Below, one piece after another: positions 1-64,000 of a stretch of 64,000 nt of DNA. Both the position numbers and the translations under genes were made by a program. The notes under the pieces were generated by a model. The model was not told where the DNA came from. It did no database searches and was given only the letters and a program-made list of their open reading frames with translations. Origin of the DNA: Bidens hawaiensis (lineage: Eukaryota > Streptophyta > Magnoliopsida > Asterales > Asteraceae); assembly GCA_021521415.1 (NCBI GenBank), contig JAIQDT010003767.1, forward strand, positions 62,001-126,000, read 5' to 3'. The stretch's first letter is position 1, and each line of letters starts with the position of its first letter.

Positions 1-313
1 CCTTTTTGTAATCCCATTTGCACATATATAAGAAGTTTTTTATCTGGTACACTTTGTCTTATTCCACATAATATAAGTGTTTGTTGGAGCTTCTTTTTGT
101 CAATAAAGGATTACGCCATTCTTGCTTGTTCGATCATATGAATCCCTCTGGTACGCGGACCAGAACATGTGCATTACATAAGACTAAAATTTTAATAAAT
201 TCTTCATAAAAGAGGCATAAGCCGAAGGACATTACAAGAAATGACATTACATGTCCTTTTACTAGTCTATTTGGCGCGCAGGCCCTAAAATAAAAAGTTA
301 AAAACAAGTCTTG

Positions 314-1090
314 CTAAATGTAGCATTTCCATAACTGTGCCACGTTCCAAGTTCTAGGGATCTCAGTCCCGTCCAACTTTTCTAACTTGTAGGCGCCTTT
401 AGATAAAACTTGTTTAACTCTGTAAGGGCCTTCCCAAGTTGGGGCCAACTTTCCCGGTGGCTCTTGGCCAGAAGCTTCGTTACTGCGGTAGACAAAGTCT
501 CCCGCATCGAACATGCATTTTTGGACCCGCGAGTCATAATACTTCTGCAATTGGCATTTATAATTATGCTCGCTGATCGATGCCCACTCCCTTCTTTCTT
601 CAAGAAGGTTGAGGTTCATCCGTAACTCTTTATCATTGTCATCGATTAACAGAGTTCGTGCGGATGGAACCCCGATCTCGGCCGAGATCATGGCTTTAGT
701 GCCGTAGGTTAAACTGAACGGTGTTTTAAAATTGCTTGAATTCTTCTGGGTGCGAAAGGCCCTAAGTTCATCGGGCGGTTCGTCGACCCAGCTGGTTCGT
801 TTAGTGCGTAACCTTGCTTTAATCCCTTCCTTAATTGTCCGGTTGGTCCGTTCGACCTGGCCGTTTGCTTGTGGATGAGCTACATGTGTGAAAATATGAG
901 TGCCGCGAAGTTCTTTCAGCCATTCTTGTAGTCCGCCAAACGCAAATTGGGTTCCATTATCACTCACAAGTTCAAGCGGGAGACCAAACCGGCAAATTAT
1001 GAATTCCCGGAGGAATTTCTTGACACTCGATGCCATAATGGATGCGACTGGTTTGGCTTCCACCCACTTTGTGAAGTAATCAATGGCCAC
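314..1090 (-). pseudogene. Integrase catalytic core and C-terminus (Tat-like gypsy)
   Basis: This 258-residue open frame begins at the integrase active site: DYFTKWVEAKP is the first catalytic Asp region, SDNGTQF holds the second Asp, and ANGQVERTNRTIKEG the catalytic Glu. The C-terminal part has the GPY-like module (KLAPTWEGPYRV followed by GAYKLEKLDG). The order and wording fit Tat-type gypsy integrases, which insert the cDNA copy into chromosomes. The frame is offset from the upstream zinc-binding part (1091-1536) by an indel near 1090, so the polyprotein is broken here. The stop at the left end fits the natural end of pol. Confidence 0.85.
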
Positions 1091-1536
1091 GAGTAGAAAT
1101 TTGACACGTCCCGTGGCTTAGGGAAAGGTACCATGATGTCAATAGGCCATTTTTGGAATGGCCAAGCGGAAGTAACTGGAACGAGTTCGTTCTTTGGTCG
1201 CAGTGTGTTGGGAGCATGACGCTGACAAGAATCGCATTTCTTGATTTCCCACACAACGTCCAGATGCATTCCCGGCCAGTAGTATCCGACATTCATAAGT
1301 TTCGCTACGACCATTCTTGGACCCGCGTGAAGACCACAAATGCCTTCATGAACTTCTCTGATTAAGTAGTTCACGTCTTCAGCGTCCACACATCTAAGTA
1401 GTGGGCCGAAAAAGGAATGTTGATATAAAACACCGTCGTTCATCTGATAGTTTAAGGCCTTGTGTTTAATCTTCCGGTCAGCGGACTTCTCTTCCGGTAG
1501 AACTCCTGATGACAAGTAAGCCATAATTGGCGTCAT
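1091..1536 (-). pseudogene. Integrase zinc-binding domain (H2C2), frameshifted
   Basis: The minus-strand frame contains HEGICGLHAGPRM and CDSCQRHA, the His-His-Cys-Cys zinc finger at the N-terminus of gypsy integrases, followed by WPFQKWPIDIMVPFPK, which leads into the catalytic core. Its start, MTPIMAYLSSG, is the linker that follows the second RNase H in Tat elements. The frame is lost near 1090 and continues in another frame as the core domain. The true protein start lies far upstream on the minus strand; the Met at 1536 is internal to the ancestral polyprotein. Confidence 0.8.
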
Positions 1537-1599
1537 CCAGGATTCTACACCAGTTTGGATTACTAGAACTTGGTTCTGCTGGATGGATGGGCGATCTAA

Positions 1600-2062
1600 G
1601 ACTTCAATACGAATGTCCTTAGCAAAGTGCTAGAAGTTTGTTGAAGCCAATTTGCTAAGGGCGTCCGACGACTTGTTCTCGCTTCTCTTAATGTGAACAA
1701 TTTTGAACGAGGAGAACTGGAGAATCAAGTCCTTCGCTTGCTACATATATAAAGTCATTACGTCGTTTTTTTGCTTCATAAGTTCCACTGATCTGTCCGC
1801 GCTTCCAAGTGCTTTACCCCGTGTTTTTTAGCTATCCGTAGGCCTGCCAAAAAAAGCTTCATATTCCGCCTCGTTGTTAGTACTTTTAAAGTCTAACTTA
1901 ATGACGTATGTAAACTCATGGCCGTCGGGATTGACTAGCGTAAGGCTTGCGCCAGATCCGTCGCAACTGGATGCTCCATCCGTGAACAATGACCGGACTT
2001 GTCCTTGTTCCGGAGGTACTTGGGGTTGTTGTTCAACTAAGCATTTTTTCTCTTTGTGCTGC
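1600..2062 (-). pseudogene. Second (archaeal-type) RNase H domain, broken
   Basis: On the minus strand from about 2060 the sequence reads LFTDGASSCDGSGASL and then STNNEAEYEAF. These are the first Asp and the Glu motifs of the extra RNase H (RVT_3 type) that marks Tat-lineage gypsy elements. A one-base insertion in a T run near 1850 shifts the frame, after which LRIAKN-like sequence continues. Stops follow before the linker to integrase. A second RNase H after the ordinary one is known for Tat/Ogre/Retand elements. The domain cannot be active here. Confidence 0.75.
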
Positions 2063-2066
2063 TGAA

Positions 2067-2291
2067 CCTCTGTGTAGATGGTGAAGATGTTATTGACTGT
2101 GAACCACTATTGGGTTATTTACACAGAGGTATGGAAAAAATTACGGAAAATCGAACAATTATACAATATTTGCCTTATGTAACACGTTGGGATTATTTAG
2201 CTACTATGTTCACAGAAGCAATAACTGTAAATGCGCCAGAGCAATTAGGCAATATTAAAGTTCCTAAAAGGGCCAGTTATATCAGAGTCTG
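2067..2291 (+). pseudogene. ndhH: Nuclear plastid DNA insertion: internal fragment of ndhH
   Basis: The plus strand carries a continuous piece that I recognise as plastid NAD(P)H-quinone oxidoreductase subunit [39 protein letters not shown] and [10 protein letters not shown] in order. That is roughly residues 33-106 of the protein, about 220 of about 1,180 bp. Both ends join directly to minus-strand retrotransposon sequence, between the first and second RNase H domains of the Tat-like element. In the plastid, NdhH is a peripheral-arm subunit of the NDH complex; this piece cannot make it. A few residues differ from the usual protein, so the insertion is not brand new. Confidence 0.88.
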
Positions 2292-2293
2292 GC

Positions 2294-2854
2294 GAAGTCC
2301 GCCAGAACTTGCCCTTAGATTGCTGGTCTAGGTTTGTATTCGAATGCCCATTTTTCCAATCGTCCAGATAATTCCGGTTTGCTTAGTACATTCTTGAGTT
2401 TGTATCCTGTCAGCACATTAATGGGGTGACCCTGAAAATACCTGCGAAGCCGCCTGGCAGCATAGACCAACGCTATAACCAGTTTATCAAGCATTGAGTA
2501 TCTGGTTTCTGGGTCTGTCAACGTCCTACTGACATAATAGATTGGCGTTTGGACATTCTTTCTGTCCGTCAGTAGTACGACCCTAATGGCGATGTTAGTT
2601 GCTGACAAATACAGTGTCAAAAATTCACCCGCGTGTGGTGCGGTTAGGGTAGGAAACTTCATTAAGCACTTTTTGACCTCCAGGAATGCATGTTCAGCTT
2701 CCGCGGTCCACTTGAAATGTGCCTTCTTGAGGCAATTTCTCAAAGTTGTAACAAATGGGTAAGACTTGGCTGCATGATTTGCTAAGAATATGTTTAGTGC
2801 AACCAATCTTCCGTTTAGTGTCTGCACCTCCTTGAGGGACGAAGGGGAAGGCAT
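2294..2854 (-). pseudogene. First RNase H domain of the Tat-like pol
   Basis: The frame reads LKEVQTLNGRLVALNIF and FKWTAEAEHAFLEVKKCL (the RT connection typical of gypsy), then YYVSRTLTDPETRYSMLDK and [12 protein letters not shown], the end of the ordinary RNase H. In intact elements the active-site Asp lies in a YLSATN-like segment; here LYLSATNIAIRVVL shows Ala-Thr in place of the Asp, so catalysis is doubtful. The domain runs directly into the plastid insertion at its 3' side. Bases 2855-3029 hold the frameshifted join to RT. Confidence 0.75.
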
Positions 2855-3029
2855 GCGGCTACTGCCTGGACTTTATCCGGGTTGGCCTTAAAACCCGCGC
2901 CTGTAACGATCACTCCAAGGAATTTTCCCTCCTCCATCCCGAAGGAACACTTGGGCAGGATTTAACTTCATATTAATACTTCTCAAGGTCTCAAATGTTT
3001 CTTCGATGTCTCTCAACATCTGGTCTTCC

Positions 3030-3614
3030 TCAATGCTTTTTGATTATGAGATCATCCATGTAAACTTCCAAGTTCCGACCATTCTGTTTTTTAAATGGCT
3101 CATCAATCAACCGCTGATATGTGTCCCCAACGTTCATTAAACCAAATGGCATCATCTTATAACAGAATGTGCCTTGGTCTGCTTGGAATGCTGTCTTATC
3201 TTCGTCACCCGCCGCCATGCGAATTTGATGATAGCCTTTGTAGGCATCTAAGAAGCACTTGAATTTGAATGGGGCTACAACATCAACTTTGAGGTCGATT
3301 TCCGGCAATGGATAACAATCTTTGGGACACGCCTTGTTCAGATCCTTGAAATCTATGCACATCTGCCATGTCCCATTACGTTTAGGAACAATGACTGGAT
3401 TGGTGACCCAAGTCTGGTATTGGATTGGGCAGATAATTCCAGCATGTAAGAGGTCCTGAACTTGCTCATTCATTGATTTCGTTTGTTCCGGCCCCATCTT
3501 ACCCTTCCTCTGCACTATTGGAGTAAACGCTGAGTTCACTCGCAACTTGTGTTCTGCAATATTTCGCGGGACCTGGATGGCGCCATATAGTGGTAGGGTA
3601 CCAAAAAGACCCAA
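3030..3614 (-). pseudogene. Reverse transcriptase, N-terminally truncated (Tat-like)
   Basis: The frame has the RT signature blocks: CIDFKDLNKACPKDCYPLPE, FKCFLDAYKGYHQI, MMPFGLMNVGDTYQRL and the active site YMDDLIIK. RT copies element RNA into DNA. Homology starts at VPRNIAEHKL near 3575; the first dozen codons of the frame (to 3614) do not match and probably belong to the neighbouring LTR-like block. Gag, protease and the N-terminus of RT are missing. The frame of the following RNase H (2294-2854) is shifted. Confidence 0.85.
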
Positions 3615-3875
3615 ATACCCTTATGTGATATCCGCGGGTCAAAGGAATACTCCTCACAAGACACCCGCAGGACATATGGATCACCCGCATAACTGAGTAA
3701 GGGAAAAATGCTTTTATATCACACGAGGAAGCATCTAAGCACCCTCAGACGTCATTCGCGTGATATCACATGTACCCGCCAAGATGACTGGAAGGAAATG
3801 CTAACAGGACATGTGTAAATAACCGTCTCCCTTCTAGAAAATTTACCAAGATACTTTCTTGGGCAATACGTGATC

Positions 3876-4050
3876 TCTCAACCAATGATAGAGGGCACCT
3901 CGCCAGGTTGTTATAACCGTGCACATGGCTAGGAGTTAACTCGCCCTATCATAGAGTGACGCGTGTCCAGGCTGTTATACCCATGCACATGCAACGTATA
4001 GCTCAACCTATCAGAAGAGGACACGTGCCCAGGTGGTTACGGGAGCATCT
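3876..4050 (+). repeat. Three degenerate U3 repeats
   Basis: A unit of about 55-65 bp recurs three times: CCAGGTTGTTATAACC, then CCAGGCTGTTATACCC, then CCAGGTGGTTACGGG, with TGCACATG following the first two. It lies just upstream of the TATA box at 4097, where LTR enhancer repeats usually sit. Confidence 0.6.
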
Positions 4051-4096
4051 TCTAGAAAGGGACAGCTAGCCCAATCACATTCCCACATCCTTCGGC

Positions 4097-4104
4097 TATA
4101 AATA
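4097..4104 (+). promoter_or_regulatory. TATA box of the LTR-like block
   Basis: TATAAATA lies in GGCTATAAATACCC, the usual context of plant LTR promoters, and is followed by a pyrimidine-rich stretch from about 4120. Confidence 0.6.
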
Positions 4105-4280
4105 CCCTATCTATCTGCATGAGGTATTCATTCACACTCCACTATCTACTCTTAATACTTTAGTACTTTCTCTGCATCAGAATTGTACTTATTCTCACGC
4201 CGGAGGGTGGTTACGGGAAGACCCCCCCTCTTGTCATTTCCGTAACGAGCTCATGGTGTCTGTTTTGCAGGTTCCGGTCA

Positions 4281-4599
4281 CTAGACTTTGGTAAGTTGTG
4301 CTCATATCGTGTTGGTTGTTGTTATATCCTACCCCGTGGACTCATTGGATTCAGGACCCGTATATTAAGGGATGATGAACCATGTAAACCTCAATGAAGC
4401 CTCTAAGGTGTATATGATCTATTATTGTCTATTGTAGACCTATTAAGGAGCGATGGCCAATGTAAAGCCCAATGAAGCCTATAAAGGCATATAAAAGCTA
4501 CTATTGTTCATTAGACATCTGTTATGGTATGAAAAACCTACTAAGGCCCATTGATGGACCATTAAGGCATATAGGATTAGGGTTTTTAGCGTACTGAAC
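4281..4599. other. Gene-free stretch
   Basis: No coding signal. A phrase close to CCCATTGATGG/CCTATTAAGGAGCGATGG with GCATATA recurs loosely between 4370 and 4580. I see nothing else. Confidence 0.4.
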
Positions 4600-5190
4600 C
4601 GAACCGGACTAGACCTTATTCGTATTCGTCAGTTAAGCTTTTGTCGGACAAATGAACTGTTCACGAACACCCTACCGAAAGAAAATTCGTGCCCATGCCC
4701 CTTCATTAAGGAATTGAGTTTGTCTGTGCCCGTTTGTGTCCTTTTGTTGGCATTGTAAACGGACGCTAACAGACACTAATGGACAGCCGAACACTAGCAG
4801 ACACTAATGGACAAACAAACACCAATAGACACTAATGAATGTTAATGGACAAACAAACATAAACATATCAAAACACTTAACATAAGCACTAATGAATATT
4901 ACAACACATGATATCCAAAAATATTTAAAACTTAGTATAGTAACCAAATAATCATATGAATACAATATTTCAGCCTTCAAGGTCCACAAACTTTTAGTGT
5001 TTCACGAGAAACAAGCTTCAAATTCTTCATTCTTTAAGGAAAATTAACATACACAACATTAATAAATGGAGGTTACTGGATGGACGTTACCAGACGTAAT
5101 CGCACGTTCATGAACACTATTGAACGAACATGACATTTGTCCATGTTCGTCCGTTAAGCTTAACGAACAAAACTTTTATCTGTTCTTGTC
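4600..5190. repeat. Degenerate inverted-repeat element (possible MITE)
   Basis: The left part reads GTTAAGCTTTTGTCGGACAA then GTTCACGAACACC. The right part, read on the other strand, gives GTTAAGCTTAACGGACG then GGACAAATG and GTTCATGAACG, so the ends are imperfect inverted copies. Inside, GACACTAATGGACAAACAAA and variants recur at 4750-4860. Such GTTCG/CGAAC tracts are common in plant MITEs. Ends and target duplications were not resolved. Confidence 0.4.
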
Positions 5191-5264
5191 CAGCTTGTTT
5201 ATTAAATGAAAGGAAGTAAACAAACTTTCTACCCAACGGGCATCCGGAAGTTCGGTTCGCTTAC

Positions 5265-5465
5265 TGTTAGGAGTGTTTAGTATTCGAATCATACTTGAAT
5301 AACTCGAAATTCGATTCGACTCACATTTAAATTTGAAGGTTCGAAATTGATTTTCAATCATTCGAGTTCGATTCGTCTCGAATTCGATTTGAGTAATCGA
5401 ATTTCGAGTTGAATACGAATTTATAATATTAAATTCGATTCGATTCGAAATTCAAATTCAAACTA
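5265..5465. repeat. TTCGAAT/ATTCGAA low-complexity tract
   Basis: The words TTCGAATTCGA, GATTCGA and TCGAATT alternate in both orientations for about 200 bp. No coding potential. It may be the end of a non-autonomous element. Confidence 0.5.
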
Positions 5466-6708
5466 TACATTTTATTTTTATTAATATATATATACTTATT
5501 TATTAAATAATAAACTACATAAATCTTTAAATTATAAAGATTAAAAATTGAAAAATTGAAAGTTCATCACTTTAGCTAATAATTAATTTAATTGGATATA
5601 ACCATTTTGAATATTAAGGATGTGATAACTTAATATAGAAGAGTTCTAAAGATTTAATTAATTTAATTGCATTAGGTACAACTTCTAAAGATTTTACCTT
5701 CTAAGATAGAAGAGTTGTGTTGAGAGTCACACTTGAGTGGCAAACTTGTACTTTATTGTTCAGAAATTAGATAGCTAATGCATTAGTTGAACATGGTCAA
5801 CAAAACATGCTGATCCACAACTTGTGTAACCTATTTTTACAACACCTACTACTTACCCAGTTGTGTAACAGTATAGTACCATCTTGGTGTAGCATTGTAT
5901 ACTGTTGTAAACACAAACGAACTTTCTGAAATCTTAGTTCTTACTACCTTAGATGGATAAAGTGCTTGTTGCACCCCTTTTTCCAACCAAATCTGCTTCC
6001 ACGAGGTTTAGTTCAACTATCCAACATAAAGTTGTCTTTGGTGTTCTCGATTGCATTTTCATAAAAAAATATGCACACTTTTAGTTTGAAAAAATGGTTG
6101 TTTTGAGAATTTGAATAATTTTTTTTTTTGAAATATAGTTTTTTTTTTCTAATATAGAAGTTATTTTCCTTGTAACAAGTCAAAGATGTACATGGTACCA
6201 AGACATAATAGCTAATTTGCTAGACATTATGGTGGTTTTTTGATACGTAAGCTTCTTGCGCCATACATGCAACTAAGAGCGTCAGATTAACCAGAAATGT
6301 TAATGCAATCTGCAAGGGTTAGATGACAAATTCAAGATACCGGTAAATATCAGAGACCAAGTATCAAAAACATCATTTACCTAGAGCATAATGACTTCTA
6401 GACCAGCTTAATCTTAAAGTAATTCCTAATTTGACCCTAAAATGGTCAAACCAAAAGGTTAAGTAGTATAGGACCATTATACTAAATAAATAAGAAATTA
6501 TAACATATTGGAATCAAACATGGAAAGAGTGCTCTAAAACATCCAAGCGGCGATAGTGCGTCATAATATGCATACCTGGAAATAAAGATTTAAGAAGGTA
6601 ATGTAGAAATTAAAAAGCCATGAAAACTATGTTTTAAATTGTTAAAAAATATGTAACGTTATATATTTTATACCATTAAAATCTTCAAGCTTTGAAACTC
6701 ATATCTTC
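5466..6708. other. AT-rich stretch without recognised features
   Basis: Mostly AT-rich DNA with only short open frames. I see no promoter-gene structure, no transposon end and no RNA gene until the solo LTR begins at 6709. Confidence 0.5.
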
Positions 6709-7510
6709 TGTCACACTCCAACCTAAGGCAGAATTGCCAGGGTATGAGTTGATTGCAAACAACTCACAAGGTACTATAATGCAATAATTTAATGTGACAA
6801 CATCTATTTATTCAAATTAAATATTCAAATAATTCCAAATAAAATAAATTACATAATAAAAAATAAAGCAACAAAATAAATAATTCAAATTTAACTAAGT
6901 CTTGATTTATTCTTGATAATATTTCTTCTAACATAGCAATCCGAATTCCTTCAACAATTCCTGATATCAATTCACACAATGACATGCATATGCGTATAAA
7001 ACATAAATAATTTTGTCAACACAAGGTTGAGTGAGTAAAACACCAGTTAATTTAAGATACAATATAATATATAAAAGAAAACCCAAATTGTTTCTTAATG
7101 ATACAATTAAGCCATAGCATTTAGACAAATCAAAGATAATAAAATATAGCCTAAACCGTTTCCATGCGAGTCGGGCATTTGTTACCATGAGTGAGTTGTC
7201 GGTGAAACCTTTGTCATGCGATTGGACTCCGGCCGCTAAGACAGTCGTATGATCATACTATTAAAATATGTTGAACCTCTGCGAATGCGTTCAAATAAGC
7301 ACATTTACAAGTAGCAAGTTAGGAACATAACTGATAACACACAAGGTTAACACTTGCTAATGTGGATACTAATAACAAGAAAATATTGTAAATACGCATA
7401 TGTCCCAAAAATGTTAAAAATAAGTAAAAAGTGAAGTGAAATACTCACCTTATCAAATACGCAAAGTGATAATGATTTGATAAGAAAAGGGGTAGATCAA
7501 GATCTTCGGC
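6709..7510 (-). mobile_element. Left half of an old gypsy solo LTR, split by the Tekay element
   Basis: The segment starts TGTCACACTCC, a usual gypsy LTR end, right after TCTTC (6704-6708). The other half, 19843-20495, ends GAGTTGTTACA followed by the same TCTTC (20496-20500). Together they form about 1.46 kb with TG..CA ends and a 5-bp target duplication, which is a solo LTR left by LTR-LTR recombination. The minus strand carries a donor-like GATAAGGTGAGT near 7445, so the LTR reads leftwards. Confidence 0.85.
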
Positions 7511-7879
7511 TGTAACACCCCGTAACCGCAGCGGAAACGTACACGGGATGCAACAGACACATCTGATATCAACAACATTGTTTATAAAGAAAACACCACT
7601 ACATTAATTTAAACGTATTACATTGTTCTGAGTTTCATAACCATCTAAGCGTTATCACATAAGTGTTACCGATAGTACATTAACATATTTAATGCAAAAT
7701 ATAGATCTCTAGACTTCCACAAAATAGCACACAGCATCGAACACATATCACTCATTCCAATTTGAGTGTACCTAGAAAGCATGTAAAGAAAACGGGTCAA
7801 CTACGAATAGTTGGTGAGTTTCACTAATTTAAATAAACCATGACAAATCATTATAAAAATCATAAATAAGCGATGTAAT

Positions 7880-8125
7880 TATACTGAGTTCACAAGTGAA
7901 AACTCTGTTAACCCCGAAACACATCAAATTACCCCTGGGGACACTGTTAACCCAGAAACATATCTAATAACCTCTGGGGACACTGTTAACCCAGAATCAT
8001 ATTTAATAACCTCTGGGGGCACTGTTAACCCAGAACATTTCCAATATCCTCTGTGGACACTGTCAACCCAGAAATACATTTAATAACCTCTGGGGACACT
8101 GTTAACCCAGAACACTGTTTCGGGC
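7880..8125. repeat. LTR minisatellite, CTGGGGACACTGTTAACCCAG units
   Basis: Five to six units of about 39 bp, each holding GGGGACACTGTTAACCCAGA with a variable AT-rich spacer. CTGGG and CCCAG make each unit weakly self-complementary. Two isolated units lie at about 8438-8495. Confidence 0.9.
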
Positions 8126-8310
8126 CTTACAATATTAGCAACTCAGTTAATTACCATCTTAATACATTACCGTACGATTTCCGTACAATAAACATTATGT
8201 AAGTACATTCGTTTCCATGCGATTAGCATGTACTTAAACACTTTAATAGAAACATGCTTTCCGCCCCGGGAAAATATTTAAAACAGTTCAGTAAAAAGGG
8301 GCTCGTGAAA

Positions 8311-8320
8311 ACTCACCTTC
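8311..8320 (-). promoter_or_regulatory. Splice-donor-like site in the 3' LTR copy
   Basis: The minus strand reads GAAGGTGAGTTTTC, a near-consensus plant 5' splice site (AAG/GTGAGT). The same site is in the 5' LTR at 17514-17523, where it would lie on the element transcript upstream of the minisatellite and PBS. Confidence 0.5.
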
Positions 8321-9995
8321 TTGTGAGCAAGATGTACTACGGTGCACGGCTACTGGTACAGATCTGTAATACGATCCCCAAATCGTTACTACACAATTTC
8401 TATCAATATAACTTAAATTCGTGTTAACCGGTACGTCTGGGGACACTGCTAACCCAGTACCGTACACGATCCGGGGACAATGTTAACCCCGAAATACTTT
8501 TCAGGACTTAGATTGTGATATCACCTAGAGTTCTTTAGTCAAAACTACCGTTAGTTTGTTTTCTCGTTTTGCGTGCCTAGCACGGTTATCCGTCTTTATG
8601 TTTACAAAAATAAGTTTGACCACACACGACACGAAAATAGTTATTATTGATATTTTCATTAAAGTGGTGAAATTAGAGCTCGGTTAGACACCCCGTTTGG
8701 CCGCGGGGCCCGTTTCCGTCTTTAATACACCGAGAACGGTTAAATCGGGTAAAATTACCCAAATCATCCGAATTATTTTCGGATGATTTATTTTTACTTG
8801 ATTAACTTAGTTTCATAAAAATCATCCACTTTTTAAGGTTTTCAAACACCAGTCAGCTCGCTTAGGCGAACTTCGCCGGTTTACTCGTTTTAAGCTTTAA
8901 AAGTTTGTTTTTAAGTTCCATTTAGCACAAATAAATATCCGTTTATTCTCGGACCCTGAAATTTTGTACAAACCATATTTTGACAGTAAGGAATTTTATA
9001 AATTTTTTTTTTCCAGAATTAATTTTTATATCTAAAATTTATTTAACCATTTTTAAACGTCATTTAAACACCAAATATGACGAAAATACCAAACGACCTT
9101 TGAAAAATCCCAAATTTTTCTGGGATGACCCCTGTCACCCACATAGTTCCCTGTAATTTTTCCAGAACCAAAAACTTATTTTTCATGCCATTTTTACAAA
9201 AACCGAGCTAGAAATCCCCAGAACTCGTTTTACCGAAAAGCCTACTTAGACTTCTCCAATGAACCTGAAATTTTGTGTGTTACTTTTATATGTTATAAAA
9301 AGCTTATCTTAAATTTTCCAGAATTTTTCATGATGTTTAGCTATTTTTCACCATTTTTGGCCAAAACCGAGCATTAAATTCACCAAATATTCATCCTTTA
9401 TCCAAAAATTACCAAAAATTCACAGATCCCATATTTTCATGTGTAGATCATCTCTGTGAAATTTCGTGACCCAACTCTAGGTCTATCACAATCTGTCCAA
9501 ATTATCTAAATCATACGAAAACCGAACTATCTTGTGTTTTCTAGCGTTAGATCGCAAAGATCTTGGTTTCTAGACTTTGCTAGCCACTAGATACAACACT
9601 TACAAGCACAACAACACCACACCAAGCAAGTTATACCCACAATCAAGCCATTTCTTTCATGGTTTCGATTAAAACATCAAAACAAAGATTTTGACCGTAA
9701 AAATTCGTTTTTGACTCTTTTAACTACTTTCTTGGACCAAGATCCTTTGTATAACTTGTATACATCACTTGATCCTCCAAGAATCGGTTTCATCTCGGGT
9801 TTTCGCCCATTTTTCATTTGAAACCTCATTTCCTTGTAAATGAACCAAGAAAAGAAGATAAACACGATCACAACTCGGTTTTTACCTTGTGTTCTTGCTT
9901 AAAAACTTGGGTTTTGGATGGATGTTGAAGAGTGTTGAGAGGATTTGGAGAGTAATATTGGAGAAAAAAGAAAAAGTGAATGTGTATGTGTGTAG

Positions 9996-10015
9996 CATGG
10001 ACCGACCGGTCCATG
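9996..10015. promoter_or_regulatory. Palindrome near the LTR promoter (3' LTR copy)
   Basis: CATGGACCG and CGGTCCATG face each other around a 2-base centre. In the other LTR (19198-19217) the centre is also symmetric, giving a perfect 20-bp palindrome. It lies just upstream (minus strand) of a CT/CA-rich stretch that looks like a transcription start region. Confidence 0.6.
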
Positions 10016-10634
10016 TTATGTTAGTGGGGGGGCCCACATCTCCAACCATAGCCACACATTCGGATTGTGTAATCCGGATAATGTTGTGGATAATCTGGTT
10101 CAGTTCGTTTTTCGGTTAAACGTTTAATTGCGCTCAAAACGAGGCCAAAACGGTCGTTTTTCGGCTTAAAAATGAAATTTATATAAAACTGATTTAAAAA
10201 CTTTAAAAACTTAAACCATGACGTTTATTGACTCAACACATCATATTGTCGGTAACTGTGCATCTTTTTCGGCTTGATCGATCGTCTCTTGCTTGGTTTG
10301 ATATTAAAGGTTTCGTTTAACGTACCGACGTACCATTAAATCGAAATCCTTTTTCTGTGCTATAATTCACTCATCCCGAAGATTTAATACTTCGTAAACC
10401 TTACTAAACATCATATATTTCGTATATAATGTAATCCCCGATTCGTTCGGGTTTCAATAACCGTTCATAGGTTAATCGTAATTCCAATACGACTATCTGT
10501 ATATTCGAGTATAATTCGTACGGTGAATCTTATATACTCATATAAACACATTATAATTCATATATTCAGTATTGAATAACACGTAAATAGTATATTCCGG
10601 CTAGGGTATACCTGAATTTGCCGGAATCGTTACA

Positions 10635-10646
10635 TTCTCCCCCCGT
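10635..10646 (-). other. Polypurine tract of the Tekay-type element
   Basis: The minus strand reads ACGGGGGGAGAA directly before the 3' LTR (which begins at 10634 in this orientation). This is where plus-strand DNA synthesis is primed. Confidence 0.85.
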
Positions 10647-10670
10647 TATAAAAATTTCGTCCTCGAAATT

Positions 10671-13600
10671 TTACGCATCAACTACTTCCTTTTGCGGAAA
10701 TAGGTGGGGGTATTTCTTCCGAAATTCGTCCTTTCGTTCCCACGTATATTCTGGACCTCGTTGCGAGTTCCATCTAACTTTGACCAACGAGATCTTATTG
10801 TGTCTAAGTTGCTTGATTTTCCCATCCACTATTTCTATGGGTTCCTCTACAATGTTGAGTTTATCACTTATTTGGACACCCTCTAAGGGTAACGCCGATG
10901 TCTCATTCGACAGACACCTTTTCAAGTTCGACACGTGAAACACATTGTGAACTGCACTCAGTTCATCAGGCAGTTCTAATCGGTATGCTACTGGACCGAT
11001 TTTTGCAGTAATGTCGAATGGTCCAATGTATCTAGGGGCTAACTTCCCCGCCTTTCCAAATCTGACTACTCCTTTCCAAGGTGATACTTTCAAATACACT
11101 TTATCACCTTTCTCAAATGATAACGGTTTTCTACGGGTATCGGCATAACTCTTCTGCCGATCCCGTGCGGCCTTCAGATTGTTCTTAATTTCAAGAATTT
11201 TGCTGGTCGTTTCCTGGACCAGATCTGATCTAATAACCTGTGTGTCGCCCACTTCAGTCCAGCAGAGTGGTGATCGGCACTTTCGTCCATACAATGCTTC
11301 ATACGGTGCTGCTTTTATACTGCTATGGTAACTGTTATTATAGGAAAATTCAACGAGCGGGAGATGTTGATTCCAATTTCCCTTAAAATCCAGTACGCAT
11401 GCACGAAGCAAATCCTCCAGGGTTTGAATGGTCCTCTCAGACTGACCGTCGGTCTGAGGGTGGTAGGCTGTGCTTAAATTAATACGCGTTCCCAGCGCTT
11501 CTTGCACAGCTTGCCAAAGCTTGGAGGTGAAATGGCTATCCCGATCAGAGATGATTGAGATGGGTATCCCATGACGAGACACAATTTCATTTATATAAAT
11601 CTGCGCAAGTCTCTCAGTGTTATAATTATTTCTAATCGGGATAAAATGTGCCGATTTGGTTAATCGATCCACGACTACCCAAATTGCATCATGTCCTCGG
11701 GACGTCTTGGGGAGATGTGTCACAAAATCCATCGTGATCAGCTCCCAATTCCATTCGGGAATTTCCCGTTGTTGTAATATTCCCGAAGGTTTCTGGTGCT
11801 CCGCCTTAACCCTCGCACACGTCGTACACTTGCCGACGTATGTGGCTATATCCTTTTTCATACCCGGCCACCAGTAGAACTCCTTCACATCCTTGTACAT
11901 CTTATCCGAACCCGGATGTATGGAATATTTCGATTTATGCGCTTCGTTCATGATCAATTCACGAAGATCATGGAGGGTCGGGATCCAAATCCGATTTTTG
12001 AAGTAGAGAATTTCGTCCTTGCGCTGTTCGAAGTTCTTCTCGTTACCGAAAAGTCCCTCTTTTTCCAATTGTTCCTCTTCCAACACCTCGCGTTGAGCGA
12101 CTCGAATCAAATCCGAAAGGTTCGACTGGACTATCATCCCCAGCGCTCGCACTCGCAATGGCTTAACCCGATCCTTCCTACTCAAGGCATCGGCTACGAC
12201 GTTAGCCTTGCCGGGGTGATAACGGATGTCACAGTAATAGTCGCTTAATAATTCGACCCATCTTCGTTGTCTCATATTCAGTTCTTTCTGATCGAATATG
12301 TGTTGCAAACTTTTATGATCGGTGAAGATGGTGCACTTTGTACCGTAGAGATAATGTCTCCAGATTTTAATTCCGAAGATAACTGCTCCCAGTTCTAAGT
12401 CATGAGTAGTGTAATTTTTCTCGTGTACTTTTAACTGTCGGGAAGCATAGGCTATGACTTTATTATTTTGCATCAACACGCATCCTAACCCTTTCCGGGA
12501 TGCGTCACAATACACGACAAAACCATCGTCTCCGTCGGGGAGACTTAAGATCGGCGCTTGGCACAATCTTTGTTTTAGCGTTTGAAACGCCGTTTCCTGC
12601 TCTTCACTCCATTCATACTTTCGATCTTTTTGGGTCAGAAGGGTTAAAGGTTGGGCGATGCTGGAAAAGTTCTCTATAAATCGACGATAATATCCAGCTA
12701 AGCCTAAAAATTGGCGGATTTCCTTTGGCGATTTAGGCGCTTGCCAATTCTTAACTGCTTCAACCTTACTTGGATCAACGTGTATTCCTTGATGGTTTAT
12801 AACGTGACCAAGGAATTGCACTTCTTGTAACCAGAAGTTACACTTGGAGAATTTTGCAAACAACTTCTCCTGATTTAGAAGCTCTAAAATTAATCTCAAG
12901 TGTTGCTCATGCTCTACTTTACTCTTTGAGTATATCAAAATATCGTCAATAAACACGATGACGAATTTATCGAGGTAGGGTTTACAGACTCGATTCATGA
13001 GATCCATGAATACTGCTGGCGCATTTGTTAGCCCGAAAGGCATAACTAAGAACTCGTAATGGCCGTAGCGAGTCCGGAATGCGGTTTTTGGGATATCCTC
13101 CTCCTGGATTCTAACCTGATGGTATCCCGATCTAAGATCTATTTTTGAGAAGTAGCTCACACCTTGTAGCTGGTCGAACAGATCATCGATTCGGGGGAGA
13201 GGATACCTATTTTTGATTGTCAACTTGTTCAGCTCCCTGTAATCAATGCACATTCTAAGGCTTCCGTCCTTCTTTTTCACGAATTGTACCGGTGCACCCC
13301 ACGGGGAATAACTAGGACGTATAAATCCTTTATCCAACAATTCTTGCAACTGGTTGGATAACTCTTGCATCTCGGATGGTGCAAGTCGGTAGGGCGCCTT
13401 AGCAACAGGGCCAGCTTGAGGTAATAAGTCGATTCTGAATTCGACCTGTCGGGTTGGCGGTAATCCAGGAAGTTCCTCTGGGAAAACTTGTGGAAATTCG
13501 CGTACCACGGGAATATCGTCCACCCGTTTTTCCTCAGAATCAGTGGCCGTCAGGCTCGCTAGATACGCCACACATCCCTGACGTATATATTTTAACACCT

Positions 13601-15377
13601 TGAGGTGGGATATAAATGGTATCATGGTGCCGGATTTTTCTCCTTGCACTAATACCTCCTCGTCATCCGACACCCGGATCTTGACGATTTTCTTTTCACA
13701 GTTTATTTCTACTTTGTTACGTGCTAACCAATCCATTCCCACTATTACGTTAAAACTACCCAATTCTACCGGTAACAAGTCAATCGGAAAGGATTGTTCG
13801 TTCAGAATAAAAGGGCAATTCCGAACTATCTGATTAACTAACATGGTTTTACCGTTAGCGACTTCTACGGTGTAAGGTTCTATAGTTTCACCAATTGGAA
13901 GGTTTGCTATCGACAGGAATCTAACGGAGACAAAACTTCTATCGGCGCCTGTATCAAATAATACAGAAGCGTAATGATCAGAGACGAGGAATGTACCTGT
14001 CACTACGCTGGGGTCCTGGCGTGCCTCGTTCGCCCCCATCACGAATGCTCGGCCTCGCGCCGGATTGGACGGCGATGCCTGACCCGCGGGTTGCCGCCCA
14101 TTTCCTCCCTGGTTCAGCTTCGGACAGTTTTTCTTGAAGTGATCTGTGCTACCGCATTCAAAGCAAGCACGACTGGTGGTCATCACTTGATTTCCTTGTG
14201 GGTTTTGTTGTCGGGCTGATTGGGTCCTAAATGGCTGCGCACGGATAGGTTGCGGTTGCCGGTTCAAGTTGTTCAGGTTTGTCCTACAGCTCGGTGCGTA
14301 GTGCCCAATCCTGCCGCACCGGTGGCACACCACCTCTTTGCACATGCCACCATGGTGGTAACCGCATTTCCCACACCTAGGAAACGTTCCCTTCTGCGGT
14401 TCTTGCCTTCCGCCCGATCTAGTCATGGCGTAGTTCTGGGCAGTGGGTCTAGCACGTTTACCTTGCTGCTTTTCCTGGGTCTTATGGTCATGTGTACCCC
14501 GCTTTCCTCCAGCGGACTCTCCCGCCACCTTCAGTGACCCGCTCCTTACGAAATCGTACGTTACGATACCCGCTTGCGTCACCGCACCCTCATATGTCTG
14601 GTGTCCCCCAGAATTGAGTATACTCCTTACAACTGGAGTTAGCCCCCAAATATAACGCTCCACCCTCTTCGACTCTGGGGTGACCAACCATGGTACCAAT
14701 CGCGATAGCTCATTAAACTGGTTCGTATAACCCAAATGGTCTGCCCCCTGCATCTCCAGGTTCCACAATTCATTTTCTAATTTTTGCAATTCGTTTTTCG
14801 GGCAGAAATGTTCCAGTACAAGAGCCTTGAGCTCCGTCCAGGTCATGCGGTTTGTCGCCGCCTGGCCCCGGGTCTGCACTATCGTGTTCCACCATGTCAA
14901 GGCATGGTCCGTGAATGTGCAGGCAGCATACTTAAAAACACAATCCTCGGGGCAGTTGCTGATATTCACCACGGATTCTATTTTCTCGATTCATTTAACT
15001 AATCCATTTGGTCCTTCAGACCCGCTAAACTCTAGAGGTTTGCACAACATAAAGTCCTTGATCGAACATCCCCTGGTTGCACGAATCGGTTCAGTACGGT
15101 TCGTCTCTACCGTAGGTACAGGGCCATTACTGTCTGTAACGACCACCCTAGGCGGTGCGTCATTACTCGGAATCGAGTTATCGTTTTGTGGAGGATTAGC
15201 ATTTTGTTCCCCGTTATTATTGGTGGTCGTTTGATTGCTCGGAGGGGTTGGATTGGTCGAATTGTTAATACTGGCGGCGATGCGCGATACTATATCCGGT
15301 ATCGCCGCCTCCAACTGGCGAGCAATCAGACGGCTCACGTCCACTTCCGACAATTGGGCTGAACGTTTTGGTGCCAT
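10671..15377 (-). pseudogene. Gag-Pol polyprotein with chromodomain, one in-frame TGA
   Basis: A single frame of 1,567 codons starts at ATG 15377 (MAPKRSAQLSEVD) and ends at TAA 10671. Its only break is TGA at 14991-14993, where related Gags have Trp (GLVKxIEKIE). Numbered from 14972: Gag to about 140; three Cys-rich knuckles ([40 protein letters not shown]) at 200-283; protease DTGADRS at 340; RT 525-700 with FIDD at 674-677; RNase H with YCDAS at 821; integrase HHCC (H1012, H1019, C1049, C1052) and D1082, D1143, E1179 with the classic 35-residue gap; GPY module near 1315-1335; chromodomain 1372-1415 ([16 protein letters not shown]). It makes virus-like particles, copies the RNA and inserts the DNA. 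One G-to-A change may have inactivated it; readthrough is possible but unproven. Confidence 0.95.
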
Positions 15378-15378
15378 T

Positions 15379-15402
15379 CTACACAACATCAAGAAAATAT
15401 AT
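15379..15402 (-). promoter_or_regulatory. Splice-acceptor-like site just before gag ATG
   Basis: The minus strand reads TATTTTCTTGATGTTGTGTAG and then A-ATG of gag. A T-rich tract followed by TAG one base before the start codon fits a 3' splice site. Confidence 0.4.
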
Positions 15403-15751
15403 ATAATCAATACAAGTTCCAATCATAAAACACAACAAACATTCCATTCATTAATAAACGTTAGTACATATTTCACAAGCATCCGTTCATATTACTTTCC
15501 TCTCACTATTACATTAGTTAAGTTTTCATACGTAGGGCCTATGTCGGCATCATCTCGACATAACCCGCAACGGGTCAGTGCTTGAATGATACCCAAAAGT
15601 ATCTATACTGATATTCCCCAAAAGAGACCCCCCCTAAGGGCCAGTGGTTGTATTATAACTAAACAAGATTCACTCCATGTTAGCATCACCACTAACTGCT
15701 TACACAGAGTATCAAAAAAAACGGTCCCTGTCTATTCCCATCCCAACACAA
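15403..15751. other. Spacer between the extra ORF and gag
   Basis: About 350 bp of leader between the stop of the extra ORF (15752) and the gag acceptor-like site. I see no conserved frame on the minus strand and no clear structure. Confidence 0.5.
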
Positions 15752-16351
15752 CTAAACACGGTGGTAAACCAACCCCACCAATATCGCCACCAACACCACC
15801 AACACAGCCATCATAACCCGGACCCGCATCTCCATCCGGCCGAGCATCCATTGGGAGTATGAGCACTCCCTCTTCAGCTGGGCAATCGCATACTGATGGT
15901 CCAGTATGCAATCCCCCAAGTACATCCTCCTCTGGACTCCCACCGTCAGGGTGGCGGAGTGCTCATTCACCTGTTCGGTGAGCACTCGGAGCCAGGCCGC
16001 CGCGTCCCGTTCCTGTCTAGGAAGACCCCACACAGGTGGAGTCGCAGGCTCGGGCTGAGAGCGGGAGGACTCGCCCCTGCGGGTAGCAGGTCTGGGTGGG
16101 GGCGAGGTAGGTCGGACATATGGGATACTGATCCGCGCCGTGAGGCGGGGTCCGAATCCGGGGGGTGCAGGGGCGGCCTGTGGTGCGGGTGGGGTCGGGG
16201 ATCTGGCAATCCTAGCTGGGGAGGACTGGCCGGAACTCCTAAGGCTAGCCTCGCTAGGCTCTGTGCTAGATGCTACGAGTGGGCTCCCAGAGTCTCCGGA
16301 GCTGACCTCCTCCGGGTCCTCCTCAATCGACAAACTGGGAGTTCTTGACAT
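15752..16351 (-). CDS. Extra ORF upstream of gag: putative tail-anchored membrane protein
   Basis: I do not recognise this 199-residue protein. It starts MSRTPSLSIEEDPEE at ATG 16351 (an upstream in-frame Met at 16378 adds nine residues) and ends at TAG 15752. Residues 1-50 are acidic and Ser-rich; about 50-110 are Pro/Arg-rich (SPTPPAPQAAPAPP, RPTSPPPRPATRRGE); about 115-175 look helical (RDAAAWLRVLTEQVNEHSA); the last 20 residues are a hydrophobic run (MMAVLVVLVAILVGLVY) followed by HRV. That layout predicts a C-terminal tail anchor facing the cytosol. It lies between PBS and gag on the same strand, is intact, and is visibly GC-richer than its AT-rich surroundings. An acceptor-like site lies six bases before the ATG. 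It may be an accessory protein, or a captured host fragment. Confidence 0.65.
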   Translation of the reverse strand: MSRTPSLSIEEDPEEVSSGDSGSPLVASSTEPSEASLRSSGQSSPARIARSPTPPAPQAAPAPPGFGPRLTARISIPYVRPTSPPPRPATRRGESSRSQPEPATPPVWGLPRQERDAAAWLRVLTEQVNEHSATLTVGVQRRMYLGDCILDHQYAIAQLKRECSYSQWMLGRMEMRVRVMMAVLVVLVAILVGLVYHRV

Positions 16352-16356
16352 TTTAC

Positions 16357-16385
16357 CTGCACACAAGTTAACAAACATATAGTTC
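16357..16385 (-). promoter_or_regulatory. Splice-acceptor-like site just before the extra ORF
   Basis: The minus strand reads TATGTTTGTTAACTTGTGTG then CAG/GTAAA and the ATG. A T-rich tract with GCAG/G matches plant 3' splice sites and also leaves GTAAA after the junction. With the LTR donor at 17514-17523 it would remove the PBS and leader. Confidence 0.5.
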
Positions 16386-16691
16386 TTTCCATAGTGTAAA
16401 TCATAATCAAATTAATATACACTTACTTATACAACTTGACCACATAACAATATTATCACATATTTGCACGTATGTTGCCAATTTTACCTATTAAAGTCCC
16501 CCGTGACTTTCCCTGAATTCCCTCGTGCAGACAAGTCTGTTATTATGTTCCGGACCATAATAACCCGCTTGTCCATCCAAGTTCATCCCGATCTCGTCAC
16601 AATATATTATTAGTTGATATTCAGATCCTATAATACTTGAGCTACTGGTTATATTTTAGGTATCTTTTAAAGACATCCTAATTCTTTATAA
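16386..16691. other. Untranslated leader of the Tekay-type element
   Basis: About 300 bp between PBS and the extra ORF. No long frame on the coding strand. It probably contains packaging signals, which I cannot identify by eye. Confidence 0.5.
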
Positions 16692-16709
16692 CCAATGGCT
16701 CTGATACCA
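16692..16709 (-). other. Primer-binding site for initiator Met tRNA
   Basis: The minus strand reads TGGTATCAGAGCCATTGG, complementary to the 3' end of plant tRNA-iMet, five bases inside the 5' LTR. This is the minus-strand primer site. Confidence 0.92.
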
Positions 16710-17096
16710 AGTTCTGTAACACCCTGTAACCGCAGCGGAAACGTACACGGGATGCAACAGACACATCTGATATCAACAGCATTGTTTATAAAGAAAACAC
16801 TACTACATTAATTTAAACGTATTACATTGTTCTGAGTTTCATAACCATCTAAGCGTTATCACATAAGTGTTACCGATAGTACATTAACATATTTAATGCA
16901 AAATATAGATCTCTAGACTTCCACAAAATAGCACACAGCATCGAACACATATCACTCATTCCAATTTGAGTGTACCTAGAAAACATGTAAAGAAAACGGG
17001 TCAACTACGAATAGTTGGTGAGTTTCACTAATTTAAATAAACCATGACAAATCATTATAAAATCATAAATAAGCGATGTAATTATACTGAGTTCAC

Positions 17097-17320
17097 AAGT
17101 GAAAACTCTGTTAACCCCGAAACACATCAAATTACCCCTGGGGACACTGTTAACCCAGAAACATATCTAATAACCTCTGGGGACACTGTTAACCCAGAAT
17201 CATATTTAATAACCTCTAGGGGCACTGTTAACCCAGAACATTTCCAATATCCTCTGGGGACACTGTTAACCCAGAAATACATTTAATAACCTCTGGGGAC
17301 ACTGTTAACCCAGAACACTG
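17097..17320. repeat. LTR minisatellite, second copy
   Basis: Same unit as at 7880-8125, with GGGGACACTGTTAACCCAGA repeated about every 39 bp. Because 39 is a multiple of three it opens a repetitive plus-strand frame (17044-17286), which is a by-product and not a gene. Confidence 0.9.
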
Positions 17321-17513
17321 TTTCGGGCCTTACAATATTAGCAACTCAGTTAATTACCATCTTAATACATTACCGTACGATTTCCGTACAATAAACATTA
17401 TATAAGTACATTCGTTTCCATGCGATTAGCATGTACTTAAACACTTTGATAGAAACATGCTTTCCGCCCCGGGAAAATATTTAAAACAGTTCAGTAAAAA
17501 GGGGCTCGTGAAA

Positions 17514-17523
17514 ACTCACCTTC
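17514..17523 (-). promoter_or_regulatory. Splice-donor-like site in the 5' LTR
   Basis: GAAGGTGAGTTTTC on the minus strand, downstream of the predicted start region and upstream of the PBS. It is placed to pair with the acceptor-like sites before the extra ORF (16357) and gag (15379). Confidence 0.5.
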
Positions 17524-19197
17524 TTGTGAGCAAGATGTACTACGGTGCACGGCTACTAGTACAGATCTGTAATACGATCCCCAAATCGTTACTACACAAT
17601 TTCTATCAATATAACTTAAATTCGTGTTAACCGGTACGTCTGGGGACACTGCTAACCCAGTACCGTACACGATCCGGGGACAATGTTAACCTCGAAATAC
17701 TTTTCAGGACTTAGATTGTGATATCACCTAGAGTTCTTTAGTCAAAACTACCGTTAGTTTGTTTTCTCGTTTTGCGTGCCTAGCACGGTTATCCGTCTTT
17801 ATGTTTACAAAAATAAGTTTGACCACACACGACCCGAAAATAGTTATTATTGATATTTTCAATAAAGTGGTGAAATTAGAGCTCGGTTAGACACCCCGTT
17901 TGGCCGCGGGGCCCGTTTCCGTCTTTAATACACCGAAAACGGTTAAATCGGGTAAAATTACTCAAATCATCCGAATTATTTTCGGATGATTTATTTTTAC
18001 TTGATTAACTTAGTTTCATAAAAATCATCCATTTTTAAGGTTTTCAAACACCAGTCAGCTCGCTTAGGCGAACTTCGCCGGTTTACTCGTTTTAAGCTTT
18101 AAAAGTTTGTTTTTAAGTTCCATTTAGCACAAATAAATATCCGTTTAGTCTCGGACCATGAAATTTTGTACAAACCATATTTTGACAGTAAGGAATTTTA
18201 TAAATTTTTTTTTTCCAGAATTAATTTTTATATCTAAAATTTATTTAACCATTTTTAAACGTCATTTAAACACCAAATATGACGAAAATACCAAACGACC
18301 TTCAAAAAATCCCAAATTTTTCTGGGATGACCCCTGTCACCCACATAGTTCCCTGTAATTTTTCCAGAACCAAAAACTTTTTTTTCATGCCATTTTTACC
18401 AAAACCGAGCTAGAAATCCCTAGAACTCGTTTTACCAAAAAGCCTACTTAGACTTCTCCAATGAACCTGAAATTTTGTGTGTGACTTTTATATGTTATAA
18501 AAAGCTTATCTTAAATTTTCCAGAATTTTTCATGATGTTTAGCTATTTTTCACCATTTTTGGCCAAAACCGAGCATTAAATTCACCAAATATTCATCCTT
18601 TATCCAAAAATTACCAAAAATTCACAGATCTCATATTTTCATGTGTAGATCATCTCTGTGAAATTTCGTGACCCAACTCTAGGTCTATCACAATCTGTCC
18701 AAATTATCTAAATCATACGAAAACCGAACTATCTTGTGTTTTCTAGCGTTAGATCGCAAAGATCTTGGTTTCTAGCCTTTGCTAGCCACTAGATACAACA
18801 CTTAAAAGCACAACAACACCACACCAAGCAAGTTATACCCACAATCAAGCCATTTCTTTCATGGTTTCGATTAAAACATCAAAACAAAGATTTTGACCGT
18901 AAAAATTTGTTTTTGACTCTTTTAACTACTTTCTTGGACCAAGATCCTTTGTATAACTTGTATACATCACTTGATCCTCCAAGAATCGGTTTCATCTCGG
19001 GTTTTCGCCCATTTTTCATTTGAAACCTCATTTCCTTGTAAATGAACCAAGAAAAGAAGATAAACACGATCACAACTCGGTTTTTACCTTGTGTTCTTGC
19101 TTAAAAACTTGGGTTTTGGATGGATGTTGAAGAGTGTTGAGAGGATTTGGAGAGTAATATTGGAGAAAAAAGAAAAAGTGAATGTGTATGTGTGTAG

Positions 19198-19217
19198 CAT
19201 GGACCGATCGGTCCATG
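19198..19217. promoter_or_regulatory. Perfect 20-bp palindrome near the 5' LTR promoter
   Basis: CATGGACCGA is followed by its exact reverse complement. It lies between a GGGCCCCCCC-type (minus strand) run and a CA-rich start region. It could bind a dimeric regulator; this is inference. Confidence 0.6.
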
Positions 19218-19837
19218 TTATGTTAGTGGGGGGGCCCACATCTCCAACCATAGCCACACATTCGGATTGTGTAATCCGGATAATGTTGTGGATAATCTGG
19301 TTTAGTTCGTTTTTCGGTTAAACGTTTAATTCCGCTCAAAACGAGGCCAAAACGGTCGTTTTTTCGGCTTAAAAATGAAATTTATATAAAACTGATTTAA
19401 AAACTTTAAAAACTTAAACCATGACGTTTATTGACTCAACACATCATATTGTCGGTAATTGTGCATCTTTTTCGGCTTGATCGATCGTCTCTTGCTTGGT
19501 TTGATATTAAAGGTTTCGTTTAACGTACCGACGTACCATTAAATCGAAATCCTTTTTCTGTGCTATAATTCACTCATCCCGAAGATTTAATACTTCGTAA
19601 ACCTTACTAAACATCATATATATCGTATATAATGTAATCCCCGATTCGTTCGGGTTTCAATAACCGTTCATAGGTTAATCGTAATTCCAATACAACTATC
19701 TGTATATTCGAGTATAATTCGTATGGTGAATCTTATATACTCGTATAAACACATTATAATTCATATATTCAGTATTGAATAACACGTAAATAGTATATTC
19801 CGGCTAGGGTATACCTGAATTTGCCGGAATCGTTACA

Positions 19838-20495
19838 TCGGCAAATACCGATGAGAAATCCTTGCACGAAGTTAAATTGATGGTTAATTGGTCCGATTAT
19901 TCCGACGGCAAAAGAGAACAATTTACGAGGAATCTTAATGAAATTAAGGTGAGGGCTATGTGTCGCTAGCTTTCCTAGATGGTGTACCCTCATTTAATTG
20001 GATTGTTACGATGTTTATATAACAATTTACGAAATTGGTATATGAAGGTTTGGTATAATAATAATAATATCGTATGAAGTTTGATCTTGTTTTCCTAATT
20101 GTAGCACCGGTGACGCCGAAATAGGTAAGAAGAATAAGACTTTTCATCCAATTCCATGTTTACGTCGATGATTGCAGTCCAAGAATAGCAATTTTGTAAA
20201 CGAATGCGTATTTGGATGTGGTATATGGATACAGGTTAACGGGTTTAGAAGGATTATAATATATCTTTTTAATTTATTTGTTGTTTAGTCCCTGAACTAT
20301 TAAGGTGGAAACATAATAGGTTTAAAGTGTAGTTTAGGCTAAAAAACGTAAATGTTACAAAGTTATTTTATATATATTTAATAAATAATAAAAATAATAA
20401 TAACTCTAATAATGCGATATTTTCTTGGTAATATTTCCCGAACCTAAAAACGGGCCGGGTAAAAAATATTAAGCGGAAAAATCCGAGTTGTTACA
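19838..20495 (-). mobile_element. Right half of the old gypsy solo LTR
   Basis: Begins with the second copy of TCGGC and ends GAGTTGTTACA, then TCTTC (20496-20500), matching the flank at 6704-6708. See the left half at 6709-7510. Confidence 0.85.
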
Positions 20496-20500
20496 TCTTC

Positions 20501-20879
20501 CGCTTCAGGATTATCATTGTACATTGAGTGAGCAATAACCATACAGTTTACCGACCAAACACATCGAAATTAACCAAAACCGAAATAACCGAAAACTGAT
20601 TAAGTGAAAACCAAATTAACCAAAAAACGGTCAATGGTTATTTTTTGTACCCTTGGTTAATAAAAATTAACCCAGCCGATTATACATTAGATTATGATAA
20701 TATGAAGCTTTAATTAGTAAGAATCATCTTCTTCTAATGATATTATGTTCCAATACTTCAAAACAATTATAACATCCTAGAATTTCCTAGAATAATATTT
20801 AATATATTAATGAAGCTGGAAGAATTCATTTGAGTTGGTAGAGGAATAATAAAATAATATTAATAATTATAATAATAAT
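20501..20879. repeat. AACCGAA-rich low-complexity stretch
   Basis: Variants of AACCGAAA and AACCAAA recur at about 20545-20690, a feature of plant non-autonomous elements. A similar tract at about 39545-39690 precedes the related LTR B. No coding signal. Confidence 0.4.
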
Positions 20880-21359
20880 AAAGATAGATGATGGTAGGCT
20901 AGTTAAATGAAATGGATTATGGACTAAAAAAGAAAGATGGGCCTAAGGTCCATGGGCTTAAGGGAGTATAAATACCCCTTAAACCCTAATCCTTTCCATT
21001 TTCCATCCATCTCTACACCATAGCCTACACCTTCAAAAACACATACTTAATTAAAACACTCTCTACTCTACTATATTCAACGATCCGAGACCAACCAAAG
21101 GAAAGAAATGATTTATCTCAGATGTACCAACATAGTAGAACCCGACATCGCTGCCCCGTAATGCCGTATGAGCCGTTTGGATCTAGATCTAGCTTTATTT
21201 AGGTGTTTAATCAACCAAAAATGAGAGTAAGGACCACCTTAACTCATACCTGGACACCCCGAAGCTACCTGGGTCATAAATGATCAAACCCGGATCAATC
21301 ATGGTGGTTAATGGCGGCTGATGGTGTCGGAATCGAAGAAAAACCTTAAAAACACGTGT

Positions 21360-21730
21360 GAAGGGGTTGACCTGCACTTATACGGCCGTATAAGTATATA
21401 TGCCGTATAAGTTACAATGTGTAAGTATGAAGGAGCGTATATGTGTATGGAGAGTATAAGTATAGGTAGCTTATATGTTCAGCGTGTAAGTATGGTCAAC
21501 GTGTATGTATTTACGTCGTTTATTGTAACGTATATGTATAACTTATATGCCGGATGTACTTATACGTCAGATGAACTTATATGCCAAGTATACTTATACA
21601 CTAGAACAAAGCTTATACGTTGGAAATAACTTATACGCATAACAAAACTTATGCGCTTAAAAAGGATTTATACTCCAAATTAACTTACACGCCCTAAACT
21701 TATACGGGCTTAAATAATTTTCTGAAATAA
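21360..21730. repeat. CTTATACG/CGTATAAG word array in LTR A
   Basis: At least fifteen loose copies of ACTTATACG or its reverse complement, spaced about 20-30 bp, starting with the palindrome CTTATACGGCCGTATAAG. No fixed period, so it is not an ordinary satellite. Confidence 0.8.
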
Positions 21731-21935
21731 ACGAAAGATAGACAGCGTATATGTACGTAGACGATAGATATGGACTTATACGGAATATAAGCTTCGAATA
21801 TGAAAATAATTAATAATGAAAAGTAACGTTTAAAACGGGAAATGACTTAGGAAGAAAGACGGAACTTCAGTGTACCGCTAAGGTTTTTAGTAAAGACTTA
21901 TTAATGAAAATAAAATTTTTCCATCCTGACCTGGC

Positions 21936-22030
21936 AGCTTAACCCCAGCCAGGGGCTCTGCCCCTTGGACCCCGCTAGGGCTACCGCCCATAGAACCCTG
22001 CTGCCAGGGGCGCTGCCCCCAGACCCCTGT
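21936..22030. repeat. GC-rich twin-hairpin block in LTR A
   Basis: Two GGGGC-N3-GCCCC hairpins (21952-21964 and 22007-22019) in a 95-bp GC-rich island inside AT-rich DNA. The block is well conserved in LTR B (40912-41005). Confidence 0.75.
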
Positions 22031-22498
22031 AGCTAGGGGTTACAATAACTCAGAAGTATGGTATAGCTAGAAGTAAATTGATACTATGATTAATACACAG
22101 TTAGCCGTGCACAACTCAAGAAGGGCATAACAGTAAATTCAGAAAGGAATCGCTTGCATATGAGTTTCTAGCCCCACTTTCTTGTTACGTTTCCGGGGTT
22201 GTGTGCATACTCGATGTGATTAGTTAATACACTTACCCTAAGTGGTAAGTGTATGCCTTATATGATTTATATGATACTGATTGAGGTTATGAATGAATGT
22301 TTGTCGGTACGTGAACGATCTTCGGATATAATATGCATGAATGACTAAGAGTATGTATAAAAGTATTTAATAAAACGTATGTGTAAAGAAGTGTATGTAT
22401 GGTTTATGGAAAGAAGGGACCAGACCCTACTAATATTTTAGTTTTCGGTTTTTGGGTTCGGTTCGGTTTTTGGGTTCGGTTAGTTACTACAACATCCA

Positions 22499-22815
22499 TA
22501 ATTTGTGATATTATTCCATGAACCTTGCTGCCATTATTTGTATTTTAGGTTGCATGAGCCCCGAGTAATTGATTATTGCCTGAATTTCTTTCGTGTAGTC
22601 GTTAATTGCTAGTTCGGTTAATACTGAGTGGATTGATTGATTGTGGTAGACGCGTGCCATAAGGTTTTATGTTTCTTGAATCATTTAGGTCAGTAGGATC
22701 ATCCTCTTTTAGTTGGACCAAAACCTTAGGGGTTAGCTTATCTATCTGATTTAGTTGATTTAGTTACCCACTGCGAGACCACGTGCGTTTTCTAACTATC
22801 GACTAGGTAAGTTTG
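22499..22815 (+). repeat. Left LTR, first part (5'-truncated)
   Basis: Matches the right LTR from TTTGTGATATTATTCCATG (37862) onward and stops at GTTTG (22811-22815), the target duplication of the copia insertion. The 37154-37861 part has no counterpart here; 22441-22498 is unrelated TTCGGTTTTTGGG-rich DNA. Confidence 0.85.
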
Positions 22816-23217
22816 TGTAGGTTCCCTGGACGGATCGCACGAGATATCGCGGTCTACTCAGGTGCGGAATCCCTGCGTAGATCGTTATGAGTATAGAACA
22901 CAAACACATGAATACACGAAACACGTTATATATTATAACCGAACTCACGTGATGTAAATATCACTGATACAGACTCTCGTCGACTGATTAACTAAACTCT
23001 CGAAGACTAACTGATTGATTCCCTAAACCAAGCCGTAATCTATATATAAATACACATTCGCCTGATATGTTCAGGCGAAGTTGTCCATAACTTCGTTTGT
23101 TCAACAAGTTCGCCTAGGCGAACTTGTTGACAACTTCGCTTGTACAAAAACATAAATAACATTACAGACTCGATTACAGACACTAGACTATGAACTACTG
23201 ACATTTATGCACCAACA
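22816..23217 (-). repeat. 3' LTR of SIRE-like copy 1
   Basis: Pairs with 33501-33907. On the minus strand it starts TGTTGGTGCATAAATGTCAG and has a TATATATAG TATA box near 23040. Upstream of that lie GGCGAAGTT/AACTTCGCC words and a perfect 30-bp palindrome (23101-23130). Confidence 0.93.
23101..23130. promoter_or_regulatory. Perfect 30-bp palindrome in SIRE U3
   Basis: TCAACAAGTTCGCCT is followed directly by its exact reverse complement. It lies about 60-80 bp upstream of the TATA box and is also exact in the other LTR (33791-33820). Confidence 0.85.
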
Positions 23218-23231
23218 GACTCCCCCTTGGC
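23218..23231 (-). other. Polypurine tract of SIRE-like copy 1
   Basis: The minus strand reads GCCAAGGGGGAGTC directly before the 3' LTR, the usual copia PPT. Confidence 0.9.
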
Positions 23232-23320
23232 AGTAGCTTCATATCTCGATCTTTAAGCTCTTGTCTTGTAATCCTGTATCTTCACGCATGCACTCCCTCT
23301 CTAACACATACCGTGACTAC

Positions 23321-25141
23321 TCACTGATATTTCCTTGCTTCGTCCTTCAAAGCAGGAATATAGAATATCTTCATTTCATTCAACACTTGCAGATCAGCTT
23401 TCGATAAGTTAACAAGATGCATCGGATCATACACCCTCAGCACTTCGTGTTCGTCTTCGTCTTCCATCACGGCTTCAGCAGTCTGGCAATCAACGTACCA
23501 CCATTTTAGATTCTTCAACACATCTTGAGGCATAGTCTTCATTGGAACCTCCTTGATGCATCGGATCGGTTTGTACTTCATCACCATCCATGGCTTGCCA
23601 TCTGCTCTCATTCCCCTTTCTGTATCCTCCACGAGCTTTCCCTTCTATGGCTTTAATAATTCAAACTTCTTCTCTTTTATGCTTTCTTTCCACACGATCT
23701 TCCCAATCACTCTTGCCATGTTGTCGTCACTTCTATTTATCAGGCCCAACCTGGCCAAATCCTTCACCTCACATTCCGGCAACGTATTGAGAGATCTCAG
23801 GGTTCTTTTGAAGTATTGAATACCATCATAACGCTTCACCACAAACAACTTTATCTGTTCATCATATATCCAACAGATAATTCCCTTCTTCGACTCAGCA
23901 TAGCCTTTGATGTTATAACTCTTCTTGAACATGGCTGGAACAGCAGGCTTCTTGGTCTTAATAAACCAATGAGCACAGCCTTCCTTCCACCTAGGCTGCT
24001 CCTCCCACTCAGTCTCATCCATCTCAGTACCCATGTCGGCTTTCTCAACATCTGGGATCTCGTGTTCAACGTCTTCTTCTACTATCTCCCCCTCTTCTAT
24101 CCCATCTTCAATCACAATCTGTGCGCCAATCTTCTCAATCTCCTCACACGGCAGCACATCATCATCAAACACATCATCATCTAGCATATCATCATCTAAC
24201 TCTCTCAACGCATCAATCACATCATCTTCATCATCAACCATCACCACCTCATCACCACCAACTGCACCTGCAGACTCCCCCTGAGCTGTGGAAGTCCCAA
24301 GAGCTTGAGTAGTTCTTGGCAACTCACCACCTGCACCTTTCGGTGCATTGGGATCATCGTCTCTATCGTTTCTCTTCTTAGTCCTTAACTCGTCGCCTCT
24401 ACAGCCTGTCTCCCCCTGAGATGCCAAGAACGCCTTCATAGCATCTATAATCCTCCCATGCTCAACCAGGAGGGATGACTGTAGTTGATTTTCTGCTACA
24501 AGGCGTTGAATAGCCTGGGTCTGGATAAAGTTGATCCTTGATTGCTCTGCCACGACCCGCTCAAGTGCAGCTATTCTCTCCGAGTCTGAGATGGTTGCAT
24601 CGAAATCAAATCTCATATTAGATGTATCTGGAGTATACTCAGTAGGGATTTCAAATGCAACTGGGACTTCAGAAGCAGTTGTGGACGTAACCGCAGGTGG
24701 TATCGTGACCGACAACCCTGCAGTTGCGACGACCGTCGACTCTACAAATTGTGCCACCACCTCTGAAGGAGTAAGCGTTGGAGGTGGTAACGACACAATC
24801 TCCGGAGTCGTCGTCTGTAGTGTAGTGGATGGGATGCCAACAGCTGATGTAGCCACCACAGGAACATCTGCAGCGCTTGTAACCTGTACAGAAGTAGGAA
24901 CGATTGACATACCTGACAGTGCGGATGGAGCAAAACGTATAACACGTGAAGTCTCTCCAGCTCCCATACCAGCACCTGTCCTTTCACGTCTCGAACGTCT
25001 GATCAACTTGTGTATGTCCTCCTCTTCTTCCTTTGACTCACTATCATCCACCGTCCTCTTTCTCTTCCCTAACGTCCTCTCTCTAGTCACCAACATCCTT
25101 CTCGCCTCATCCATAACGTCGTTAAGATCGGAGTCAGCCAC
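23321..25141 (-). pseudogene. Extra 3' ORF of SIRE-like copy 1 (N-terminus deleted, one TAG)
   Basis: A frame of 607 codons (first ATG 25114) is broken only by TAG at 23645-23647, where copy 2 has Gln (LLKTQKGK). It falls into a Ser/Thr/Val-rich linker with KRKRT and EEE patches, a coiled-coil-like piece (RIAALERVVAEQSRINFIQ), an acidic stretch (VDDEDDVIDALRELDDDML), and a conserved C-terminal domain from EEQPRWKEGC to DEARKYQ (about 220 residues, e.g. KSYNIKGYAESKKGIICW, LKNLKWWYVDC, VYDPMHLVNL). Copy 2 (47078-50020) has a further N-terminal domain missing here. SIRE elements are known for an additional ORF at this place, often called env-like; I see no signal peptide or membrane segment. 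Function unknown. Confidence 0.75.
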
Positions 25142-26973
25142 CGTCGAATTGAAGCCCCAGGCGAAGTTACGGATAACTTCACCTAAACCTTAACTTCGCC
25201 TGAATCTGAAACGGCGACAGTAAGGTTAATCGACATCCGTAAAACTGGTGTTTCGATTAACTTTGACGATTGAGGAGGCTAAAACACATGATATTAAGGA
25301 TAACTAAACGACCAGTTTACTCATGAACACGTAAAACAAGTTTTGAACTCGGGTTTAAAGATCGGTTGTTCGAGGTTGTTAACCGGTTGTCGAAACAACC
25401 TTAGATTAACATCAATGAACATATAACATTTGATAAAAGAACCCAAACAACCTTAGATCGGTTTGAAATCGAAGAACAAGATAACAAGTTTTGTATCTGT
25501 GTAAGTTCGCTGTGAAGACGAGAATAAGTTCGCTGATATTTAGAATAATGAACGAATTGACTGTTGAAAATCCATATATATGGGCGGAGTTATTCAGGCG
25601 AAGTTACGGATAACTTCGCCTAGGCGAAGTTATCCACAACTTCGCCTGTTCAACAACATCGCCTATATATTTACAAAATTTAACCTTATAAGTTTAACAT
25701 TTTTCCAATTAAGTTATAAAACTTTCCTTTAAGAACTAAATGACACGTTCAAGTCCAAGTAACCCGTTATAAACAAATACAACTACAGAAAAAGAAAACT
25801 TTAAACAATTTAAGTATAAGGGATCAAATTTCAGTCTGGATAGGGACTGCTACGTTTTAGAAAAGATCCGAACAGGAATCATACTAAGTATGTGACTGTC
25901 ACATAGATCCGTTTTTAGCTGTATTATGACATAAAGAGACAGGTTGTAAGCATGTAAATAACTTAAGATGGTTTTCATCGTGTCTGTGATACGAGTTAGG
26001 TTAAGTTATGCCTCAAAATTTAAGTGGGCAACAACTCAGAAATATTGATGCCTCCTATCTCTCCTCAAAGCGTATTTGGCTTTCCCCAAGTCACCCCGAA
26101 TTGATCTCGACCCATAGTGTCTGATTAAGTTGTAAGTACTCTTCATCTGGTTCCCGTTCTTCTTCTTACTCTAAGATTGAGAAGTCTTGACACTTTCATC
26201 TCTAGAATGTTTCAATACTCACAATTTTTTTTTTCTTTTTTTTTTTTTTTTAACTCACAAATTTACATAGACTTCAGAGTAGTAAATAACTGCAAGTCCC
26301 GAATCTGGATCACTGCAGTTTCTTGAAACGCTACCTTCATGGGAATCAGACCACCCATGGGCTCGTGTATGACTGGGTAATTGCTTTTCTGCCTATCACT
26401 TGGAAAGATAAAAATGAAGACAAGCAAAACTCTTAAGGAGTTTCCACGTAAAATCAAGTAAATTTAGTTTGTATCACGTCTACTTTTACGCACCATAAAA
26501 AGTTACCTTGACATACAATGACTGTCCTAAAGCCTTTTAAGCCTAATAACCTCACCAGTTAAGCACACAAAGTTAGTATATCTATCATTTTCCAAGGTTG
26601 GATCAATTTTCCGTTTAACATAGCAAACGTACTTCTTACGAAGTAGTAGACTTGAAAAATAATTTCATTTCCCTTAAAAAAATTTTTAACATTAATCGCC
26701 CCGACCAAAACAAAGTCTTCAGGTAGACGGCTATCCCGAAGATCCAATGGATCAGCTGGACCGACCACATACAAGTATGTGTCCCTCTAACCAAGTATGA
26801 TCGACTAATTTTAAGCGAAAGAATGAAAACTCATCATACACCGCCCCGGTTACTTTCAGTCATCTGGTTAATGGCTATCCTCAAATTCTAAAAGTAGAAA
26901 ATGAGGACCAAAACATATCCGAAGACCAGTCCTTCAAACTGAGGTAACCGACATACTTTTAAGCGATAGTGAC

Positions 26974-27011
<38 letters not shown>

Positions 27012-27026
27012 ACTTGAAAAGCATGG
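25142..27026. repeat. SIRE noncoding region between pol and extra ORF
   Basis: About 1.9 kb without a coding frame. GGCGAAGTT/AACTTCGCC words cluster at 25150-25210 and 25595-25670. A segment at about 25800-26110 matches 46020-46350 of copy 2, so it belongs to the element. T-rich runs lie at 26225-26255 and a pure poly-T at about 26976-27005. Confidence 0.7.
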
Positions 27027-30000
27027 TTACTCGGGATTGATCATCCCATTCAACTCAATAAGGTTTTGAAATCTCGTTTTGTCAAACGCTTTAGTGTAAA
27101 GATCAGCGAAATTATCAAGCGTATCCACCTTTTCAAGTACAATCAGTTTCTTCTCAGCACAATCCCGTATAAAATGATGACGTATGTCAATATGTTTAGT
27201 TTTACTATGCTTCACGGGATTGTTAGTTACTGAGATAGCAGCTGTGTTATCAATGCAAATAGGTGTAAGTAAGAAATTCAGACCATAGTCGCGCAATTGT
27301 TGTTGAATCCAAAGAACCTGGGAGCAGCAGTTGGATGCTGCCATGTATTCTGCTTCACAGGTTGAAATTGCGACCGAAGTCTGTTTATTGCATTGCCACG
27401 ACACCAATCTGCCACCAAGAAACTGACATCCTCCTGTTGTTGACTTCCGACTCTGATTGCACCCACCATAATCAGAGTCTGTGTAGGCGACTAGCTCCAA
27501 GTCTCCTCCTCTCGGGTACCACAACCCCAGCTTCGGTTTGCCCTTGAGATACCGCAAGATCCTCTTCACACCTTTCATGTGAGATTCCTTTGGGTTTGCC
27601 TGAAAACGAGCACAAAGACAAACAGCAAACATTATATCAGGCCTTGAAGCAGTTAAGTACATTAAAGAACCTATTATAGCCCGATACTGAGTTGGGTCCA
27701 CATCTGCATCACCGTCTGACTCAGCACCCAATTTGTGATTGACACAGATAGGAGTGTCGAATGGAGTGCTGTCCTCCATCTTGAAGCGTTTGAGCACATC
27801 ATGGACATACTTGGTCTGATGAATGAATATCCCATCCTTCTTCTGATCAACCTGCAACCCTAAAAAGAAAGTTAGTTCACCCATAGCACTCATTTCAAAC
27901 CTTTTCTTCATGACGTCCTCAAAATCTTGACACATGGAGACTTTTGATGCAGCAAAAATAATGTCATCCACGTAGACTTGCACTAGCAGGAAGTCGCTTC
28001 CTTGTCTCTTCACAAACAGCGTGCTATCTATCTGACCTCTTTCAAACCCATTTTCAAGCAAGTAGTCTGATAAAGTTGAATACCAGGCACGAGGTGCCTG
28101 ATGTAGTCCATACAATGCCTTGCTCAACTTGTACAAGTGATCAGGAAAGTCTGGGTCAGGAAAACCCGGAGGTTGCTCAACATACACTACCTCATCAACT
28201 TTCCCATTCAGAAACGCACTCTTCACATCCAACTGAAATACCTTCATCTTCTTATAAGCAGCGAACGCCAAAAACAATCTAATGGCTTCCAACCTTGCGA
28301 CATGAGCGAACACTTCATTATAATCAATCCCCTCTTGTTGATTAAATCCTTTCACAACTAGCCTCGCCTTGTTTCTGATGATAATCCCTTTCTCATCTCT
28401 CTTGCACTTAAAAACCTATTTTGTGCCAATCGCATGCACATGCTTTGGTTTTTCAACCAAATCCCAAACTTCCATTTTCTTGAACTGAGCCAACTCTTCT
28501 TGCATGGCTTCGACCCACGAGCTGTCCTTTAAAGCCATTTGATAATTTTTCGGTTCAATCTGGCTGATAAAGCAGGTGTACAAGCATTCGTTGATTATTC
28601 CTGTCTCCTTAATGCTTGTGTAAACACAGGTGTGCTCATCCAAGCTACGTCTTGTTTGTACACCGGAGGACACATCACCAATCACATTCTCCAAAGGGTG
28701 ATCTTTATGAATTCTCGTGGTCGGAACAGAACCGACATGCTAATTGTCTTCCAAGTTAGAAGAGAGCTCGTCAATGGTTGTTTCATGCTGAGAGTGAAAA
28801 GGATTGATAAATTCTTCTTCAGTTGAGGCAGCAGGGGAATCGATAGTATTTGATGAGGAAGGTTGACATTTATCAATCAGCTGTCTTTGCAATAGATTTT
28901 CTTCCTCATCAAGGATCATCTTCGTAGCAACTCTTTCTTCTTCTTCAGAGATATCTAAATCCGGTATGTTAAAAGACTTAAAAAGTTTAACATAGTCGAA
29001 AAACTCCGCAGGTCCGTTGCTTAGTTTTGGCGGTTGATAACTTGTGATATCTGTGTTACACACCACCTCAATCTTGCTTGTCGATGTATTAAAGACACGT
29101 CTGTTGGGAGTCCCAACAACATAACCGACTAAGATTCCTTCATCGGCTACTTCACCAAATTTAGAATTTGTCTTCAAAATCGAACAAGGGGACCCGAATG
29201 GTTCTAGACCACTCAAGTTGGGCTTTCTTCCATGCATAAGCTCATAACATGTCTTACCCAGTCTTTTAACAGTTAAGACTCTATTCAGAACATAACAGGC
29301 TGTAGCAACAGCTTCAGCCCAAAACACCACAGGAAGCTTTGAATCAGCCAGCATAGTTCTGGCTCCTTCAATTAACGTTCGGTTCTTCCTTTCAGCCACT
29401 CCATTCTGTTGCGGTGTATAAGGAGCGCTGTATTGGTGTTCAATCCCTCTCTGAAGACAGAAGATCTCCATCTCAAAATTCTTGAACTCTGTTCCATTGT
29501 CACTTCTGATGAACTTAACCCTTTTATCCATAACGTTCTCAACTTTGGTAATCAAATTCTTCACCATCTGAGCCGTTTCATCTTTTGATTTCAGGAAATA
29601 TACCCACGAGTATCGTGAGTAGTCATCAGTGATCACCAAGCAGTATGAAGTACCTCCTAGACTTCTTGCATATAAAGGACCGAAGAGATCCATGTGAAGC
29701 AATTCTAGAGTACTGGCAATTGAATTTACTTTCTTGGTGAGATGGGATTTCTTGTGCTGCTTTCCCTTCTTGCATGCTATACATTTATCTTCAAAATTGA
29801 AATTTTTCTAGGGAACGCCCAGCACAAGCCCATTCTTGACAATGTGGTTCATCTTCTGAAGATGAATGTGTCCCATTCTCCTATGCCACAATTCGGACTC
29901 TGTTTCACTCGCTTTTGTCAAAAGGCATGACTCTGCCGTGGCCATTTCAGTTGATCTCATATCCATAATGTACGTATTCCTATCACGAGGTGACTTCATC

Positions 30001-30335
30001 AAAATCCACTCCTCTGGTATCTGAAAACCCGGTTTCAGCACGATCGCCTCGTTCTTTGTAAAATGAACGGTGTACTCCTTATCACAAATCTGCGACACAC
30101 TCAGCAGATTGTGCTTCAATTCTTCTACAAAGTTGACATTCTCCAACGTCATCTTTCCGTTCGACACCGTTCCCTTTCCAGTAATATTGCCTCCACTTTC
30201 TCCGGTAAAACTTACTCTCCCTCCTTGAACAGGTTTCAAATCGTGTAACAAATATTTGTTACCCGTCATGTGCCGGGAACAGCCACTATCCACAACCCAA
30301 AGATTATTGGCAGCCCTGTTCAACTGTTCCTGCAC
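27027..30335 (-). pseudogene. Pol of SIRE-like copy 1: protease, integrase, RT, RNase H
   Basis: One minus-strand frame carries the copia pol order, interrupted by three TAG codons (at 29808, 28740 and 28416). Protease: WVVDSGCSRHMTGN. Integrase: zinc finger around WHRRMGHIHLQKM; MDLFGPL (first Asp), RSDNGTEF (second Asp), NGVAERKNRTL (Glu). [38 protein letters not shown] and active site YVDDIIF. RNase H: YTDSDYGGC and CEAEYMAASN. It ends at LIELNGMINPE. The TAG at 28416 replaces the Trp of GTKWxFK, and that at 29808 a Leu in VLGVPLKNF of copy 2. Otherwise long and well preserved. Confidence 0.92.
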
Positions 30336-30349
30336 AACAAAGCAAAAGA

Positions 30350-32970
30350 TTAGAATTTAGGGACCCAAGACCAATTGGTCTTGGATCTATACATCCCAAA
30401 CTTTGGCTTTCCAAAGTTAGTATCTCGGTAACTCCTGTAAGTCCCATTAGGATATCTTATTGAAGATTGATTGTAAGGCCTTCCAAACCTTTGAGAATTG
30501 AAAGTATTATAGCTTGTGGTTTGGTTATTAGAAGTGTAAAACTGAGATTTGTTTCTATGAAAACCTGAATTAGTCACATTTTTGAATTTTAAGTGGTTTT
30601 CATTTTTAGGAGCATAATAATTACTATTAGGTCTATTCTCAGCTTTAGTAGGCCTTACACCTCTGAATCGCTGCTTCAGAGGGCAATTTGCAACAAGATG
30701 TCCTAATTGATTACATCTAAAGCAACACCTATGCTCAACCTTTTTATCAACCGGTGCTTTAGATGTCAAGGCTATATTACCGCCCGTTCGTCTCACATAT
30801 GGTGGGACGTACGGGTTTAGTGGAGTACTCTTTTTATTCATTTTATCTTTTTCTCCACTCTTGGGTAACACAACCTCCTCTTTTGCCTTACCAGACTCGG
30901 ATGACTTATCCGAATCTGACGAGACTGGACTTTGATCAGAAATTTCAACACTTGAAACAGACGAACTTGTTTCACCTTCACTAACATTTGGTTTTTTAAC
31001 AGTTACTTTAATTGGCACTGTCTGAGCAACCTCAAAATCAATAGATTTCTGAACACTATGGTTAAAAGTGTAATTGTGGTTGTACGGTGGTGGAACCTCA
31101 TGATAACCGATTCCTCCTCTCTTGGTAGAGGAACCTTGATCACTAACAAGGTGATCAAGAATAGCAGAGGAATTTTTGAACTGCTCCAGTTTTCGATTCA
31201 GTTCCACCACTTTCACCTGGTGGTCAGCAATCTGTTTTTCTCTCTCAGCAATTATTTTGGCTTTTCTTCCAAAACCTCATAACTTAAATCAATCACTTCA
31301 ATTTTTTCAGCAAGTTTAGTTTTTAAACTTTTAACGTCTTTTTCACAAGCTTTTATTTTAATTTTATAATTATTTTCTCTTGATTTAGTAAAGTGATGAT
31401 CTTCTTTTAAGGTTTTAAATTCAGTATCCAACCTAACATACTGATCGGCAATAGTTGCTAATTGCTCAGACAAGTTCTCACATTTTGAACAAGTAGTTTT
31501 AGAGCATACCTCGGAGAGCTTGTCAATAACGTCAGCCATAAGAGCCTTTTCTTCTCTGGCAGCCTTCTCATTTTCTTCTGTTTCGACCTTTGCCAAATTT
31601 GCCTGCTCGAAAGATTCTTTAGAAAGCAGGTTCCAGTTGTATTCTCCATCTGCTCTAGACATCATGGCACTGTAATCTTTTCTACCCTCACTTTGCTGTG
31701 GAGACCTACCCTGACTTCGTTCCACACGCTCATTCCTGCATTCTTTTGCAAAGTGACCGTTTTGTTGACAATTGTAGCATCTCACTTTTGACTTGTCGAA
31801 CCCTGGTCTTCCTCCGACAAACTTTCTACCGGTCTTATTCATAAACCTCTTCACCCTCCTTACAATCATGGCCATCTGCCATTGTAGATCCATTTCTTCC
31901 ATATCGTCAGCATCAATCTGATCGTAATCTTCATCCAACATAGCTGGATCAACAATCTTCCCTTGAATATAGTTCTCATAGGAAGCAATGAAAGAAGCAT
32001 AGAGGCCAAACTGCTCTTCAGCAGACTTGACACTCATAGGCATCTTGGAGTAGTTGTTGCTGGGAGCACTTGAAGAGCAACCACTCTTGCTTGCCTGGGG
32101 TTGAGAACCACTAGATCCAGCTGCTACATAGCAAACATCCCCATTTGTGTTAACTGACACATGCCCCTCATGTGATGAGTTGGGGCCCGACTCTCCCTTC
32201 GAGTAGTAAGCAGCCGATTCAGTCTTTGAGCCTGAGCTAGTGTTGACTTTAGCTCCATACATACTTGGATCTTGAACCTGATCCATAGATGTCTCCTTTC
32301 TTACCATCTTAAGCTCAAAGGTCCTGAGCTTGTTGACTGTCGTTTCGAGATCATAAGTGGGAAAGTCCTTGTCTTCCCTCATCAGCACAGTGTACATCTC
32401 CCATTTTGGTGGGAGAGCATCCAGAAGCTTCTCAACTATCTCTTCTTCTCTGTAAGAAATGGAATAGTTGCTCAGTTCAGTCATCAGATGATAATATCGA
32501 GTGATGATATCATCTAATGATTCATTCTTCAAATACTTGAAGTCTGAGAACTGGGTCTTGAGCAGTTTTATTTTTGAAGCCCGGATTCCTACATTTCCTT
32601 CAAATCTGCTCTCAAGGGCTTCCCAAAGCTCCCTTGCTGAAGTGTACTTCCTAAAAGTATGAAGGATCTCCTGTGGAAGAGCCATGGTAATAGCAGCATG
32701 AGCCTTGCTCTCAGCCTCATACATCTTCTTCTTTTCTTCTTCCATTTTACTATACTTCTTGATTTGGTCACGACCTTCATACTCCATAATTGGTGGAATA
32801 TACCCATCCTGGATGCATACCCACATCTTCGCATCCTGGTATTTGACGTATTGTATGAACCGATCCTTCCATGCAACGAAATCGGTTCCCTTCAGCAATC
32901 TTGGGGCCTTGGTAGCTGACCCTGCCTCAACTTCCATCTTCACTAACTCAGAGATATTGATCGACGACAT
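30350..32970 (-). pseudogene. Gag of SIRE-like copy 1, one frameshift
   Basis: Starts at ATG 32970 (MSSINISELVKM). A one-base deletion near 31260, judged against copy 2, shifts the frame, and the second part ends WSWVPKF-TAA at 30350. The N-terminal copia Gag domain (UBN2 type; LWEALESRFEGN, LDDIITRYYHLM, LPPKWEMYTVLMRE) covers about residues 1-230. A first CCHC knuckle is [14 protein letters not shown], a long coiled coil with CSKCENLSEQL follows, and a second knuckle is CFRCNQLGHLVANC. Gag packs the element RNA. The stop before pol is kept in copy 2, but there pol stays in frame, so one base was gained or lost here at the join. Confidence 0.92.
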
Positions 32971-33005
32971 ATTTCCCGAAAAGTAAGAGACCTGAAAAAT
33001 TAAAA

Positions 33006-33037
<32 letters not shown>

Positions 33038-33486
33038 TGCTGTAGGCGAAGTTACGGATAACTTCGCTTGAAGTAGGCGAAGTTGTAGAGAACTTCGCTG
33101 AAGAACTTCGCTGATAACTCTGCTGATTAACTTCGCTGATTCTTAACTTCGCTTAAGGTAAGCGAACTTAGGAATGAGGCGAAGTTGTAGATAACTTCGC
33201 TGATACAGGCGAACTTGAGAAGGTAGGCGAAGTTGTGGATAACTTTGCTTAACCTTATATCTTCGCCGAAACCCTACGTACAGTGACGGCAACTTCGCCT
33301 GATGAACACGGACGTTTTTGAAGATCTGGAATCTGGATTTAACAAGGTTTTTGATGGTGCAAAGGCTTGAATACTGTGGTAGAAGGTAAGATTGACTTAG
33401 AAACACGAAAACACGTCCCGCGAATAGTCGAAACGGGACGAAATCTATACCCGCGTGAATATCCCGAACCTCACAATCGAGCAAAT
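32971..33486. repeat. SIRE leader with GGCGAAGTT/AACTTCGCC words and poly-T
   Basis: A T run (33008-33033) and at least a dozen copies of the word in both orientations between 33040 and 33300. No frame on the coding strand. Expected site of RNA dimerisation and packaging signals. Confidence 0.75.
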
Positions 33487-33498
33487 GCTCTGATACCA
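33487..33498 (-). other. Primer-binding site (tRNA-iMet) of SIRE-like copy 1
   Basis: The minus strand reads ATTGGTATCAGAGCATTTGC starting right inside the 5' LTR; TGGTATCAGAGC is the initiator-Met match. Confidence 0.92.
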
Positions 33499-33500
33499 AT

Positions 33501-33907
33501 TGTAGGTTCCCTGGACGGATTGCACGAGATATCGCGGTCTACTCAGGTGCGGAATCCCTGCGTAGATCGTTACGAGTATAGAACACAAATACACGAATAC
33601 ACGAAACACGTTATATATTATAACCGAACTCACGTGATGTAAATATCACTGATACAGACTCTCGTCGACTGATTAACTGAACTCTCGAACACTAACTGAT
33701 TGATTCCCTAAACCAAGCCGTAATCTATATATAAATACATGACAACTTCGCCTGATATGTTCAGGCGAAGTTGTCCATAACTTCGCTTGTTCAACAAGTT
33801 CGCCTAGGCGAACTTGTTGACAACTTCGCTTGTACAAAAACATAAATAACATTACAGACTCGATTACAGACACTAGACTATGAACTACTGACATTTATGC
33901 ACCAACA
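33501..33907 (-). repeat. 5' LTR of SIRE-like copy 1
   Basis: Partner of 22816-23217, with the same TATA box, palindrome (33791-33820) and word motifs. A small indel (GACAACTT near 33750) distinguishes it. Confidence 0.93.
33791..33820. promoter_or_regulatory. Perfect 30-bp palindrome in SIRE U3, second copy
   Basis: Identical to 23101-23130: TCAACAAGTTCGCCT followed by its exact reverse complement. Confidence 0.85.
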
Positions 33908-34523
33908 GTTTGTAAGTTGAGTTATTTTATCCTTATTATTGAATTACCCCACTCTTCCTAGGTTTATAATTAGCTCGAGCCATAGCGAGGATTGTGATTT
34001 TGATACGGACCTAGTAATAAATCATTAGGGTATGTAAATAAACAACCGTAAATTAAAAGCTAAATAGACGTTGTTAGGGTTTTCTGGTAAAACTGACCGT
34101 AGGGACCCAGTTGCCTTGATTACATCTATCTTAGTTCATCTATAGAAGCCGATTTCAAACACTTGTTAGCACCTGAGCTATCCTATACCCGTTAAATCAT
34201 CTTACCTGGGTGATTCATTTTTTTATTATCGTTAAATCCCGTTAAGTTTCCACTTAGTTTCGTTAAGTTTCACCGTTAGTTAAGTTAAGTTAAGTTAGTT
34301 TAGATATATAAGTTAAAAAAATATATTATTTAGGCAGGACTTGAGTAGGGTTAGTAATCTGAGCCACCTCAGGTGTCTTTGTGTTTGATACTCGGACTTC
34401 CTTGGTCTTTACTACATATGATCGGTACACTGGCCAGTTTTGTGAACTTAAGTTAGGATATTCAGTTTTAATTTAAAGCTTAGTTGTGAGTCGTAGTTTT
34501 CATAGTCACATTTTCGCACATCA
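33908..34523 (+). repeat. Left LTR of the non-autonomous element, second part
   Basis: Begins with the duplicated GTTTG and continues TAAGTTGAGTTATTT, as in the right LTR at about 38175. Ends CGCACATCA, next to the PBS. Confidence 0.88.
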
Positions 34524-34529
34524 TGTTTT

Positions 34530-34547
34530 TGGCGCCGTTGCCGGGGA
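34530..34547 (+). other. Primer-binding site of tRNA-Asp type
   Basis: TGGCGCCGTTGCCGGGGA follows the left LTR by six bases. This is the PBS common in Athila-like and related non-autonomous plant elements. Confidence 0.85.
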
Positions 34548-34853
34548 CACGGTTTGAGGCGATTAGAGAACGACCCGAGTTTGGGGACTTGCCTATTGTA
34601 GTTTTATTTTTATATTTAGATTATATTAGTTATACTAATTAGTGTAGTTTTAGTTTAATCTTACTTTTAGTTATTTTATTCTATTTTTATCCGTTACCCG
34701 TGATACTTTTTTGTTTAAGTTTATCTTTGTAGTGATCTTTATGGAGAGTTATTACAAGACCGGATTTAAAGAAAACCCACATAAAGACAATGAGGTTACA
34801 CCGTGAGTCAGTTGAGAATGCAGAGGATTATGGCTAACATTTAAAATCACAGC

Positions 34854-35558
34854 GTGAAACCTCAAATCCGTTTAATGTATGATTTAGTAGGGAATCTTCT
34901 TGGTTTTGAAAACTCATACGGTGAATTCATTGAGAAAATACCAGATCCGGATGAAGTGATATTTGATTTGTTATGCGTCGTCCATGACTCTAATCTAAAT
35001 GCCCCATTTCCAAATCAACAAACAATAGATGGAATTCGGCTAAGCTTTATGAGTCAGTCAAAACTTAATAAGCCGTTTATCAAGTTTAAAGATGTTGGAA
35101 CGAAAATTCAGATAGAGGAATGTGTTCCCTCATGGGAAGACGAGTTTAGGGAAGAATTTGTTGAAGATTTGGTTGGTTTAGCTGATATGGATAAGAGAGA
35201 TTTTAACCCCGAAAGTGATCTTGAGGAGCTTTAAGTATTGTTATTCGGAGAGCCGGTTAAAAAATTAAATGTCAAAGAGGAATCACAAGGGATATCCACA
35301 GAATTGAAGAATAAAGAATTGCATCTCATTGTGAAACATCATCGGCAACTGTGCGGTAAAGCTAATCGGTTTTTAGAAATATACGTTCGTGGATCACCAC
35401 ATAAATCAAGAGCCCCAAGAAGGAAGATATTTGGGTTTAGGAATCAAAATGTGCCAAATTGGTTAGATTCTCAGAATTTCAATAATGGGTGGATTAAGCC
35501 GAATGCGTATTTTTGGGCTTACATGTGTTTGGAAATTAGTTTCTTCCCAACTGATTGA
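34854..35558 (+). pseudogene. Decayed ORF of the non-autonomous element
   Basis: A 235-codon frame with one internal TAA at 35232-35234 (DLEEL-stop-VLLFGEP). I do not recognise a domain. The first half is acidic (DPDEVIFDLLCVVHD, WEDEFREEFVEDLVG). The second half is basic at the end (SPHKSRAPRRKIFGFRNQN). An ATG at 34741 opens a short frame further upstream. Non-autonomous relatives of Athila/Tat often keep a Gag-like or orphan ORF here; this may be one. Codon start is uncertain. Confidence 0.45.
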
Positions 35559-37138
35559 AAGAGGAGAGTGTTGAGGAGCACTGATGGGAAGAGGATCAAG
35601 GAGAAGACTCCTGATTGAGGTTTCGGGTGTAAGTCTGGCTGAAGACTTTTAGTAAACTTAGCGCTTCCCTGGAGGCAACCCGGGTACTATCTTTTTCTTC
35701 TATTTTATTTCTATTTTGTTTTTACTTCTTTGCTCTGCCGGTTGTTTCTTCTCTTACTTGCAGATTGTTCCAAGGATGCTTATGAGATGGTTGATGAGAT
35801 ATGGTTTTAAACAAGTGCGGGGATGCCACTTGTTTTCGTATTGTCGCTTTTGTTCGTGAACGATGACGTTATTTGAAGTTAGTTTTTTGATCCCGTTCGA
35901 ATTGATGAGCGCTATTCACGACTCATGAGGCATATCGTCTATATACCAGGGGAGTATGTTCCACTTTATTTTTCTTTATGTTTAGTTTTGTCTTTTGCTT
36001 CTCTCACATTGAGGACAATGTGAAATTTAAGTGTGGGGATGGAGAACTAACATTTTCATTTTTAAGAAAAATAAAAGAATATTGAAAATCTTGGGAGTTA
36101 ATATTTAAAAAAAAAGTTTTAAAGAAAAATGTCCCTTGAAAATTGTTTTTCTTCTGCGTTAAGCATGAAATGATATTATTTTCGTTGTGTTAACGAACTC
36201 TCGAAACTTTTAAAAAATATAATATAATAATACAAGAGATGGTATGCATATCTGATTTGGGATGTATCGGAAGGCCCAACTAGTTTTGATAGTTTTTATT
36301 AGCAAAATTTATATATATAATAATTTGAAAAACGGTGAAACCGAATTTCGATGCTTAGGGAGGATTACCATAATCTAAAAACTTTGAGATGGTAAGACTT
36401 AGATGCACTCAAACCAGCACACCACCACATGTCCATCTTTTTACGAGCTTAGAAATAGGTATATACTTTAGGGTGATATTAAAAAAATATTTAAAAAAAA
36501 GAAGTATGTTATGAAAGTTATGAGTATTCCGAAAAATTGTTCAAAAAAAAAAACAAATGATTGTGAGTAAGTTATGTTTTGTAAAATGCCAAAGAAGCAT
36601 TCTTTAAAGTTAGTAAAAGAGGCCAAAGATGCACATACTAGACGGGACTTAGAGTTTGCGTGTTACCAAGGGGATAGTGACTCAGAGGATACACTATTGG
36701 GGCTCGAATGTTCTTAGTCAATAAATATTAAATTAGGAATTTATAGGACAAAGTCCCATAATATTTAGGAATATCTCGTACGACCTCCACAGGACCATTC
36801 ATCCATCATATTTCACCGAGTGCATCTAATTAGTACCATCAACGAGTCCTTGGCTTATGGTAATTTGTCGAACCAGTTAGCTTTGACTCTAGTTCTTCTA
36901 ACTCTCTTTGTCTGAGATGGGGTAGGGTAGCCTTGATTTTTTGATATAGAACGCTTAATGCAATTGGGGGCTTGATTGGTTAGTGGCTGGGTTTTAGTAG
37001 ACAACAATACCGGCAGTCACGGTGAATATGTCGAGCTGTTTCTTGTGCTTTAGTAATGTTAAATAATCTGGGAGTTTGTTGTTTTTCACTTGGTTATGAT
37101 CCTGTGTAAATTTCTTTTTTCAGGGACGAAAAAAGTTC
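35559..37138. other. Noncoding internal region of the non-autonomous element
   Basis: AT-rich, no frame of note. CATTGAGGACAATGTGAAA with TTAAGTGTGGGGAT (36008-36040) resembles the sequence before the 3' end of Athila/Tat elements and looks like an internal or decoy polypurine tract. Confidence 0.5.
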
Positions 37139-37150
37139 AAGTGTGGGGAT
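37139..37150 (+). other. Polypurine tract of the non-autonomous element
   Basis: AAGTGTGGGGAT lies three bases before the right LTR (TGATGTG at 37154). Confidence 0.75.
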
Positions 37151-37153
37151 ATT

Positions 37154-38785
37154 TGATGTGTTGCAAAACACATAACGTTTTATCCCTTTTTGTGTTGTTT
37201 TGTGCGTAAACCATTAATGAATATAACGTTTTCTTGCATGGAATTAAATGTTTGTGTATATGATAGGTCCCATGTTGAAGAGAGCGAAAAAACGAGTTTA
37301 ATGAAGAAAGAATCGGTTCAAACGGGATTCGGATGAAGTCGGTATGCGCGTTTGAAGATAAATGAGTCAGAAAACGAAGAAATGAGCACCCAGGACCTGG
37401 TCGCGCTACGCGACCAGGTCAGGCATCCATGCCCATGCTACGCAGCGTCCCACATGTCCCCATGGCTGCCAAGAATGTTCAGGAATTACCTACCCCGTCT
37501 AATTTATCTTTTAGTGGGCTTGTGGGCTTGTTTTAACCTATTTTATATTAGGTATGAGGTGTTTAAACATCTATATATGGATCATAAACCCTATCAATCA
37601 ACGATTTTGAGACCATTCCAGCTGTCCAAGACCTGCTCCAGACGAAATTCCAAGAAGGAGGAGCAGTCGGTTCGTTATTTTATCACACGGTTGTCGGTTT
37701 TGAGTATTTTAACGATTGTGAGTTCGTTTTTGAGTTTTAGAATTCAAACAAGTTGTAATCAGATTCTAATGAAAATGTTTATCATATTTATTTATTATAT
37801 CTGTTTTTCATTCATTATTCTAATGAACGTGTTTGTTTGTTTAGTTATTGTAACTTTCATACTTTGTGATATTATTCCATGAACCTTGCTGCCATTATAT
37901 GTATTTTAGGTTGCATGAGCCCCGAGTAATTGATTATTGCATGAATTTGTTTCGTGTAGTCGTTAATTGCTAGTTCGGTTAATACTAAGTGGATTGATTG
38001 ATTGATTGTGGTAGAGCGTGCCATAAGGGTTTATGTTTCTTGAATCATTTAGGTCAGTAGGATCATACTCTTTGAGTTGGACCAAAACCTTAGGGGTTAG
38101 CTTATCTATCTACTTTAGTTGATTTAGTTACCCTTTGCGAGACCACGTGCGGTTTTCTAGCTATTGACTAGGTTAGTTTGTAAGTTGAGTTATTTAACCT
38201 TATTATTGAATTACCCCACTCTTCCTAGGTTTGTAATTAGCTCGAGCCTTAGCGAGGATTGTAATTTTGATACGGACCAAGTAATAAATCATTAGGGTAC
38301 GTAAATAAACGTAATTTAAAAGCTAAATAGACGTTGTTAGGGTTTTTTGGTAAAATTGACCGTAGGACCCAGTTGCCTTGATTACATCTATATTAGTTCA
38401 TCTTTAGAAGCCGGTTTCAAACATTTGTTAGCACCTGAGCCATCCTATACCCGTTAAATCATCTTACCTAGGTGATTCGTTTTCTTATTATCGTTAAATC
38501 CCATTAAGTTTCCAGTCAGTTTCGTTAAGTTTCACCGTTAGTTAAGTTAAGTTAAGTTAGTTTAGATATATAAGTTAAACAAATATATTATTTAGGCAGG
38601 ACTTGAGTAGGGTTAGTAATCTGAGCCACCTCACGTGTCTTTGTGTTCGATACTCGGACTTCCTTAGTCTTTACTACATACGATCGGTACACTTGCCGGT
38701 TGTGTGAAATTAAGTTAGGATATTCCGTTTTAAGTTAAAGCTTAGTTGTGAGTCGCAGTTTTCATAGTCACATTTTCTCACATCA
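37154..38785 (+). repeat. Right LTR of the non-autonomous element, 1.63 kb
   Basis: Ends TGATGTG and CACATCA are inverted copies. It includes a perfect GC-rich hairpin (37394-37420) and TAGGTATGAGG...CTATATATGG, a probable TATA region near 37572. From 37862 it matches the left LTR. A 176-codon frame (37352-37882) has no family and is chance. Confidence 0.85.
37394..37420. repeat. Perfect 12-bp stem, 3-base loop hairpin
   Basis: GACCTGGTCGCG, loop CTA, then the exact reverse complement CGCGACCAGGTC. It lies about 240 bp into the LTR, upstream of the TATA region. Confidence 0.8.
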
Positions 38786-39849
38786 GTAAAGATAGTTATG
38801 CATATAGTATGAAGGTATGAAAGAGTGTATGTATGAATAAATGTGTGTACGAAAGAAAGGTAAAAGGGTATACTATTATAATATGTATCTTCGGATGCGT
38901 ATATGAAAGTAAATGTATATATTGTACGTTATCTGATTGACTAGAACTCACTCAGCGTAGCTGACTTTTAGTATGAATGCATGTAAATAGATTGAAGTAG
39001 TTAGCTTTAGGGAGACACATGGCAGGATCTGAAGAGGCTGACATTTGAAGAAGGAATTGTCATGATGTTTTTAATAAGCTATCTTATGTTATGGTTTTAA
39101 ATACAAGTTTTGAATGTTTTGTAACGAATGGTTGACTTTAAGTATTATTTGCATTAAAGGTTTAATTAAATATGATATTTAGGACTGTGTTTATGAGTAA
39201 ATCCAACACCAAAGTAGGGTACCGGGATCGAGGCCTTAAAATAATATTAATCCAACTTTCTTTAACCGTCATATTCTTAATCTTGTATATTTCATTATAT
39301 TATAACATATATCAATTCGTTTCAAGTAATAATGACTTTAAATTGCATTTATTCTTTTATCAAGATGGTTTTGACAGTTAGCCCTTCACCTGTTAAAAAC
39401 CAACTTCTTGAGAAATCATTTACGTATATTTTGGAAAAAATGTGTATAACCTAATTGTTTATCATATTCGTTTTGGTTTTGATTTTAATAAAATTCTTAA
39501 TAAATGTCAACAAAAGTTTAGTCCATGTTAAAAGGTTGGGTTTATCAGTTAATTAACCGAATCGAACCGAATTAACCGTCAACAACCAATTAACAGATAC
39601 CGAATTAAACAAAACCGAATGATTATTATTTTTTAATAATTTAAGTGATCAGTTATGGTTTTGGTTATTGCCATTAACCGAACCGAACCGTGCAAATCCG
39701 ACAATATGATACGACAAAATATATTTAGAATACTAAATAGTAATTTCTAATTTCGAAAGGCAGACAAATATTGTCTTTAACACCCTACCTTCTGTTATAA
39801 TAATAAATGAAATTTCGTTTTTCTTTAATGTGTCATGTATCGGTTTAGA
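38786..39849. other. LTR-derived remnant and AACCGAA tract, no gene
   Basis: Starts GTAAAGATAG and contains ACTCACTCAGCGTAGCTGAC near 38945, a phrase typical of gypsy LTR U5. It is probably the continuation of LTR A after the nested element. AACCGAA words lie at 39545-39690. A 69-codon frame at 39172 looks like chance. Confidence 0.45.
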
Positions 39850-40499
39850 TAATAAACTATAATATGGTGGGATTGGACTCTAGAAGATGGAATAAGATGT
39901 GGAATGGGCCTTGGGTCCATGGGCTTAAGGAAGTATAAATACCTCTTAAACTCTAATCCTATCCAATTTTATCCATCTCTACACCATAGCCTACACCATC
40001 CAAAACACGCATAAACACCATCCTTTATCCCGAGCCAAGATCCGAAGTTGAGAACCGGAGCTTGATAGTGTTAGAGCGTTGTGACGAACCAAGCCAACAT
40101 CAAGACTAGACCGTGTTCGTAAACCGACTCGTTTAAGGTACGTTTATATGAAAAACTTGTTCGTTTAGGTGGGGATTACGTCTAGAAATCATAGATCTGT
40201 TTGAGTATGTTGAAAACGAATCCAACACAACAAATCTTACTGAAATCCGTTAACGTTTGATAGGTTAATTGTTAACCTAAAGAACCCGTAATATAGATGA
40301 ATCAATTGCACCCATTAGAACGTAATTTTTAGATGTTTGGATGATTAGTGTTTGTAGGCGATGTGATCGCGAGCTCAATTCTAAGAATTTCGTGTTATTT
40401 CATCAAGATTTGAATGATAATCGCGAATCCAATATCTGTTGACCCGATGGTGTTCTTGGCGATTTTGAGTTTGACCTCTGAGTCAAAGCCTGGATAAGA

Positions 40500-40870
40500 T
40501 TGAGCCCATTCGTTATGATAAAATAACAAATCGGGTGATTCGTTACTCACCCAATTCGTTATGATTACGATAACGAACTAGGTCATTCGTTAATCACCAA
40601 TTCGTTATGATTAAGATAACCAATCAGGTGATTCGTTACTCACCAATTCATTATGGTTAAGATAACGAATTAGGTGATTCGTTACTCACAATTCACTGTG
40701 TTAAGATAATGAACCAGAATATCGAATCAGCTAACAACCCAGATTGTGAAAGATAACGAATTAAGCTAATGAATCAGACCATGTAAGTTAACGAATCAGT
40801 TAACGAATCGGGCTTAATTCTAATGGAAAATGTGTTAAGACAGTTAATGAAAATAAATTTAGAAAATAAA
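40500..40870. repeat. ATTCGTTA/TAACGAAT word array in LTR B
   Basis: Repeats near 45-50 bp, e.g. GGTGATTCGTTACTCACC and ATTCGTTATGATTAAGATAA followed by CGAAT, decaying rightwards. It occupies the place held by the CTTATACG array in LTR A. Confidence 0.8.
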
Positions 40871-40911
40871 TTGGGCTTAATTCGTTATAGCAAATGAGTT
40901 AGAGAAGTAGC

Positions 40912-41005
40912 TTAACCCCAGCCAGGGGCTCTGCCCCTTGGACCCCGCTATTGGCTGCCGCCCCTAGAACCCTGTTGCCAGGGGCGCTCCCCCCGGACCC
41001 CCGTT
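40912..41005. repeat. GC-rich twin-hairpin block in LTR B
   Basis: GGGGC-N3-GCCCC at 40925-40937 and a GGGG/CCCC partner at 40981-40994. Nearly the same sequence as 21936-22030. Confidence 0.75.
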
Positions 41006-41360
41006 CATTGAGGGTTATAGTTAAACTAGAAACGCGATACGGGTAGTCATAGTTAATTGATACGTGTAATTGTTATATAGTTAGTCGCGCACGGCTAAAG
41101 AGAGGAATAACCGTAAACGGTGAACGTAACCGCATTCAGGTGATTTTCTAGCCTCATTTCATTGTTATGTTTTTGGGGCTGTGTGCATATTCGGTGTGAT
41201 TGTTAATACACTTACCTTAAATGGTAAGTGTATGCCATGTATGATTTATGTGATAGATATTACGTTATGAATGTGAATGAAAGCTTATCGGAACGTGAAC
41301 GATTTTCGGATATTGCACGTATTTACAAGGGAGGTATGCGTATAAAAGATGAATGTGTAT

Positions 41361-41397
41361 GATATATATATATACATATATATATATACAATATATG
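41361..41397. repeat. AT dinucleotide microsatellite
   Basis: GATATATATATATACATATA and on, an interrupted (AT)n run. The 296 bases after it, to 41693, show no recognised gene. Confidence 0.85.
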
Positions 41398-41693
41398 AGT
41401 ATGTACAAATGATTAATGAAAGTATATGTATGTTACGGCTATTTAAAGTTGCTATATATACGGAACTTATGTAATTTATTAAGAACCATGATTTTTATCA
41501 CTTTTTTATTAGCTATGAAACTTTTTTTAGCTATGAGAATGGCAACTAGTGAGCCAGCAAAATTGCACCGGGGAATCAAACTAGTAGATCAAATAAAGGT
41601 TCGCATACAGGTCCAGTTTTTAAAAGGTTGGTCAAAATGAAAAAAACGAAAAATGAAAGATAATTAGTTAATACTAAAATTCAAGTTGGTTTA

Positions 41694-42098
41694 TGTTGGT
41701 GCATGATGTCAGTAGTTCAATATCTCGTGTTTAATTGTGTCTGTAATCGTTTAGATTGTTTGTTTTGTGTTGAATATTGTTTCTTATATGTTCGCCATGC
41801 TTTAAGCGAACTTGAAGGTAAGCGAAGTTATGACAACTTCGCCTAGTATGTTAGGCGAAGTTGTCGAGCTTTAAATACTCTTAACTTCGGCTGTTTTGGT
41901 TAAGTTTTTGGAACGATTTGTTTTGTTATTCTCTGAATCACGTGTTGGCCCTTGCAATATATCAAGTATTATCTTATGTTCTTGTGTGTTTGCTTATATT
42001 TAACGTATTAATCATCTCGACACTCGTATCGCACACGTGGGGATTCCGCACCCTCGTGTTACGATATACTCCTGTGTAGATCCGGCTGGGAACCTACA
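41694..42098 (+). repeat. 5' LTR of SIRE-like copy 2
   Basis: Starts TGTTGGTGCATGATGTCAG and ends GGGAACCTACA, matching copy 1 read on the minus strand. GCGAACTT, GCGAAGTT and AACTTCGCC words are arranged differently from copy 1, so the 30-bp palindrome is not kept. Confidence 0.9.
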
Positions 42099-42100
42099 AT

Positions 42101-42112
42101 TGGTATCAGAGC
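42101..42112 (+). other. Primer-binding site (tRNA-iMet) of SIRE-like copy 2
   Basis: TGGTATCAGAGC two bases after the LTR. Confidence 0.92.
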
Positions 42113-42535
42113 ATTTTGCTCGTGATTGTGTGGTTCGGGATTATCACACGGGTGTCAAGATCGTTCCGTTAGACCATTCGCGGAACGAGTTTACGTTGAA
42201 ATACCTTGTTTTTGTCAATTACTCCTATTCACTCATCAAATATACCTTCTAATCACCCTCTCGTCCCTCGAAATCGACCTAACTGTTCCTGCATAACTCC
42301 TTGTTCGTCTGGCGAAGTTGCCGTCACCCATACTAGGGTTTCAGTGAACATATAGGGTTTCTGCAAAGTTGTTACTAGCGAAGTTATATACTTAGCGAAG
42401 TTCTGAAGTTAGCGAACTTGTGTGGAAGGCGAAGTTGTCATTTAGCGAAGTTTTACAGGCGAAGTTAAAGTAACTTCGCTGCTCACTTGCACACAGAATC
42501 TTATTTTTAAGTTCTAAGTCTTGTTTCATTCAAGT
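42113..42535. repeat. Leader of SIRE-like copy 2
   Basis: GCGAAGTT/AACTTCGC words at 42310-42485, as in copy 1. No coding frame. Confidence 0.7.
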
Positions 42536-45186
42536 ATGACTTCGATAAACATCACTGAACTGGTAAAGATGGAGGTTGAAGCAGGTTCAGCAACTAAAGC
42601 TCCAAAATTGCTTAAAGGTACTGATTTCGTTGCATGGAAAGATAGATTTGAACAATATGCGAAGTATCAAGACACAAAGATTTGGGTCTGCATTCAAGAC
42701 GGATACATTCCACCAACGTCCATGTTTGAAGGTCGTGAACAGATTAAGAAGTATAGTAAGATGGAAGATGATGAAAAGAAAATGTATGAGGCAGAGTGTA
42801 AAGCACATGCAGCTATAACAATGGCACTTCCACAAGAGATTCTTCATACCTTTAAAAAATACAAAACTGCTAGAGAACTATGGGAAGCACTAGAGAATAG
42901 ATATGAAGGAAAAGTGAGGATACGTACCTCCAAGACAAAGCTGCTAAAAACTCAATTCTCCGTATTCAAGTATTTGAAAAACGAATCACTTGATGACATC
43001 ATCACACGATATTATCATCTGATGACCGAGCTAAATAACTACTCCATTGAATACAAGGAAGAAGAGATAGTAGAAAAGCTTCTTGATGCTCTCCCACCAA
43101 AATGGGAGATGTACACTGTTCTGATGAGAGAAGATAAGGACTTTGATAAGATTGATTTGGAGACGGTGGTAAATAAGTTACAGAATTTTGAACTAAATAT
43201 GGCTCGAAAGGAGACACCGACTGATCAGGTTCAGGATCTGGGAATGTATGGTGCTAAAGTCACTTCAAACTCACGTTCAAAAACATAATCCACTGCCTAC
43301 TACTCAAAAGGGGAACCAAACTCCACTCCAGATGGTCATGTGATTCTCAATATGGATGGTGACGTATGTTTCGTGGCAGGAGGTAGTAGTTCCTCAAAAC
43401 CTCAAACCACAACTGGTAATTTCTCAACCAATGCTTCGAGCAAGAACTACTCACAGATGCCTATGAGTGTGAAATCAACTGAACAACATTTTTCTTTTTA
43501 TGCCTCCTTCATTGCATCTTATGAGAATTACATCAAAGGAAAAATAGTTGACCCTGCAACGTTGGATGAAGACTATGATCAGATCGACGCTAATGATCTG
43601 GAAGAAATGGATCTGCAGTGGCAGATGGCTATGATTGTAAGAAGGGTGAAAATATTTATGAAGAAAACTGGTAGAAAGTTCGTTAGAGAAAGACCGGGGT
43701 TTGATAAGTCCAAAGTTCGTTGTTATAACTGTCAACAGAATGGTCACTTTGCGAAAGAGTGTACAAATGAGAGAGTCGAACGAAGCCAAAACAGGCCTGC
43801 TCAACAGAATGGGAATGGAAGTGAAAATAAGGCTATGGTATCTCAACAAAACGGTGGATACAACTGGAATATACAAGTTGAGGAGGTGTTCGAACAGGCA
43901 AATCTGGCAAACATCGAAACTGGAGGGAATGACAAAGAGACTGGAGAAGATCAAGCATACATGGCAGAAGTGAACGATCAACTCTCCGAGGTATGTTCTG
44001 AATCTCATTGTGAACAATGTGAAAAACTGTCTGATCAATTGAAAACATTAACTGATCAGTTTGTTAGTTTGGACACTCAATTTAAAAATTTAAAAGAAGA
44101 ACATCACTATTCTAAAACTAAAGAAAACAGTTACTCCGTAAAAATAAAAGCTAGTGAAAAGGACATCAGAAGTCTTAAAGCCACTCTAGCTGAAAAAATA
44201 CAAGTGATTGATCTTAGTTATGAAGTGTTAGAAGAAAAGACCAAACTAATTGCTGAAAAAGATAAACAGATAGTTGATTACCAGGTAAAAGTGATGGAAC
44301 TGAACAGAAAAATTGAACAATTTAGAAATTCTTCTGCGATGTTAGATCACAACATAAGTGTTCAACATTCCCCGGTTATCAAAGGGGGAATTGGATTCTT
44401 TGAAGTTCCACCACCATATAACAATAATTATACATATAATCCTAGTAATCAGCAATCTGCGAATGTTGAAATTAGTCAGACAGTTCCAATAAAAGTTTTT
44501 GCTAAAGAAACTGAAGTTAATGAGAGTGACACTAGTAAGACAAGTTCTAATGTCACAAGTTCTGTCCGTAGTTTTGTCTCGTCAAACTCGGACAAGTCTT
44601 CCGAATTGGGTGAGATAAAAGAAGAGGTTGTGTTACTAAAACGAGGGGAGGACTATAAGTTTGATGGAAAGAAATCTTCCCTAAATCCGTTCGTCCCACC
44701 ATATGTGAGACAGACGGATAGTAACGCAACCTCGACATCTGCAACAACTTTTGATACGAAAGTTCAAAACAGCCAAAATAGTTCGAACAGAAGTTGTTTT
44801 AGATGCAACAGGATAGGACACCTTATCGCTGATTGTCCTCTGAAACAAAGAAAATCTAGAAATGTGAGGCCTATTAAAACTGAGAGTAAAACGAATACTA
44901 ACTATGATGCTGGTAAGAATGTGAAAACACCAAATTTCAATCATTGGACTAATCCAAGATTTCATAGAATCAGTCTCGTTTTTTCCCGGTAAATTACCAA
45001 ACCAACAATTATAATTCAGTTAATTCACGAAGATTTGGATGGCCTAATAGCCAGTCATCTAGAAATTTTCCTTTCAGAACTTATAGAAACTCTCCTCAAA
45101 CTGACTTTGGGCAACCAAGGTACTGGATGCCGGATAACAGGTTTAATCAACCCAAGATCAGAAGGTCTTGGGTCCCCAGATTTTAA
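42536..45186 (+). pseudogene. Gag of SIRE-like copy 2
   Basis: ATG 42536 opens MTSINITELVKM, and the frame follows copy 1 Gag throughout. TAA at 43286-43288 replaces a Glu (SKTES in copy 1). The frame shifts near 44970 before the C-terminal SWVPRF and TAA at 45184-45186. Domains: copia Gag domain to about residue 235; [14 protein letters not shown]; coiled coil with [14 protein letters not shown]; a piece with [16 protein letters not shown]; second knuckle [14 protein letters not shown]. The protein that could be made today ends after about 250 residues and lacks both knuckles. Confidence 0.88.
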
Positions 45187-45933
45187 TCTATTTCTTTAAT
45201 TGTGCAGGAACAGTCAAACAGGGCTGTTAACAATATGTGGGTTGTTGACAGTGGCTGTTCCCGGCACATGACTGGTAACAAGAAATTGTTACGTGATTGG
45301 AAGTCTGTTCAAGGAGGAAGGGTTAGTTTTGCAGGAGAAAGTGGAGGAAGAATTAGTGGTATTGGGACTGTGACGAATGGAAGAATAAAGTTGGAAAGGT
45401 GAATTTTGTGGAAGAGTTGAAGCATAACTTGTTGAGTGTTTCTCAGATTTGTGATAAAGAATGCACTGTTCATTTTACTAAAGATGAGGCACTCATACTT
45501 TATCCGGGTTTCAAGATACCAGAGACATGGGTTGTAATGAGAGCTCCAAGAGAGAATAACACGTATGTGATGGATATGAGATCGCCCGAGATAACAACAT
45601 AAGAGTCATGTCTCCTGTCAAAAAGCAACAGAATCTGAGTCAGAATTGTGGCACCGAAGAATGGGTCATATTCATTTTCGCAAGATGAATTACATTGTCA
45701 AGAACGGGCTGGTACTTGGGGTTCCCTTGAAGAATTTTAACTTTGAAGATCAATGTATGTCATGCAAAAAAGGAAAACAACACAAAAAGCCTCATCACTC
45801 CAAGAAGGTTAACTCAATTGTCAGCACCTTAGACCTACTTTACATGGATCTTTTTGGTCCTGTGAATGTAAAGAGTCTAGGAGGAACTTCATACTATAAA
45901 AAAAAATCTATTTATTATCGTAAAGCCTTTTGA
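45187..45933 (+). pseudogene. Protease and pre-integrase remnant of SIRE-like copy 2
   Basis: It follows the gag TAA in the same frame: VQEQSNRAVNN then WVVDSGCSRHMTGNK, the aspartic protease motif. Frameshifts near 45400 and 45605 separate it from NFVEELKHNLLSVSQ and WHRRMGHIHFRKM...CMSCKKGKQHKK, the integrase zinc finger. It breaks off after DLFGPVNVKSLGGTSY at about 45895, where the deletion joins noncoding sequence with an A run. Catalytic integrase, RT and RNase H are gone. Confidence 0.85.
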
Positions 45934-47077
45934 AGCTAGTCTTGTTACAAATTTCAAGTAAGAGGCAAGAAAGAATATTTTCAAAGTATAAGAAAGATCG
46001 GGAAGACGACTCAGAAGATTGACGTGTGCTTATTGATTAATCAGACACTACGGGTCGAAGTCAACTCGGGGTGACTTGGGGAAAGCCAAATACACTTTGA
46101 GAATAGATAGGAGGCATCACAATCTCTCATTTGATGTCCATCTAAATTTTGAGCTTAATTGAACCTAATTCGTATCACAGAAGCGATGAAAACAATACTA
46201 AGTTTTATACCTGCCTACAACCTGTTTCTCTATGTCATAATACCGCTGAACATGGATCTGTGTGACATCCACTTAATCAGTATGATTCCTGTTCGGATCT
46301 TTTCTAAAACATGCAGGTTCTCGTCAAGACTGAAATTTGATCCCGTTTATTCTATTATTCAAATTTTCGTTATGTACTTCGTATTATGGTTAATTTTAAA
46401 CTTTTGGTTACTTGGTTCTTTGGTCGTTAAGTTTTAATCTTTTTTTGGGCGAAGTTAAAGGCGAAGTTGACCATTGGTCAACTTTGAACAAGTTGTTTTA
46501 AATTAAATAATGGGCGATCTTTCCTTATGGGCGAAGTTGGGTAAGGGCGAAGTTATGATAACTTCGCCCCTCGGTTTTTCTAAAACTATATAACGTGGGT
46601 CTGTGGTCAAGTTAGTCAAACCTCAAAACTTTTAAACCCTCGGCGAACTTATCTGTTGAATCATAACTCTTATTTATCCTTCTGTAATCCGTAATCCAGG
46701 TTGGTCAGATAGTTGTAACCCAAAATCTATATTGGATGTTGTTAATCGGTTTATAAATAATCTGTTTTGATCTCTTTTGTGTTCCAAACCCTTACCACTA
46801 TGTCGGTCCGATTTGAAGGAACTTTTTGATGTTAATAAGTGATACGACACTCTAATCGCATTATTCTCTTCTTATCGATGCTATCTAATCGGCCATTCTT
46901 TGCCTTTACTGGATTTTATTGCTGCGACGTTCATATGCAAAGTTAGGGTTTCGGCGAAGTTGTCCTAACTTCGCCAGTCCCTTTACATTGCTAACGTTGC
47001 AACTTCACCTATTTCATGCTGGGCGAAGTTGTCAACTGCTGTCATAAGATCTGACTTGGCTCGTTTGTTTTGCATAT
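45934..47077. repeat. SIRE noncoding 3' region in copy 2
   Basis: 46020-46350 corresponds to 25800-26110 of copy 1 in reverse. 46440-47040 carries GGGCGAAGTT/AACTTCGCC words. No coding frame. Confidence 0.7.
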
Positions 47078-50035
47078 ATGGCCGCTGTGGCTAGTGCTGG
47101 TGGAGCTGGTGGTGACGAAGGAGGAGGTGATAACAGACAATTTTTTTCGCCTCACAACATGTACATCACCTTGGATCTGGATGCTCGTGGAAATGAGGAC
47201 TTTCGTGAGATAATCTCGTTTCTCATACGCTCACGTATCTATCATGCCATTACTACTACTCTTCTGATTTCACGACTAAATATCGAAGACTTGTGGAGAA
47301 CTGTTGAATACGACTGTAGGGTTGAGCCTTCAGTTATGCGTGCCACTGTCAATAACTAAGTGGTCCAGTTCTCGGCTAATCAGATCAGAGCAGCATTACA
47401 GTTCGGGGATGAGACAACTTATGATCGTACTGAGTTTCCGGCTACGTTCAGAGAAGGTGCGTTTCTGCGTATGAGGTATTCAGGTCCGTTGGGTGACTCT
47501 CAGAGGTGAAAGGGGTTTTTGTTAGACCAGTGGCGGTTCCTTATGCATGTGATGATAGTGTGCATGTCTGGTCGTAAGGCTGGTACTGATGGTATGGGTG
47601 CGTCAATACAATCGGCGATGACTGCTTTGACTTACAACAAACACTTCAGCTTCAGTCAGATGTATTTCTATGAGATTGATCGACAGAGACGTGCAGTGGC
47701 TCAGGAAAGATTTTTGATGTACCCGAGATTCTAACAGATGATCCACAATCATGTAGCTCTAAATTTGCCACAACGACGTCCGATTTCTTATATAGAAAGT
47801 GTGTCTAAGAGAATTTTTGCACAGTGTCGTTCTTCGAGTGCATGTAGCAAGGAGGAGTTACGTCCTAGGCACACAACATTAATTGGGTAATTAGTGAATC
47901 CTGCATATGTTGCTACTCCAGGTGATGAATTTCTTGATCCGGCACCGCAACATGCCGATGTTCCTCAACCACCTCCTGTCGGTCAACCACCGGTGGTGCA
48001 GCAAGCACTGCCTGCTGATCTTGTTGTCACTTCAGAAGAACAGGTTGATCTTGAAGCTGCTTTTGGAGGGCAAGGTTTCTTTGACATGGAAAGGCTTGAT
48101 CCAGCTGATGAAGTTCAAGCCTTAGTAGCTGAGGTGTCTGGTGTGAATATTTCCATGGTTGCTACATCTGTGGCGGATTCTGAGAGAACTGACTCTGACT
48201 CCTCCACCGATGATATCGTTGTAGCACAACAAATCCTTGCCAGACAAGAAAGGATTCATGGCAAGCGTAAGAAAGACTCAGATGACAGTGAATCAGATTT
48301 TGAGGTTGAATTGTATAAAGTGGTACGTCTATCTAAGAAAGAGAAGGTTGGTGAAAGTTCTAAAGTTGGTGAAAGTTCGAGGGTTGTTCATTTTACTCTA
48401 CCTTCCTTATCTGGTATGTCTATGCTACCCGCTTCTTTGTCTGTTCCTCTGCCTGTCACCTCCAGTGTACCCTTGGTGAATGTGTCGTCATCTTTTGGTG
48501 TTCCTCCGACCACGTTTCAGTTTATGGCACCAGAGATTGTTTCCTTACCGCCTCCTACTCTTACTCCATTAGAGGTGGTTGCTATGTTTGCTGAGTCCAC
48601 ACTGGTAGCTACTGCTAGTTTATCTGTATCGATGCCATCCCCAATTCCTACTCAGCCTACACCTTTTATTCCTGCAAGCTTGGAAATCCCACTATGGTTT
48701 GCTCAGGCTACCTCTCCCTTGAATGTTGATTTTGATTCAACTTTGTCTGATTCGGAGAGGATTGAAGCTCTTGAAAGGGTGGTTGATGAATAGTCACGAG
48801 TAAATATTATTCAGTCTGAGACTATTAATCGTTTGGTGGCACAGAATCAAGTTCAGACTGCACTGTTTATTGAGCACGGTAAGATGTTTGATCAGCTTAA
48901 AGAGTTTTTAGCATATCAGGGGGAGTCGAGTTACAAGGGTGATGAATTGAGGACAAAGAAGAGACAAGACATAGATGATGATCCCAATGCATCGAAAGAT
49001 GCATGTGGTGAGTTGCCAAGAACTGAACAAAATCTTGGGACTTCCACATCTCAGGGGGAGTTTGCGGGTCCGTCAAGCAGTACAGGTGGTGAGAATGTAG
49101 AGGTTGTGGATGATGAGGATGTGATGGGAAATGATGATGATGATTTAGTTGAGATGTATTGACGGCTAGTGAGATTGAAAAGATTGGTGAACAGATAGAG
49201 ATTGACAGTGAGTTGGAAGAAGGGAAGATAGTTGATGATGGTGTAGAGCATGATATTCCAAGTGCTGATGAGGTGAAGCTGAGTTTAGATGAAAATGTGT
49301 CGGATGAGTCTGAATGGGAAGAACAGCCAAGATGGAAAGAAGGCTGTGATCAGTGGTTCTTCAAGACAAAGAAGCCTGCGGTACCAACAATGTTCAAGAA
49401 AAGTTACAATATCAAGGGCTATGATGAGTCAAAGAAAGGTATTATCTGTTGGTTGTATGATGAACAGCTGAAATTGTTTGTGATTAAGCGTTATGATGGG
49501 GTTCAGTACTTTAAGAAGGCTTTGAGATCGCTCAACACCTTGCCTGCGTGTGAGGTGAAAGATTTGGCTCAGTTGAGATTGATAAATAGAAGTGGTGATA
49601 ACTTTGCTGAATGGATTGGAAAGATCGTATGGAAGGAAAGTGTGAAAGAGAAAAAGTTTGAATTGTTGAAGACACAGAAAGGGAAGTTAGTCGAAGACAA
49701 GGAAAGAGGCATGAGGACTGATGGGAAACCTTGGATGGTGATGAAGTATAAGCCGATTCGTTGCTTGAAAGAGGTTCCGATGAAGATGATGCACAAGGAT
49801 GTGTTAAAGGATCTCAAGTGGTGGTACGTTGACTGCAAGACTGCCGAAGCTGTTATGGAAGATGAGGACGAACAGGAGATTCTGAGAGTGTATGATCCCA
49901 TGCACTTGGTTAATTTGTCTCAAGCTGATTTGCAGGTACTCAATGATAAGAAGATTTTCTACATTCCTGCGTGGAAAGATGAAGCTAAGAAGTACCAGAG
50001 GGTGGTCTCTGTCTGTGTGAGACAGGGCGTTCTGA
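47078..50035 (+). pseudogene. Extra 3' ORF of SIRE-like copy 2, full length but broken
   Basis: From ATG 47078 one frame continues to about 49160 with five in-frame stops (near 47357, 47507, 47732, 47888 and 48791), then shifts by one base and runs on to about 50020. Parts in order: Gly-rich start, an N-terminal domain of about 250 residues (FFSPHNMYITLDLDARG, LIRSRIYHAITTTL, AFLRMRYSGPLGDS, DQWRFLMHVMIVCMSGRKAG, FLMYPRF), a Pro/Val-rich linker, KRKKDSDDSESD, a coiled-coil-like piece, an acidic stretch, and the conserved C-terminal domain (WKEGCDQWFFKTKKPAVP to DEAKKYQ). The N-terminal domain is absent from copy 1. No signal peptide or membrane segment is visible. Function unknown. Confidence 0.75.
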
Positions 50036-50305
50036 GAGTAGCCCCCTATCTCATCCAACAAAGCATAGTAACCTTCAATCCCAGCCAACCATTTCTCATC
50101 CAACATTGAGCCCTGTGAGGTACAACAAGCGTACAACAAGCGTACAACAAGAAAACAGGTACATCCACCTTCACCACCAAGTCAACTACCACCAATTATC
50201 AACACTTCACCACCAATTATCAACACTTCGCCACCAATTGATAGTAGTTAAGATGAGTTAGATGAAGACTATGATGATTCTGATGATAAGTCTTACAATA
50301 TAAAT

Positions 50306-50896
50306 TTGGATGATGATGAATCTGATGATGAAGAGCTCGGAGATTCAATTGTTGCAAGAAAACAAGTACGTGAACAGATTGTTGCAACCCAAAATAAGGT
50401 GCTTGAGGAATGCTTGAAAGAATCTGGTAAATTGGTTGAGGAAGGTTTGAAAGAATCTGGTGATGCAGGGCCCTCATATTTAGAAACATACATCAGCTAT
50501 GAAGATTCAGATGGTGATGTTAACTCTCCTGGAGAGAGTGAATATGATAACATCAGAGGGAACATGTACAAACAAGATGTTCCAGTTGTAGGTAACCAAA
50601 CTGAGTGGGAAAATTTCATGTGGGTTATTGGTATAAGGTTCCCTACTAGGGATGCTTTTAAAGATGATGTTTGGAAGTATGCTGTGAAAAATGGTAGAAA
50701 TCTATTCATTAGTGACAGTAACAAGAATAGAGGTGGGAGATTAGGTATCAAGTGTGTGGAAGGGTATCCATTTAGTCTGTATTATTCATTTCATAAGGGC
50801 AAAAGTTGTTATATTGTTAAAGGAGTAAAAGGCAAGCACAACTGCCAAAGGTGTAACATTCGTCAAATTTCAAACCCGAAAACCCGACCAACTTAA
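50306..50896 (+). pseudogene. MULE transposase N-terminal fragment (MuDR DNA-binding domain)
   Basis: The 196-residue frame has an acidic, coiled start (DDDESDDEELGD; VLEECLKESGKLVEEGLKES) and then FPTRDAFKDDVWKYAVKNGR, GRLGIKCVEGYPFSLYY and VKGKHNC. This is the plant MuDR N-terminal DNA-binding domain that precedes the Mutator transposase catalytic domain. It stops at 50896 with no DDE core, so it is a fragment. Bases 50040-50305 are Pro/Thr-codon-rich (CCACCAATTATCAACACTTC repeated) and may be an upstream part of the same gene. Confidence 0.75.
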
Positions 50897-51694
50897 TATG
50901 TTTTTTATATACTATTATTATTACCCGGACTATCGTTATTCATCATTAGTTTATTAATCATTTTAAAAATTAATTATTACCCTACACTCGGTTTTGATTT
51001 TGTTTATTGTTAAATCGTTATAACTGTTTGACTAGTACGAAAACCACCGCTAACATTTGTTTTTACCACTTCTGTCTCCACACTCAAACATCAAGGAACA
51101 ATATGCAAAGTATAAATATTATACTTTTCTCTCTTTCTCTTCTTCCCTCTCACCGCCGGCCGACAACCCCCCCCCCCCCATTCTTTCTTGATTCGCAAAA
51201 CTATGCATAATCAACAGATTTGACTTTACCAAGTCGTTCATTTACCTTATACGAGTTACGCCGACAGTCTAATTTTAGAAAACAATAATGAATTGACAGC
51301 CAAATCATTAACATTTGAACCACGTCTTTCTTGATCTCAAAACACTATATAAACACAACTATAATGCAATTACACGAAACCACACTATCCTCTCAACATT
51401 CTGAGTTAAAATCCTAAATCAATTTCAACACACAAGCTATCTAAGATCGAGTTTAATTTTGTGTTTGAAGCCGAAAACTCTAGGTTGTCGTTCACCCACA
51501 ATACATCATCATACTAGGTAATTATTATATGGGTTTTGATCGGATTGGAATGCTTGTTAAAACCCCTCTGTCAATTCAACGGACAGTGGGTATAAGATCA
51601 TCATTTTGGGTGTTGTCTAATTAGGGTTTATATTGATTTGGGAACTTATCGGCGTATGTACTTGAATTAAACCTAAAACAAACTTATATCAATA
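50897..51694 (+). other. LTR-like promoter region, boundaries unclear
   Basis: TATATAAA (51346-51353), a CCACACTATCCTCTCAACATT start region and a donor-like ACTAGGTAATTATT (GT at 51518) follow each other as in gypsy LTRs. A poly-C run lies at 51167-51179. I could not find the ends and cannot exclude a host promoter, but no gene follows. Confidence 0.4.
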
Positions 51695-51850
51695 TTCAGT
51701 TAGTCCAGTTGCTCGTGTTGGTGTGGGTTCAACCTAGGCCCTCGCAGACCCGGGTTCGATCCTCTGCAACACCAGTCTTGACAGTTTTTCTTTCTTTCTT
51801 TTCGTTTTATTTAAATTTTATTATTTTAAGATATAAACATAATAAAAACT
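51695..51850 (+). mobile_element. tRNA-derived SINE
   Basis: TAGTCCAGTTG (51701-51711) fits a pol III A box and GGTTCGATCC (51753-51762) is an exact B box, at tRNA-like spacing. The part after the B box, TCTGCAACACCAG, extends the tRNA-like T arm. A CTTTCTTTCTTTT tail follows. No cloverleaf with a normal anticodon arm can be drawn by eye, so a working tRNA gene is unlikely. Confidence 0.6.
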
Positions 51851-52135
51851 AATAGTTTTTACACTTGTTTTAACTAACCGAACCCCTTTAAACTTTTAAA
51901 TGAATTTGTTTTCCATTTAACGTTTCCATACATATATGTAATTACATATGCATTAATAAATTTATATCATATCGATTTAAGAAAAATATCTAATATATAT
52001 ATATATATAAAGAGAAAATTAAACAAAAAAGAGTTTTACTCGTCTATACGCCTCGATTATAAACCGTCAATACTCCATTAATAAGTATAATTTAATCTTA
52101 TTATTGAAAGATTTTAAACTAATCATTTACATGTT
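51851..52135. other. AT-rich stretch, nothing recognised
   Basis: Low GC with a TATATA run near 51995-52010. No frame or repeat structure noted. Confidence 0.5.
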
Positions 52136-52142
52136 TATTTTA

Positions 52143-52947
52143 AGGGATATTGGTTTTAATACTCCTAACTTTCTCTCATTGGTACATAACAATCTCAACT
52201 TTCGATTTGTCACCCACCACTCCCAACTTTCACCATATTTTCCTGTACCACTCCCTGTCTAAATGAACACTAACCTCGTTAATGTTTTGGACTAAAATGT
52301 CATTCAAATTAGTTGGGGGTGAAAAAGAAAATTAAATAGTTTTATATATACCAAATTTGCCTCCAACCAACCCTAGATAAAGCATCACCTCTCCATCCTC
52401 ATCTACTTCCACCACCATTGCACCTCTGGTTAAACATGAACCATCTACAACATATCGATTTGAAGTAATCCTTTAATAGCCGGAAAACGAGTTGCAGGTT
52501 TCCGGCTAACACCATATCCATTATTTCACCGCCCACCGCCCCAAAACCGCAACCCCCGCCACCACCAGTGTCTCACCCAGCCACCTTCCGGGATTGCCTA
52601 CGTACCGGAAAAATGAGTTGCAGGTTTCCAGCGAGCACCATCTTCATCATATCTCCACCGGTGCACAATCTTCATGATCTCCATCACCTTTTTACACCTC
52701 TGAAGCCAGACCAATCGTTACCGGAAAACATGGCAGATGTGTGTTAAAACTAAAAAATCTGTTTTACCCCCTCAACTAATTTGAAATACATTTTTAGTCC
52801 AAAACATCAACGAGGTTAATGTTCATTTAGACGGGGAGTGGTATATGAAAATATGATGAAAGTTAGGAGTTGTAGGCGAAAAATTGAAAGTTGGGAGTGT
52901 TATCTACCAATGAGGGAAAATTGGGAGTATTAAAAAACAATATCCCT
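52143..52947. mobile_element. Long-TIR non-autonomous DNA transposon (MULE-like)
   Basis: The first 190 or so bases (AGGGATATTGGTTTTAATAC...) return at the right end as an inverted copy (to 52947) with moderate divergence. The flanks carry TATTTTA on both sides (52136-52142 and 52948-52954). About 400 bp of CT-rich filler lies between, including two copies of a phrase near GAGTTGCAGGTTTCC (about 52485 and 52610). No transposase. Long TIRs suggest Mutator-like ancestry. Confidence 0.8.
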
Positions 52948-53182
52948 TATTTTAACTCTCATAAAATGTATATAAAATACAGTTATTAATCCCCAAATCC
53001 GTTATAAACCCTTGTTATCGAGTCTTTTTCGTTTTATCATTAGATTATTTATTTAGTTGTACCTTTAAAACTTAGGACATCACATCGAGACTCGTGGAAT
53101 TAACTAACATGTTCGCTTTAACCGCCTTCCTGTTACCACCGTTACGTCATCGTCTATCATATCCAATGTGAGTTTACATACC

Positions 53183-55670
53183 TGTCACACCCTCAAATTT
53201 CGACTAACGAAGTTTTATCGTGAGGCGCGTGACATACCAGGATCCAGCTCATTCGTAATACCAAACAATCATTTAAACTATATAAAACACCATTTATGTC
53301 TAATCCAACTAATTGGTAAAACAAAAATGAACCAAACAGTTCCAAAAGTTTAGCGGAAGCGTTAAAGTAAAACAATAAACCATGTACTCAAACATGCACA
53401 ACTCATCTAATGTAAACAGTGTGAAATAAAAGTTCATGCAACAAGTGTGACTCCAAACATAAGCAATGCAAACCCGCTTCAAGGCACATCTAGCAACTTG
53501 GGCAAGTATAAATACTCAAGGGTCAACACGAGGTTGGTGAGTTCATAAGTTGTAGTTAAAAGTAGTATATATATTATAGATAGTATACGTAGCATAAGTA
53601 GTGTATGTATAAGTAGATTTACAATTTTTCAAATATATCAGGGTAGCTAACCCATTTACAAGCTACTAGACGTTTGAACCGAAGGTGACTGTCTGTATGC
53701 CTTTTTACCAGGTATATCACAAAAAGCTGGCTCAAGTATGTTAGGACAATTTACAACCGTCCGACTTCCAGCCGATTTTAGAAGGTGGGGTTTGTCAAAC
53801 TGAGTAGTACTACTTAATGTTCCTCGCGATCCCATCCTAACGGTTCAATGTATGTAAGGACTTTAAGTGATATGAAGGCATCTAGTATACACTTGTGATA
53901 TATAAGAAATTACATAAATCCATAATAAGTTGCTGCGTTTTCCTCCAGAAAACCAGTATGTAAGTACGTCCGTGTTTTCAATTCATAAAACATGTATAGG
54001 CAAATGTTTGTGTTTTCAATCCAGAAAACAATTATACGAAAATAGTTTAGTGTTTTCAATCCAGAAAACATGTAAGGAAAATGTTTGTTGTTTTCTTTCT
54101 AGAAAACAAGTATATGAAATTAGTTTTGTGTTTTCTCTCCAGAAAAAAAATAGGAAAAAGCATGAACTCACCTGGTATCGCGTGTAAGATACTTTTCTCA
54201 AAACCAAAAGGATGCACTTGACTCACTAACCATTACCTAGTAAAAGTGTTTTAAGTTATGAGAATGTGTTCAACAACACATGACTCTAAAACCCAAGTAT
54301 GGACTCACACAAACTTGACCCGATGACTCGTTGGTGATAATATGTAATTTTAAATGTACCAAAAGTCTTAACATGTATCCACACATCATATCACGGAAAA
54401 TAAACCAAAAATTTATCATATAACTCAACTTATGATCATTTAGTTCACGAGAGAGATTATGGCATGTACAAACTGATTTTACAAACTAAGTAAAACTTAA
54501 GAATAAATTACACAATATTTACCACAGTAGCATATAGAAATTAGGTTTCTCAAACAATTTTTATTATATTTTCTCATATATACAAAACGCACAATACATC
54601 AATCATTGCAGATAGGTACCAATAGTTTAGCAACTTGCGCAACAAAAAGTTGTTTCATGGTTCTCTCAACTCATTTACCAAATTGTACAAGTCCAATTTT
54701 GTATTCTAGACTCATAATTATAAGTTCCACAACAGGAACCAACCCATTTTAACTTTCCAAGAAAGATTTATGATGCTGGGAAGACAGACCATAATCTGAC
54801 TCCCCGTTTCAGCTTTGACACATGTTTTTGTAAAATCATAAAAACTATTCAAAACTTATCCAAAAATTATAACATTTACCTTTATAGAAACTAGACTCAA
54901 AATACTATATCCTAGAATCAAGAATCGATCGATAATAATCATTTAAAATCATTTTACAACCAATCGATAAACGAAAACGAATCTGTCAGCAAACTGTTGT
55001 CATCAAAACTCAAACCCTAACATGTTTATGTCATCCCTAGGATTCTAAATCATCAATTAACATTATAACCATCAAATTTACAGAGATTGAACTTCTAGGG
55101 TTTCACAATAACAGATCAAAACATAAGAATTGATACATAAAACTTACCAATTAACATTAGGAATTATGTGAATCACTTAAAGACACCTCTAATTGCATGA
55201 TTAAGATTGAATTGAAGGTGATTAGGGTTTGTTGGGTGTTTGACATAGTAAAATAGAGGGAGAAGAGATGTTTCGATGGTTTTGGGACGGGAGTTAGGGT
55301 TTTGTTATTTTATTAATATTATATTTAATCATATTTAAAAGAATGACCCTTCTCGAATGAGTTTTTGGCTTTAAAAGAACCTTTTAACCCCAAACCGAAT
55401 TATAATCGAATAATTACGACCAAAACACTATCCCGAGTTTATAAAAGTAAAGCCTCATTGTTTGAGGTATTATTTTTATATAATAACTAATAACATGTTA
55501 AGAGGGCATATTGCACTAAATCGTGTAACACGTAAAATCATCCAACGCATAACAACTATATCAGAATTATTTAAATATATATGATTCGACATTAATCACC
55601 AACGTGTACCGACGGACTCATGTGTGTGATTCATTATTGACTCGTGTAAATGTTATGCATGACGTTTAAC
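53183..55670 (-). repeat. Gypsy LTR in antisense orientation, solo or truncated
   Basis: Starts TGTCACACCCTC and has the same plan as the Tekay LTR: GGTTGGTGAGTTCA about 350 bp in, a word array (53930-54150), then ATGAACTCACCTGG, which on the minus strand is a donor-like CCAGGTGAGTTCAT. No PBS or coding region adjoins it. The right end is not defined; 55670 is where copia-like sequence begins. An 85-codon frame over the array is a by-product. Confidence 0.6.
53930..54150. repeat. GTTTTC/GAAAAC word array
   Basis: Six units of about 40-45 bp built as TGTTTTCAATCCAGAAAACA, each an imperfect palindrome, separated by TATRNGAAAA-like spacers. Confidence 0.85.
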
Positions 55671-55855
55671 TGTTGGGTCATAAATTGGTTAGACTGACGC
55701 ATATCAAAAGACCACTACATGATCAAGACTAAAGTGATGTAAACGAAGACGAGTTGAAGAATTGCATTAGTGAAATACCAAAATCCTTATGGATTTCGGT
55801 TAGGCTAGTCTGATGTGAAATAAACAAGAACGAAGCTACAAACCAAGGGGGAGAT
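55671..55855 (+). mobile_element. 3' tail of a copia element with PPT
   Basis: It starts TGTTGGGTCA like the LTR at 55856, but then diverges and ends ACCAAGGGGGAGAT, a copia polypurine tract immediately before that LTR. It looks like the end of another internal region, as in a tandem or recombined array. Confidence 0.5.
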
Positions 55856-56266
55856 TGTTGGGTCAATATTTGATGGTTTGTACTTAGTTTACTTGTATTG
55901 GGCTTGGGCTACTAGTTGTTATGTAAACCGAGAACACTTTAATGTTCTCGGTGGGCTTTTGGTTCATATGGGCTTAGTTGTTTGGTTTCCCTATATATAG
56001 TTCATGTAATGTATAGGGTAATGGTTGTTCATATTGAAAGAGGTTGAACACTCTGAGAGCCATCATCTAGAGAGCAATACCGATTGTGTAATCTCATGTA
56101 CCAGATGGTTTACTAATATAATCGTGTGCATTTGGAGTATTACATCGTGTTCATCATATTTATTATTTCGTATCATTGTTCTTGAATAACCACTTTGTTA
56201 GGATTCCGCACTAACATCGTGTTCGGGTTGATATCATATTGTAGTGATCCAGATTCGGGACCTTCA
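55856..56266 (+). repeat. LTR of copia element 3
   Basis: TGTTGGGTCA to GGGACCTTCA, 411 bp, with TATATATAG near 55990 and a PBS right after. It is flanked by a PPT on the left as well. Confidence 0.85.
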
Positions 56267-56268
56267 CT

Positions 56269-56280
56269 TGGTATCAGAGC
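56269..56280 (+). other. Primer-binding site (tRNA-iMet) of copia element 3
   Basis: TGGTATCAGAGC, two bases after the LTR. Confidence 0.92.
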
Positions 56281-57120
56281 CTCTTGAACCTTTAAAGGCT
56301 CGTTTTGATATTAACAGATTCAAGATTTCGGGTGGTTTGAGTTTTCCGGCGAGAAGGTCATCGGAGAAGAAAAGGAATTATTTTTGGTGAAAGATTGGTT
56401 GTGTTTTTGGAAACAAATCAAATCCCACTAAATTCGGAAGGTTGTTACTGCCAAAATTCAAACTGTCAGACTAGTTTTCGGCCACTTTCACGAGTTCTCG
56501 GCCACATTCAAGTGTTTTCGGTCAAACCGAGTTTTCGGTTAAAGCTAGTTTTCGGTCAACGCAAGGTGTTCTCGGTCAAAGTTTGTTTTCGGTCAACGAT
56601 TGGAGTTTTCGGTCAAAAGGAAGGGCTCTCGGTCAACTGAGTTTTCGGCCAGAAGTGTTCTTGGTCAAGCTTTGGGTATTTGTTCCACTTGTGTTCTCGT
56701 TAAAAAAAAAAGTAAAAACTCATTTTTGGTGGGAAAATTTTTCTTGAACGAAATTTTTCCAAAATACTCCTAATAAGTAAAAACTCATTTTTGAAAATTT
56801 TGGCGAAAGCAAATTTTTTTCGGGTGATTTTCGGCGAAATTTTGGCGGGAAATTTGAAAAAATTTGTCTTGAACGAAATTTTTCCTGGACGCCTCTTTTG
56901 AGCGGGACATCTTTCTTGAGAATTTTGGCGATCATATTTTTTTCGAGAAATTTTGGAGGGAAAATCGGTTTAATCTCTTTAATTTCTCAACGGATTTTCC
57001 ACAACTCATCTCAATGTTTGAAAGTACTCTTAATTAGTCTCCTCCCTCACAAGAAGTATATCAAAATTCATCTGAGAGAAGTTTTAAACCATCTTCTTTA
57101 AATTGTGGTTGAAAAATAGA
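56281..57120. repeat. Leader of copia element 3 with TTTTCGGTCAA words
   Basis: GTTTTCGGTCAA or close variants recur about ten times at 56465-56700, all in one orientation. Further on, AATTTTGGCG and GAACGAAATTTTTCC recur at 56735-56960. No credible frame; an 81-codon frame at 56395 covers the array. Confidence 0.75.
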
Positions 57121-58169
57121 AATGTATAAGCTTCATAATGACAGTCTAATTAGAGATATGGAGAGAATAAAATCAGAAAATTTTAAACTTAAGAAAAATA
57201 AAAAAGGCTTTCTAGACAAAATAGAAGCACAAAACAAGGACATTAAAAAGCTTAAGTCTGATTTTAGTATAAAAGTTGTCACCATCTAGCTGCCAAACAA
57301 GAAATTGCTGAGTTAACTGCAAAACTGGAAGCCTCCAAGTTAGAGATCTTGAATCTAACTAGTAAGTTTGAAAATGCTGAACTTGATTTTAAAAAATTCG
57401 ATGGTTCAAGCAAAGTAATTAACTCAATGATTGAAAATCAATTATGGTGAAAAGAAAACGAAGGTGAGGGTATAGGATATAGTCAAGTACCCCCACCATA
57501 CAATGACAACTATACTAGTCTTCCTCTTACCAAAGAACATGAGGAAAAGATAAAAGACATGAAGTATGGTAAACACGTTCAATCTGAAACTGTTGGATCA
57601 GGATCCCTAGAGGAAATCAAGCCTGCTTTTAAATGTGTGAACAATTTTTGATGCTTCTACTTCATGTGCAAATATAGTAAATGGTGTTGCTTCTGATAGT
57701 AAAGGGGTTCAGGCTAGTGAAAATGAATCTCATTCTAACGTGTCATCAAACTCAGATGACACCACAACTCAAAATTGTACTAATAATAATACGCAGAGTT
57801 GTGGCAACAAAGGGAAGGCACGTAAGAAATCAGCACAACAAGGACAGTCTCGTCCACATAGATCCTCCGGATGTGTTGATAAATAAATGGGTGCCATTTA
57901 TGTTAAGAGGCAAACATGTTACCACTGTGGCACGCCAGGACATATAGCCAGAAATTGTGTTCATCGTCTATATGTTCCATACAACAAGCAAAATCAGAAG
58001 GCTGTGCCAATGGGCAAGAAGAATGGAAAAACCTTTCATAAGAAGGAATTCCAACATGAGGCTAGTGCTTACGTTGACATTAGAAGAAGGATGAAAGCAT
58101 GTTTCGTCTGCGGGGAACGGCGGGCATTTGGCAAAGGAGTGTCACTACCGTGTTGTTAATAGACAAGCT
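57121..58169 (+). pseudogene. Gag remnant of copia element 3
   Basis: Heavily broken frames give a coiled coil (RDMERIKSENFKLKKNKKGF; IAELTAKLEASKLEILNL), QVPPPYNDNYT as in the SIRE Gags ([10 protein letters not shown]), then CYHCGTPGHIARNC. A second knuckle is recovered only with a frameshift (CFVCGER, then GHLAKEC). The N-terminal Gag domain is not recognisable. The reading breaks at 58170, where the LTR of element 4 begins. Related to SIRE-type Gag by its two knuckles and the PPPY phrase. Confidence 0.7.
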
Positions 58170-59356
58170 TGTTGAGTCAAGATTTGACACAAAACTGATC
58201 AGACGGAAGATTGGAATCTTCTTAACCTCCTCAGAATTCGCTAAGTATGCATCCGGGCACACCTTAGACCTTCCGAGCATACTTTTACTTAGCCGGGCAC
58301 GATATTTTGTCTATCGGGCAAGGTTATGTTCACTAAGTCTTCTTTAGTGAATATCCGAGCAGGGTTTGCAAACTAGTGCATTACCGGGTATGGTTCACTA
58401 ATATATGCAAGTACGGGCAAGGATCACTTTATCAAGCAGGTTTGTTCTTCATAGCCAAGTAAAGTTCACTTCTGAATAAGCTTTAGGCTAACCAAGCTCA
58501 AGAAACCAAGTATTTGGAGATCGGGCAAGGTATTCATTAATAAAGGTGGTCCGGGTATGCCCAGTGTTTAATGAAGTATCACAAGTAACATCGGGCAGGA
58601 TTCATCTCTAGCAAGGTAAAGTGCCTCCGAGCACACTTTGCTAATAAGCTTATTCCAGGCAAGGAGTTGATAGGACCATTGAAGAACAAGGTTGCTTGTA
58701 AGGATTTGTCGGGAAAAGTATGATAAAGCCAAGAAGATTGAAGTCTACCCGGTGAGTATTTTACTTGGTAAAATACTCTTCAAGTAAAGTCTACCCGGAA
58801 ACAGATCCCGAGCACACTTCTATGTTACCAAGTTATGAAGGATGGTCGAGCATAGTCGGAAAGACAAGATTGATGCAAAGCCTACCCGGAAGACTTGTTT
58901 TACACTTAGAATATTTCTGAATATGTAATTTGAATATGTATTATCGGATAAGGTTTCTAGAAGGAATGACAACTGTCCACAGGTGTCAGGCTATAAATAG
59001 AATAATTTAGGGCACACCTGGACACACACAAAAACACAACAAGGTAGACAGTCACATTTATTAAGAAAGATTTTTATGTGTGACGGCTGAAAACCTTCCT
59101 TATCAAGAAACCCTAAAACGATTATCCACTTTGTATGATTCATTTATTTAAATGGAAATCTTTTGAGTAAATCTTGTTTGTGTTGATTACCTTGAATACG
59201 TTTTAAGCAATCATATGTTTGTTATTGATTCCACCTTTAACAAACGGTGAACTTTCTAAATATAGCAACCCGTCATTAACTCCCTTGTCAACACATCTAT
59301 TTGTGTGAGTTATGACATGATTTGAGTAAGATCCAGCTGAAATCGGGGACCTGACA
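58170..59356 (+). repeat. 5' LTR of copia element 4 with CGGGCAAGG/CCGAGCACAC words
   Basis: TGTTGAGTCAAG to GGGGACCTGACA. The U3 part (58200-58870) holds at least fifteen loose copies of CCGGGCAAGG, CCGAGCACAC or TCGGGCAGG. TATA box CTATAAATAG near 58994, followed by GACACACACAAAAACACAAC. Confidence 0.82.
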
Positions 59357-59358
59357 AG

Positions 59359-59370
59359 TGGTATCAGAGC
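59359..59370 (+). other. Primer-binding site (tRNA-iMet) of copia element 4
   Basis: TGGTATCAGAGC, two bases after the LTR. Confidence 0.92.
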
Positions 59371-59669
59371 TTGTTGCTGCTATTTTGGAAAGATTCTTGT
59401 TGCTGATTGAAGATTTGAAGAAAGATGACGTAAGCATACCACTGTTCCATTGATTTGTGACGTCAGCAGCTCTATTCTTCATTTTTCTTCCAGATCTACA
59501 ATATACCGGTGTTTTCTCTTCCTTATTTCAATTAAAAGCTTTAATCTTTATATCTAAATCTTGCTCTAATCATATCCGACACATTAGATCTGAACAACCT
59601 GTTTTCAGATCTGATTATTTTTAAAACTTTGATTTTTACTAAGAAACTGATTTTTTTAAGTCTTTGAAA

Positions 59670-60351
59670 ATGTCTGGATATGAGGAACAAGAGGTGTCTA
59701 CTAACAAGATACCAAGATTGTATGGACAGGAAAACTTTACCAAGTGGAAAGTGCTTTTTTGAAGCAGCATTGTGCTACAATGATGCTGATATGTGGAACT
59801 CCATCAAGAATGGTCCACAAGCTGCAGCTGAAGAAGGTGCAAATACAGCTGGAACTGCAGCTTCTAAGAGAAAGAATGAGAAAGGTGGATGACAGAGCCT
59901 TAGCTATGATTAAGCTAGGACTTTCTTGGGAGGTTTTAACCAACGTGACACATCACACAACTGCCAAGCAAATGTATGATGCCATCCTTGACATGTATGA
60001 AGGGAATACTGAACTGAAGAACATAAAGAAGCAAAGATTGAAGCAACAGTTGGAAAGGTTTAAGTATAAGGAAGGAGAAAGGTTAAAATCAATACTAGAA
60101 CGCTTTCTAGGTATTGTGAATGAGTTGAGGGCAACTGATTATGTCATGAATGACTTTGATCTAAACACAAAGTTACTCAACTCAATGCCAAAAGAATGGT
60201 ATACTGCTTGCAAGTTCATCCTTCAGAAGCATAATTTCAATGACTTGAAATTGGATGATGTGATATGCTTCCTTCAGGATGCAGAACTGGAGATGATAGA
60301 GAATGAAATGATTAAAGAAGAAAGACCCTGCTTCAATGTTTCAAATGCCTA
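59670..60351 (+). pseudogene. Gag of copia element 4
   Basis: ATG 59670 starts MSGYEEQEVSTNKIPRLYGQ; a frameshift near 59755 leads into another frame with RALAMIKLGLSWEVLTNVT, AKQMYDAILDMYEGNTELK, LERFKYKEGERLKSILERF and LLNSMPKEWYTACKFI. This is the copia Gag domain (UBN2 type). It stops at 60351 (FNVSNA-TAG). No CCHC knuckle is found in 60352-60800, where a Gln/Asn-rich piece leads to the protease, so the nucleocapsid part seems deleted or lost. Confidence 0.85.
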
Positions 60352-60503
60352 GATATCACCCATGGGAAATTTGACTACCAAGAATCAACAACAAATTCCC
60401 ATTATTGAAGAACCAGTTGATCACAATGTTGATACTCCAAAGTCTTTTATTGGTGGTAGCACAAGTAATCAAGGAAATCAGCAGAGATTCAATGTGCAAC
60501 TGA

Positions 60504-61018
60504 TTGATGACACTGATACTGCCTCAGAATAATCTTAATCAAGGGGTGCCTCAGAATCAAGGTTTTCAAATGAATAATAATCAGAACCTTCAAGCAGTTC
60601 AAAATGTTCCAAACAACACTGTTCCAGCCAACCAAAATCAACCAAGAAACCAAGGAAATGTGGCAGTAACTACACAACATGAAGGTAACTTTGATTGGAG
60701 CAATCATGAAGAAGAAATTGCGGATGATATCAAGAGAGCAAATGTGGCATTCATGTCTATAATTGAGAAAGAAACTCCATCTTCATCTCAGGAACAGTCC
60801 ACTCCTCTAAATGAAATATGGTATATGGATAGTGGATGTTCTAGGCACATGACTTGTGACAAAAGATCACTTGTTAATTATGAAGAAAAGTATGAAGGAC
60901 CTGTAGCATTTGGGAGTGATGAAAATGGTGGAAAGATTGTGGGGAAAGGAATCTTAACAAATGGAAAGGTTTCTTTTGATATGTGTTTCATGTTGAAGGT
61001 CTTCAGTATAATCTACTG
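60504..61018 (+). pseudogene. Protease of copia element 4
   Basis: An Asn/Gln-rich linker (NNNQNLQAVQNVPNN) is followed by IWYMDSGCSRHMTCDKRSL, the copia aspartic protease site (Asp-Ser-Gly), and GGKIVGKGILTNGKVSF. The frame shifts near 60990 into the integrase frame. Protease cuts the polyprotein after assembly. Confidence 0.85.
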
Positions 61019-64000
61019 AGTATATCACAAATGTGTGATAAGAGATACAAAGTCAGTTTTGATGATTCCCACTGTTTCATATTAAAACCTAGGTTTGTCA
61101 TTCCACCTGAAATGATTATAATGATGGCACCAAGAAATGGCAACTTGTATGAACTGAATATGAAAGAAGCTGTTTCAAGAGGGGGTGCATGTTTTGTTTC
61201 CAAAGCCACTGAAAATGAGTTCAAATTATGGCATAGGAAACTGTGTCATGTGAACTTAAAAAACATGAATAGACTTGTCAATGGTGAGCATGTCATAGGC
61301 TTACCTACAAGAGAGTTCAAATTGGAAGATCATTGTAATTCATGTCAAAAGGGAAAACTACACAAATCTACTCATAAGCATAAGCTCATCAATTCAATTG
61401 ATCAAACACTTGAATTACTTCACATGGATCTTTTTGGTCATATGAGTGTGCCAAGTATAGGAAAGAAAAGATACTGTCTTGTGATCATTGATGACTATTC
61501 AAAATATACTTGGGTTTATTTCCTAAGTACCAAAGATGAGACTGCAGAGTTGATTAAGGGTTGTGTTACAATGATTGAGAACAAGTTGAATAAGAAGGTT
61601 AAAATGATGAGAAGTGACAATGGTACTGAGTTCAAGAATGGAGTTATGCAAGAATTTTGTACAGACTATGGAATACTTCAACAATTCTCAGCTCCTAGAA
61701 CTTCTGAACAAAATGGTGTTGCAGAAAGAAGAAATAGAACTTTAATTGAGGCTGCAAGAACCATGTTAGCAGATGCTAATCTGCCTGTTACTTTTTGGGC
61801 TGAAGCAATAAACACTGCTTGCTATGTTCAGAACAGGGTGCTTGTAAACAAAAGGCATAACAAGACTCCATATGAATTATTCCACAACAGAAAGCCTTAT
61901 ATCAAGTTTTTCAAGAACTTTGGATGTAAATGTTTTCTTTTGAACACTAGAGATTATTTGAACAAGTTTCAAACAAAGTCTCAAGATTGTTTCTTTGTTG
62001 GATATTCTACACACTCAAAAGCTTACAGAGTATATGTGAAAGACCATTTGAGTTTCATAGAATCATCTGACATCATTTTTAATAATAATCAGTTCAATAC
62101 AGTTGATGGTGCAGCATGGCTGTTTGATCATGAAAAGTTAATAAGGTCTTTCAAGATTTATCCTGAAGACTTTGATGATTCATTCTACAAGACCAGTGTA
62201 GTTGAAGAGAAAAAGAAGAAACCACTGGACTTAGAAAAATTATGGAAAAAGGTTGCTAGAAAAGAAGAGGAATATACCTTTGTGAAGAATTCCTCAAATG
62301 ATATTGTTGAACAAGCTAAAGAAGATAATCAAGATGTTCTGAATGATCAAGTTCAGAATGAGGAAGACTCAAGCAACCAAGCAAGTGAAGAAGAAGCTGC
62401 ATCTACTGCAAGATTTCAGCATTTATTTAAAAGCTTAAATATTGGAAACAATGGTGCATCTACTTCATGACAACATAATGATGAAGCACCAGAATTTCAT
62501 GATGTAGAGACTGATTTGATCATTGAAGAACCAGAACTCAATGAGTCAAATCTTGACACAACTGTGTCTACAGATATGATTGTTTAAACTCCTTATGTGG
62601 AAAAGAATCATCCTTCTGAAAACATCATTGGAGATTTGCATGAAAGAGTTACAAGAAGTCACTCAGAATTTGCAAACATCTGTCTTTACTCTTGTTTTCT
62701 ATCCCAAATAGAACCTAAGAATGTTGCTCAGGCACTGAAAGACAATAGTTGGGTGGAGGCTATGCAGGAAGAATTGGCACAGTTTAGAGATCTACATGTG
62801 TGGGATCTTGTTGATAAGCCATTTGACAGATATGTAATAGGAACCAAATGGGCTTTTAGGAATAAAAGGGATTAGAGGGGTTTGGTGATTAAGAACAAAG
62901 CTAGACTTGTAGCTCTGGGATGTCTTCAATAGGAAGGAATAGACTTTGAGGAAGTTTTTGCTCCTGTAGCAAGACTTGAAGCTATCAGGATCTTTCTTGC
63001 GTATGCTGCCTCAAAGAACATTAAGGTGTTCCAGCTTGATGTTAAGTCTGCATTCCTAAATGGAAAGATAGATTAAGAGGTGTATGTAGCTAAACCTCCA
63101 GGTTTTGAGGATCCTTTGTATCCAAACAGGGTGTATACGCTAAACAAAGCCCTTTATGGATTGCATCAGGCTCCTAGAGCATGGTATGATGAGCCGTCAA
63201 ATCATCTTATTGAAAATGGTATCAAAAGAGGAGCCATTGACAAGACACTCTTCTAAAAAGGAAAGGGATTAGACTTGCTTCTGTTACAAGTGTATGTTGA
63301 TGATATCATCTTTGGTTCTACAAATGAACAAATGTGTATGGAGTTTGAAGGGGTAATGAAGTCCAAATACAGCATGAGTTCAATGGGAGAAATGAACTTC
63401 TTTCTAGGATTACAATTTCAACAAAAGGCTGAAGGGATCTTCATTCATCAAAATAAGTATGTGTAGGACATCTTGAACAAGTTCAACTGTCGTGAGTACA
63501 AAATTGCCTCAACTCCAATGGATATCAAGGAAAAGATGATTGCATATGAAACGGGGGAGCCTTTAGATGAACATGAATACAGAGCAAAAATTGTATCGCT
63601 GATGTATCTGACTGCTACAAGACTAGATATCATGTTTGCTGTATGTGTGTGTGCAAGATTCCAGTCAAGTCCAAGAGTCTCCCACATGAATACTATTAAA
63701 ATAATATTCAGATATTTGAAGGGAAGACCAGATTTGGGAATTTGGTATCCAAAGAATCAATCATTTGATCTGATTGCCTACACAGACAGTGATTATGATG
63801 GCTGCAATATGAGCAGAAGTTCAACATTAGGAGGATGTCAATTCTTGGGAGAAAGGCTAGTGTCATGCAATGCAAGAAGCAAACAACTGTCTCAATCTCA
63901 ACTGCAGAAGCTGAATATGTTGCTGCATCTGCTTGCTGTGCACAAGTTCTATGGATTCAGAACCAGATGCTGGACTATGGTTTGAGTTTTCTGAACACCC
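60983..64000 (+). pseudogene. Integrase, RT and partial RNase H of copia element 4
   Basis: One frame continues from 60983 to about 63870 through seven stops (TGA 62468, TAA 62585, TAG 62873, then four more to 63464). Integrase: zinc finger WHRKLCHVNLKNM...[72 protein letters not shown] and YVDDIIFGS. RNase H: YTDSDYDGC. A one-base deletion near 63867 (VS-WQC context) shifts the last part, in which AEAEYVAASACC can be read. RT and integrase motifs are close to those of the SIRE copies, so it belongs to the same broad branch (Maximus/SIRE or a near neighbour). Confidence 0.9.

Follow-up and report, generated by a model that had tools for sequence, protein, structure and literature searches.

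A probable accessory gene for a candidate tail-anchored protein between the primer binding site and gag of a Tekay-like Ty3/gypsy retrotransposon

Positions 15752 to 16351 of the window (the whole stretch of 64,000 nucleotides that was analyzed) raise the question of whether an open reading frame (ORF) of 199 codons, lying on the sense strand of a retrotransposon between its primer binding site (PBS) and gag, is a gene and, if so, what its product might do. A sequence-only reading had drawn attention to this frame, and we found it where that reading had placed it, on the minus strand of the window. The element that carries it has the following parts outside the region of the ORF.

7506..7510, no strand: left copy of the 5-bp target site duplication TCGGC, from the flanking letters
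7511..19837, minus strand: Tekay-like Ty3/gypsy long terminal repeat (LTR) retrotransposon of ~12.3 kb, delimited by its LTR pair, TG/CA ends, target site duplication, and pol domains
7511..10634, minus strand: 3' LTR, 3124 bp
10635..10645, minus strand: polypurine tract adjoining the 3' LTR, read from the letters
10671..14972, minus strand: remaining gag-pol with capsid, reverse transcriptase, integrase, SH3-like tail, and a weak chromodomain match, from Pfam searches on pieces
14991..15377, minus strand: N-terminal part of gag, closed by an in-frame stop in the window copy
16698..16709, minus strand: PBS TGGTATCAGAGC, read from the letters
16715..19837, minus strand: 5' LTR, 3123 bp
19838..19842, no strand: right copy of the target site duplication TCGGC, from the flanking letters

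The pol domains follow the Ty3/gypsy order, with reverse transcriptase (RVT_1 in 12693 to 13295) ahead of integrase (H2C2/rve in 11373 to 11975) in the minus-strand frame. An SH3_Tf2-1 match (2.9e-23) precedes a match to the chromodomain profile PF00385 near the C terminus of pol, the latter having an E value of 0.048 and 14 bits against a cutoff of 25.1 bits. We take the PBS to be of the tRNA-Met type and the element to belong to the Tekay (Del) lineage, a label that we assign provisionally from its anatomy and its PBS. The family of the element, a probable Tekay-type chromovirus, is very abundant; for other Tekay families in the source genome, a search with the PF03732 profile gave 86612 candidates, of which 150 were scored as matches. 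In each LTR a 39-bp unit is repeated 5.4 times in tandem (17108 to 17315 and 7905 to 8112). As a separate observation, matches on contigs G000:C5561, C234, C5794, and C3070 recur at steps of 8.8 to 9.8 kb within one contig; such steps fit tandem arrays of LTR elements with common LTRs, the LTR-to-LTR distance of the window element being 9.2 kb.

The segment between the PBS and gag is laid out as follows.

16352..16714, minus strand: AT-rich leader (34% GC) with nine ATGs ahead of the ORF start
16357..16358, minus strand: AG of a putative acceptor-like site, TTGTGTGCAG, directly ahead of the ORF ATG
15752..16351, minus strand: accessory ORF at the ORF0/5'aORF position, 199 codons plus TAG, under purifying selection
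15767..15814, minus strand: nonpolar run MMAVLVVLVAILVGLV, residues 180 to 195, followed by YHRV
15378..15751, minus strand: AT-rich spacer from the ORF to gag
15379..15380, minus strand: AG of a putative acceptor-like site, TTGTGTAG, directly ahead of the gag ATG

The ORF is GC rich (62%) amid AT-rich flanks, the spacer having 37.5% (15384 to 15751), which agrees with the composition described earlier. Its length as such is moderately unusual and is weak evidence for a gene: among 1,000 dinucleotide shuffles of the ORF stretch, 13 contained at least 199 codons in any of the six frames, and 3 of 1,000 shuffles of the whole leader attained the observed 219. Its intactness is likewise no evidence for function, since the element inserted only ~0.45 million years ago, as estimated from the 98.75% identity of its two LTRs (Kimura two-parameter distance, 0.0116) at the LTR dating rate of 1.3e-8 per site and year; 0.11 nonsense changes are expected since then, and the chance of there being none is ~0.90. 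Thus, the contrast drawn in the sequence-only reading between an intact ORF and a stopped gag is correct on both sides but not telling; other copies without the early gag stop of the window copy also exist. On this evidence the ORF could be a chance opening in a GC-rich leader segment that acts as an RNA structure or packaging signal, given that shuffled sequence sometimes reaches its length and that intactness is expected of a young element. Because length was weak evidence and intactness uninformative, we examined the relatives of the ORF.

A search of the source genome (3.47 Gb) with the ORF protein gave 10802 first-look candidates and one with gag gave 15670; 150 matches were scored in each search, and match counts are accordingly lower bounds. 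The 150 scored ORF-protein matches, a sample chosen by the protein itself, are 94 to 100% identical to it, and 21 of them contain a stop. From these we drew 90 ORF-picked copies, namely, the top 30 and 60 from the other 120. A second sample was taken by gag: 20 copies were chosen by hand at intervals over approximately the first 90 matches, and their upstream sequence was fetched before any ORF was seen. These 20 do not overlap with the 150 scored ORF-protein matches, so that this sample leans away from window-like copies and its share of intact ORFs may be low. The ORF is nevertheless present from end to end in 19 of the 20 gag-picked copies (one of them, L095, being completed by its neighbor L116) and is intact in 11, ten inside the fetched stretch plus L095; in 8 a stop or frameshift interrupts it, and the remaining copy, L108, has only the 3' half. 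In L108 (G000:C190), as judged by eye against L116, an apparent LTR end runs into the middle of the ORF, so that the fetched stretch lacks the leader along with the first half of the ORF.

The copies fall into three types by nucleotide identity of the ORF to the window copy: type A (95.8 to 98.2%), type B (88 to 90%), and type C (76 to 80%). Intact types A and B do not differ in length, eight type B copies matching all 600 nucleotides without a gap, and the type C ORF is 15 nucleotides longer than that of type A, in frame. The start ATG is present in 89 and the stop codon in all 90 of the ORF-picked copies. An upstream in-frame ATG at 16378 would give the window copy a protein of 208 residues; we rejected this start, because the ATG is out of frame in the type B and C copies that were read, which leaves 16351 as the start common to the types.

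We then compared the ratio of nonsynonymous to synonymous change (dN/dS) frame by frame between the window copy and the 11 ungapped full-length gag-picked copies (three of type A and eight of type B), with the other 9 of the 20, which are gapped, partial, or of type C, set aside. In the reported frame, dN/dS is 0.19 to 0.26 for the eight B copies and 0.28 to 0.48 for the three A copies. In the remaining two sense frames it is 1.0 to 2.5 for the B copies and 0.84 to 2.5 for all 11. Between types A and B, we counted 39.5 substitutions over 152.8 synonymous sites and 25.5 over 444.2 nonsynonymous sites (Fisher P = 1.5e-10 for substituted versus unsubstituted sites). The low dN/dS of the reported frame relative to the other sense frames indicates that this frame is coding, and on the strength of these comparisons between copies the ORF is very probably a real protein-coding gene. 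Comparisons with type C, one pair each, give 0.43 (A-C) and 0.54 (B-C). Two antisense candidates were considered and rejected. An open antisense frame at 15896 to 16348 (r0) has a dN/dS of 0.95 to 1.3 in A-B pairs. A second antisense frame (r1) also has a low ratio, 0.35 to 0.45 for the B copies and 0.26 to 0.32 for the three A copies, slightly under that of the reported frame for A and above it for B; the third positions of r1 coincide with those of the reported frame, which accounts for the low values, and r1 has three stops in the window copy.

These results make the chance-frame reading extremely improbable, and we rejected it: in addition to the per-frame ratios, the length differences between types are in frame, the start and stop are common to the types, and a search of 15300 to 16800 against Rfam at an E value of 0.1 returned no match that would speak for an RNA signal. 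The sequence-only reading had itself named a lack of relatives, frequent stops, and a dN/dS near 1 as the marks of a chance frame; judged by these marks the ORF is not refuted, though 8 of the 20 gag-picked copies are broken. Its claim of a true accessory gene, coding for a protein with a retained hydrophobic C terminus, is thus upheld, by the A-B ratios and by the nonpolar character of all tail changes described below.

The constraint between types A and B is about that of the N-terminal part of gag, for which the A-B ratio is 0.23 (17 changes), and type C is under looser constraint, since in the elements behind the type C values the N-terminal part of gag has ratios of 0.09 to 0.30 wherever amino acids differ. 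Among the 90 ORF-picked copies, nonsynonymous and synonymous columns number 111:60 for singletons and 45:46 for variants in at least two copies (P = 0.018; eight stop-making columns set aside). The nonsynonymous excess among singletons is decay after insertion, and the ratio in gag falls likewise from singletons to shared variants, more strongly than that in the ORF. A further explanation is that the ORF is a captured fragment of a host gene kept as cargo. Its GC content, far above that of the rest of the element, and the lack of any domain match above the cutoff would suit such an origin; nonetheless, selection acts on the ORF inside the element, which leaves cargo unlikely. Furthermore, the occurrence of three types with synonymous distances of 0.32 to 0.49 at the same place implies that the ORF is not a recent arrival.

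The types are not tied to the elements in which they reside. The L095/L116 copy is 98.6% identical to the window copy in the leader and 97.2% in the N-terminal part of gag but just 78.5% in the ORF; with L104, in contrast, it has 98.2% identity in the ORF and 95.9% in gag. Conversely, the N-terminal gag part of L016 is 99.0% identical to that of the type B copy L103/L111, whereas in the ORF of L016 60 of the 65 sites that distinguish A from B are A-like. Mosaics are found within the ORF as well, L098 having an A-like start joined to a C-like rest and L109 mixing A- and B-like sites. Which copies are most alike is thus turned around from one segment to another, and a higher mutation rate cannot by itself account for this. 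Recombination between element RNAs is established for LTR elements and explains the pattern, in which ORF types have been exchanged among backbones.

The predicted protein has three parts of contrasting composition. Residues 1 to 50 are Ser rich with a net charge of -4, and residues 51 to 112 include 19 prolines with a net charge of +6, in line with the acidic N terminus and Pro-rich middle first read from the translation; residues 113 to 175 have no proline, and proline makes up 12.1% of the whole window protein. The N terminus, MSRTP in types A and B and MSRSR in type C, is without the glycine at position 2 that N-myristoylation needs. AlphaFold2, run on the single sequence, predicted one helix over residues 112 to 198 (mean pLDDT, 64.7; pTM, 0.26), which is confident only toward its end, where the block pLDDT over residues 171 to 199 is 91 to 98. 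The best 19-residue Kyte-Doolittle window (2.94) lies at residues 177 to 195, with windows above 1.6 beginning between residues 172 and 181; the best values by type are 2.94 (A), 2.94 (B), and 2.34 (C). The protein therefore has a single hydrophobic span near its C terminus (177 to 195 of 199), as in tail-anchored proteins, and all compared types end in a nonpolar run that stops four residues short of the C terminus.

Within residues 180 to 195, no polar replacement occurs in L103 (type B), in L117 (type C), or in the 90 ORF-picked copies. Counting glycine as nonpolar, we found three changes between A and B (L103) and seven between A and C (L117), one of them in common, and six distinct changes among the 90 copies, all nonpolar. 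For 15 of 15 tail changes to be nonpolar has a probability of ~0.003, a crude calculation by hand that takes a neutral chance of 0.68 for each and assumes independence. The tail dN/dS, based on few sites, is 0.8 to 1.1; the nonpolar character is kept while the sequence varies between types. The segment LVYHRV is identical in the six compared sequences, with the final V replaced by A in 2 of the 10 copies printed whole. Taken together, the position, hydrophobicity, and retained character of the run make it quite likely that it serves as a true membrane anchor.

Database searches shed little light on the origin of the protein. In Pfam the sole match was to GbpA_2 (E value, 0.058), under the cutoff, and PDB yielded no relatives. 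A protein database gave no matches for the ORF (E value, 0.01) or for the six-sequence alignment (E value, 0.1); as the gag control was also unmatched, this silence is uninformative. Of 68 pattern matches in IMG/VR, none was confirmed.

Published work on extra ORFs does not bear out the premise of the sequence-only reading that chromodomain elements have only leader at this place, since ORF0 or 5'aORFs have been described there in Retrosat2, RIRE3, RIRE8, and sunflower Tekay elements (PMC3485330, PMC11728184). ORFs 5' of gag are reported from the grass Tekay/Del elements Retrosat2, RIRE3, RIRE8, and FRetro3 (PMC3485330). Like the window element (12.3 kb), Retrosat2 and FRetro3 exceed 12 kb, and these grass elements share with it both an ORF 5' of gag-pol and LTRs of ~3 kb or more (PMC3485330). 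The amino acid evolution of the grass ORF0 is described as faster than that of gag-pol, and ORF0 was not found outside grasses in that study (PMC3485330). In the text of the same paper, the word "transmembrane" occurs 0 times and the modeled folds are read as enzymes, in contrast to the membrane-tailed product of the window ORF (PMC3485330). In sunflower, Tekay group 2 (element 13-2), likewise of a eudicot, has a 5'aORF at the same place, which is present in 500 of 523 copies (PMC11728184). Its product has 15.9% proline, is mostly disordered, and has a C-terminal helix, much as the window protein with its 12.1% proline and C-terminal helix, but it differs in having 402 residues and a C-terminal nuclear localization signal and in being predicted to be nuclear (PMC11728184). 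The sole membrane helix reported in section 2.5 of that paper is in the Athila ORF(-), and the sunflower and grass 5' ORF proteins are stated to lack mutual similarity (PMC11728184). Env-like aORFs of plant elements such as Athila and SIRE also supply an extra protein, for which a membrane span is sometimes predicted, but they are located downstream of pol, ahead of the 3' LTR, and not 5' of gag (PMC7264820, PMC6317226). A large survey of 80 plant species set a minimum of 250 codons for the extra ORFs that it counted, and a gene of 199 codons would escape it (PMC6317226).

The ORF described here is a sense-strand ORF between the PBS and gag that is kept across family members, and it looks like a form of the Tekay ORF0/5'aORF that bears a membrane tail, likened to these by place and makeup. 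Searches of the open-license PMC literature turned up, as far as they went, no membrane-tailed 5' ORF from a Tekay element of plants, which does not prove absence. The claim that a membrane-anchored accessory protein would be new holds in part: 5' extra ORFs of grass and sunflower Tekay elements are already published, and with the published Tekay 5' ORF proteins predicted to be nuclear, it is the membrane tail that looks new. The function of extra ORFs in plant retrotransposons is mostly unknown, and this gene offers a concrete feature, the predicted C-terminal membrane anchor, by which the vague question of what 5' extra ORFs do becomes one for simple localization and interaction tests.

One might ask whether the gene is instead a plant counterpart of sORF2 of the Drosophila MDG1 group, that is, a membrane protein that would move capsids between cells via plasmodesmata or gametophyte junctions and not by fusion, plant cell walls making membrane fusion between cells unlikely. 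The sORF2 protein (e.g., of element 412), which is encoded on the full-length transcript, stains at the plasma membrane with Gag and has been tied by its authors to capsid transfer into the oocyte (PMC11952523). Like the window ORF, it is a sense ORF between the leader and gag of an Env-less LTR element and has one membrane span, which for the window protein is our prediction (PMC11952523). The layouts differ. In the FAST-like sORF2 the span is central, preceded by an ectodomain at the N terminus (~30 residues across the sORF2-like proteins) and followed by a cytosolic tail that carries a basic patch (PMC11952523). The window span, by contrast, occupies residues 180 to 195 of 199 at the extreme C terminus. 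The sORF2-like set ranges from 63 to 107 residues against the 199 of the window protein, and an N-myristoylation motif, a search criterion in that study, is precluded in the latter by its lack of Gly 2 (PMC11952523). We consider such a counterpart quite unlikely and, because the layout and myristoylation features of sORF2 are missing, group the window gene with the Tekay ORF0/5'aORF as a membrane-tailed form. It remains a plant case to place beside the insect sORF2.

How the ORF would be expressed is suggested by its surroundings. The leader has the lowest nucleotide diversity of five segments in the 90 ORF-picked copies, and its nine ATGs would hinder scanning if splicing were absent; in the B and C copies that were read, the ATG nearest the ORF start opens a short or overlapping frame. 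Using approximate splice-site scoring tables, we noted candidate donor-like sites in the leader and LTR in addition to the two putative acceptors. The claim that the ORF has an acceptor-like site of its own stands as to its presence, with the AG retained in 88 of the 90 copies, but the site is no more conserved than its surroundings. The AG ahead of gag is present in 87 of 90 copies, and the diversity there is 0.009 to 0.02 versus 0.075 to 0.08 just upstream. This arrangement suggests that the ORF and gag may be expressed from separate spliced RNAs. The spacer is gapped in 74 of the 90 copies and the ORF in none, the copies having been picked on the ORF. One part of the spacer (15541 to 15690) has a diversity of 0.007 to 0.03, near the leader level, with 0.075 to 0.08 in the next 90 bases, and is a possible RNA element.

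The explanation that we regard as likely overall is an accessory gene for a tail-anchored protein in a Tekay-type family. The ORF would be a working gene at the ORF0/5'aORF position, translated from an RNA from which the upstream ATGs have been spliced out, with gag translated from another RNA. Its product of ~200 residues would have a tail-anchor architecture, in which a flexible part, acidic and rich in proline, is followed by a helical stalk and then by a single hydrophobic helix at the C terminus. The tail may insert into an endomembrane (endoplasmic reticulum or nuclear envelope) with the N-terminal part facing the cytosol, where the membrane-held protein might bind Gag, particles, or element RNA. 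That docking of Gag or RNA at endomembranes is its main role is a tentative proposal, drawn from the architecture of the predicted protein. A different role, to which we give a somewhat lower chance, is to suppress or modulate RNA silencing by the host, or nuclear import, with the tail used for oligomerization or nuclear-envelope docking and the types changing as host and element compete. When B or C copies are compared with the window copy, the ORF has diverged more than the leader or the N-terminal part of gag, and the swapping of types between backbones also fits such a contest; on the basis of a weak fold match, silencing modulation has been suggested for the 5'aORFs of grass Tekay elements (PMC11728184). 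Against it are an overall dN/dS below 1 and the lack of Pfam domains above the cutoff. More speculative, and improbable in its entirety, is a version of the accessory-gene explanation in which some chromoviruses carry a swappable tail-anchored infectivity-type factor, arisen independently of sORF2, that docks Gag particles for assembly or cell-to-cell (e.g., soma-to-germline) transfer and whose types are recombined between copackaged RNAs as hosts adapt.

Other frames in the window deserve brief mention. A frame of 196 residues at 50306 to 50896 (plus strand) had no Pfam match at an E value of 0.01; it resembles, tentatively, the N-terminal region of a transposase of the MULE type. Two long frames, at 23645 to 25141 (minus strand) and 47894 to 50109 (plus strand), appear by eye to be similar in sequence, and searches with 23648 to 25141 and 49159 to 50106 gave no Pfam matches. 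Upstream of the first, on the same strand, is a copia-type pol (RVT_2 at 27030 to 28355), and upstream of the second is a similar gag frame (42521 to 44992). Both are probably the 3' extra ORF of a copia family, presumably of the SIRE-like lineage.
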